DNA of 42,618 bases from Planctomycetota bacterium (GCA_027063065.1 JAMOSO010000034.1:1-42618); one strand, 5' to 3'. Positions 1 through 42,618 are shown, numbered from the stretch's first letter. The notes: a model not told the origin generated them from the letters alone. A program made the numbers and translations.

Positions 1-21
1 AGACATATAAAACTAACACAT

Positions 22-49
22 AAAAAAAGCCCCTATTTAAAGGGGCTTT
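22..49 (-). terminator. Intrinsic terminator after tRNA-Ile
   Basis: A 9-bp perfect stem pairs AAAGCCCCT (26-34) with AGGGGCTTT (41-49) around a 6-base loop. On the minus strand it is followed by a run of seven T (28-22). It lies 14 bases past the tRNA 3' end, so it most likely ends the tRNA transcript. Confidence 0.85.
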
Positions 50-62
50 GTAGTGTTTTAAG

Positions 63-138
<76 letters not shown>

Positions 139-157
139 ACTTATTAAAGTGGGGCGT

Positions 158-186
158 ATTAAATAAAATATCGGTCTAAATGTCAA
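158..186 (-). promoter_or_regulatory. Promoter of tRNA-Ile
   Basis: On the minus strand a perfect -35 TTGACA (186-181), a 17-base spacer and a -10 TTTAAT (163-158) lie about 20 bases before the tRNA 5' end. The -35 overlaps the stop codon of the upstream large membrane protein gene, so the tRNA can be transcribed independently. Confidence 0.75.
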
Positions 187-3100
187 GCAAAAAATGATTT
201 CCAACTTTTATTTGCTGTTAATTGTTGCCAACCCCATCTTAACCAGTTAATTAAACTATGTGCTAGCCATAATGACCAAAGTAACATTAAAATACGGTAA
301 TACCATATAGATACACTAATCACTGTTGGATTATATAGTTTTGCACCCGTTTGAGAGGCGTACCACTTTAATTGGTATGCAGAAGAATAATTACCCTCTA
401 TAAACATTTCTGGCTTACCTAACAAACCCGCATAAACCACTGCTACAAAAATAAAAATAGATATAGCGCTCAATAAAACAATGCCTATTTGCATAAAATC
501 AAAAACTTTATTGTTAAGTGTATCAACGTAATTATGTGTGCGATACGCTAAACTAAATAACCAAATCACCACTACCAATCCCAATAATATATGCACCTGA
601 GAAATCCCTACACCTAATAAAAACCATTCAATGCGCGACAATGGAGAAAATTTATTATTACCCAAAATTAAACTTAAAATAAAAACACAAAGCAAAACAC
701 CCCAAAATTTAACAGCAGGCCCCATCATTGGACCTTTAGCAAATAATACCCATCTATTTTTAGGTATAGAAAACTCTGTTGATACATTAGAAGCTTTATC
801 CATTAAAGAAATATTATCGTTAGACATAACTGCTTGTATGGGATGTGGGCTATCCCACTTTACTTGTATATCTTGTGAGCCAGGCTGTAATACAATCAAA
901 AGTTTATCACCTTGCTGATGTATCAACAAATCTTGCCCATTACGCTGTAATGATTTTACCTGTACATATTTTGGCAAATCAATTAAAAAATCACCTCCCA
1001 AACTACTAACTATTTCCATATCTAAAGTTGTACTATATTGCTGATCTCCAAAAGCAACTTTTTGACGCACAGACTGAATAGTCAATGTTTTACCTTTAAT
1101 AGCCTTTGGCTTAGAAATATTAAATGTTAATTTTTGCTTTGGCCACGGATGCCAAACAGGCACTTGTTTGTTGTTATCTGTTTTAAAAACAGGCTTTAAT
1201 CCTACACAATCAATATGCCATAAAGGCGATGCTGTTGATTTCCAAACCTCTGCAATACCATCTACACTAGATGCCTTTAAAACTATGCTATTGCAAAAAG
1301 GTATTTCACTTGTCCAAGAAAAATAATTTTGATTTTGTAATATATTAACCTTAATTTTATTATTTTTTTGATGCACATTGCCAAAAATTATTTTTGCATT
1401 AGGTATACAATCAATATTAAATGATGATGCTGGTCCAGTTGTGGATATTCGGCGTAATGTATTGTGTACACGCCACTTTAATCCAAAATCAAATTTTCTT
1501 TCCAACACAAATGCACTATAAAGTTTGCTTTTACCAAGAAATTGTTTATCAATACTTGAATTTAATTTTGCTTTTCTGCTAAAAAATATTTGTTGCTCTA
1601 TAACATTGTTATCTAAGCCTATATAATCCCATTCAGGAGCATCAATAGTTAAATGTTTTGGCTTAAGTTTAAAAACCCAGTGCCACTCATTTAAAGATGT
1701 TAAGATGCCAGTTACCTTAATTTTATGAATGCCTTTTTCTAAAGCTAGCCATAAAAAGCCATCTTTTCGCAATAATTTACAGTCGACAGAACCGTCCACC
1801 ACAACTGACTTAGGCTCCCAACCTATTAATGAACCCGGTAAGGGTAATGCTACTAAATCTCCAGCATGTATAGACGCTGTGTATTCTACATTATTATCAT
1901 TTATTTTAATACTGGCATTTACAATGTTAGCCGCATTAGGAAAAGCCCCAGAACTTTGATTTAAGCGCATTTGTAATTTACTTAGCATATTTTCATTTGG
2001 AATATCAGCCTTAGCTATACCACCATTGCAAAATAACATAAATATACAACTAAGTGTCGCAACTGTTTTTTTCCCTAGCCTAATATTAAAAAATATCGCT
2101 AATATCGCTAAAATAAAAACCAATTTTACTACTGTTATAAATTTAAAAACCAAAGGTGAAATTAAAATAGCTTTAAACGTGTAATTAGATTTTACAGGAT
2201 GATTCCATTGCAATAATACCTTACGCCAATGCCAATAGGGTATACCTGGCCCTGTTTGAACTTTCATATTAGAATCATATTTTAAATTTTGATTTGAACG
2301 ATATGTATCCTCTGCTATCACCATCGGCCTAACAGATTTTGCCATACCACCAAAAGCCATCAAACTCTCCGCGCGCATATTTGTAACCAAAGGCTTAGTA
2401 ATATCATAACCTCTATCAACAGTCTCTAACTGAGGATAAATAACACTTTGAATTTGCGACTGCATAAACGGCAACACAATGCAAATAGTAACTATTGTTG
2501 CACCCCATTTATATAAATTTAAAATCAATCGTAATTTTGGCAGTTTGACATGCTTTAACAATACAATAGGCACCAACAAAACAAACCAAATATAACAAGG
2601 TGCTTCATAATCATGATAGCTAAGGGCAAAGCCAAACAAGGCAATTACACCCGCCCAAAGCCCCCATACCCTATATACTGCCAAAGCAAAAACAAGCACT
2701 AAAAACAAATCTAACAAAGACCAAGATGTTAAAAAATCACCTTTGACAGATTCTGCACCAAAAACAGCAAACATACGCCAACCCGGTGGTAAATTAATTT
2801 GCCATTTTAAAGATTTGATATTTTGTTGCCAATTTACAGCATCAATCGTATTTTGTAATTTTAGTGTGCCTACTGATTTTAAATTTAGATTAACTTTGTT
2901 TACTTCTACACCAGATAAATTTTTATTGCTATCTAATGTAATAAGCTCGCGCTTGTTATCTATTTTAACCTCTCCCAAGACTAAATGATTATTAACATTT
3001 AATCTTTGAGGTTTATCTAACCTACCTGTTATTTTATCAACAATAATAAAATTATCGCCATTATCGCTTAACCAAGCCTCTCTGCTTAAATGTAAAGTAT

Positions 3101-4106
3101 TGGCTTGATTGGTTTTTAAGGATAATTGCCTTTCACGCAAATTAATCTTTTTTTGATTTTGCCACAAATATACAGGATATTTACGCCACCGTCTTGGAAA
3201 CTGTGTAATAGAAGAATCAATAGCCTTAGCTCCTGTTAAATCTAAAACTCTATTAAAAGATTTTACACCTATAAACTCTCGAGCCACTAAAGGTTTGGCT
3301 CCATCGGCGTATTTTATTTCTTTGATATCTTTCGAACTAAAAGCTGTCAAATCCAACGTATAAGTACCTGACCTAAGTTGTACCCTTAATTGACCCGACT
3401 GATTAATCATTACAGGTAAAGGGCTACTGACAGATGATAATTTCCATCCTTTGGGTAAAATATTACCAAGTAATTGCTCTCGATTGCGACCAGCTACAGA
3501 TAGCACAACTTTAGTTTTTAATATCAATGGGATATTATCTTCTAATAATCTATAAATATCTATATTGACAAAATCTTTAGTTTTTACAACTGATTGTCGA
3601 GACAAATATAAACGCCCATTATTTGTCCATTTAAAATAATCGATATATCGCCCATTGATTTTTAAATCAATCAAACCAGTTGATTTAGGCACTAAAATAA
3701 ATTTAGGTTGATTAGTCCATACAAAATTACCACTTATAGTATGTGTACCCTCTATAAGTTTAACTGACGGTTTTTTATTTTTGCTAAGAACAACAGCAAA
3801 ATCATTATCAACTTTAACATCTTGCGGCCAAGATGTATCATCACCTGGCAAATCAACCCACATATCCTTAAAGCAAGTTATAGTTTGTAAAAAATCACCT
3901 TTGCCCCTGTTAATATTTAATTGTAGCTTATTACGCCAAATATATAATTTTTGAGATTCCTTAAAGTATAGGCTAGGTGCTTGGTGATTATCCCAATTAA
4001 CCCATGCTTGCCATGGTTGTAAAACTTTTGGGATTTTATCATTAGCCATAACGCTAGACATAACAGCTAATATAATACAAACCAATAAACTTTTCTTAGA
4101 TAACAT
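183..4106 (-). CDS. Very large membrane-anchored protein of unknown function
   Basis: About 1307 residues. The start at 4106 is chosen because GGAG lies six bases upstream; the ATG 12 bases earlier contains that same GGAG in its own codons. The protein opens with a signal peptide (LLVCIILAVMSSVMA), followed by about 450 residues rich in short beta strands (extracytoplasmic). Next comes a hydrophobic block of several membrane spans at roughly residues 460-560, another exported-looking domain, and a span near 660. A second stretch resembling a signal peptide (TVATLSCIFMLFCNGGIAKA) follows near 690. A second large beta-rich region and about four membrane spans complete the C-terminus. The linker with VQTGPGIPYWHW is the kind of segment I associate with uncharacterised proteins of 1300-1400 residues in other diderms. 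No enzymatic motif is visible. It lies downstream of a phosphoesterase gene (31-base gap) and may be co-transcribed with it. Function unknown. Confidence 0.85.
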   Translation of the reverse strand: MLSKKSLLVCIILAVMSSVMANDKIPKVLQPWQAWVNWDNHQAPSLYFKESQKLYIWRNKLQLNINRGKGDFLQTITCFKDMWVDLPGDDTSWPQDVKVDNDFAVVLSKNKKPSVKLIEGTHTISGNFVWTNQPKFILVPKSTGLIDLKINGRYIDYFKWTNNGRLYLSRQSVVKTKDFVNIDIYRLLEDNIPLILKTKVVLSVAGRNREQLLGNILPKGWKLSSVSSPLPVMINQSGQLRVQLRSGTYTLDLTAFSSKDIKEIKYADGAKPLVAREFIGVKSFNRVLDLTGAKAIDSSITQFPRRWRKYPVYLWQNQKKINLRERQLSLKTNQANTLHLSREAWLSDNGDNFIIVDKITGRLDKPQRLNVNNHLVLGEVKIDNKRELITLDSNKNLSGVEVNKVNLNLKSVGTLKLQNTIDAVNWQQNIKSLKWQINLPPGWRMFAVFGAESVKGDFLTSWSLLDLFLVLVFALAVYRVWGLWAGVIALFGFALSYHDYEAPCYIWFVLLVPIVLLKHVKLPKLRLILNLYKWGATIVTICIVLPFMQSQIQSVIYPQLETVDRGYDITKPLVTNMRAESLMAFGGMAKSVRPMVIAEDTYRSNQNLKYDSNMKVQTGPGIPYWHWRKVLLQWNHPVKSNYTFKAILISPLVFKFITVVKLVFILAILAIFFNIRLGKKTVATLSCIFMLFCNGGIAKADIPNENMLSKLQMRLNQSSGAFPNAANIVNASIKINDNNVEYTASIHAGDLVALPLPGSLIGWEPKSVVVDGSVDCKLLRKDGFLWLALEKGIHKIKVTGILTSLNEWHWVFKLKPKHLTIDAPEWDYIGLDNNVIEQQIFFSRKAKLNSSIDKQFLGKSKLYSAFVLERKFDFGLKWRVHNTLRRISTTGPASSFNIDCIPNAKIIFGNVHQKNNKIKVNILQNQNYFSWTSEIPFCNSIVLKASSVDGIAEVWKSTASPLWHIDCVGLKPVFKTDNNKQVPVWHPWPKQKLTFNISKPKAIKGKTLTIQSVRQKVAFGDQQYSTTLDMEIVSSLGGDFLIDLPKYVQVKSLQRNGQDLLIHQQGDKLLIVLQPGSQDIQVKWDSPHPIQAVMSNDNISLMDKASNVSTEFSIPKNRWVLFAKGPMMGPAVKFWGVLLCVFILSLILGNNKFSPLSRIEWFLLGVGISQVHILLGLVVVIWLFSLAYRTHNYVDTLNNKVFDFMQIGIVLLSAISIFIFVAVVYAGLLGKPEMFIEGNYSSAYQLKWYASQTGAKLYNPTVISVSIWYYRILMLLWSLWLAHSLINWLRWGWQQLTANKSWKSFFA

Positions 4107-4136
4107 ATTATTCTCCATAGCGTAAGCTAAATAATT

Positions 4137-4997
4137 TTAAAATACTTTTGCAAGTGGTATCGACCATTCTATATGACGTGTAGGATTGTTTTTATGCATA
4201 GACCACTTTACTAAATTGATTTCTTTAGTGGTTAACTCAATTGTTGTGATTGAACCATCGGCAAAAGCACAACAACCAGAATTTAAATATTGAATATTTT
4301 TATCAGACTTAGGCAACACGGTACAATGATGTGTATGCCCAGCAATCAAAAGTAATTTTTTATTTTTATTTTGCACCCATTTATACATCTCTTCACCGTG
4401 CGCTTTTGCCTTATCTACATTACGCGATGGCAAATAAGTAGAAATCTTAGTTAGATTTTGTATCCAGCGCCAAATATACCTTATGGCAAAACGCATTATT
4501 TTTGAATAATACTGCCCTTGATCACCATGAGTTAAAAATAATTTGCCTAAAAAAGTGTCGCCATCTTTAAGATTTATTGTCATAGCTCTCAAAATATCTG
4601 CACCCGCTAAATACGGTTTTAACTTTGCAATCTGGCTAGGTTGAGTTAATGCAAAATCATGATTACCATAAAATCTAGTGTAAAGTTTTTTGTCTATAAA
4701 TTGTTTTTCTTTAAGCAAAATATCTTTATGAGTGCGTATTATAGATTTTAAATCAGTCTCCCATAATTCTTCAATATCGCCTAATAATGCCAAATGATAT
4801 TGTTTACTAAAATAATAATCCAATGCTTCACTGTAAATCTGCTTGCAACGTTTAAAATCATCTGCACCATTGCCAGCGCCTCTGTGCAAATCCGAGACTA
4901 TTACCATCTTTAAATTTTTAATATCGATTGTGCTTTCTATAGCTTCGTTGATAAAAGTATAATCAAGCGCATCGTGTGTATTAAGTTTATCAGACAT
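4137..4997 (-). CDS. Calcineurin-like metallophosphoesterase
   Basis: Probable two-metal phosphoesterase of 286 residues. The start at 4997 has GGGG seven bases upstream; an earlier ATG would add 19 hydrophobic residues without a ribosome site. The signature motifs appear in order: VSDLHRG (D-x-H), LGDIEELWE (GD), YGNHD (GNHD), LTHGDQG and AGHTHHC (GHTH), covering the usual metal ligands. There is no signal peptide, so it should be cytosolic. The GNHD and SDLHRG context resembles the UDP-2,3-diacylglucosamine diphosphatase (LpxH-like) side of the superfamily, but the length and C-terminal half do not let me name a substrate. It lies between a GntR regulator and the large membrane protein on the same strand. 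Confidence 0.85.
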   Translation of the reverse strand: MSDKLNTHDALDYTFINEAIESTIDIKNLKMVIVSDLHRGAGNGADDFKRCKQIYSEALDYYFSKQYHLALLGDIEELWETDLKSIIRTHKDILLKEKQFIDKKLYTRFYGNHDFALTQPSQIAKLKPYLAGADILRAMTINLKDGDTFLGKLFLTHGDQGQYYSKIMRFAIRYIWRWIQNLTKISTYLPSRNVDKAKAHGEEMYKWVQNKNKKLLLIAGHTHHCTVLPKSDKNIQYLNSGCCAFADGSITTIELTTKEINLVKWSMHKNNPTRHIEWSIPLAKVF

Positions 4998-5067
4998 ATT
5001 GCAACCCCATTTAATTTGTATTAATAATAAATATATTTTAAAAAGTAATTTCAAACAGATTATGTTA

Positions 5068-5742
5068 TCAATTAGAGACTTTTTCTAAAATAGTTTCACG
5101 ACTAAATTGCAAATGCTTTTTCATCCAAAATCCACTTTGTTGTGGGTTATGTTGCTTTATATATTTTAAAATATTACTATGATGCTCCAAGGTAGTATTA
5201 ATTTGTTGAGCATCATGACAACGCCGTGTTACCGAAATCAACTTAGACAATACCTGACAACCCTGCATAATTTTTTGAAAGGTTTCATTTTGGCTAGACT
5301 GGATTATCAAACGATGAAAAGCCAAATCTGCTTGTAAATACTTTACTTCATAAGACTCTGATAATACTTTTATATTATTTTTAAATAATTCTTCTACAAT
5401 AGACTTTTGTATATTTAAGTATTTTTCCAATTCATCGGTTTGTTGTTTATTCATTAATTGCGTTGCTTTTACAGCACAAAAAGTTTCAATAGCCTCGCGT
5501 AACTCATACAAATCAACAATTTCTTGTTTTTCTATTTTTTTAATAAAAATACCTGAATTTGGTCTATGATCCAATAACCCTTCACTTGCCAACTGCCTAT
5601 ATGCTTCACGCAATGGTGTGGGACTGATGCCAATTTCTTTGGCTAATGCCACCTCAGATAATCGCATACCTGGTAAATATTCGCCCGAGCTAATACGTTC
5701 AAAAACATAATCATAGGCAATTTGTTTTAATGGTTTTTTCAT
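5068..5742 (-). CDS. GntR-family transcriptional regulator (FCD type)
   Basis: DNA-binding regulator of 224 residues. The N-terminal winged helix-turn-helix (about residues 5-70) shows the family pattern LSEVALAKEIGISPTPLREA followed by LASEGLLDHRPNSGIFI. The remainder is an all-helical FCD-type effector domain (LYELREAIETFCAVKAT, then FHRLIIQSSQN with the usual His). FCD regulators typically sense small carboxylates or sugar acids; the ligand here is unknown. The Shine-Dalgarno is weak (TTGG directly before ATG). It precedes the phosphoesterase by 70 bases, so it may head that transcript. Confidence 0.9.
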   Translation of the reverse strand: MKKPLKQIAYDYVFERISSGEYLPGMRLSEVALAKEIGISPTPLREAYRQLASEGLLDHRPNSGIFIKKIEKQEIVDLYELREAIETFCAVKATQLMNKQQTDELEKYLNIQKSIVEELFKNNIKVLSESYEVKYLQADLAFHRLIIQSSQNETFQKIMQGCQVLSKLISVTRRCHDAQQINTTLEHHSNILKYIKQHNPQQSGFWMKKHLQFSRETILEKVSN

Positions 5743-5817
5743 CCAATTATTTTAATCTTATTTTATTATTTAATAACATACGCGCTTTAAGATTCTTTAT
5801 ATAAATATGTCTATTTG

Positions 5818-5857
5818 TAATAGGGATTTATAAATATTTACTCATAAATCCCTATTA
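5818..5857. repeat. 14-bp perfect inverted repeat between hom and the GntR gene
   Basis: TAATAGGGATTTAT (5818-5831) and ATAAATCCCTATTA (5844-5857) are exact reverse complements around a 12-base loop. The position, 14 bases past the hom stop and upstream of the GntR gene, suits a transcription terminator for hom. However, no T run follows on the minus strand, so it could instead be an operator or a processed RNA hairpin. Confidence 0.6.
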
Positions 5858-5870
5858 ATAAAAATTTAAA

Positions 5871-7130
5871 TTATAGCATTTTTAATACTAAAGGTTCATC
5901 TGTAACTAAACCCATTGTTTGCATTTTTTGCAATGCACTTTGTACGCAATCTACAGTTTGTGGATGTGTTGTAAAAACAATTTCTGCGATGCTGTCTTTA
6001 GATTCGTTTTGATGAACAAATTTAAGACTAATATTAGATTGGGCAAATTCTTCACATAACTTTGCCAAAACCCCAACTTCATCACGAGTTTTTAAACGTA
6101 TATAAAAAGAAAATGGCAATGGACTAGAGTTTTTAACAACAGACGCTTCAGAAAAAACAGAATGACTCCATAGCCTTGTTTTATGCTGAGCAGCCGCAAT
6201 AATATCGCTTACAACAGCCGAAGCAGTGGGCATTTCGCCAGCACCAGCACCAGAAAAAACCAACTCGCCAACAGCATCGCCATCAATAAATACTGCATTA
6301 TTTGCCCCATTGACATTTGCCAGTGGATGAGTAGAAGAAATCAACATAGGGCTTGTACCAACATACAAATTATCATCGGCATCAAGTTTTCCCATAGAAA
6401 TCAATTTTATTGTATAGTTATTATTTTTTGCCCATAAAAAATCATCTGGGGTCAATTTAGTGATGCCTTCACTTTTTATACAATTAAAATCTACTTGTTT
6501 TCTAAAAGCCAACGAACACAACAAACACAATTTATGACTGGCATCTATACCTTCAACATCAAAAGTAGGGTCAGCTTCTGCATAACCAAGTTTTTGAGCC
6601 TCTACCAAAACATCACTAAATGCAGAACCTTTTTGGCTCATTTCAGTTAATATGTAATTACATGTGCCATTAAAAATACCCATCAAAGATTGAACATTAT
6701 TTGCTAAGAGCCCTTCTTCAAAGGTAGAAACTATCGGTATACCACCACAACAAGATGCTTCATAATATAAATTTTCAGAACCTTCTATACCCAAGATATT
6801 ACTACCTTCTTTAGCTAATAAAGCCTTATTAGCCGTTACAACCGCAATGCCTTTTTTTAAAGACTGCTTAATAACATCTGCAGGAGCTTCGCCACCAATG
6901 GCCTCAACAATAATATCTAAATCTTGCTTTAAAAAATCGTCAAAATTATCAGTATAAATATCTTTACTTAAGCCAAGCTCACTCAAGCGATAATCTCTAC
7001 GAGACATTACTGAAGTAATCTCAAAACTTTTACCCAAAAATTGAGACAACTCTTTTTGGCGTTTTTGCAATATTTTTACTACACCACCCCCTACTGTTCC
7101 TAAACCTAAGATGCCGATTTTTATAGTCAT
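5871..7130 (-). CDS. hom: Homoserine dehydrogenase
   Basis: Catalyses NAD(P)H-dependent reduction of aspartate semialdehyde to homoserine in the threonine/methionine branch of the aspartate pathway (cytosol). The 419 residues match the usual single-function enzyme with a C-terminal ACT domain. The nucleotide-binding GLGTVGGGVVKIL is at residues 7-19. VTANKALLA and the catalytic-domain signature YAEADPTFDVEGIDASHKL (with catalytic Lys) follow. An ACT regulatory domain occupies roughly 345-415 (RDEVGVLAKLCEEFAQSNIS), suggesting allosteric feedback by an end product. GGAG lies six bases before the ATG. The neighbours have no evident pathway link. Confidence 0.97.
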   Translation of the reverse strand: MTIKIGILGLGTVGGGVVKILQKRQKELSQFLGKSFEITSVMSRRDYRLSELGLSKDIYTDNFDDFLKQDLDIIVEAIGGEAPADVIKQSLKKGIAVVTANKALLAKEGSNILGIEGSENLYYEASCCGGIPIVSTFEEGLLANNVQSLMGIFNGTCNYILTEMSQKGSAFSDVLVEAQKLGYAEADPTFDVEGIDASHKLCLLCSLAFRKQVDFNCIKSEGITKLTPDDFLWAKNNNYTIKLISMGKLDADDNLYVGTSPMLISSTHPLANVNGANNAVFIDGDAVGELVFSGAGAGEMPTASAVVSDIIAAAQHKTRLWSHSVFSEASVVKNSSPLPFSFYIRLKTRDEVGVLAKLCEEFAQSNISLKFVHQNESKDSIAEIVFTTHPQTVDCVQSALQKMQTMGLVTDEPLVLKML

Positions 7131-7172
7131 TTATACTCCACTTTGCTTATTTAATAATAAAACTTGATTTTA

Positions 7173-8594
7173 TCAAAAGCGCCTAGTAATAGAAAGTCCA
7201 AGATTAAATGTACTAAATTTACGATTATGCAATAAAGTATTATATTTTATATCAGGATAATGCTGTTGAGCTTTGCTCTTAACAAAATCAGTTTCGACAC
7301 CCGCTATCCATTTACCGTTATATCTATAGGTAAATATTACCTTATAGCTATCTTGCTTCCATGTATTTGTACTTAAAGTAAACAAATGCACTGGGTCGTT
7401 TATAACTGTACTAGAGTCATCTCTTTGAGCATATATCAAGTCTAAATCCCACTGAAAAGAGTGATAATATATTTTAGCTGTTTTGCGCTTTACTGCATCT
7501 TGAGCTGTGCCAAGCTCTGGAGCAATTAGCCCATAAAATGGCAGTGTTCTTGCATCATCACTGCCCTTAATTTGAAAACAACTCACACCAAACACACAAT
7601 CGTCTTTAACTGTTGAACCTTGGATTCTAAGCTCACTAAAAAGTCCCAAAGAATCAGCCGGCTTAACCCTAACGCTATCAACCGATGCCCACGTTGAACC
7701 ATCATGTACAATAACCCCACCAGTTAAAGCCCATTTATCAAAAAAATGTCGCAAGCCAAAATCATACCGCCTGAGCAATGATGATTGTCCAAAATCTGGA
7801 TAATAAAAATTTGTTGCATAAAGACCTAATGTGTCTTCATGGCAACTAAAAGTATGCGAGTATTCTGTAATTCTGTTTTGATTATATTTACCGATAAAAT
7901 CCCAAGAAATATTAACTGGAATCTCAACCGCAACACTCGAGTTACGGCCTAAAAACCTAGAATCCTTTTTAAACTCCCAAAGCTTAATTCCACCTGAATA
8001 ATCATGACTAAATGTAGTTTCATGATAACGGTAAGGTGTATGATTTAAACTAAAACGCAACCCCTCTAATGTGCCATTTTTTTTGCGCATAAAAAAACTA
8101 ATAGGCATACCGCGATTGTCTTCTTTGCGTGAACCAGGTTTTTGATAATCATCACTTTGTCCTTCTTTGCGCCCCCAACCAATACATGCCTTAAATTGAT
8201 AATCGTCGCCAAATTTTTGCACCAAGCTATTGTCTTGCGCACGATCTGTATCAATACCCCAACCTAATTTAATACTTGTTAAATCAATTTTTTTAGAATC
8301 ATACTTATCGATATCAGCCGTATCCGGCAACGTATACACAAAGGCATAATTATGATGTTGTGCGGTTTCTTGGGCATAACCCGCCACAAGCATACCTACC
8401 TTAGTTATCACGCCACCTTCTATGGCGTAATCCCGCCCTTTATGATCGTACTCATTTGTACCATTTGAACTTAATTTTACATAAGTCGCTTTTGGTAAAA
8501 AATCGCTGTGATAACGCTCACGCATATCATCGATTTGCCCAGCAAAGATATTGGCAGAAAACATCAAAGAAAACACACATAATAATTTTTTCAT
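7173..8594 (-). CDS. Predicted outer-membrane beta-barrel protein
   Basis: About 473 residues beginning MKKLLCVFSLMFSANIFAGQ, a clear signal peptide. The start at 8594 has AGGT upstream; a GTG 15 bases earlier would place residues before the signal peptide. The mature protein is rich in alternating aromatic and polar strands and many Tyr/Asp/Lys turns. It ends LGLSITRRF, with the terminal Phe typical of proteins folded by the BAM complex. A pair of Cys (DDCVFGVSCF) lies in a probable loop. I recognise no specific transporter or adhesin family. It may be a channel or a structural barrel. The gene is followed by hom 42 bases downstream on the same strand. Confidence 0.75.
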   Translation of the reverse strand: MKKLLCVFSLMFSANIFAGQIDDMRERYHSDFLPKATYVKLSSNGTNEYDHKGRDYAIEGGVITKVGMLVAGYAQETAQHHNYAFVYTLPDTADIDKYDSKKIDLTSIKLGWGIDTDRAQDNSLVQKFGDDYQFKACIGWGRKEGQSDDYQKPGSRKEDNRGMPISFFMRKKNGTLEGLRFSLNHTPYRYHETTFSHDYSGGIKLWEFKKDSRFLGRNSSVAVEIPVNISWDFIGKYNQNRITEYSHTFSCHEDTLGLYATNFYYPDFGQSSLLRRYDFGLRHFFDKWALTGGVIVHDGSTWASVDSVRVKPADSLGLFSELRIQGSTVKDDCVFGVSCFQIKGSDDARTLPFYGLIAPELGTAQDAVKRKTAKIYYHSFQWDLDLIYAQRDDSSTVINDPVHLFTLSTNTWKQDSYKVIFTYRYNGKWIAGVETDFVKSKAQQHYPDIKYNTLLHNRKFSTFNLGLSITRRF

Positions 8595-8644
8595 ATTTTG
8601 ACCTATCACAAAATTATTTTTTTTATATACTACTGAGCTTATTC

Positions 8645-8893
8645 TTATTTAGCTACTTCTGACTTATATTTATCTAAAGCATCTAAATAACGATCACCCA
8701 TTTGAGCGGCAATTTTATAGCCCACATGTATTAACTGACGCAAATTTAAATTATAGCTTGCACAGGCTTGATTATGGCGTAATGCATTGGCAAATTGTTC
8801 TCCACTCCAAGTGCTAACATCTTCAACTGTAGGTAACTGATTTGTATCAATATCTATAACTGTAGTCATTTTAATAAACATTTTAAAAGCCAC
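8645..8893 (-). pseudogene. Short ORF, possible fragment of a larger protein
   Basis: 82 codons, with possible starts at 8893 or 8869 (MTTVIDID); neither has a convincing ribosome-binding site. The central segment (TWSGEQFANALRHNQACASY, then LRQLIHVGYKIAAQMGDRYL) looks like part of a folded enzyme rather than a complete small protein. It recalls, from memory and with low certainty, the C-terminal part of sugar-acid epimerase or isomerase-like proteins of 400-500 residues. The ORF stops at EVAK without the extension I would expect in such proteins. It could equally be a genuine small cytosolic protein of unknown function. Confidence 0.45.
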
Positions 8894-8930
8894 TACAAAT
8901 TAACCACAGAACATTTTAGACAAATGCAAA

Positions 8931-9020
8931 CTACTTAGCCTCCAACGCATCTAAGCGTTTCATCATAGCCTTTAACTGCGTTTTTAAATCGGCAATTTCT
9001 TTATCCTTTGCCTGTCCATT
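8931..9020 (-). pseudogene. Remnant: coiled-coil C-terminal tail of a lost gene
   Basis: On the minus strand an open stretch of 29 sense codons between stops at 9021-9023 and 8931-8933 reads KDKEIADLKTQLKAMMKRLD and ends ALEAK. It has a clean heptad pattern. Tails like this close many surface or phage-derived fibre proteins (for example those with an S74-type intramolecular chaperone). No start codon or ribosome site precedes it, and the upstream in-frame stop separates it from any larger protein. A neighbouring-frame MLKWTGKG ORF abuts it, suggesting a past frameshift or deletion. I interpret it as a dead gene end. Confidence 0.5.
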
Positions 9021-9065
9021 TTAACATAACTGCACCTTAACAAAAAACATTTAAAATAGGCAAAT

Positions 9066-10745
9066 TTATTTAACTGATTTTAGCCATAAGATTTCTAATG
9101 GTTCCATAATAATGGGTGAAAGTTCATATTTTTTACCTGTAATTAAATCTATTAATGGCAAATTAAAAGCACTAGGCACAATAACTTCTATCTGTGTATC
9201 ACTAACATTAAACAAACATAAAACAGAGCTTTGCTCACTATGGCGCGCAATGGCAATAACTGATTTATCTACATTTAAAAACTCAGCTGGTGTATATGGG
9301 TTAAAGGCCTCCTCATTAATACGGATACCCAACAATTTTTTATATGCCGTAAAAATTTTCTTGCGTAATCCAGTATTTAATTGGGCATTTAAATCATCAA
9401 CATTTAATTTTTCACGATTAATAGTTCTGTTTCGCCCTGTTTCTTTAACACCATTATTAAAGTTTCTAGAACCAAAAAGCGAATGAAAATAAATCCCCGG
9501 CACTCCTGGCATTACTAAAGTAACCGCTTGAGATAAAACCATACGTTTAGCGCGTATATCATCATCACTATCCAAATCGGTGAGAAAATCACAATAATTA
9601 CAATTTAATTCATAAGGGCTTTTAGTACCGTCACCATTATCTTTATAACTAACTTTACCGCCGTGTTTTTTAGCTACTGTAGCTAAAAATTCAATTTCAT
9701 CATTATTTAAAATTCCCTGCAAAGGGCGAACACCAATACCATCATGGCTAGCTGTAAAATTAAAAAAACATGTTTGATCACTCGGCAACTTTAAACCCTG
9801 AGCCCACTGGGTAAACACCTCAGTATTTTTAGTTAAAATAGAAAACGCTAATAAAGGTGGCAAAGTAAAGTTATAAACCATACCAGCTTCGTCATAACCA
9901 TTACCAAAATAAGAGATATTTTCTTGATGCGGAACATTTGTCTCGGTAACCAAAATAACCTCTGGGGCTACTTCATTTATCACCTCTTTTATTAATTTAA
10001 CAATTTCGTGTGTCTGCTCTAAATGCAAACAACTTGTACCTAAAATTTTCCATAAAAATGCCACTGCATCCAAACGCAATAAACGTGCACCCTTTTCGAT
10101 ATATAATAATAGAATATCTAAAATATCTAAAAGGACTTTATAATTACTAAAATTTAAATCAACTTGATCATCACTAAATGTAGTCCAAATATGACGAGTC
10201 AACCCATTGGAATCTTCAAATTGAGTCAAAAGTGGTAACGCCCTTGGACGAACTACCTTTGAAGTATCGGCATCTGGATCTACTTCGATAAAATAATTTT
10301 TAAACTCTTGCTCATTATTTAAAAATTGCTGAAACATATCTGAACTTTTAGAACAGTGATTTATTACAGCATCAAACATCAATCGATATTTTTTTGCAAA
10401 TAATTTAATATCACGCCATGAACCCAAATCAGAATCTATTGCTCGATAATCAACTATTGAAAATCCGTCATCAGAAGTCCACGGGAAAAATGGTAAAAAA
10501 TGTACTGAATTTATATAACCTTCTATTTTGCTATCTAAAAAATTTTGCAAAGTAGCAATTTTAGATAACTCATCGCCACTTAGCATATCAGCATAAGTAA
10601 TTAAAATAATATCCTTTTGGCTAAGATTATATTTTTTTGAATTAATTTGATTTTTATATTCTTCTATTAAAGTTTGAATTTTTAAATAACAAACTTCTGC
10701 GTCTTTTCCGTTATATAATTTTTTTAAGCGTTCAAAAATTGCCAT
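9066..10745 (-). CDS. GH13 sucrose-phosphorylase-like enzyme, probable glucosylglycerate phosphorylase
   Basis: 559 residues. The start at 10745 follows TAGGAG with an 8-base gap. It is a GH13 (alpha/beta)8 barrel of the sucrose-phosphorylase subfamily. All four conserved regions are visible: DAVINHCS (I), RLLRLDAVAFLWK with the catalytic nucleophile Asp (II), TETNVPH with the acid/base Glu (III) and ASHDGIG (IV). The early signature FLPFFPWTSDDGFSIVDY is typical of the subfamily. It would reversibly phosphorolyse a glucoside to glucose 1-phosphate in the cytosol. The substrate is assigned by context: the operon contains glucosyl-3-phosphoglycerate synthase, and characterised glucosylglycerate phosphorylases belong to this subfamily. 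Sucrose or glucosylglycerol remain possible. It is the last gene of the six-gene operon. Confidence 0.85.
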   Translation of the reverse strand: MAIFERLKKLYNGKDAEVCYLKIQTLIEEYKNQINSKKYNLSQKDIILITYADMLSGDELSKIATLQNFLDSKIEGYINSVHFLPFFPWTSDDGFSIVDYRAIDSDLGSWRDIKLFAKKYRLMFDAVINHCSKSSDMFQQFLNNEQEFKNYFIEVDPDADTSKVVRPRALPLLTQFEDSNGLTRHIWTTFSDDQVDLNFSNYKVLLDILDILLLYIEKGARLLRLDAVAFLWKILGTSCLHLEQTHEIVKLIKEVINEVAPEVILVTETNVPHQENISYFGNGYDEAGMVYNFTLPPLLAFSILTKNTEVFTQWAQGLKLPSDQTCFFNFTASHDGIGVRPLQGILNNDEIEFLATVAKKHGGKVSYKDNGDGTKSPYELNCNYCDFLTDLDSDDDIRAKRMVLSQAVTLVMPGVPGIYFHSLFGSRNFNNGVKETGRNRTINREKLNVDDLNAQLNTGLRKKIFTAYKKLLGIRINEEAFNPYTPAEFLNVDKSVIAIARHSEQSSVLCLFNVSDTQIEVIVPSAFNLPLIDLITGKKYELSPIIMEPLEILWLKSVK

Positions 10746-10756
10746 ATAAAATACTC

Positions 10757-12205
10757 CTAACAATAACGAAAAAGATTTTGAATTAAACTACCAAGACTTT
10801 TTGCCATAACGCCATGGTTTAATTTATCTTCTAAAGTTTGTAAATTATGTTTTACACATTCACGCCTGCGTGCTTGATTTATCAATAATTGATATGCCTC
10901 TTCCACTGCCTCTGCATTTATATCACCATTTTCAGTACAAACCAAATCAAAACCTAATTGTTTAATATCAGTTTTATAAATTTCATATTCATTGATTATA
11001 ACTGGCAATCCAGCAGACATCATCTCCAATAGATTATTGCCATAACCTTCTACTTCAGAAAAATAAGTACCTATACCACCATATTTGGCAATAATAGCAG
11101 GTATCTCACCAAATGCATAAAATTTGCGATTAACCAGCACTTCTCGTTGTGGAAATATCCAATGTTCTGCAAAAATAAAAATTACTTTTTCGGCATCTTG
11201 AGGGAATTTAGCACACATATCATTGTAGTAATCTTGCAACCAAACTTGATGTGGATCATGCTCATCACCAGAATGTCCCGAGACGATTAACACAACTGAT
11301 TTTTCACTGCCTTCTTTAGCATAACGCTGACGCAATTTAAATGCAAAATTAATGGCATAATCTATACGTTTTCGCTTTACTACCCGTGTATGTTGCAATA
11401 ACAAAACAGCATCATCAATGCTTTGATTACGCTGTTCGAGTAAATCTAACAAGCCAATTTCTTTAAAAAATGTCAAATTGTAATCGTCCATTGGCTCGGC
11501 AATAGTTTGATTATTAGCAGCCAATGCTTTCCAATCCCATGCAATATTGCAAGTGTTTGGAATGGTGCAAGTTTTGCGTTCAAAAAACAAATCAATATTT
11601 TGCATATTGACAGATTTGGCATACTTTCGTGCCATAGCCTCTTGTTCTGAATTAATAAAAACGATCCCATCGACATGAGGACCAGGTATATATTTTAAAT
11701 ATTTTTTTACAATTTCATTTGGCTTGGCAAAACGTTCACGTTCAAAATGCGAATCATGCCACCACAATAAATAACGAGGTAAAATTACCCCTTCTTTACG
11801 GCGCTCTTCAAAAAACATTCCTGCTGCCACCGCATATACAAAATTAGACGGATGACAACCGTTGTGAATAATAAATAAATCTAAATCATTTTTCTCAACA
11901 AAATCTGCAATAATCTTTTTAGCTTTTAAAGCAGACTCATAAATATAACTATCTAAATTATCTGGAGCTTGTCCTGAAAAATTTTCTAAAATATATCTAT
12001 TTGGCTTATTGCGATGCCATAAAATATCGTTAGTTGTGGTTTGCATACGCGGTGCAGAATGTCCCGCCAAAAAAAACAAATTATCCAAACGTATACCCAA
12101 GTATTCGTTCATTGCTGCAATTGTTTGATCTATAACAATGGATACCCCATCATTTTTACCAATAAGCGAATGCATCATGCCTATTTTTAATCCCGTGATA
12201 TCCAT
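10757..12205 (-). CDS. GT4-type glycosyltransferase
   Basis: Retaining GT-B glycosyltransferase of 482 residues. The N-terminal domain opens GLKIGMMHSLIGKNDGVSIV. The C-terminal domain has the nucleotide-sugar binding pattern SEVEGYGNNLLEMMSAGLPV, containing the family's E-x7-E. LLQHTRVVKRKRIDYAINF marks the second Rossmann domain. No signal peptide or membrane segment is present. The start overlaps the preceding HAD gene as TAATG, with AGGAG seven bases upstream, so the two are translationally coupled. With GpgS in the operon it could extend a glucosyl-phosphoglycerate or glucosylglycerate acceptor, in the manner of the MggA step of mannosylglucosylglycerate synthesis. Donor and acceptor cannot be read from sequence. 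Confidence 0.85.
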   Translation of the reverse strand: MDITGLKIGMMHSLIGKNDGVSIVIDQTIAAMNEYLGIRLDNLFFLAGHSAPRMQTTTNDILWHRNKPNRYILENFSGQAPDNLDSYIYESALKAKKIIADFVEKNDLDLFIIHNGCHPSNFVYAVAAGMFFEERRKEGVILPRYLLWWHDSHFERERFAKPNEIVKKYLKYIPGPHVDGIVFINSEQEAMARKYAKSVNMQNIDLFFERKTCTIPNTCNIAWDWKALAANNQTIAEPMDDYNLTFFKEIGLLDLLEQRNQSIDDAVLLLQHTRVVKRKRIDYAINFAFKLRQRYAKEGSEKSVVLIVSGHSGDEHDPHQVWLQDYYNDMCAKFPQDAEKVIFIFAEHWIFPQREVLVNRKFYAFGEIPAIIAKYGGIGTYFSEVEGYGNNLLEMMSAGLPVIINEYEIYKTDIKQLGFDLVCTENGDINAEAVEEAYQLLINQARRRECVKHNLQTLEDKLNHGVMAKSLGSLIQNLFRYC

Positions 12206-13104
12206 TACTGCACTCCTAAAATGTTTAAAATTTGTTTTAAATTAATTATAACTCTATCTGGCACTATATTCTTTACCCTTTTATCTTCCTTACGTAAACG
12301 TAAACTACGTTTATCCCCTGCAAATAAAACTGTTTTAAACCCAACTTGATTAGCGGGCACAATATCATTTAGCATATCATTGCCGATAAATAAAATATTT
12401 TCATTTGTAAAACCATCCTTACGCAATGCAGGTATAATACTTTTAAAAATATCAGTACCAGGTTTGGCGGTTTTATATTCATACGAATATGACGTATACT
12501 TATCCTCAAAACCCTTTATATACTTATGTTGTAAATAGTTTTTATCATCTAAAAAATAATTCATAAAAATTGGCGTAAAAAACTGTGCGTTAGACACAAT
12601 ACCAAGAGCAAATTTTGGTGCAAGTTTATCTAATACATATTGCATATTAGGCATTGGATAAACAGGGTTAGTTAAGCACTCAAATAAAAATGCAATATAA
12701 TTAAAATCTATATCTGAAGTTGGTGCAATAATTTTAGATTGCTTTAATAACACATTGACTACTTTTTGCCATATTTCTGTAATAACAATTTCTGGATATT
12801 GATTACCTAATTGTTTTTCCTTTTGATGCACAGACATAACCGTTTTATTAAACTCTTGCAAAGCTAGTCTACCTATTTCTAACTCATCACAAGCATTGCC
12901 CATAGTAAAACCAGCTTTTTTTAAAGCTTGCCATGCCACATCACCTTTAAAATCGATACTGCCAACATCTCCACAGGCAGATATCATAAGCGTTCCGTAA
13001 ATATCAAATAACACAACTTTAATATTCTTTAAAGGTGCGTCATTAACTTGTATATCAGTAGCAATTGGCTCAAGAGGAGCTAATTGATTTAGTAATTTTT
13101 GCAT
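12205..13104 (-). CDS. HAD-superfamily hydrolase, candidate sugar-phosphoglycerate phosphatase
   Basis: 299 residues, cytosolic. HAD motif I is FDIYGTL (nucleophile Asp34). Motif II is IVSNAQF, the motif III Lys lies in KTAKPGTDIFK, and motif IV is FIGNDMLNDIVPA. An inserted helical cap sits between motifs I and II. The second motif I position is Tyr36 instead of the acid/base Asp of most HAD phosphatases, as in DxYGT-type members such as haloacid dehalogenases, so phosphatase activity is likely but not certain. Context suggests removal of phosphate from a glycosyl-3-phosphoglycerate made by GpgS. The start lies 35 bases inside the preceding GT4 gene with only a weak GAAAG ribosome site, indicating translational coupling. 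Confidence 0.8.
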   Translation of the reverse strand: MQKLLNQLAPLEPIATDIQVNDAPLKNIKVVLFDIYGTLMISACGDVGSIDFKGDVAWQALKKAGFTMGNACDELEIGRLALQEFNKTVMSVHQKEKQLGNQYPEIVITEIWQKVVNVLLKQSKIIAPTSDIDFNYIAFLFECLTNPVYPMPNMQYVLDKLAPKFALGIVSNAQFFTPIFMNYFLDDKNYLQHKYIKGFEDKYTSYSYEYKTAKPGTDIFKSIIPALRKDGFTNENILFIGNDMLNDIVPANQVGFKTVLFAGDKRSLRLRKEDKRVKNIVPDRVIINLKQILNILGVQ

Positions 13105-14338
13105 AATTTTCTTTCAAAGTTTTTGCGTAAGCGTCAATGGAATAACATTTCTGCACTATATGTTTATTTTTATTAACAATATTTTTATCAATATCTTTTA
13201 ACAAAGGTGCCAACTCGGGAAGTTGACGTATTTGTGCAGATAATCCTAAATTATTTAGGATTTCTAAAATATATTTCTTTTGTAAAGCACTTGCGTAATT
13301 GGCAAAATCATTTTCATATATATTTAAAGATGTATAACAATCACGCAAATCCAATCCACAAGATTTAAAATCTTCTGTAATATTTGTAATATCCCTTCCA
13401 AAAATGGATTTATCGTACAGCCAAGGTTCTAAATAAGCCATACCAAAACCTTCTTGCACACTTGTTGTAATTAATCTATCCGCAATATTCATTACCTCAT
13501 CAAAATGCAATTTTTTGCCTATTTCAAAAAATATTTCGATGTTATTTTCCTGACAAAATAACTGCCATTTTTTATATTCAACTATTTCTTCTGGATTGCG
13601 CGGAGCCAAAGTTACACACCAATTATACTCTGTAAAAATAGATGCCAATAAAATAAATTCACCTATATTTTTACGTTTTATCACGCGTACTGGATATACA
13701 ATCGTTTGTTTAGAACTATCAACATTAATTAAATCTAAACACTCTTGTTTACTGCGTTTAAAAGTACAACCTATATGACTGACGCAATTAGGTAAAAATT
13801 GTATATGCTCAATATCTATACCTTGAGTAGTTAAAAATTTAAAATCTCGTTTATTTAAAACTGCATACATACAATTTGGACGATTAAAATACATAACTTC
13901 TGCCAAATTGCGTCCAAAGCAATCTTCTATAATATATTTTAAAAATTTCAAATTGTCGGGACGACCATCTTCGGCAAAATCATGACAATGATTATAATAG
14001 GCTTGATTATTTTTTGCTAAATCAGATAACACCAATGTAGCAACAGGATTTTTGCCAAGATTAATATTATGCACATGAATTATATCATCATCAGATATAA
14101 CCTGTTTTATTTTTTGCATTAAGATGTTATATAAATCCAGATATGCTTGGCGAGTCATATCTGGATTTAAATAATTTAACTCTGGAATAACCTCTATATT
14201 AGCACCTGATATTTGTGCAACATCACTTGCCCCAACTAATACTTTAGATTTCATAGAGCCAAGTGCTGTTATTTGATTTTCAATAACAGTACGCACACCA
14301 CCAGGATGCAAATGAGAATGAATTATAACAACGCCCAT
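13070..14338 (-). CDS. GT4-type glycosyltransferase
   Basis: 422 residues with a GT-B architecture. The N-terminal MGVVIIHSHLHPGGVRTVIE carries the glycine-rich loop of GT4 enzymes, and DDIIHVHNINLG follows. The C-terminal domain has IVYPVRVIKRKNIGEFI (donor-binding Lys/Arg region) and TTSVQEGFGMAYLEPWLY, which contains the E-x7-E pattern. It is not closely similar to the other GT4 of the operon, so the two probably use different acceptors. No membrane segments are present. It begins nine bases after the GpgS stop and has no good Shine-Dalgarno, again suggesting coupling. Confidence 0.83.
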   Translation of the reverse strand: MGVVIIHSHLHPGGVRTVIENQITALGSMKSKVLVGASDVAQISGANIEVIPELNYLNPDMTRQAYLDLYNILMQKIKQVISDDDIIHVHNINLGKNPVATLVLSDLAKNNQAYYNHCHDFAEDGRPDNLKFLKYIIEDCFGRNLAEVMYFNRPNCMYAVLNKRDFKFLTTQGIDIEHIQFLPNCVSHIGCTFKRSKQECLDLINVDSSKQTIVYPVRVIKRKNIGEFILLASIFTEYNWCVTLAPRNPEEIVEYKKWQLFCQENNIEIFFEIGKKLHFDEVMNIADRLITTSVQEGFGMAYLEPWLYDKSIFGRDITNITEDFKSCGLDLRDCYTSLNIYENDFANYASALQKKYILEILNNLGLSAQIRQLPELAPLLKDIDKNIVNKNKHIVQKCYSIDAYAKTLKENYAKITKSISSS

Positions 14339-14347
14339 GGCGTAAAA

Positions 14348-15382
14348 TCAGTTGCCCTGATTTCCTTCCTCAGTATCAGAAAAAACATTAACTTCACCGC
14401 TGGCACGCTTTGCTTTTAAATCAAGATATTCTTGCACCTCAATCATGGGACGGCGTTCCTTTTCTACAATACTATATTCTACTAGCTCATGTTTATCGTC
14501 TTTGATATCTACTTGATTAAGAACTAAATTCTTAGGCTCAATGGGACCTATATTTTGAAATTGATATAGCCTATTCCAAAATGTTTGCAAAATACCAAAA
14601 GACATTTTGCCCAAAGCTCTAGTTTCTTGATTGCGATGAATACGCTGATCTAAATCACATTGAGCAATTGCATCTAATCCCCAACCCATATAAATATCAA
14701 TTAGCATAGACGTTTCCACTCCATAACCTATTGGAAAGCGTATTTTTTCAAATACTTCTCTGTATCCTGCAAACTCTCCTGATAATGGTTGAATTAAACC
14801 CGATAACTCAGGAAAAAACTGCGAAAACAAAGGTCTTATTAAAATTTCAGTTGTACGCCCACCACCAGATGGTTTAAATCCTGTAGAAAACGACAACGGT
14901 CTTTCATAAAACGCCTTACAATATTTAATTTCATCATCGTGTAATAAAGGCCCTAAAACCCCATATAAAAATCTGGGATGGATATTTTGTATATCAGAAT
15001 CTAAGTAAATAATTATATCACCATCGAGCAAATAAACAGCCTTCCAAAGGTTTTCGCCCTTACCACGCAGATTGCCTTCGCCTTTTAAAAAATCAGATGC
15101 CAAATATGTTTTTGCACCAAAATGTTTGGCAATTTCTAAAGTACGATCCTCCGAACCAGAATCAATCACCACAATTTCATCTAATAATGGATATCTGTCC
15201 ATTAACTCAGATTTCATTAAAACAACTTCTTTACCTATGGTTTTTTCTTCGTTCAAAGTTGGAAAACACAAACTGATACGTAGGTTTTTTTGACGTTTTA
15301 ATTCCACCAACTTACCAATATCATTAAATTGTGAATGATGATAAGTTCTATTTTTAAGCCAAGTTTTAATATTTTGCATCAC
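14348..15382 (-). CDS. gpgS: Glucosyl-3-phosphoglycerate synthase
   Basis: GT-A enzyme (GT81-like) of about 344 residues that transfers glucose from an NDP-glucose to 3-phosphoglycerate, the first step to glucosylglycerate. Recognition rests on ISLCFPTLNEEKTIG, the IDSGSEDRTLEIAK nucleotide-binding region, the metal-binding IIYLDSDIQN (DxD-like), PSGGGRTTEILIRPL and the diagnostic IQPLSGEFAGYREVFEKI. FPIGYGVETSMLID also fits. The start overlaps the end of the M20-like gene. Either GTG at 15382 or ATG at 15379 can serve, with AAAGGG upstream. Mannosyl-3-phosphoglycerate synthases are related, but the PLSGE and GGGR context favours GpgS. Confidence 0.9.
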   Translation of the reverse strand: MMQNIKTWLKNRTYHHSQFNDIGKLVELKRQKNLRISLCFPTLNEEKTIGKEVVLMKSELMDRYPLLDEIVVIDSGSEDRTLEIAKHFGAKTYLASDFLKGEGNLRGKGENLWKAVYLLDGDIIIYLDSDIQNIHPRFLYGVLGPLLHDDEIKYCKAFYERPLSFSTGFKPSGGGRTTEILIRPLFSQFFPELSGLIQPLSGEFAGYREVFEKIRFPIGYGVETSMLIDIYMGWGLDAIAQCDLDQRIHRNQETRALGKMSFGILQTFWNRLYQFQNIGPIEPKNLVLNQVDIKDDKHELVEYSIVEKERRPMIEVQEYLDLKAKRASGEVNVFSDTEEGNQGN

Positions 15383-16541
15383 ACTGCCCTTTATCTATAG
15401 CATTGATTAACTGCAGAAGTTGCACTAGTCCATCGGCGACAGGCTCTATATTTATATAATCTTTTACAGTTGGTTTTGCAGCACTACCTGTAGTTAAACC
15501 AATAGTAACCGCTGGAATATTTTTACATAATGAAGCCACAATTTGCGAATTAACTGCCTCCATTTGAGGCTTATAACCCAACGATTCTACAATTTTAGAG
15601 GCTGTTCTGACCAACGGATGAGAAAATTTTAACCCCGCAGCATGCTGGCGAGAGAAAAAATCACAATCTACTTCTGCACCATATTTAGCTCCAATATTCA
15701 TAGCAATATCACGAATATCTGCAATAAGAGTATCTGTAATATTATCGTCTTCACTGCGTACTTCAAAATGCATCGAGGCTTCATTTGAAACAGTAGAATA
15801 CGTTTTACCACCGCTAATACGCCCAATATTTAAAATTGTTTTAGGTCGTCTTGGCAAAGGTATTCTAAAGACCCCATCTAAAATGTCATTAATCATCATA
15901 ATGGCACTAGACTCAGCCAATCCACCCCAAGTAGAGCCTGTGTTTTGCGGAATACGACAAATAATATCACCACGCATTCTTGATAAAGCACAATGATCAA
16001 CCCTGCCGATAGTTAAACCAGCTAGATTGATATGAAAATCAATCTTCCCACGATTACTATCAATAAAATGACGTATACCTGCTAAATCTCCACGTTCCCG
16101 TGTTTTAACAGAACCCAATAACACCAAATCACTGTTAAGTTCTAAGCCCAATCTGTGTATAAGCTCAGGTAAAATCATTAAAGCACTTAAACCAACAGCA
16201 TTATCGCCTATACCTAAACCAATTGCTTTTTTATCTTCAATTAAAATATTATGATCTAAATTATTTGCATAAATGGTATCCATTTGTGCAGAAATAAGTA
16301 TTTTTTTACGTTTTGACTTATAAGAACCTACACCTTTAACAATACCAATGACATTACCCTCTTCATCAGTAAACGGTTCAACTAAGCCATCTTCTAAAAA
16401 ACGTGAAAGTACAAACTCTCCACGCTGGGTCTCTTCAAATGTGTGAGACGGAATTTGACCAACCATAACTAAATTGGCCAATAACATTTCATTCATTTGC
16501 GTAATTACACCTTTACACTTTTGTTTATCTAATTGATTCAC
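15366..16541 (-). CDS. M20 metallopeptidase-like protein with degenerate metal site
   Basis: 391 residues, first gene of the glucosylglycerate operon. It has a GTG start at 16541 with AAAGGA upstream. The fold signature is of M20 exopeptidases: SAQMDTIY, LGIGDNAVG, SVKTRERGDLAG, an internal dimerisation domain (ISGGKTYSTVSNEASMHFEV) and GLTTGSAAKPTVKDYI. By eye three ligands are replaced: the HxD His is Gln86, the second Glu of EExG is Arg150 (Glu149 kept), and the C-terminal His aligns with Lys356. Asp88 and Asp113 remain. A two-zinc peptidase is therefore unlikely; a binding, scaffold or altered-chemistry role is inferred. Cytosolic, with no signal peptide. Confidence 0.82.
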   Translation of the reverse strand: MNQLDKQKCKGVITQMNEMLLANLVMVGQIPSHTFEETQRGEFVLSRFLEDGLVEPFTDEEGNVIGIVKGVGSYKSKRKKILISAQMDTIYANNLDHNILIEDKKAIGLGIGDNAVGLSALMILPELIHRLGLELNSDLVLLGSVKTRERGDLAGIRHFIDSNRGKIDFHINLAGLTIGRVDHCALSRMRGDIICRIPQNTGSTWGGLAESSAIMMINDILDGVFRIPLPRRPKTILNIGRISGGKTYSTVSNEASMHFEVRSEDDNITDTLIADIRDIAMNIGAKYGAEVDCDFFSRQHAAGLKFSHPLVRTASKIVESLGYKPQMEAVNSQIVASLCKNIPAVTIGLTTGSAAKPTVKDYINIEPVADGLVQLLQLINAIDKGQCDAKY

Positions 16542-16572
16542 AAATTGTATTCCTTTCGTTAAGAAGACTTAT

Positions 16573-16600
16573 ATTTTAAACTTTTAAATCTATCTGTAAA
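16573..16600 (-). promoter_or_regulatory. Promoter of the glucosylglycerate operon
   Basis: On the minus strand TTTACA (16600-16595), a 16-base spacer and TAAAAT (16578-16573) lie about 32 bases before the GTG start of the M20-like gene. A second TTTACA sits 11 bases further upstream. The rest of the divergent intergenic region is AT-rich without another clear element for this strand. Confidence 0.55.
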
Positions 16601-16653
16601 GCTATGTAAATTTAATCAATAAGATGCTAATTTTATTTTTTTTACTATTTTAC

Positions 16654-16681
16654 TTGAAATTTTAGCTAAATTATGGATACT
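16654..16681 (+). promoter_or_regulatory. Possible rpmB promoter
   Basis: TTGAAA (16654-16659), a 16-base spacer and GATACT (16676-16681) would start transcription near 16688, about 57 bases before the rpmB ATG. The -10 matches the consensus at four of six positions. The AT-rich stretch 16691-16705 offers alternative -10 boxes. Confidence 0.4.
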
Positions 16682-16705
16682 GTCGCTCCGATTTATTATA
16701 TATAA

Positions 16706-16719
16706 CCGTTTGCAAACGG
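16706..16719. promoter_or_regulatory. Perfect 14-bp palindrome in the rpmB leader
   Basis: CCGTTTGCAAACGG equals its own reverse complement and lies 14 bases upstream of the AGGAG ribosome site of rpmB. In DNA it has the form of a dimeric repressor operator. In RNA it can fold as a 5-bp stem with a TGCA tetraloop. Which, if either, is used is unknown. Confidence 0.5.
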
Positions 16720-16744
16720 ATGATTTAATTCTAGGAGAAATGAC

Positions 16745-16996
16745 ATGAGTCGCGAATGTGAAATCTGTGGCAAAAAGCCCGTGGCTGGTCGCACCTATAC
16801 TCGTTCTGGTCTATCACGCCGCAAAGGCGGTGGTGGTCAGCACATCACTGGTAAGACAGCACGTGTATTTAAGCCAAATATTCAAAAGGTACGACTTGAT
16901 TTAAATGGTACAATTCGCAAAGTTAAAATTTGCACTCGTTGTATGAAAAATCATGCTGTTAAACCAAGCTTGGTCAAACATCAAGCATCTGCTTAG
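16745..16996 (+). CDS. rpmB: 50S ribosomal protein L28 (zinc-binding form)
   Basis: 83-residue component of the large ribosomal subunit. It opens MSRECEICGKKPVAGRTYTRSG and contains the L28 hallmark TGKTARVFKPNIQKVRLDLNG. Two Cys pairs, CEIC near the N-terminus and CTRC near the C-terminus, form the zinc ribbon of the C+ type. AGGAG lies seven bases before the ATG. The gene is followed at once by an intrinsic terminator and is transcribed away from the glucosylglycerate operon. No L33 gene follows it, unlike many genomes. Confidence 0.97.
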   Translation: MSRECEICGKKPVAGRTYTRSGLSRRKGGGGQHITGKTARVFKPNIQKVRLDLNGTIRKVKICTRCMKNHAVKPSLVKHQASA

Positions 16997-17016
16997 TTTT
17001 TTTACTAAATAGATTT

Positions 17017-17050
17017 AAAAAAGGCTCCCTCTTACGATGGAGCCTTTTTT
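17017..17050 (+). terminator. Intrinsic terminator of rpmB, overlapping the tadA ribosome site
   Basis: AAAAAAGGCTCC (17017-17028) pairs with GGAGCCTTTTTT (17039-17050), with a 10-base loop and a T6 tail. The GGAG at 17039-17042 in the 3' arm is the only plausible Shine-Dalgarno for the tadA ATG at 17052, nine bases on. In read-through transcripts the hairpin would therefore hide that site. Confidence 0.85.
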
Positions 17051-17051
17051 A

Positions 17052-17540
17052 ATGCAAACTATGAATTTAACCCAAAATCCAGATACTTACTTTATGAATA
17101 TGGCACTGCGTGAAGCCGAAAAAGCTTATGACGCAAAAGAAGTGCCTGTTGGTTGTGTAATTACATTAGATAACAAAGTAATTGCCAAAGCCCATAATCA
17201 ACGCGAAATGCTAAAAGACCCTACTGCTCATGCTGAAATCCTCGCCATAACTCAAGCTGCTGCATATTTAGAATCATGGCGATTGTTAAACACAACACTA
17301 TATGTTACTCTAGAACCATGCCCTATGTGTGCTGGAGCATTAGTAAATAGTCGTATTAAACGTGTTGTATTTGGAACACCAGATCCAAAAAGCGGTGCCT
17401 GTGGAAGCATTTTTAATATTTGCAATGATGACAAACTAAATCATCGTCTAGAAATAACTACAAAAATTCTTCAACCCCAATGCGCTGGAATTTTACAAGA
17501 TTTTTTTAGAATGAGGCGTCAAGACAAAAAAAATGCTTAG
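17052..17540 (+). CDS. tadA: tRNA-specific adenosine deaminase
   Basis: Converts A34 to inosine in tRNA-Arg(ACG), a zinc-dependent essential reaction. 162 residues from the ATG at 17052; an ATG at 17037 lies in the loop-proximal part of the rpmB terminator, so I reject it, and an ATG at 17061 is a further option. The zinc and catalytic motifs are DPTAHAEI (His ligand and catalytic Glu) and LEPCPMCAGALVNSRI (two Cys ligands). MALREAEKAYDAKEVPVGCVI is the usual N-terminal helix and strand. The last eight bases overlap queA, so the two tRNA-modification genes form an operon. Confidence 0.96.
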   Translation: MQTMNLTQNPDTYFMNMALREAEKAYDAKEVPVGCVITLDNKVIAKAHNQREMLKDPTAHAEILAITQAAAYLESWRLLNTTLYVTLEPCPMCAGALVNSRIKRVVFGTPDPKSGACGSIFNICNDDKLNHRLEITTKILQPQCAGILQDFFRMRRQDKKNA

Positions 17541-18564
17541 TTTAAACGATATAGACTACAAACTACCTGAAACACTTATTGCCAACCACCCTAGTGAAAC
17601 ACGCTCACAATCCAAATTAATGAGCTTAAACAAACACGGCGAGATAGTTAACCAAAGTTCTTTTAAAGAAATCGTCAATCAAATACCAAAAGATGCATTG
17701 TTAGTATTTAATGACACGAAAGTTATGTCCTGTCGCTTTTTTGGACACAAAGAAAGTGGCGCAAAGTTAGAATTGTTTTTATTAAAAGATGAAGGTAACA
17801 ATCTTTGGCGAGCTTTAACAAAATGCTCTGGCAAAATAAAAGTAGGACATAAAATCATTATAGATTCTGATATAGAAATAACCGTATCTGCAATTCATCA
17901 TGATGGCGAACGCAGTGTGCAATTTCCAAAAAACATTGATGTTTACAAACTAATGGATACGCAAGGATCTATTCCTCTGCCACCATACATCGCTAGAGAT
18001 AGCAATCAAGACGACAAAAACCGCTACCAAACAGTTTATGCCAAACAAGCTGGTGCAGTTGCAGCACCTACTGCTGGTTTGCACTTTGACACTCAATTAT
18101 TAGACAAACTAAAACGCAATGGCGTTGAATTTGCCCATGTAACACTGCACGTTGGTATGGGAACATTTAAACCAATATCATCAGACTCTATTGTCAAACA
18201 CACCATGCACAGCGAAGACTATATTATCGACAAAACAGCCAGCGACCAAATAGAACAAGCACGCTTGGCTGGACGACCAATTATACCAGTTGGCACAACT
18301 TCTGTACGCACTTTAGAATCAGCTTTTGCTAAATATGGTAAAATATGCGAATGCAGTGATTCAACCACAATCTTTTTATATCCACCTTATAAAATGAAAA
18401 TTTGTAATGGTTTAATCACAAATTTTCATTTACCAAAATCAACTCTATTATTATTAGTAGGCTGTTTTGTACCGCTTGATATATTAATGACGCGTTATCA
18501 AGACGCTATCAAAAATAAGTACCGCTTTTTTAGCTATGGCGATGCAATGTACATAAGCCCATAA
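17533..18564 (+). CDS. queA: S-adenosylmethionine:tRNA ribosyltransferase-isomerase
   Basis: Transfers and isomerises the ribosyl part of AdoMet to preQ1 at position 34 of GUN-anticodon tRNAs, giving epoxyqueuosine. The 343 residues are full length. Signatures are LVFNDTKVMSCRFFGHKESG, GAVAAPTAGLHF, HVTLHVGMGTFKPI, VGTTSVRTLES and LITNFHLPKSTLLLLV. It overlaps the end of tadA by eight bases and converges on lexA with only seven bases between the stop codons. No terminator is visible there. Confidence 0.97.
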   Translation: MLSLNDIDYKLPETLIANHPSETRSQSKLMSLNKHGEIVNQSSFKEIVNQIPKDALLVFNDTKVMSCRFFGHKESGAKLELFLLKDEGNNLWRALTKCSGKIKVGHKIIIDSDIEITVSAIHHDGERSVQFPKNIDVYKLMDTQGSIPLPPYIARDSNQDDKNRYQTVYAKQAGAVAAPTAGLHFDTQLLDKLKRNGVEFAHVTLHVGMGTFKPISSDSIVKHTMHSEDYIIDKTASDQIEQARLAGRPIIPVGTTSVRTLESAFAKYGKICECSDSTTIFLYPPYKMKICNGLITNFHLPKSTLLLLVGCFVPLDILMTRYQDAIKNKYRFFSYGDAMYISP

Positions 18565-18571
18565 CTAAAAA

Positions 18572-19201
18572 TTATGTTTGGCGTAAAACCCCAACCATCT
18601 TACCACAAATAGTTACATCATTTTGATCTAAAGGCACACGAATATCTTTAAAATGAGGATTTTCTGCCTTTAGCAACACATCATTACCTTCAATATAATA
18701 ACGTTTTAAAGTTACTTCATTATTGACACTCACTGCCATAATTTCACCTATTTCTGGAGTATCCTGTTTATTAATTACTACGATATCGCCATCTAAAATA
18801 CCCGCATTAACCATACTCAACCCATTAACACGCAAGGTAAACAAATCCGCACCCCTAAAGAAATTTTTATCTAAAGCTATTGTTCCCTCATGATTTTCTA
18901 CAGCAGTAATAGGTGTACCAGCCGCTACTTTACCCAAAATAGGAACTTCTACACTACCTGTAGAAGTGTGCCTAGGCCCGTCTTTTAAATCGCTTAAAAC
19001 CTCAATACCACGGGCTTTATTTGGCCATAAACGCAACCTGCCCTTTTGCTCTATTAAACGCAAATGCTGTCGAACAGCATTAGTGCTTTTATAACCAAAA
19101 TGATCGGCAATTTCGCGAACTGTTGGCGGAATTGAATTTTCTGTACGAAAACTACTAATAAACTCAACCACGCGTTCTTGAGTAGGGGTTAATCCCTTCA
19201 T
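18572..19201 (-). CDS. lexA: LexA repressor of the SOS regulon
   Basis: 209-residue autocleaving repressor. The N-terminal winged helix-turn-helix shows TVREIADHFGYKSTNAVRQH. The cleavage site is the Ala-Gly of GKVAAGTPITAV. The S24 protease domain carries the catalytic Ser in NGLSMVNAGILDGD and the catalytic Lys in NEVTLKRYY. RecA-stimulated self-cleavage would relieve repression after DNA damage. TGCAGGAG lies upstream of the ATG. A dyad over its promoter suggests autoregulation. Confidence 0.96.
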   Translation of the reverse strand: MKGLTPTQERVVEFISSFRTENSIPPTVREIADHFGYKSTNAVRQHLRLIEQKGRLRLWPNKARGIEVLSDLKDGPRHTSTGSVEVPILGKVAAGTPITAVENHEGTIALDKNFFRGADLFTLRVNGLSMVNAGILDGDIVVINKQDTPEIGEIMAVSVNNEVTLKRYYIEGNDVLLKAENPHFKDIRVPLDQNDVTICGKMVGVLRQT

Positions 19202-19243
19202 TTTTTACTCCTGCAGAAACAAACACTAAATTAAAAGTTATTA

Positions 19244-19284
19244 TATACTTAAAAGCAGTATAATACGATCTTGATTATTTTCAA
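19244..19284 (-). promoter_or_regulatory. lexA promoter with operator-like dyad
   Basis: On the minus strand TTGAAA (19284-19279), a 16-base spacer and TATACT (19262-19257) form a good sigma70-type promoter. The -10 is one arm of the perfect dyad TATACT-N7-AGTATA (19244-19262). A repressor bound there would cover the -10 and the start site. This is the geometry expected for a LexA box, but it does not match the CTGT-N8-ACAG consensus of gammaproteobacteria, so the assignment to LexA is inference. Confidence 0.55.
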
Positions 19285-19321
19285 TGAAAACATCCAATAT
19301 TACAAAAGCGTATTTAATCAC

Positions 19322-19349
19322 TTGACTAAAACACGCTATTAGCTAGAAT
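19322..19349 (+). promoter_or_regulatory. Promoter of the TetR-RND operon
   Basis: TTGACT (19322-19327), a 16-base spacer and TAGAAT (19344-19349) match consensus at five of six positions each. Transcription would start near 19356, within or beside the adjacent dyad. Confidence 0.7.
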
Positions 19350-19358
19350 AGTCAATAT

Positions 19359-19372
19359 TAATCAAATGATTA
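19359..19372. promoter_or_regulatory. Operator-like dyad at the TetR-RND promoter start site
   Basis: TAATCA-AA-TGATTA is a perfect 6+2+6 inverted repeat. Flanking AATAT/ATATT symmetry extends it with one base offset. It lies ten bases after the -10, a typical place for autoregulation by a TetR-family repressor, which is the first gene of this operon. Confidence 0.6.
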
Positions 19373-19408
19373 AATATTAGGTGATCGACAAATATTATTA
19401 GGTATTAT

Positions 19409-20089
19409 ATGGGCAAAATAACAAGCGCAGAACAAACTTGCGAACGACTGATAAACTCCACTGGTCAACTTATTGCAGAAATAGGAGTTACAGCCGTCTC
19501 TACCCGTGCAATTGCACATAAATCAGGAGAAAATATAGGTAGTATCCACTATCACTTTGGCAATAAAAATAATCTCTTTAAAGCTGTGGTTAAGCGTGCT
19601 ATTTCCAATGCTAAAATACGCGACTACCATAATATAATTAACAAACTTACTATAAAAACGGCCACTCCCACAAAACTTTCTTTACTTATTCGCTCCATTG
19701 TACATGAAGAAATAGATAATCTTTTTCGTTCTAACCAACCACTATGGCATACACAAGTAATCTATCAAATTCTACAACGAGATGACGAACTCTTTGAAAT
19801 TGTGCATAAAAACCTCCTTATTCCAGATATTGAGGTTATGTGGAAATTTTTTAAATTTATCGAACCTTCCATAAGCCAAGAGCACGCCTGTCTGCGTACT
19901 TGCATTTTTAAATTACCAATTTATTCACATATCAATTATATGGTAGCTATTTTAAAAAGTATTAATGCCTCATCTTTTGACGAGAATTATCTTCAACAAA
20001 TGGAAGAACTTCTAACTACTCAAACACAATTATTACTTGGGCTTCCTATTGACGCTCAACTTATACAGAAAAAGGAAATAAATCTATGA
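19409..20089 (+). CDS. TetR-family regulator (CecR-like)
   Basis: 226 residues. The N-terminal helix-turn-helix (about 10-60) reads AVSTRAIAHKSGENIGSIHYHFGNKNNLF, the classic TetR pattern. The C-terminal two thirds are helical and resemble the CecR (YbiH) ligand-binding domain (VHEEIDNLFRSNQPLWHTQV, then CIFKLPIYSHINYM). CecR-type repressors usually control adjacent efflux genes. Here the gene leads an operon with membrane-fusion protein, RND pump and TolC-like genes, joined to the next gene by an ATGA overlap, so it is likely their local repressor. The ligand is unknown. Confidence 0.9.
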   Translation: MGKITSAEQTCERLINSTGQLIAEIGVTAVSTRAIAHKSGENIGSIHYHFGNKNNLFKAVVKRAISNAKIRDYHNIINKLTIKTATPTKLSLLIRSIVHEEIDNLFRSNQPLWHTQVIYQILQRDDELFEIVHKNLLIPDIEVMWKFFKFIEPSISQEHACLRTCIFKLPIYSHINYMVAILKSINASSFDENYLQQMEELLTTQTQLLLGLPIDAQLIQKKEINL

Positions 20090-21228
20090 CACAAAAAAAA
20101 ATTATTATTGGGATAGGACTTTTAATCACCTTTGGTATTATCTCTCTTATTTGGCGAGAATTAAATCAAAACGATATTGCCAATAAAATAAAATCCAAAA
20201 AACAAACTTTAGCACAAACACCAAGAACAATTCAAATTGAAACAGCGAAATACGTTCAAATTAATAACCTTAAGACTTTTCCAGGAACTGTTTTAGCTTC
20301 AAAAAAGTCGCATCTTTCATTCCGTATTGGAGGCCCACTTGTACAAGTAAATGTAAAATTAGGTGTTCCCGTTAAAAAAGGCACGTTGCTTATGCAAATT
20401 GACCAACGAGATTTCAAAGACAGTATCAATTCACTAAATGCCCAATTGCAAGGCGCTGAAGCTCTACTTAAAAATGCCCTAGCGGATTTTCAAAGAGCAA
20501 AAAAACTTTTTCAAAAAAAAGTAATTGCACAAACCAACTATGACAAAGCAATTAGTATACTTAAACTAAGAAAATCGACTGTTAAAAATCTACAAGTGCA
20601 ACTTGATATAGCTCAACATCATTTAGAAGATACAACACTTTACGCTCCCTACGATGGGACTGTAACTGCACAACTGGTTCAAAATTATGAAATGGTAGCC
20701 CCTGGTAGAACCGTGTTAATATTTCATAATATTCAAGAATTAGAGGTTACTATTAATATCCCCGAAAAAGAAATCATCTCACGAAATATCAACAAAAACA
20801 GTCTTGTGCAAGTCAAATTTGCAGCCCTTGAAGGCTTAAGCATCCCAGCACGACTAAAAGAATGGGGTTCTTTAGCTGATTCTACCACCAAAACATATCC
20901 TATTACATTTGCCTTTTCTGCACCTAAGCAATACAAGATACTTCCTGGGATGTCAACATCAGTGATATGGAACGATCAACAACAACCAAAAAAACAATTA
21001 ACCGTACCTATTTCAGCCCTCAATGCAGACAATAATAAATCTACAATCTGGATATACAACACAGCAACACAAAAAGCTGTAGCACGACCAGTTACTCTTG
21101 GTGCTCTTTATAAAACTAACAGAATCATAATAACCAATGGTTTAAAAGAAGGTGAAACTTTTGTTATCACTGGGACAAGATTGATTAATAAAAATGACAT
21201 TTTAACTTTAAAAAAGGACACACATTAA
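20086..21228 (+). CDS. Membrane-fusion (periplasmic adaptor) protein of RND efflux pump
   Basis: 380 residues. An N-terminal hydrophobic segment (IIIGIGLLITFGIISLIW) anchors or exports it. A biotinyl-lipoyl half domain follows (VQVNVKLGVPVKKGTLLMQID), then a coiled-coil hairpin (about residues 115-190). The second lipoyl half is LYAPYDGTVTAQLVQNYEMV, and beta-barrel and membrane-proximal domains complete the HlyD/AcrA layout. There is no lipobox Cys, so it is probably held by the N-terminal helix. It bridges the RND pump and the TolC-like channel encoded directly downstream. Confidence 0.94.
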   Translation: MTQKKIIIGIGLLITFGIISLIWRELNQNDIANKIKSKKQTLAQTPRTIQIETAKYVQINNLKTFPGTVLASKKSHLSFRIGGPLVQVNVKLGVPVKKGTLLMQIDQRDFKDSINSLNAQLQGAEALLKNALADFQRAKKLFQKKVIAQTNYDKAISILKLRKSTVKNLQVQLDIAQHHLEDTTLYAPYDGTVTAQLVQNYEMVAPGRTVLIFHNIQELEVTINIPEKEIISRNINKNSLVQVKFAALEGLSIPARLKEWGSLADSTTKTYPITFAFSAPKQYKILPGMSTSVIWNDQQQPKKQLTVPISALNADNNKSTIWIYNTATQKAVARPVTLGALYKTNRIIITNGLKEGETFVITGTRLINKNDILTLKKDTH

Positions 21229-21229
21229 T

Positions 21230-24200
21230 ATGAATCCTGCTTCTTTTGCACTACGTAAACGCACTGCTATGATGGTTATGACCATCATATTAATAGGTGC
21301 TGGATTTATAGCGTATCAAAAAATCGGCCGCTTAGAAAATCCTGACTTTACAATAAAAACAGCTTTAATTACTACTACCTATCAGGGAGCAAGCCCTGCT
21401 GAAGTAGAACAAGAAATCACCGACCCATTAGAAGAAGCTATCCAAGCTATGAGCCAACTAAAAGAGGTACGATCAACTTCTCAAGAAGGCTTATCAATAA
21501 TTTATGTTGATATTAAAAGCACATATAAAACTAAAGAACTACCACAAATTTGGGATGAATTACGCAAAAAAATTAATGATGCCCAATCAAAACTACCTCC
21601 AGGTGCTGGCCATTCGCAAGTTCATGATGATTTTGGTGATGTCTATGGAGTTTTCTTTGCTCTAACTGGAGAAAAATACTCGAAAGCTGATTTAAAAAAG
21701 TACGCCAGAAAACTAAAAACCCAGCTGCTAAGCTGTGATGACGTTGCTAAAATTGACTTTTGGGGACTTCAACAAGAGGTTATCTATGTGGAATTTAAAC
21801 GCTCGGTATTATCAAAGCTGGGCATTTCTCCACTTATGATTGCCAATACCATTCAAACTCAAAACAGTGTTATCCCAAGTGGCAAAGTAAAGATTGATGA
21901 CAGTTATATCCGCATAACCCCTTCTGGAAATCTATCAAGTGTGGAAGTTATTAAAAACTTATATATAACTGGAGCTAGTCCAGACAAAAAGCTAATACGT
22001 CTTGGTGATGTAGCTACTGTTTATAGAAAATATATGGAACCTCCTCGCAATGAAATGTTGTTTAATGGTAAGCCTGCTATTGCATTAGGTATATCTACTA
22101 TACCAGGTGGAAACGTTGTCAATATGGGAAAATCCATACGCAATAAGCTTAATCAAATCAAAAAAAATCAACCCAAGGGCATGAAACTACACACAATTTA
22201 CTATCAAAGCGATATGGTAAATCATGCTGTTGATAATTTTGTAATCAACCTTGTTATGGCAATTGTTATTGTCATTGGTCTACTTATGTTATTTAGTGGG
22301 TGGGAAACTGGGCTTCTTATAGGTGTTGTACTATTTCTAACTATTTGCGGAACTTTAGTTGGTATGTTTGTATTAGGCATTACTCTTCAAAAAATATCAT
22401 TAGGAGCTCTTATCCTTGCTTTAGGTATGCTTGTCGATAATGCCATTGTCGTATCCGATGGCATATTAGTTAGAGTAGAACGTGGTGAAAACCGAGAAAA
22501 AGCAGCTGAAGATGTCGTCCGTGATACTCAATGGCCCCTATTAGGTGCCACTATTGTAGCTATTTTAGCTTTTACAGCTATAGGCTTTGCCCCAGGCAGT
22601 GTTGGTGAATTTTGTCGTTCTTTATTTGATGTAATGCTTATATCATTATTGTTTAGTTGGATTTTAGCAGTTACTATCACTCCTCTTTTATGTGTATGGT
22701 TTCTTAAAATACCAGATATACATGGAAAAGACCCATACGATAAGCCTATGTTTAAAATTTATCGCAAATTTTTACATAAAACTATTTGTCATAAATGGAT
22801 AACAGGTTTGGTAACTTTAATATTGCTATTAGTAGCTATATTTGGATTTGGATTTGTTAAAAAATCTTTTTTCCCCGGCTCTACTAATCCTTATTTCTAT
22901 ATTAATTACTGGCGCCCAGAAGGTACTCATTTTGATAATACCAAAAAAGATTTAAAAGAAATTGATAGATGGATTCGTTCACAAAAAGGCATAGCCAATG
23001 TTAGTGGTTTTTTTGGCGAAGGAGCCTTGCGTTTTATTTTAAGTTACGATTACCAAAATGCAAATAGTAGTTATGGTCAACTTCTGGTTGAAGTTACTGA
23101 TTTTAACCGAGTATCAGAATTTATAGACAAAACAAATACTTATCTTAAACAAAATTATCCTCAATCAGAGTCATACTGTAGTGATGTGCCCACAGGACCA
23201 GTAATCCCATTTAAAGTAGAAGTCCGTTTTTTTGGTCCCGATAAAACAATTTTAAAACAATTGGGAGACAAAGCCATCGCAATTATGCATAACGAACCAA
23301 ACGCGCGTGATTCTAGACTTGATTGGCGACAGCAAGTACAAGTACTACGCCCACGATTTTCCCAAACACAAGCCCGCAAAGTTGGAGTAAGTCGTGCCGA
23401 TTTAGCACAATCGCTTCAGCTTAATTTTAACGGTTTAATTACAGGACTATATCGTGAAGATAACGAGATGATTCCTATAATTTTTAGACCTCCAGTTCAA
23501 GAGCGTGCAACTGTAAACAACTTTAATGATGTGCAAGTATGGAGTTCTGCCAACAGAACCTTTGTACCAATTGCTCAGGTAGTATCATCGATAAAACATC
23601 AATGGGAATGGCCTAAAATTCAAAGACGAGACCGTCAAAATGTTATAACTGCACAATGCAACCCTGTAACTGGTTTTGCAGATGCATTACGAAATTCTTT
23701 AAAAGATAAAATAGAAGCTATCAAACTACCTACTGGCTATCGTATGGAATGGGGTGGCGAGTGGGACAGCTCTCAAGAAGCAAACGAACCGCTATCAAAA
23801 ATGTTTCCACTTTGTTTTCTAACAATGTTTATTATAGTAGTCTGGCTTTTTGACTCTATACGCCGTCCTTTAATAATATTTATGACAGTACCCTTGTCAA
23901 TAATAGGCGTTACTGGTGCCTTATTAATTACAGGCCTGCCTTTTGGTTTTATGTCAATATTAGGATTTTTAGGCCTATCTGGAATGCTTATAAAAAATGC
24001 AATTGTACTGATTGACGAAATAGAACTTCAACTAAAAAGAGATATTCCACCATACAAGGCAATTCTCGATTCTTCAGTCAGTCGTATGCGCCCTGTTATT
24101 CTAGCTGCTGGAACAACTATACTTGGTATGTTACCTCTGCTTACCGACCCTCTTTATTCAGGAATGGCTGTTACTATTATGGGAGGTTTATTTGCAGCAA

Positions 24201-24277
24201 CTTTTTTAACCCTTATTATTGTTCCTGTTACTTATACTATCGTATATCATATTAAAATTGAAAATACATATCTTTAA
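21230..24277 (+). CDS. RND-family efflux transporter, inner-membrane subunit
   Basis: 1015 residues of AcrB type. The N-terminal span and first porter domain include GRLENPDFTIKTALITTTYQ and ASPAEVEQEITDPLEEAIQ. TM2-TM6 follow, with the proton-relay helix LGMLVDNAIVVSDGILV, a second porter domain, and TM8-TM12 with LGLSGMLIKNAIVLIDEIEL, whose Lys matches the relay Lys of AcrB. The AcrB Asp407-Asp408 pair is Asp-Asn here, as in some other RND subfamilies. It is a proton-driven drug or solute exporter; substrates cannot be told. It follows the adaptor gene with a one-base gap. Confidence 0.95.
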   Translation: MNPASFALRKRTAMMVMTIILIGAGFIAYQKIGRLENPDFTIKTALITTTYQGASPAEVEQEITDPLEEAIQAMSQLKEVRSTSQEGLSIIYVDIKSTYKTKELPQIWDELRKKINDAQSKLPPGAGHSQVHDDFGDVYGVFFALTGEKYSKADLKKYARKLKTQLLSCDDVAKIDFWGLQQEVIYVEFKRSVLSKLGISPLMIANTIQTQNSVIPSGKVKIDDSYIRITPSGNLSSVEVIKNLYITGASPDKKLIRLGDVATVYRKYMEPPRNEMLFNGKPAIALGISTIPGGNVVNMGKSIRNKLNQIKKNQPKGMKLHTIYYQSDMVNHAVDNFVINLVMAIVIVIGLLMLFSGWETGLLIGVVLFLTICGTLVGMFVLGITLQKISLGALILALGMLVDNAIVVSDGILVRVERGENREKAAEDVVRDTQWPLLGATIVAILAFTAIGFAPGSVGEFCRSLFDVMLISLLFSWILAVTITPLLCVWFLKIPDIHGKDPYDKPMFKIYRKFLHKTICHKWITGLVTLILLLVAIFGFGFVKKSFFPGSTNPYFYINYWRPEGTHFDNTKKDLKEIDRWIRSQKGIANVSGFFGEGALRFILSYDYQNANSSYGQLLVEVTDFNRVSEFIDKTNTYLKQNYPQSESYCSDVPTGPVIPFKVEVRFFGPDKTILKQLGDKAIAIMHNEPNARDSRLDWRQQVQVLRPRFSQTQARKVGVSRADLAQSLQLNFNGLITGLYREDNEMIPIIFRPPVQERATVNNFNDVQVWSSANRTFVPIAQVVSSIKHQWEWPKIQRRDRQNVITAQCNPVTGFADALRNSLKDKIEAIKLPTGYRMEWGGEWDSSQEANEPLSKMFPLCFLTMFIIVVWLFDSIRRPLIIFMTVPLSIIGVTGALLITGLPFGFMSILGFLGLSGMLIKNAIVLIDEIELQLKRDIPPYKAILDSSVSRMRPVILAAGTTILGMLPLLTDPLYSGMAVTIMGGLFAATFLTLIIVPVTYTIVYHIKIENTYL

Positions 24278-24290
24278 AGACGGAGTAATT

Positions 24291-25601
24291 ATGAAAATCT
24301 TTGTATTTATATTAACAAGTTTTATCTACTGCAATTTTATCATTGCAAGCGAATCTGGTATGACCCTAATGGAGGTTCGTTCTGTAGTGCTAAAAAACAA
24401 CCCAACTGTAGCACAATCACTAGCACGCATAGAAGCTGCCAAGGCAACTCTTATACAAGCAAAATCTACCTACTACCCATCACTCTCATTAAAAGGAAAC
24501 GCCTCAGCTACAAATGCAAGCGAGCACTCAAAAATTGCTATTTTTCAACGTCAACGCGATAGTTTTAATAACGCAGGCGGAGGAATTGAATTAAGCTATC
24601 TTCTCTTTGATGGTTTTGCTCGCAAAGCTCGTAAACTAGCCGCTAAATATAGCATACAGCAATCGCAAGAACTTGCTGATGAAACTAGAAGATTACTACT
24701 ATCTTCAACAACTATTGCATTTAGACAGGCTCAATTATCTAAAGAAAAAATGCACATTGCTAAACAAGATAAAGAATTTAATCTATCTCTCAAAAAAGAA
24801 GCAAAAATCAGATATAACACAGGTTCTGTACCTATAACTAATGTATATAATTTTTCTATCCGTGCTCTTCAAGCAAACAATGCTTATCTAAATGCAGAAC
24901 TTAACTACAAAATATCTTGTACAGTTCTTAGCGAACTAATGGCGCTACCTAACACAACCCTATTAATTGAACAACAACCAAAATCCATAGTATTTAATTT
25001 TCCAAATAAAATTTATTCATTAGAAAATGAAATTAAATACGCCTTAAAGCATCGTCCTGACTACAAAAGTATGACATCCCTTCATAATATACTAGAAGAG
25101 CAATCCACAATTGCAAAAAGTAATTATTATCCCAAACTAATAGCTACAGCTGGTCTTAACTATACTGAATACTACGGCACAGGACCTATAGATCAATACG
25201 GTAATCACAATTCATACGCGGGAATCACTGCTGTTTGGGACATATTTAATGGAGGCAACACGAAAGGTATGATAAAAAAATCCCATGCCGAAATCCTTGC
25301 CTTAGACAAACAAAAAGAACAACTGTGGTTATCAATTAAATCTGCCATACAACAACGTCTTGATAGTGCCATCACAGCTAAAAACATTTGTATCCAACAG
25401 CAAGAAATTTATAAACTTAGTATTTTAGTTCGCGATGCGGTTGCAAAGTCATACAAAGCTGGCGTTGCTTCAATTACAAGACTTAACGAAGTCCAAACCG
25501 ATCTTGTCAGAGCTAAAGGTGGATACGCAACTGCGTTTATTGCTTATCTTCTTGCTCTAAATGAAATAGATGCTACTACAGGCAGAATCTTAGCATATTA
25601 A
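24291..25601 (+). CDS. TolC-like outer-membrane efflux channel
   Basis: 436 residues from the ATG at 24291, which has GGAG five bases upstream; an ORF start 72 bases earlier overlaps the pump gene and lacks one. A signal peptide (MKIFVFILTSFIYCNFIIAS) leads two OEP repeats with the long-helix pattern (NPTVAQSLARIEAAKATLIQ and its counterpart in the second half, HRPDYKSMTSLHNILEEQ) and strand segments such as GGGIELSYLLFDGFARKARK. It would form the trimeric outer-membrane duct for the RND pump. A bidirectional terminator follows. Confidence 0.93.
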   Translation: MKIFVFILTSFIYCNFIIASESGMTLMEVRSVVLKNNPTVAQSLARIEAAKATLIQAKSTYYPSLSLKGNASATNASEHSKIAIFQRQRDSFNNAGGGIELSYLLFDGFARKARKLAAKYSIQQSQELADETRRLLLSSTTIAFRQAQLSKEKMHIAKQDKEFNLSLKKEAKIRYNTGSVPITNVYNFSIRALQANNAYLNAELNYKISCTVLSELMALPNTTLLIEQQPKSIVFNFPNKIYSLENEIKYALKHRPDYKSMTSLHNILEEQSTIAKSNYYPKLIATAGLNYTEYYGTGPIDQYGNHNSYAGITAVWDIFNGGNTKGMIKKSHAEILALDKQKEQLWLSIKSAIQQRLDSAITAKNICIQQQEIYKLSILVRDAVAKSYKAGVASITRLNEVQTDLVRAKGGYATAFIAYLLALNEIDATTGRILAY

Positions 25602-25605
25602 AAAT

Positions 25606-25653
25606 AAAAAATTATGAATATTGGCTATCGACCTAATATTCATAATTTTTTTT
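25606..25653. terminator. Bidirectional terminator between tolC-like gene and convergent gene
   Basis: AAAAAATTATGAATATT (25606-25622) pairs with AATATTCATAATTTTTT (25635-25651), a stem of about 17 bp with a 12-base loop. T runs occur on either strand. The stop codon of the convergent gene lies in the loop, so the hairpin can end both transcripts. Confidence 0.8.
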
Positions 25654-27762
25654 GCCATTTATATTTCCCAATTTTAAAAAATGTAATAAAAACATATACG
25701 TCAACTGATTGGCAGAAGTCAAAATATGACCTATATGAATGCGACTAACTATATTTTGTTTTTTTGCGTTTAACAACAACAGATTTGAGCTATGGTGCGA
25801 TTCAAAATCAGACAAAGCTGGAAACAACGCAAAATCAAAAGAAGATAATAACTTTTGCGTTGATTTTTTAACCAACTTAACAAATATCTGCCCTTTGCTT
25901 TGCTTTAAAGAACCAAACTGCTCAATGCCTGCTAAACCACGACTTAAAACCTGTGCTTGCTTAGCAACCTTAAACCCATCACTAAGTGGCGAATGCACTC
26001 TTAAGCTACCATCTGTATACAAGGTTGCCAAATCACCACTGGGCAACGCTGTATACATTTGAGGTTGTTTGTTTTTTTTATCCTCTACTTTTAAATAAAC
26101 AATACGCTTAATTAACTCCTTAAAAATGTCAGGATTAATTTGTTCTTCGTACAACAATTGTGCCAAAGTGTTAGGCAAATTACCTTGATGATTTTGACGA
26201 TAAGATACCAATACCCTGCCTAATAACTGCAAAGACATCAAAGTGTCAGTTTTTTTATCAGCTTTATTTGCCGACTCAAAATGAGGTAATACTGATTTTA
26301 TTAAAAAAGAACTCATTGCAACCCCTCCCAAACCGCCTATAAACCCCATAGAAATAGGTTTATAACGTTGATACCAAAAACCTGTAGCCAAATCCGTCTG
26401 TCCAGTTAATTTACAAGTACGCATAAAATCTAAATCTTTAGAAAGCACATTATATTTAACAGACTTTCCCTGTAACAACTTTTTTAAAACTGTTAAATTA
26501 TTAGTAAGAATTAAATAATTATCCACCACCGTTATACTTGGTGCAAACACTCCAGCATAATACTTAATGTAATAAGTTTTGTATCCCTCTATCTCTATAC
26601 TTTTTAGACCGCCACCCATAGAATCACCACTGGCTTGTTTAGCTAAAAAACTAAATAATTTTTTAAATTGCTGGCTAACCTGTTTTGGATTACGCATCTT
26701 TAACACCATAAAAGATGAATTTACCCCCATGGTAGATATCAAAGGAAAGCCTCCTCCACTACCTTGCGAAAACATCCCAAAAACCAATCCCGACTCTAAA
26801 CCCTTTAGTAATTTTGAGTCTAAATCCACTCCACAAGCCATTTTACAAAATGTTTCAACTAAATTTAATTGTATAGCTAAATTAGCATCACCTGTCTTAG
26901 ATAAATAAGATTGCAACACGCAAATCAAACTGTCCCACTTAATATTAAGAGCTATACCTGTGTCAATATCCTTTGGCAACCAATTAAGTAAATCTGTGCT
27001 AACAGATTGCTTTTTTAATATTTCTAACAAAGCTTGAGTTTTATAATTAGTCATAGTTGCATCAATTGCTTGCTGCTTAAAGTTTAGCTCTAATAACGTT
27101 GGTGCAGATACTCCAGGCAAACCAAAATCCTTAATAATTTGTGCATAAGCTCGCAAATAACGATTATCCGATAAACTCTCTGTAGGATTATTATAAAATA
27201 CAAATTGTGCTGGTGACATTTGATAATTAGTTTGCGAATTAAAACTTTTTAATAATATTTTAGAATGTTCCGCAGTATCTGTAACTGCCATCATCAAGCG
27301 TTTACCAGACAAAATAAATATAATTTCACCAGCACTGCCCGTTTTTAAAGTTCGATTTTGTGATGTACCCACAAACATTGGCGGAGTATTCATAATAACC
27401 CCCATAGATTGGGTTATTTTATCTAATATATCACTAGCCTTTGCTGCTGAGGCATAAGATATAGACAAAGCAAAACCTTTTTTATTTGTATAACACTCAA
27501 TGCGTCCGTTAAGCATTTGCGTTACCAATAAAGGATTTAAATAATATTTATTAAAAAACACTGTATTTATTTTTGCCATTACCTGTTTTGGTTCATCTAA
27601 AAAACCATCTAATGTGCCGTCATAAACACTATTGCCAAATGCAAATTTAATTACATTATTACTAAATGTTTGCGAGTCCGAAACAGAAAAATAATTTGTT
27701 TCTGCCACAACCAACGATGACAAAAACATAAAAAACAACGATAAAGATACCTTTTTAATCAT
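25633..27762 (-). CDS. Exported or anchored protein of unknown function with pseudopilin-like segment
   Basis: 709 residues. A signal peptide (VSLSLFFMFLSSLVVAET) leads a large mixed alpha/beta region. A Gly-rich hydrophobic stretch near 475-495 (MGFIGGLGGVAMSSFLIKSV) could cross the membrane. The part after it (LMSLQLLGRVLVSYRQNHQG, then NLPNTLAQLL and LYTDGSLRVHSP) resembles the helix, processed-core and DG-turn layout of pseudopilin-like proteins common in PVC bacteria, but there is no prepilin cleavage site here. No enzymatic motif is seen. It is a single-gene unit on the minus strand with a weak ribosome site (GGAA). Confidence 0.8.
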   Translation of the reverse strand: MIKKVSLSLFFMFLSSLVVAETNYFSVSDSQTFSNNVIKFAFGNSVYDGTLDGFLDEPKQVMAKINTVFFNKYYLNPLLVTQMLNGRIECYTNKKGFALSISYASAAKASDILDKITQSMGVIMNTPPMFVGTSQNRTLKTGSAGEIIFILSGKRLMMAVTDTAEHSKILLKSFNSQTNYQMSPAQFVFYNNPTESLSDNRYLRAYAQIIKDFGLPGVSAPTLLELNFKQQAIDATMTNYKTQALLEILKKQSVSTDLLNWLPKDIDTGIALNIKWDSLICVLQSYLSKTGDANLAIQLNLVETFCKMACGVDLDSKLLKGLESGLVFGMFSQGSGGGFPLISTMGVNSSFMVLKMRNPKQVSQQFKKLFSFLAKQASGDSMGGGLKSIEIEGYKTYYIKYYAGVFAPSITVVDNYLILTNNLTVLKKLLQGKSVKYNVLSKDLDFMRTCKLTGQTDLATGFWYQRYKPISMGFIGGLGGVAMSSFLIKSVLPHFESANKADKKTDTLMSLQLLGRVLVSYRQNHQGNLPNTLAQLLYEEQINPDIFKELIKRIVYLKVEDKKNKQPQMYTALPSGDLATLYTDGSLRVHSPLSDGFKVAKQAQVLSRGLAGIEQFGSLKQSKGQIFVKLVKKSTQKLLSSFDFALFPALSDFESHHSSNLLLLNAKKQNIVSRIHIGHILTSANQLTYMFLLHFLKLGNINGKKNYEY

Positions 27763-27883
27763 ATAGATTTATTCCAAATATACATATTATTTTAAACCAA
27801 ACAAAATTTTGTCTCTATCTTAACAGCAATGAGTTAATTTAAGCAAAATTAATAAATTCTATTTATTTTTCTTTTTTAAGAGC

Positions 27884-27911
27884 TTGCACAGGTGTTTTAT
27901 TTTTGTATTCT
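27884..27911 (+). promoter_or_regulatory. Promoter of the Bax-inhibitor gene
   Basis: TTGCAC (27884-27889), a 16-base spacer and TATTCT (27906-27911) lie about 40 bases before the ATG. A strong AAAGGAGGA ribosome site precedes the gene. Confidence 0.5.
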
Positions 27912-27950
27912 TATGCTTCGTCAATTTTTAGTATTTAAAAAAGGAGGAAT

Positions 27951-28637
27951 ATGCAAACTATCGATGCTCAACCTGTTGCTTTTCAAGGTGCTAATGTACG
28001 TTCAGAGTTTATTAAAAAAACTTATATCAACCTTATGAGTGCCATTGCGTGCTTTACATTAATAGAAATTATATTCTTTAAAACTAATATAGCTTTTCTT
28101 ATTGTCAACGCATTATCTGGCAATTGGATGATTGCAATGATTGCTTTTGTAATAGCAGGTATGGCAGCAAGTCGTGCAGCATTTATGTCCCACTCTAAAA
28201 CAACGCAATATATTGCATTATATGCTTATGTTCTTATCGAAGCCTTAATTTTTACGCCAATTCTTGCTTACGCAGATTTTTATGCGCCCGGTGTTATTCA
28301 AAGTGCTGCCATTGTTACCCTACTGGCATTTGGAGCTTTAACAGCATTTGTTATTATGTCTAAAACTGATTTTTCATTTTTAGGCTCATTATTAAAATGG
28401 GTTAGTATTATGGCATTAGTGTTTATTGTTGCTGGGGCTTTATTTGGCTTTCAGTTAGGTACACTATTTAGCGTTGGCATGGTAGGACTTGCCGGAGGAT
28501 ATATTTTATACGATACATCAAATATCATCCATCACTACCCTTCAGACAGATATGTTGGTGCGGCTCTTTCGTTATTTGCATCTGTAGCAATGATGTTTTT
28601 TTATGTGTTACGTATCTTTTTAGCTAATCGCGATTAA
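27951..28637 (+). CDS. Bax inhibitor-1 / YccA family membrane protein
   Basis: 228 residues with about seven hydrophobic helices, for example IACFTLIEIIFFKTNIAFLI, MIAFVIAGMAA, YIALYAYVLIEALIFTPIL and VTLLAFGALTAFVIMSKTDF. The C-terminal GGYILYDTSNIIHHYPSDRY with YVGAALSLFASVAMMFFYVL is the family signature, including the paired Asp residues tied to pH-dependent calcium leak in bacterial homologues. It sits in the inner membrane. The EamA transporter gene starts three bases after its stop. Confidence 0.93.
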   Translation: MQTIDAQPVAFQGANVRSEFIKKTYINLMSAIACFTLIEIIFFKTNIAFLIVNALSGNWMIAMIAFVIAGMAASRAAFMSHSKTTQYIALYAYVLIEALIFTPILAYADFYAPGVIQSAAIVTLLAFGALTAFVIMSKTDFSFLGSLLKWVSIMALVFIVAGALFGFQLGTLFSVGMVGLAGGYILYDTSNIIHHYPSDRYVGAALSLFASVAMMFFYVLRIFLANRD

Positions 28638-28639
28638 AA

Positions 28640-29533
28640 TTGCGTCAACAATACCCTGCAATTATAGCCTGTATTTTATGGGCAAGTGCGTTTGTCTGCG
28701 TAAAAGTAGGCCTACAATATATGAGCCCCCTCAATTTGGCGGGGGTTCGTTTTATTTTGGCTGGGCTTTTATTAATACCGCTTACCCAAGGCATAAAACC
28801 ACAAATATATTTAATTAAAAACAATTTAAAATTAGTTTTAACCGTTAGCTTATTTCAAACAGTGTTACTATACGGAGCATTTTTTTTGGCTATGCCATAC
28901 GTTCGTGGTGCACAAGCCGCTATAGTTATTGGCTCATCACCTCTAACATACGCAGTAATAGCCCATTTAACTATGGGTAAAACCGACCGTATGAACAAAG
29001 GCACTTTACTTTCTATATGTGCTGGTATTATAGGCATAATATTAATTTCACTGGCATCTAAGCCTTGGGAGCCTGTTGGACTGCGAGAATTTTTAGGTAT
29101 GATGGTTTTAATGGGTGGCTCTACTGTATCAGCATTAGCAAATATTGTTATAGCCAAACAGCAGTCCAACAAAGCCAATCCCATAGCGCTTAATTCTTTG
29201 CAAATGTTCTGTGGCGGATTAGTTTTGCTATTAATTGGATTTTTCTTTGAGGGCATCCCCACGTTAAACTTGCCAATACAATTTTGGGCAGTTTTATTTT
29301 GGTTGGCATTTATTTCTGCCTGTGCATTTTCTATTTGGTTTCACTTGCTCAGTAAAATGAAAGTGAGCAAATTAAATATTTGGAAATTTTTAATTCCAGT
29401 TTTTGGATCTATTTTTGCATGGGTATTACTCCCCGAAGAATCTCCTGATAAACTTTCTTTAATTGGCGTTTTCTTTGTTAGTATCGGCGTGATAATTTCA
29501 GTAAAAACAAATCAAAGCGCCAAAACTGACTAA
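28640..29533 (+). CDS. EamA-family (DMT superfamily) transporter
   Basis: 297 residues with ten predicted membrane helices in two five-helix EamA repeats. The first has IIACILWASAFVCVKVGLQY and LAGVRFILAGLLLIPL; the second starts near LGMMVLMGGSTVSALANIVI. A TTG start at 28640 is used because no ATG or ribosome site is better placed, and the preceding stop is two bases away, suggesting translational coupling with the Bax-inhibitor gene. Such proteins export metabolites or amino acids; the substrate is unknown. Confidence 0.9.
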   Translation: MRQQYPAIIACILWASAFVCVKVGLQYMSPLNLAGVRFILAGLLLIPLTQGIKPQIYLIKNNLKLVLTVSLFQTVLLYGAFFLAMPYVRGAQAAIVIGSSPLTYAVIAHLTMGKTDRMNKGTLLSICAGIIGIILISLASKPWEPVGLREFLGMMVLMGGSTVSALANIVIAKQQSNKANPIALNSLQMFCGGLVLLLIGFFFEGIPTLNLPIQFWAVLFWLAFISACAFSIWFHLLSKMKVSKLNIWKFLIPVFGSIFAWVLLPEESPDKLSLIGVFFVSIGVIISVKTNQSAKTD

Positions 29534-29561
29534 TCTCAAAATTAGTACTTAATTTATTGAA

Positions 29562-29590
29562 TTGTCCACTGCCTACTCGTATTCTATAAT
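29562..29590 (+). promoter_or_regulatory. Promoter of the GT3 glycogen synthase gene
   Basis: TTGTCC (29562-29567), a 17-base spacer and a perfect TATAAT (29585-29590) lie 27 bases before the ATG. An overlapping pair, TTGAAT (29557-29562) and TATTCT (29580-29585), also has a 17-base spacer. Confidence 0.6.
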
Positions 29591-29617
29591 TAATATTTTT
29601 TTACAACTGGAGTAGTT

Positions 29618-31465
29618 ATGGTGGCAAACGGAAGCGGTGCTTGGCGAGAAATTTTTGATGATGGCGATATAGAACAAACCCACTTACTAGAGGTAGCTTG
29701 GGAAGCATGCAACCAAGTTGGTGGGATATACACCGTTATACGCTCAAAGGCAGAAACAATGCTACGTAAATGGGGAGACAACTACTGCTTAATTGGTCCA
29801 TACATACACGAAAAAGTAGACGCCATATTTGAACCTAGCAATGATTTATCCAGTCCAATTGGACAAGCTGTACAATCTATGCAAGAAAAAGGTCTAAATG
29901 TGTATTATGGCACTTGGTTAATTACAGGTCGACCACAAGTTGTTTTATTAGATCCAAATTCTGTGCGTAACTCGCTGGCAGAAATTAAATACCTACTATG
30001 GGAGCATCATAATATCAATATTAAAAGTACCGACCCATTAATTGATGATGTAATTGCATGGGGAGAAATGGTTAAACTTTTTTTTACAGAACTATCCAAT
30101 GTTAAAAACCGCAATAAAAATATAATTGGCCATTTTCATGAATGGATGGCAGCTACTTCCCTTCCAGAAATGCGCCGTTTAAATTTACCTATCTCAACAA
30201 TTTTTACTACACACGCCACAATACTAGGGCGTTACCTAGCAATGAATGACCCTAACTTTTACGATCATCTACACTCATATAACTGGGAAACAGAAGCTAA
30301 ACATTTTAATATAGAAACCCAAGCTGGTTTCGAACGTTGTGCCGCCCATGGCTGTCATGTATTTACAACAGTAAGTGATGTTACTGCCCGTGAATGCGTA
30401 TCATTATTAGGCCGCCAACCAGATGCAATTTTGCCAAATGGTATCAATATCGATCGCTTTGCAGCCTTGCATGAATTTCAAAATTTACATAAAGAATACA
30501 AAGATAGAGTACACAATTTTGTTACTGGTCATTTTTTTCAAAATTACACTTTTGATCTCAACAAAACATTATACTTTTTTACCTCGGGCAGATTTGAATA
30601 CTACAACAAAGGCTTTGATGTAACCATAGAGGCACTAGCACGCTTAAACTATTTACTAAAAGAACACGAAATTGACAAAACTGTAGTAATGTTCTTTATT
30701 ACCAAGCAACCCTACACAAGTATTAATGCCGATGTACTACAAAGTCGCGCAGTTATGCACGAAATCGAAACAACCTGCCAAGCCATACAACGACAAATTG
30801 GTGAACGCCTATTTTGTGCATCGGCATCTAGCCCAGATGGTAAAATGCCAAATCTAAATGAATTAGTCGATGATTATTGGAGATTACGCTTACGCAGAAC
30901 AATCCAAACTTGGAAAACCCCTCTTATGCCACCAGTTGTAACCCATGATTTAGTAGAAGATGGCAAAGATCAAATATTAAATTATGTTCGCAAAGCCAAC
31001 TTACTAAATTACAAAGAAGATAAAGTTAAAATTGTGTATCATCCAGATTTTATTTCGCCAACTAGTCCATTATTTGGTATGGAATATGGTGATTTTGTCA
31101 GAGGCTGTCATCTAGGGGTATTTCCTAGTTATTACGAACCTTGGGGTTATACACCGCTAGAATGTATGGCTAGCGGTGTACCTTCTGTAACTAGTGATTT
31201 ATCAGGATTTGGAGACTATGCCTTAAAAAATATGTCTGATACAGAAAAATACGGAGTCGCTGTTATCCGTCGCAACCAACGTAGTTTTAATGACGCAGCA
31301 GAACAGCTTGCACAACATATGTTAAAATTTGCAAAACAAACTAATCGAGCACGCATCTCTAAACGCAATCGCGTTGAAAATGCTTCTGTAAAATTTGACT
31401 GGAAAACACTTTCTATACACTATGATAAAGCTCATAAAATGGCATTAGACAGAGCTTTTAATTAG
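29618..31465 (+). CDS. Glycogen synthase, eukaryotic-type (GT3)
   Basis: 615 residues resembling animal and fungal glycogen synthase rather than the usual bacterial GT5 GlgA. It extends alpha-1,4-glucan from an NDP-glucose, cytosolic. The N-terminal LLEVAWEACNQVGGIYTVIRSKA holds the donor-loop Gly pair. GHFHEWMAATSLP, FTTHATILGRYLA and FTTVSDVTARE follow. The GT3-specific SGRFEYYNKGFDVTIEALAR lies mid-protein. The C-terminal YYEPWGYTPLECMASGVPSV carries the catalytic E-x7-E motif. The regulatory phosphorylation tails of eukaryotic enzymes are absent. GGAG lies five bases before the ATG. No other glycogen gene adjoins it. Confidence 0.94.
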   Translation: MVANGSGAWREIFDDGDIEQTHLLEVAWEACNQVGGIYTVIRSKAETMLRKWGDNYCLIGPYIHEKVDAIFEPSNDLSSPIGQAVQSMQEKGLNVYYGTWLITGRPQVVLLDPNSVRNSLAEIKYLLWEHHNINIKSTDPLIDDVIAWGEMVKLFFTELSNVKNRNKNIIGHFHEWMAATSLPEMRRLNLPISTIFTTHATILGRYLAMNDPNFYDHLHSYNWETEAKHFNIETQAGFERCAAHGCHVFTTVSDVTARECVSLLGRQPDAILPNGINIDRFAALHEFQNLHKEYKDRVHNFVTGHFFQNYTFDLNKTLYFFTSGRFEYYNKGFDVTIEALARLNYLLKEHEIDKTVVMFFITKQPYTSINADVLQSRAVMHEIETTCQAIQRQIGERLFCASASSPDGKMPNLNELVDDYWRLRLRRTIQTWKTPLMPPVVTHDLVEDGKDQILNYVRKANLLNYKEDKVKIVYHPDFISPTSPLFGMEYGDFVRGCHLGVFPSYYEPWGYTPLECMASGVPSVTSDLSGFGDYALKNMSDTEKYGVAVIRRNQRSFNDAAEQLAQHMLKFAKQTNRARISKRNRVENASVKFDWKTLSIHYDKAHKMALDRAFN

Positions 31466-31473
31466 CAAAAAGA

Positions 31474-31507
31474 AAGGGACGTAAAAAAATGCTTTTTTAC
31501 GTCCCTT
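31474..31507 (+). terminator. Hairpin after the glycogen synthase gene
   Basis: AAGGGACGTAAAAAA (31474-31488) and TTTTTTACGTCCCTT (31493-31507) form a 15-bp perfect stem with an ATGC loop, nine bases past the stop codon. There is no T run after it, so it is a non-canonical terminator or a 3'-end stabilising hairpin. Confidence 0.6.
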
Positions 31508-31598
31508 AAGGGAGGGGTCATGTGTATTTATAACATAGCTATTATCGTGCCAAACTAAAACGTTAAAAAAAGACGCTTTTTATTAAGGTTTTTATACT

Positions 31599-31660
31599 AC
31601 TGATGTAATTTTTATGTAAACAAAAATTACATCAGTTATCAAAATGTAATTTTTGTTTAC
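31599..31660. repeat. Three-arm inverted-repeat array with two mutually exclusive hairpins
   Basis: Arm 1 (31599-31613, ACTGATGTAATTTTT) is the exact reverse complement of 31622-31636. Arm 2 (31616-31632, GTAAACAAAAATTACAT) is the exact reverse complement of arm 3 (31644-31660). The 15-bp and 17-bp hairpins share the middle arm, so only one can form at a time. Arms 1 and 3 share the direct repeat ATGTAATTTTT. The surrounding 290-base intergenic region holds no gene that I can see. Confidence 0.8.
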
Positions 31661-31699
31661 GCTGTCGACAAAAAGCTCTAAAAACTTTAGCACTTTTTC

Positions 31700-31727
31700 T
31701 TTACAGAGCTAAAAACTTCACTATATT
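31700..31727 (+). promoter_or_regulatory. Promoter of the orphan gene pair
   Basis: TTTACA (31700-31705), a 16-base spacer and TATATT (31722-31727) lie 28 bases before the ATG at 31756. An AGCTCT/AGAGCT inverted repeat (31674-31679, 31705-31710) brackets the -35 region. Confidence 0.55.
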
Positions 31728-31755
31728 ACTATATAGAAGAGTTAGGAGTAATAAT

Positions 31756-32100
31756 ATGGATATAAATCAAACTATATCAACAAACAAAGCTATATCATCT
31801 GTATTTGTACGTAAGCAAAATCACAAATCTGATGATGGTGTTTCTACAAACACAAAGCGCTCAGCTTCTTCTAAACACAAAATAAGTAACGAAATTAGCG
31901 CCAACGACATTGATACCTTAGACTTAAATAATAGTAGCAAAAAAATTGCCTTAGAAAACCTTTATTCACAGCAAAGTTTAAGTGGTATTAATGATGCACA
32001 AGAGCTATTAAATTCGTTTAGCAGTAATTTTAGTACACAAAATCAAATAGATAACGTAATTCAACTCAACGCCAATCGCGTAACTTCTTTGATACAATAA
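31756..32100 (+). CDS. Hypothetical protein, Ser/Asn-rich
   Basis: 114 residues, no family recognised. It is polar, rich in Ser, Asn and Lys, and has no signal peptide or membrane segment. The first half (residues 1-50) looks disordered. The second half (ANDIDTLDLNNSSKKIALEN and following) could form short helices. TAGGAG lies seven bases before the ATG and a good promoter is upstream, so it is probably expressed. It is followed ten bases on by another unknown gene, and the two likely act together. Confidence 0.7.
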   Translation: MDINQTISTNKAISSVFVRKQNHKSDDGVSTNTKRSASSKHKISNEISANDIDTLDLNNSSKKIALENLYSQQSLSGINDAQELLNSFSSNFSTQNQIDNVIQLNANRVTSLIQ

Positions 32101-32110
32101 AATACAAAAT

Positions 32111-32644
32111 ATGGACAACAACAAAGCAGCCTTTGACAAGGCTATCAAAGACACAACTATTCACCGCAGACGAAAAAGCAACTTATATACCTTTGGTACA
32201 ACCAGACTTAACTATATTTTTGTTGCAAATTCTGCCGTAAACAAAAACGATGTTATAATTAGATATGGTGAAATACATGCAGATAAACCACAAATAATTA
32301 CCCCTGGTGCATTAATTTCTAAATTTGACGGTTTTGATGAAATATGCAATGAACTTGGCATAAACACTAAAGATATACCATTAATTTTAATGACGCGTAA
32401 AATTAGTTGTCCAAATATGAACTACACTAACAATCAAAGCAAATTAGAAGTTGTTGAAGGACCTTTAGAACGTGTTATAGAAGCTCAAAATAAAAGATTA
32501 GACGCCATAGAAGACACCCGCACAGCATTAATCAGTGGCCCTGAGTCAACATCGGCTATATCGCTAATGATATATGTATCACAAATGATACAAGCATCGG
32601 CAAAAGGCAATATAGACGAGCTAATAGAACACAAGAAGTTTTAA
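32111..32644 (+). CDS. Hypothetical protein
   Basis: 177 residues, no family recognised with confidence. The N-terminal part is basic (TIHRRRKSNLYTFGTTRLNY). A compact beta-rich core follows (YIFVANSAVNKNDVIIRYGE, then ITPGALISKFDGFDEIC), and the C-terminus is helical (GPLERVIEAQNKRLDAIED), ending in a segment with hydrophobic runs (SAISLMIYVSQMIQASAKG). There is no signal peptide. No Shine-Dalgarno precedes the ATG, so translation probably depends on the upstream gene. It converges with the Bat operon end with four bases between stop codons. Confidence 0.7.
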   Translation: MDNNKAAFDKAIKDTTIHRRRKSNLYTFGTTRLNYIFVANSAVNKNDVIIRYGEIHADKPQIITPGALISKFDGFDEICNELGINTKDIPLILMTRKISCPNMNYTNNQSKLEVVEGPLERVIEAQNKRLDAIEDTRTALISGPESTSAISLMIYVSQMIQASAKGNIDELIEHKKF

Positions 32645-32648
32645 ACAA

Positions 32649-33008
32649 TCACCAGCCAAAGTCTGAAGACGCTATAAAGTCCCATTGACCATTTAACACA
32701 GAACAAAACAACGTCCCCCTGGCCTTAGCACCGATTAAATCAATCGTAGTATTTTGCTTAAGCAAACATTTACCAACTGGTTGTAAAATATACTTATCAT
32801 CAACATTATAAATACCTCCTACATACTTAATAAAATGACTATCAACTACAATAGACGAACCCAAAGGGATTTGCTTTACAAAAGACCTTAAACTAAGCCC
32901 TGTCTTTTGCACATCAACTACTGGATTAACCAGAATATAGTTCAACACAATATATCGCAAAACCAACACTACCAACAATATACCATATATAATATATGTT
33001 CGACGCAT
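32649..33008 (-). CDS. Unknown small membrane-anchored protein at the end of the Bat operon
   Basis: 119 residues. An N-terminal membrane helix (TYIIYGILLVVLVLRYIVLN) is followed by about 90 residues predicted to be periplasmic and beta-rich. Two Cys (KCLLK, LFCSVL) lie in this part. No family recognised. Its ATG overlaps the stop of the BatE-like gene (TAATG), so it is translated with the operon and its product is probably a partner of the Bat proteins in the inner membrane. Confidence 0.78.
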   Translation of the reverse strand: MRRTYIIYGILLVVLVLRYIVLNYILVNPVVDVQKTGLSLRSFVKQIPLGSSIVVDSHFIKYVGGIYNVDDKYILQPVGKCLLKQNTTIDLIGAKARGTLFCSVLNGQWDFIASSDFGW

Positions 33009-33751
33009 TAAATACCCTGACTGCTATACATTGCCAAACAATTTGCTTTAACCCAACCTAGTTTTGTACCCAATGAAATCTGCACCCAATCACCTTTACG
33101 CCTACCTATATGCACCTCTGCACCATCGTGCAATGCAAATAAATCAGTATAATTGTCTCCAGAGCCAGATCTCACGTCAACCTGCGATACTATTACAACG
33201 CCCCTATCTTGTTTAATAGATTTAAACTCTTTAAACAACCAAGAGCAACTAGTACTCATCCACAATACAATTGTGGCAAACACAAAAGATTTTGGCAAAC
33301 GCGATATAGACAATACCACCAACATAACCAACCAAAAAAACAATGCTACAACCCTGGATTCTTGACGACTCAATAAATAATGCGGTTTTAGCAGTGTTTT
33401 AATAATATTATCTTCTTTTTCAATTAAATCTTTACGTTGCGCTCTAATGTAATTTAAATTATACACAGCATCTTGATCCCTTGGGTGCTCAGTTAAATAC
33501 CGATTATACATCGCTATAGACAAACCAAGCTTGCCCGATTTTGCATAAATAGAACCCATATCATAAAGTAAATTACTATCATCTGTTTGCAAACGTAACT
33601 CTTTAGCCAACTCTAAAGCCTTGCCATATTGTCCTGTAGCGTAAAGCTGATCTAAACGCTGAGACTTTAACGACACATCACTTGCAAACAACTGTTGCAA
33701 ACACACAACATTAACGCCCATCACAAATAATAAAATAAAATATTTTTTCAT
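33008..33751 (-). CDS. batE: BatE-like protein: TPR plus SH3 domain
   Basis: 247 residues. A signal peptide (YFILLFVMGVNVVCLQQLFA) is followed by two or three TPR units (SQRLDQLYATGQYGKALELA; SIYAKSGKLGLSIAMYNRYL). Two membrane helices come next (VVALFFWLVMLVVLSI; FVFATIVLWMSTSCSWLF). A bacterial SH3 domain (VDVRSGSGDNYTDLFALHDG, then WVQISLGTKLGWV) closes the protein. This domain order and the position after batD match BatE of Bat operons, whose precise role is unsettled. The start overlaps the batD stop as ATGA, with GGAG upstream. Confidence 0.85.
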   Translation of the reverse strand: MKKYFILLFVMGVNVVCLQQLFASDVSLKSQRLDQLYATGQYGKALELAKELRLQTDDSNLLYDMGSIYAKSGKLGLSIAMYNRYLTEHPRDQDAVYNLNYIRAQRKDLIEKEDNIIKTLLKPHYLLSRQESRVVALFFWLVMLVVLSISRLPKSFVFATIVLWMSTSCSWLFKEFKSIKQDRGVVIVSQVDVRSGSGDNYTDLFALHDGAEVHIGRRKGDWVQISLGTKLGWVKANCLAMYSSQGI

Positions 33752-35460
33752 ACTTTTAACTCCTTAATGATAGCATTCATTAAAGATTGATAATCTGATA
33801 ATAACTGCTTACGTTTTTCGATATTTAATTGCCCACCTGCAAAACGGTACGAGTCCAATTCCGCGTTAAGCTTAACAATATCTTCAATACTTTTACACGC
33901 TACACCTTCTTGCTTTAAAATATTTCGCAAGGATTCACCACTACAACTTGCCACAGGTAAATTAAGCTTATCAGCTAAAAAATTTGGCAAAATTGCCGCT
34001 AAATTATTACAAAAAACAGTTGTAGAACTACCCATATCACGCTTTGCCAGATCTAATCTTTGACGCATTAGCTTTAAACTATTACGCCTTCGACTATATC
34101 CTGCTTGATTATTTTTATTGGCGATATATTTTTTAATACGCAATAAAACAAAAATTATAAAACTAACAACATAAATAGCCAATATCCATAAGCGATTGGG
34201 ACGATGATAGTTTGTAACATCTTTTAGGGGTAACAAATCTGTATTTAACAATTTGATTTTGTTTCCAGCTCTAACCGCTGCCGCTGTTATAGCAGTTTGC
34301 TTACCCGGCTTAACCAACAAATCAAATGGCCCAGCTTTTAACTGACGATATTTATTTGCAGAAGTATCAAAATAATTAAATACCAAAGGACCGACACTAA
34401 TTTTACCTGGTTTTTCTGGCACTAGCAATTGAGACGCCTCTAAAGAACCTGATAATAATCTGCCCTTATCGACTTGTTTTTTTATCTCAGGTTCATAGGT
34501 TTTTATACCGCTTGGCAAATGCAATTTTGGCGATACCAATAAATTAATATCACCCTTTCCACTGATTTTATATTTTAAAGTTACGCCCTCGCCAACAACA
34601 ACCTCTTTTTGACTTATATTTGCTTGCAAATGATAAGTTCCAACCACCCCAGAAAAATCCTTTGGCTTTCCCTTATCTGGCAAAGCTTTAATATCAACAG
34701 TCAACGCCTTAGCTGATATATTTTTACGTATCAAGTTACCAAAAGTTGCCCCAAAAATCCCATCAAAAGGGCTGTGTGAAACTCGTTGTGACATAGACAA
34801 TGTCAGATATACTTCTGGTATAACTAAATGCCCAAGCTCTTTAGGCGTAACTATTTGATACCAAGATGCAACTTCAAATTGTCTTCCGTCAATTACCTCT
34901 CTCTTTTGCTCCGCCTGCTGTGGCTCAGATATAGTAAAATTACCCCCATCGCGGTTCATATTAGAAACACCTCTTATATGTTGGTGTCTAAACAATAATT
35001 CTGTAACCAAAATAACTGGCTCACCAATATAATATTGCTTACGCGTTGTCCTTTGACGCAAAATAATATTAGCATCAACCACAGTTGGCGTTTTTTTAAA
35101 CACACGCAATTGCACTTTATTGGTCTTGATATTTTTACCATTTACATTAATTGTATAAGGCCCTATATAATACTGCCCTACTTTGCGAGCTATAATCTCG
35201 TATGTATAAGTAATAGAGCGTTCGACAACCCCATTAATAGATTGATAACTACTACTTCTACCTGTAGAAGTTATTTTTAATCCTGCCATATCAAAGATAT
35301 CTGGTGCATCGGATTCATTAACACCACGCAAAGTTAAAGTCAAACTTGTGATATCATTAACGCCTATTTTATTTTCATCCAAGCTCAACGTAGCCGTTGG
35401 CAATGCAAATGCCACGCAACTAACCAACATAAAAAAAGATAACCAAAATGATTTTACCAT
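33748..35460 (-). CDS. batD: BatD-like protein
   Basis: 570 residues from the ATG at 35460, which overlaps the BatB-BatC stop as TAATG with AAGGA upstream. A signal peptide (SFWLSFFMLVSCVAFALP) leads several immunoglobulin-like beta domains in the periplasm (ATLSLDENKIGVNDITSLTL; EIIARKVGQYYIGPYTI; NISQKEVVVGEGVTLKYKIS). A membrane helix lies near residue 425 (LWILAIYVVSFIIFVLLRI), followed by a cytoplasmic helical tail of about 130 residues. This is the BatD (oxygen tolerance) layout. It is thought to act with the VWA proteins BatA and BatB in the cell envelope. Confidence 0.9.
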   Translation of the reverse strand: MVKSFWLSFFMLVSCVAFALPTATLSLDENKIGVNDITSLTLTLRGVNESDAPDIFDMAGLKITSTGRSSSYQSINGVVERSITYTYEIIARKVGQYYIGPYTINVNGKNIKTNKVQLRVFKKTPTVVDANIILRQRTTRKQYYIGEPVILVTELLFRHQHIRGVSNMNRDGGNFTISEPQQAEQKREVIDGRQFEVASWYQIVTPKELGHLVIPEVYLTLSMSQRVSHSPFDGIFGATFGNLIRKNISAKALTVDIKALPDKGKPKDFSGVVGTYHLQANISQKEVVVGEGVTLKYKISGKGDINLLVSPKLHLPSGIKTYEPEIKKQVDKGRLLSGSLEASQLLVPEKPGKISVGPLVFNYFDTSANKYRQLKAGPFDLLVKPGKQTAITAAAVRAGNKIKLLNTDLLPLKDVTNYHRPNRLWILAIYVVSFIIFVLLRIKKYIANKNNQAGYSRRRNSLKLMRQRLDLAKRDMGSSTTVFCNNLAAILPNFLADKLNLPVASCSGESLRNILKQEGVACKSIEDIVKLNAELDSYRFAGGQLNIEKRKQLLSDYQSLMNAIIKELKV

Positions 35461-37250
35461 TACCAATCCTTCTCAATAACTTTGTTTTGATTTGTACTTG
35501 GAAACTGCATATACAAAGTACGCCTTGTATCCTTTTCCCTTTGTTGTGCCTCTTGCATTAATTTTTTTAAGTCTTTCTTACTTAACTTATTAGCGTCTGT
35601 TTGCTTATCGTTAGATTTAGCCTCAGACGATTTTTTTTGTTTTTTATTATTTTGCTGATTTTTATCCGATTTATTTTTTTTGCTATCGCCATCTTTTTTA
35701 TCTTTTTTATTCTGTTTGTTTTTTTTATTACTTTTTTTATTACCTGTATTATCTTTATCTTTTTTATTATTTTTACCATCCTTGTTTTTTTTGTCTTTTT
35801 GATTTTTTTTGTCTTTCTTATCTTGTTGTTTTTTATCGTCTTTTTGTTTTTGCTGTTTTTTTTGTTTTTCTAATTCTTTCTTTGCATATTCCAAATTAAA
35901 TTTTGCATTTTTATCTTTAGGATTAACTTTTAATACCGCCTCATAATTAGCGATTGCATCTTTATATTTTTTTTGTTTTAAAACCGCATTGCCAAGATTA
36001 TAACGTGAACGCAAACCCAATTCTTTATCTTTTAAAACTGCCGAAAACGATTTAGCAGCATTTTTAAAATCTCCCGCTTTATATTGAGCAACTCCTAAAT
36101 TATATTGTAATTTTATGTTTTCTGGCAATTGAACTTGTGCATTAATAAATGCATTTACCGCTTCTTTAGGATTTGACTTTAATAATTTTTGTCCTCGTTC
36201 AATATCGTCAAAAGCATCTGCTTTTACACTATTTGCACTCAAAATAAACAACAATAAAAATAAAAGATTATATTTTAAACCTATGATTATATATACAAAC
36301 AACAAAACAATAGCAATAGCCAAAGGATATTGAAAACGCTGAAAATGACGCTTAACACGCTGTTGTTGCATATCCTTAGGTTGCATAGGCTCTATATACC
36401 TACGATACAATTCCTCAAGTCCCAACGCTCCAGCACTGGCTTGCAAATATGCACCGCCTGTTTGGGTGGCAATTAACTGCAAAGTAGTCTCATCTAACTT
36501 TGAAAATGCTATATTGCCATTAGCATCTTTTAAAAAAGTTTTATGCCCATCTTTTAATATTTCAATCCTTGAACCTTCTTTTGTACCAATGCCAACTGTA
36601 AAAATATGTACCCCTGCTTGTTTAGCTCTATCGATAACCCCCTGAATATCCCCATCATGGGATTCGCCATCAGTAATAACAACTATTGCTCTGTGCTTAC
36701 CTACAACAGATTTAAAACTATCAATCGCCATATTAATGGCAGCGGCAACATTAGTACCTCCATCGGGTATCATCTTTTGGTTAATATCATCTATAAATAA
36801 ACGTGCCGCTGAATAATCAAAAGTTAACGGAAACAATACATGAGCAGAGCCCGCAAAAGGTATTAAAGAAATCCTATCACCTTTTAATAATTTTAATAAA
36901 TCTATAATTTCTCGTTTTGCCCGTGCCAACCTATTAGGCAAAACATCAGTTGCCAACATCGATTTAGACGTATCTAAAACCACAACTATATCAATACCTT
37001 TACGATGTATGCTTTCCCAACGATAACCCCATTGGGGTTTAGCTAATGCAATTATCAAAAATCCATAAATCAATGATAACACAAAAGCTTTACGCAACCA
37101 TTTATCTTGCTTAAACATACGATCAAAAGCCTCATTAGAGGCAAAATTAATCTGTTGTTTATACTTACTTTTACTGCAAACCCATAAGCCAAAAATAATA
37201 ACTGGTATTAAAAATAAAAAATATAATACTTCTGGAGACTGCCAAATCAT
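35460..37250 (-). CDS. batB: BatB-BatC fusion: VWA domain plus TPR and Lys-rich tail
   Basis: 596 residues from the ATG at 37250, which overlaps the batA stop (TAATG) with GAGGG upstream. Two N-terminal membrane helices precede a VWA domain with a complete MIDAS (DTSKS at 93-97, SLIPFAGSA, VVITDGESHDGD). A membrane helix near 320-340 follows (FQYPLAIAIVLLFVYIIIGL), then a second, signal-like segment ending SVKA. Three TPR units come next (LQYNLGVAQYKAGDFKNAAK; LRSRYNLGNAVLKQKKYKDA) and then about 90 residues of Lys/Asp/Asn/Gln repeats. BatB and BatC are often separate genes; here they are one. The tail is presumably outside the cytoplasmic membrane. Confidence 0.92.
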   Translation of the reverse strand: MIWQSPEVLYFLFLIPVIIFGLWVCSKSKYKQQINFASNEAFDRMFKQDKWLRKAFVLSLIYGFLIIALAKPQWGYRWESIHRKGIDIVVVLDTSKSMLATDVLPNRLARAKREIIDLLKLLKGDRISLIPFAGSAHVLFPLTFDYSAARLFIDDINQKMIPDGGTNVAAAINMAIDSFKSVVGKHRAIVVITDGESHDGDIQGVIDRAKQAGVHIFTVGIGTKEGSRIEILKDGHKTFLKDANGNIAFSKLDETTLQLIATQTGGAYLQASAGALGLEELYRRYIEPMQPKDMQQQRVKRHFQRFQYPLAIAIVLLFVYIIIGLKYNLLFLLLFILSANSVKADAFDDIERGQKLLKSNPKEAVNAFINAQVQLPENIKLQYNLGVAQYKAGDFKNAAKSFSAVLKDKELGLRSRYNLGNAVLKQKKYKDAIANYEAVLKVNPKDKNAKFNLEYAKKELEKQKKQQKQKDDKKQQDKKDKKNQKDKKNKDGKNNKKDKDNTGNKKSNKKNKQNKKDKKDGDSKKNKSDKNQQNNKKQKKSSEAKSNDKQTDANKLSKKDLKKLMQEAQQREKDTRRTLYMQFPSTNQNKVIEKDW

Positions 37251-38239
37251 TATATAGCCCTCAACCACGTTGCCGAAAGTAACTGTGCCATCAGTAAACA
37301 TACCAAGGCACAAACCAAAGGATATGTAAATAATTCACGCCATTTAAAATAAATTGTGGCATCAATTTTTGTTTTTTCAAGTTTATCTATCTCTGAATAA
37401 ATCTTATCCAAAGCATCTTTATCATCAGCTTTAAAAAATTTACCCCCTGTTATTTTAGCAATTTTAACCATTTCACTAAAATCTGGATTGCTATTAAAAT
37501 AATCAATGGTTTGCCTGCCAAAAAACTCTCTTTTATACGGTACTCTACCGCGTCTACCAACCGCTATAGTATAAACTTTAACGCCCAATTGCTTAGCTGC
37601 TTTTGCAGCCGTTATCGGCTCGACTTGCATATTGTTATTTTCGCCATCTGTTAGTAATAATACTATTTTTGATTTTGCTTTAGACTTATCTAAACGCGCC
37701 AAAGCACTCATAAGCCCTAAACCAATAGCTGTACCATCCTTTGGAGTCATACCAACCTTAACTTGTCTAACAAAAGTTATCAACATATCACCATCAAAAA
37801 TCATCGGACTTTGGGTATAAGCCTCACCTGCAAAAACTACTAACCCCATCCTATCAGTTGGTCTTTTTTTTATAAAATTTTCTACGACCTCTTTCACAAT
37901 ATCCAAGCGATTTTTTTGATGATTAGCATCCATATCCAATCCATACATAGAGGTAGAAACATCTATACATAAAGCAATATCAATCCCATTAGTTGTAACC
38001 TCGTGTTTTTGATTGCCCCACTGTGGGCGGGCTAAAGCCAAAACTAATAAAATAAATGATAAAACATATAAATAAAAAGGGGCATTTATAAATCTTTGTT
38101 TTAATGTTTTAGGTAAACCATCTATTAACAACGCCGAAGAATACTTAATTACTTTTGGTTTATTTTTATAGACAATCAACCATACAATTAACAAAGCTAG
38201 CAAAGCTAACAAAAACCATGGGGATTCAAATCTAAACAT
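37250..38239 (-). CDS. batA: BatA: VWA-domain membrane protein
   Basis: 329 residues. Two N-terminal membrane helices (WFLLALLALLIVWLIVY; YLYVLSFILLVLALA) lead a VWA domain with an intact metal-dependent adhesion site (DVSTS at 93-97, VVFAGEAYTQSP, VLLLTDGENNN). A C-terminal helix (YPLVCALVCLLMAQLLSATW) follows. The ALARPQWG motif before the VWA is typical of BatA and BatB. It overlaps the preceding DUF4381-like gene by eight bases and has GGAGGA close to the ATG. It probably pairs with BatB as substrate-engaging partners of the MoxR ATPase. Confidence 0.94.
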   Translation of the reverse strand: MFRFESPWFLLALLALLIVWLIVYKNKPKVIKYSSALLIDGLPKTLKQRFINAPFYLYVLSFILLVLALARPQWGNQKHEVTTNGIDIALCIDVSTSMYGLDMDANHQKNRLDIVKEVVENFIKKRPTDRMGLVVFAGEAYTQSPMIFDGDMLITFVRQVKVGMTPKDGTAIGLGLMSALARLDKSKAKSKIVLLLTDGENNNMQVEPITAAKAAKQLGVKVYTIAVGRRGRVPYKREFFGRQTIDYFNSNPDFSEMVKIAKITGGKFFKADDKDALDKIYSEIDKLEKTKIDATIYFKWRELFTYPLVCALVCLLMAQLLSATWLRAI

Positions 38240-38717
38240 ATTCCTCCAAGAAAAATTGTTTTAATCCTTTAGCTGAATTTTCTGCATGACTGGGGCTAAC
38301 TTGATGCTTGGCAAACTTAACCATATCGGCCTCGCGTAAAAATGTCTCTAACATCTGACGATTGGCATCATTTAATAAACTAGAACGACTGGCATTAATT
38401 AGAAATTCTTCGGTTGTTTGCTCTGTGGCATTTAAATCAAAACGTCTTTCTATAAAACGCCTTACTATATTGGATAACTCAATATAATATTGTTTGGCAT
38501 CACTAAATTTTAATTGCTCCAAGGCTTGCAACGCCTCTTGTTCTGCAGGAATAGGCGGAGGTTGCTGCTCCACAACAGGCTTTTTATGACGGCGTTTATA
38601 AATAAACCATAACACAAATAATAACAATAAAACAATTACACCTATTGATACATACACCCACGGAAACGGTCTAACAATTTCTACTGCTGGTGCAATATCT
38701 TTGATTACATCTTGCAT
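38232..38717 (-). CDS. DUF4381-like single-span membrane protein
   Basis: 161 residues. One membrane helix near the N-terminus (VYVSIGVIVLLLLFVLWFIY) is followed by a basic stop-transfer segment (KRRHKK), a Pro-rich linker and a cytoplasmic helical domain (ALQALEQLKFSDAKQYYIEL; FIERRFDLNATEQTTEEFLI). This matches the small protein usually found between DUF58 and batA genes. It overlaps its upstream neighbour by 13 bases and batA by eight. It is probably an assembly or regulatory partner of the MoxR-Bat complex. Confidence 0.85.
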   Translation of the reverse strand: MQDVIKDIAPAVEIVRPFPWVYVSIGVIVLLLLFVLWFIYKRRHKKPVVEQQPPPIPAEQEALQALEQLKFSDAKQYYIELSNIVRRFIERRFDLNATEQTTEEFLINASRSSLLNDANRQMLETFLREADMVKFAKHQVSPSHAENSAKGLKQFFLEEYV

Positions 38718-39592
38718 TTTGCTTCTCTGCGTCTAAAAAACTTAATTAATGGTTCTAACATATCTTCTTCGGTTTTAATATCTACATAATCAATTTTACA
38801 ACGATGAAACAACATCTGTAGTTGTTGCTCTCTTAGTGTTGCACGTTTGGCAAATTCTTGACGAACATACTTAGAAGAACTATCTATTAAATAAGTTTCG
38901 CCACTTTCTGCACTTTGCAATCGTATTAAACCAACATTTGGCAACTTGCGTTCACGGATATCATTTAAACGTATTGCAGTTAATTCATGACGTTTGGCAG
39001 TGCTTTTTAAAGCTTTTTCAAAATCACTTTGCTCTTGCAAAAAATCACTCACCACAAATGTTAAAGCATGACGACGTATAACTTTATTAAGATGCTCCAA
39101 AGCCAAAGCTATGTCTGTGCCATTATTTTTAGGCTCAAATGTTAAAATATCACGTATTAAACGCAAAACATGCTTACGGCCTTTATCTGGTGGCAAATAA
39201 TGCTCTATTTGATTAGTAAAAATTATCATACCAACCTTATCATTATTGCGAATAGCCGAAAACGCCAACAACGCACACATTTCAGCAGCAACTGTATTTT
39301 TAGTTTTTGCTACTGAACCAAAGCTGCCCGAACCCGACAAATCCACTAAAAACATTACAGTTTGTTCACGTTCTTCTTCAAAACGCTTAATGTAGGCTTC
39401 GCCTGTTCTGGCTGTTACATTCCAATCAATAGAACGCACATCATCGCCAGCTATATACTGGCGAACTTCGGCAAACTCCATACCTTGCCCTTTGAATACT
39501 GACTTGTATTCTCCAGCTAAGCCCTGTTTAAGCAGGCGTGTTGTACGCAACTGAATAGCTCGTACCTGTTTTAAAACTTCTGAATCAAGCAC
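38705..39592 (-). CDS. DUF58-domain protein (VWA-like, MoxR-associated)
   Basis: 295 residues. It has a GTG start at 39592 with AGGAT upstream. DUF58 signatures are FKGQGMEFAEVRQYIAGDDV, RSIDWNVTARTGEAYIKRFE and EREQTVMFLVDLSGSGSFG. The last provides a VWA-type site (DLSGS). No membrane helix is present, so it is cytosolic or peripheral. It lies 12 bases after the moxR-type gene and overlaps the DUF4381-like gene, the standard order in Bat operons. Confidence 0.94.
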   Translation of the reverse strand: MLDSEVLKQVRAIQLRTTRLLKQGLAGEYKSVFKGQGMEFAEVRQYIAGDDVRSIDWNVTARTGEAYIKRFEEEREQTVMFLVDLSGSGSFGSVAKTKNTVAAEMCALLAFSAIRNNDKVGMIIFTNQIEHYLPPDKGRKHVLRLIRDILTFEPKNNGTDIALALEHLNKVIRRHALTFVVSDFLQEQSDFEKALKSTAKRHELTAIRLNDIRERKLPNVGLIRLQSAESGETYLIDSSSKYVRQEFAKRATLREQQLQMLFHRCKIDYVDIKTEEDMLEPLIKFFRRREAKCKM

Positions 39593-39604
39593 AACTAATC
39601 CTAT

Positions 39605-40588
39605 TTAAGGTACTGGAACAGTATCAAAAATAGTCTGTACAATTTGATCACTTGTAATATCTTCTGCCTCTGCCTCATAAGATAGCAAAATACGATGACG
39701 CAATACATCCTTACCAATATCTTTAACGTCTTGTGGTGTTACATAGCCACGTTTTTGCATAAAAGCATAGGCTTTAGCCGCCAATGTTAACGCAATAGTA
39801 GCACGGGGTGATGCTCCATATTCTATATACGAATCTACATCTAAATTGTAGTCCTTAGGAGTACGTGATGCCATAACCAAATCAACTATATAATTGTTGA
39901 TTTGATCATCAATATAAACCTCATCAACTACAGACCTCACCTTTAATATTGCCTCTGGAGTAATTACAGCATTTATTTTTTGATTTGCACTTGTTTTTGC
40001 CATACGTTTTTGAATAGCTAATTCTTCTTCACGACTTGGATAACCAACAATTACTTTAAACATAAACCTATCTACCTGAGCCTCTGGCAACGGGTAGGTG
40101 CCTTCTTGTTCAACAGGATTTTGCGTTGCCAATACCATAAGCGGATTGGGCAAATCATAAGTATCATTGCCGATAGTTACCTGACGCTCTTGCATTGCCT
40201 CCAACAACGCCGATTGCACTTTAGCAGGTGCACGGTTAATTTCGTCTGCCAAAACCAAATTGGCAAATACTGGGCCTTTTTTAACGCTAAAAGATGCTTC
40301 TTTAGGATTATAAATCAATGTACCAACCACATCTGAAGGTAATAAATCAGGCGTAAATTGTATGCGATTAAAACTGGCGCTAATTGAATTTGCCAAAGCA
40401 GATATTGTGCTAGTTTTAGCTAAACCTGGTAAACCCTCCACTAAAACATGTCCATTGGCTAACAAGGCAACAATAAGTCTATCAATTAATTGTTTTTGAC
40501 CAACAATAACTTTAGAGATTTCCATACGCAAAGCCGATACAAATGCAGCCTCAGCTTCTACTTTTGCAGTAATTTCATTAATATCCAT
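39605..40588 (-). CDS. MoxR-family AAA+ ATPase
   Basis: 327 residues. Walker A is GLPGLAKT at 52-59, Walker B is LVLADEINRAP near 110-120, and the sensor and family signature ATQNPVEQEGTYPLPEAQVDRF follows. A C-terminal lid domain carries GASPRATIALTLAAKAYAFM. MoxR ATPases act as chaperones that load or remodel VWA-domain proteins, here most likely DUF58, BatA and BatB encoded downstream. GAGGA lies four bases before the ATG, 11 bases after the mutarotase-like gene. Confidence 0.96.
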   Translation of the reverse strand: MDINEITAKVEAEAAFVSALRMEISKVIVGQKQLIDRLIVALLANGHVLVEGLPGLAKTSTISALANSISASFNRIQFTPDLLPSDVVGTLIYNPKEASFSVKKGPVFANLVLADEINRAPAKVQSALLEAMQERQVTIGNDTYDLPNPLMVLATQNPVEQEGTYPLPEAQVDRFMFKVIVGYPSREEELAIQKRMAKTSANQKINAVITPEAILKVRSVVDEVYIDDQINNYIVDLVMASRTPKDYNLDVDSYIEYGASPRATIALTLAAKAYAFMQKRGYVTPQDVKDIGKDVLRHRILLSYEAEAEDITSDQIVQTIFDTVPVP

Positions 40589-40599
40589 ATTATCCTCAC

Positions 40600-41460
40600 T
40601 TAAAATTTATAAGTTATTTCCCATTGGGCATTTTCATTTGGTTCTAAAGTATCAACCAAATATGGTTCGGGACTAAATGCCTTATCGCAAAACCATACTG
40701 GGATACTATCCACTGGAAAACCACAATCAATTTCTACATTACCAATTAATTTATGTTTAAGCGTCATCAAAAAATCTTCGTCGTCATCATTAACTTTGCC
40801 AACATTAAATACAACGCTATCGTATTTATCTGCGCTATAATCCTTGGGAAGGTTAATCTTTAACTCTCCATTTTTGTCTAAAGAATAAAAATTATTCAAT
40901 TCATACTTTGCAGGTATATGTCCAACCACGCCGTCATTTGTCAAAGGTAAAAATGGATGAGCAAACCACGACAATGGCATTGGAGCACTACTGCAATTTT
41001 CTAATACATTTACCAAAATTAGCTCACGGTTTTCAAGTATAATTTCTCTAGTTAATGCGTAAGAATAATCTTTATAATCGTGTATGGCATAAAAGCCCAA
41101 AGCATTGTCTGCTTTTTGAATTTTCCAATCTAATGGTTCTACAACATTGGTGTTTTCTTTGGCAAAACTATGTTTAATAGGGTTTTCATAACGCACCAAT
41201 CCAACCCCTATCGCCATAATCAAATCACCTATTTCGGCAGAATCCAAACCGGGATACGCATTAAAAGCATCGGGTAAACCCTGAGAACAAAACGTATTAT
41301 ATGTATCAGGAAAAGTAGGCCCAGATAATAACGCCCCTTTATTTTTATCGTATACCTGAAATATCTGCCCCCCGCTACAATATCTGCTACCTAATTTGTC
41401 TATATCTTTTTGAGGATCTAAAACTTCTACTTTAAGATGATTGTTTTCAATTATTAACAT
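40600..41460 (-). CDS. Aldose-epimerase-like (galactose mutarotase fold) protein
   Basis: 286 residues, cytosolic. The beta-rich sequence with RYCSGGQIFQVYDKNKGALL, TFCSQGLPDAFNAYPG and PLSWFAHPFLPL resembles the aldose 1-epimerase superfamily, in which a His of the WFAHPF type lies in the sugar site. I cannot identify the canonical catalytic Glu with certainty, so activity is open. TAGGAG precedes the ATG, and the gene lies nine bases after the ABC transporter stop and 11 before the MoxR gene. Its role in this operon is not evident. Confidence 0.7.
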   Translation of the reverse strand: MLIIENNHLKVEVLDPQKDIDKLGSRYCSGGQIFQVYDKNKGALLSGPTFPDTYNTFCSQGLPDAFNAYPGLDSAEIGDLIMAIGVGLVRYENPIKHSFAKENTNVVEPLDWKIQKADNALGFYAIHDYKDYSYALTREIILENRELILVNVLENCSSAPMPLSWFAHPFLPLTNDGVVGHIPAKYELNNFYSLDKNGELKINLPKDYSADKYDSVVFNVGKVNDDDEDFLMTLKHKLIGNVEIDCGFPVDSIPVWFCDKAFSPEPYLVDTLEPNENAQWEITYKF

Positions 41461-41469
41461 TTATTTCTC

Positions 41470-42618
41470 CTAGGCTATAGCCTGTATACGACATAACTCG
41501 GTATAATTTTCGCATCTTTGTAACAACTCATTATGAGTACCCCTATCTATAATTTTACCGCTATCCATTACCACAATCATATCGGCATTTTTTATTGTAG
41601 ATAACCTATGTGCAACTACTAATACCGTTCTTGATTGCATAAGATTTTCTAACGCGTGTTGAACTAAACGCTCTGAACGAGTATCCAATGCACTTGTTGC
41701 TTCGTCCAAAATTAATATAGGAGCATTTCTTACAATGGCGCGCGCAATAGCAATACGTTGGCGTTGACCACCAGAGAGTCTTAAACCCTGCTCACCAATT
41801 GGTGTATCATATTTCAACTCCATCTCTTCAATAAATTCGTGAGCTTCAGCAGCCTTAGCGGCATTTTCAATTTCGTTTATGGTTACTTTGCGCCCTGCGC
41901 CAAAAGCAATATTATTTGCAATAGTATCATCAAACAAAAAAGTATGCTGGGTTACTACTGCAATTTGCGAACGCAACCATTTTAAATTTAATTGTGATAA
42001 TTCTAAATCATCTAACAATAAACTGCCCGATGTTGGCTCATAAAAACGTGGTAACAAATCTGCCAAGGTTGTTTTTCCAGCACCACTAGAGCCAACCAAA
42101 GCAACAATCTTGCCCTTGTGAATTTCTAAATCAATATTGTTTAAAGCTGCTGTTTGACTTTCGGGATATTGAAAACCAAGATTTTTAAATTGTATTTTAT
42201 TCTGAAAATCTGTTTTTGGCACAATACCATCTGTATATGGTTCATCTTTACGATCCACAATGCTAAAAACCCTTTCGGCTGCTGCAATAGATGTTTGTAC
42301 CTTAGCAAACATTGCCCCCAATAATTTAGTTGGATTTTGTAACATACCACCAATAGCTAGAAAAGTTAAATAATTAGCTGCTGAAAACTTATGATTTATC
42401 ACATCGATACCCAAATAATAAGTTGCCAAAGCCAACGGAACAGTAACAATTATTTGTGTCAATGGGCGTGCCATTTCTGAATACTTAACACTTTTCATAG
42501 TGGCTTTGTATTGTTCTTCCGTTATATTTTTATAACGGTTAGATAATGATTGTTCTAACTGAAAACCCTTTACAACCCTATGTCCAACACAAGTTTCTTC
42601 AGCTACAACGGTTTGATC
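41470..42618 (-). CDS. ABC exporter (MsbA-like, fused membrane and ATPase domains), cut by window end
   Basis: 382 codons are visible. The reading frame stays open to the last base, so the N-terminus lies outside the window. The visible membrane part includes EETCVGHRVVKGFQLEQSLS, which matches the coupling-helix region of lipid and peptide exporters, and YLTFLAIGGMLQNPTKLLGA. The ATPase domain has Walker A (GSSGAGKTTL), a Q-loop (VVTQHTFLFDDT), the ABC signature (LSGGQRQRIAIARAI), Walker B (ILILDEATSALD) and the H-loop (VAHRLSTI). It likely flips lipid A or another lipid or peptide as a homodimer. It heads or lies within the minus-strand operon that continues into the MoxR-Bat genes. Confidence 0.93.
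   Translation of the reverse strand, partial: DQTVVAEETCVGHRVVKGFQLEQSLSNRYKNITEEQYKATMKSVKYSEMARPLTQIIVTVPLALATYYLGIDVINHKFSAANYLTFLAIGGMLQNPTKLLGAMFAKVQTSIAAAERVFSIVDRKDEPYTDGIVPKTDFQNKIQFKNLGFQYPESQTAALNNIDLEIHKGKIVALVGSSGAGKTTLADLLPRFYEPTSGSLLLDDLELSQLNLKWLRSQIAVVTQHTFLFDDTIANNIAFGAGRKVTINEIENAAKAAEAHEFIEEMELKYDTPIGEQGLRLSGGQRQRIAIARAIVRNAPILILDEATSALDTRSERLVQHALENLMQSRTVLVVAHRLSTIKNADMIVVMDSGKIIDRGTHNELLQRCENYTELCRIQAIA

Follow-up and report, generated by a model that had tools for sequence, protein, structure and literature searches.

A planctomycete six-gene operon probably making and recycling a hexosyl-glucosylglycerate compatible solute

Fernandes and co-workers are said to have described, in 2010, two routes to mannosylglucosylglycerate (MGG) in Petrotoga mobilis, and a 2013 study by Cunha in Sci Rep reportedly characterised three enzymes of Rhodopirellula baltica, namely GpgS, MggA and the novel MggB, MggS not being reported there. 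R. baltica accumulates MGG, strongly under nitrogen limitation, and its main solutes as detected by NMR are MGG, sucrose, trehalose and glutamate (PMC3694870). Escherichia coli YcjM is among the characterised glucosylglycerate phosphorylases, and the published signatures of this activity are a (T/S)ETN motif together with a Glu in loop A (PMC7178133).

The stretch of DNA analysed here (the window, 42,618 nucleotides from a Planctomycetota bacterium) contains genes related to each of these systems, arranged as six minus-strand open reading frames in one run from 16541 to 9066. The features of the region are as follows:

15366..16541, minus strand: M20-like protein, 391 aa, with a PahZ2/carboxypeptidase-G2 fold and metal and catalytic residues largely lost (PF07687)
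14348..15382, minus strand: GpgS, glucosyl-3-phosphoglycerate synthase, 344 aa (NF010496)
13070..14338, minus strand: GT4B, a GT-B-fold retaining-type glycosyltransferase, 422 aa (EX7E motif and predicted fold)
12205..13104, minus strand: HAD hydrolase, 299 aa, motif I D34-x-Y36-G-T, proposed phosphatase (PF13242)
10757..12205, minus strand: GT4A, an MggS-related glycosyltransferase, 482 aa (PF00534; NF041101, 65 bits)
9066..10745 (reading frame from TTG 10763), minus strand: predicted GH13 subfamily 18 glucosylglycerate phosphorylase (YcjM, 43% identity; TETN and SPYE)
16542..16736, minus strand: intergenic stretch between the operon and a divergent rpmB-like gene (by eye), with a weak promoter-like match

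The reading frames overlap by 17, 35, 1 and 7 bases, with a single gap of 9. The likely start of the GH13 gene is ATG 10745 rather than TTG 10763; it lies near the start of the YcjM alignment and would make the gap between GT4A and GH13 11 bases. The first-pass annotation had described six same-strand genes with overlaps or gaps of at most 11 bases, and the measured spacing agrees with this, the overlaps ranging from 1 to 35 bases. The families it had named (M20-like, GpgS, two GT4, HAD and GH13) are confirmed by profile scores and, in the case of GT4B, by the EX7E motif and the predicted fold. The single promoter it had proposed is not supported: a sigma-70-like match (10/12) lies at 16600-16573, upstream of the operon, but is not above chance, promoter-like matches in the region numbering 37 as compared to 46.6 in shuffled sequences. 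No inverted repeats were found around the operon.

A profile search with GT4B retrieved 502 relatives in named genomes, and gene orders were read at the best 80 of these loci using purpose-built family profiles, the counts being depressed by contig ends. Among these best 80, GT4B is accompanied by HAD at 62, by GT4A at 58 and by GH13 at 48 loci, while a bacterial-type GpgS is found beside it at 51 and an archaeal-type GpgS at 15. All six families of the window occur together at 18/80 loci, and the exact six-gene order of the window is seen again at three (L038, L040 and L058, from Victivallaceae, Lentisphaerae and Victivallales). The repetition of this order, along with the full set at 18 loci, indicates that the arrangement is not due to chance, and a gene order unique to this genome is ruled out. 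The gene set is found in Lentisphaerae, Verrucomicrobia/Kiritimatiellae, Planctomycetota, Bacteroidales, Spirochaetales, Chromatiales and Desulfo-type bacteria, so that the co-occurrence across genomes, which had been put forward as a check, is borne out by the recurrence of the partner families in many phyla. Many Verrucomicrobia, Kiritimatiellae and Desulfo-type bacteria have the genes in two blocks, M20-GpgS-GT4B-HAD and GT4A-GH13, which frequently diverge. Of 297 genomes sampled from one planctomycete class, 45 have GT4B.

The GpgS of the window scores 365.5 bits with NF010496, above the curated cut-off of 262. In Bacteroidales loci the bacterial GpgS is absent and an archaeal-type GpgS is present instead, mostly between GT4A and GH13; these proteins score 365-367 bits over their full length with NF040724, below the model cut-off of 700, and would be true GpgS enzymes going by the name of that model. 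In Thiohalocapsa, Halochromatium and one planctomycete, the archaeal-type GpgS is located elsewhere in the genome, outside the cluster. The strongest indication that the pathway starts from glucosyl-3-phosphoglycerate (GPG) is that two different GpgS families share the same partner genes. GpgS is also common to the GpgS/GpgP synthesis of glucosylglycerate; however, the window has no recognisable GpgP and instead has a HAD protein of another kind and two GT4 enzymes.

The GH13 protein (PF00128, sucrose-phosphorylase-like) resembles the characterised E. coli YcjM over its full length, with 43% identity over 558 aa. The motif at the acid/base strand reads T273-E-T-N276 in the window protein and is kept as (T/S)ETN in 79/81 family members, while the loop A Glu that replaces Gln (SPYE385) is invariant in the family alignment. 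By its sequence, the enzyme is a glucosylglycerate phosphorylase. YcjM belongs to a catabolic operon that also encodes a transporter, whereas the GH13 gene of the window lies among biosynthetic genes. In another genome of the same phylum (G039), an archaeal-type GpgS and GH13 are fused into a single 990-aa protein, and in G047 the two genes are adjacent; single-sequence queries gave no GT4A or GT4B match in either genome. This fusion and adjacency, with no GT4A or GT4B match there, tie GH13 to glucosylglycerate itself. The earlier description of an operon of the glucosylglycerate type, with phosphorolysis as the means of recovery, is upheld.

The M20-like protein matches PF07687 just above its cut-off and has a fold similar to that of PahZ2 (TM-score 0.83) and also to that of carboxypeptidase G2. 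The catalytic Glu pair is absent in 48/48 members. In the window protein the metal-site His is replaced by Gln86 and the Asp/Glu by Ala174, and the C-terminal stretch is devoid of His. Loss of the catalytic and metal residues rules out an active peptidase. Among the best 80 of 502 loci, the M20-like gene is found at 45 of the 51 loci with bacterial-type GpgS, while at the remaining six the contig ends at that point, and at none of the 15 with the archaeal type. The corresponding counts over all fetched loci, a set that is not independent, are 59/71 and 0/28. This pattern suggests an accessory role for bacterial-type GpgS only. An M20-like protein that follows bacterial-type GpgS and no longer has its metal site looks new.

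No Pfam family matches GT4B above threshold. Its EX7E motif is conserved (E296/E304), and its predicted structure (pLDDT 93) has a GT-B fold matching MshA, GlgM and other retaining GT-B enzymes. GT4A matches PF00534 above the cut-off, with its EX7E motif at E386/E394, and BLAST detects no significant similarity between the two window proteins. The first-pass annotation had suggested a comparison of both GT4 proteins with mannosylglucosylglycerate synthase, and the outcome is divided: GT4A is related to the MggS model NF041101, at 65 bits in the window and 213-248 bits over the full length of homologues from other phyla, whereas GT4B reaches 21 bits. All these scores are below the equivalog cut-off of 640, that of the window GT4A far below, so GT4A is related to the MGG enzymes of Petrotoga mobilis and Thermotoga yet stands well apart from their MggS. 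GT4A usually adjoins GH13 as a separate unit. A GT4A-family protein was detected in 17 of 20 genomes searched, which were mostly chosen for having no GT4A seen beside GT4B; some of these matches are partial or distant, the spirochaetal ones scoring about 320 bits.

At most loci the GT4B gene overlaps or abuts the HAD gene, and three planctomycete genomes (L155, L159 and L160) encode relatives of the two as fusion proteins of 775-839 aa. The overlap and the fusions together suggest that GT4B makes a phosphorylated product which HAD would dephosphorylate, and GT4B probably glycosylates a phosphorylated intermediate. The HAD protein scores above the cut-off of PF13242 and does not match the GpgP or MpgP families, which rules it out as a classical member of either. 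Its motif I reads DxYGT in 118/119 members, the remaining one being without its N-terminus, and so lacks the canonical DxD of phosphatases; motifs II-IV are kept in the window protein (S171, K214 and D243/D247). The DxYGT motif is known from haloacid dehalogenases rather than phosphatases, although the second Asp of motif I is dispensable in some HAD phosphatases. The phosphatase role proposed for HAD earlier is therefore plausible from gene position and fusion, while the DxY motif departs from expectation. GT4B, as the conserved partner of HAD, looks new.

The nearest comparison is provided by a genome which we take to be that of R. baltica SH1. Its gene for an archaeal-type GpgS lies at 527 kb, the run HAD-GT4A-GH13 at 6.64 Mb and an isolated GT4B gene at 2.89 Mb. 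Five of the functions of the window are thus shared, but they are spread over three places and the GpgS is of the other type, whereas the window has one operon with an additional M20-like gene. The window proteins are 25% (GT4A), 29% (GT4B) and 34% (HAD) identical to their counterparts in this putative R. baltica genome, whose GT4A scores 248 bits with NF041101. One of GT4A and GT4B is probably MggA and HAD probably MggB, which would make the other GT4 an unassigned enzyme even there. The HAD gene adjoins GT4A there, not GT4B, and this leaves two candidates for the GT4 acting on GPG.

The presence of GpgS, HAD, GH13 and both GT4 enzymes in this genome, together with the MGG of R. baltica, makes an MGG-type pathway the best reading of the operon, which would make and recycle a hexosyl-glucosylglycerate compatible solute (probability about 0.7). 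In such a pathway GpgS, a strong family assignment, would join glucose and 3-phosphoglycerate into GPG. GT4B would transfer a hexose to this phosphorylated intermediate, after which HAD would remove the phosphate, as the gene overlap and fusion suggest. GT4A, being related to MggS, may act either on glucosylglycerate or on the intermediate used by GT4B, and the outcome may be an identical product or one that is extended further. From its similarity to YcjM, GH13 would convert glucosylglycerate to glucose 1-phosphate and glycerate, setting the level of the pool and recovering carbon, and the M20-like protein may act as a non-peptidase accessory of the bacterial-type GpgS. The MGG-type reading is weakened by the low score of GT4A with MggS, by the HAD motif without DxD and by the result for GDP-mannose pyrophosphorylase, for which TIGR01479, the one model used, found no match in the window's genome (90% complete), while 12 of 14 control genomes gave one. 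This last result makes mannose doubtful as the added sugar and glucose a serious alternative.

The two GT4 enzymes could share the work within this pathway in two ways; both are sub-cases of the main reading, and their probabilities overlap with its own. In the first, for which the chances fall somewhat short of even, two parallel routes lead to one product, as reported for Petrotoga mobilis, GT4B with HAD following the phosphorylated route and GT4A acting on free glucosylglycerate. The GT4B::HAD fusions, the usual separation of GT4A with GH13 as a unit and the relation of GT4A to MggS favour such a division, and GH13 working in reverse could also form free glucosylglycerate, although a phosphorylase is expected to run towards breakdown in vivo. 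Such redundancy should also often be lost, yet both GT4 genes are nearly always kept.

The same retention of GT4A and GT4B together, extending to the 17 genomes above, is what would be expected if the enzymes act in sequence to give a longer solute, with at least two hexoses on glucosylglycerate, and the missing GDP-mannose pyrophosphorylase match agrees with an all-glucose form of it. This second possibility is doubtful: the main solutes of R. baltica include MGG and no longer sugar-glycerate (PMC3694870), despite both GT4 enzymes in the putative genome, and the spirochaetal GT4A-like matches are distant. Two GT4 enzymes alone do not imply a longer chain, since the putative R. baltica has both and the main sugar-glycerate reported is MGG, which carries one extra sugar. 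The assumption of the first-pass annotation that each GT4 adds one sugar is therefore not established, and the longer, undescribed oligosaccharide it had envisaged is not required by the evidence. It is likewise rather unlikely that the operon makes a new solute, with two hexoses beyond glucosylglycerate or non-mannosyl, by a pathway in which GT4B represents a new transferase family working with a HAD phosphatase of the DxY type, and in which the metal-free M20 protein is dedicated to bacterial-type GpgS, either as its partner or as its regulator.

Much less probable is a role of glucosylglycerate as primer of an intracellular polysaccharide elongated by the GT4 enzymes, as in mycobacterial methylglucose lipopolysaccharide. 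Glycogen and maltose-phosphate synthases are among the structural matches of GT4B, and a GT3-type glycogen synthase gene lies 13 kb away; however, the operon has no branching, methyl- or acyltransferase genes, and a phosphorylase restricted to free glucosylglycerate would be of no use for a polymer. Surface-polysaccharide or glycolipid synthesis, a context named earlier as one that would speak against a solute operon, is very improbable and disfavoured by synteny, for although GT4 enzymes are frequent in such clusters, no Wzx/Wzy, lipid-carrier or sugar-nucleotide genes were seen by eye in the operon or in five neighbourhoods read out gene by gene, and the partners are the same six families across the best 80 of 502 loci.

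The general type of pathway is already known, and the operon very probably serves to make and degrade a salt-protective glucosylglycerate carrying one or more extra sugars. The gene set was not found described in the literature searched, subscription papers lying largely outside that search. A rare solute pathway known from few organisms thereby becomes a recognisable gene set of many phyla, often marine or saline, whose hosts include many uncultured bacteria with undescribed solutes. Two testable questions also arise: what GT4B does, and what part is played by a metal-free M20 protein that accompanies one of the two GpgS types.

Two further gene runs were recorded in the window besides the minus-strand operon of six genes:

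19409-25601, consecutive genes for a TetR regulator, an HlyD-type adaptor, an RND-like transporter and an outer-membrane-efflux-like protein, the last two assigned by eye.
32649-40588, a Bat/MoxR-cluster-like run (von Willebrand-like, DUF58-like and AAA ATPase genes), assigned by eye.

The former is probably an efflux operon. Pfam searches at an E value of 0.001 returned no matches for the window ORFs at 183-4118, 7173-8609, 25633-27762, 32111-32644 and 40600-41460.

A GT3-type glycogen synthase, a type associated with eukaryotes, is encoded at 29618-31465 of this bacterial contig (PF05693, 704 bits). As regards mannose supply, the GDP-mannose pyrophosphorylase model TIGR01479 gave no match in the window's whole genome.

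Within the operon, the family of the HAD protein (12205-13104) displays DxYGT as motif I and GNDMLND as motif IV, and these are kept across phyla. The metal site is missing in the M20-like protein (15366-16541) and its relatives, and the bacterial-type GpgS is the only GpgS type that they accompany. Archaeal-type GpgS and glucosylglycerate phosphorylase occur as a natural fusion, a single protein of 990 amino acids, in genome G039, which belongs to the window's phylum (locus L269, 4804-7776). A single 457-amino-acid protein of genome G012 (locus L015, 772-2145) joins a GpgS-like glycosyltransferase to a SerB-like HAD domain.
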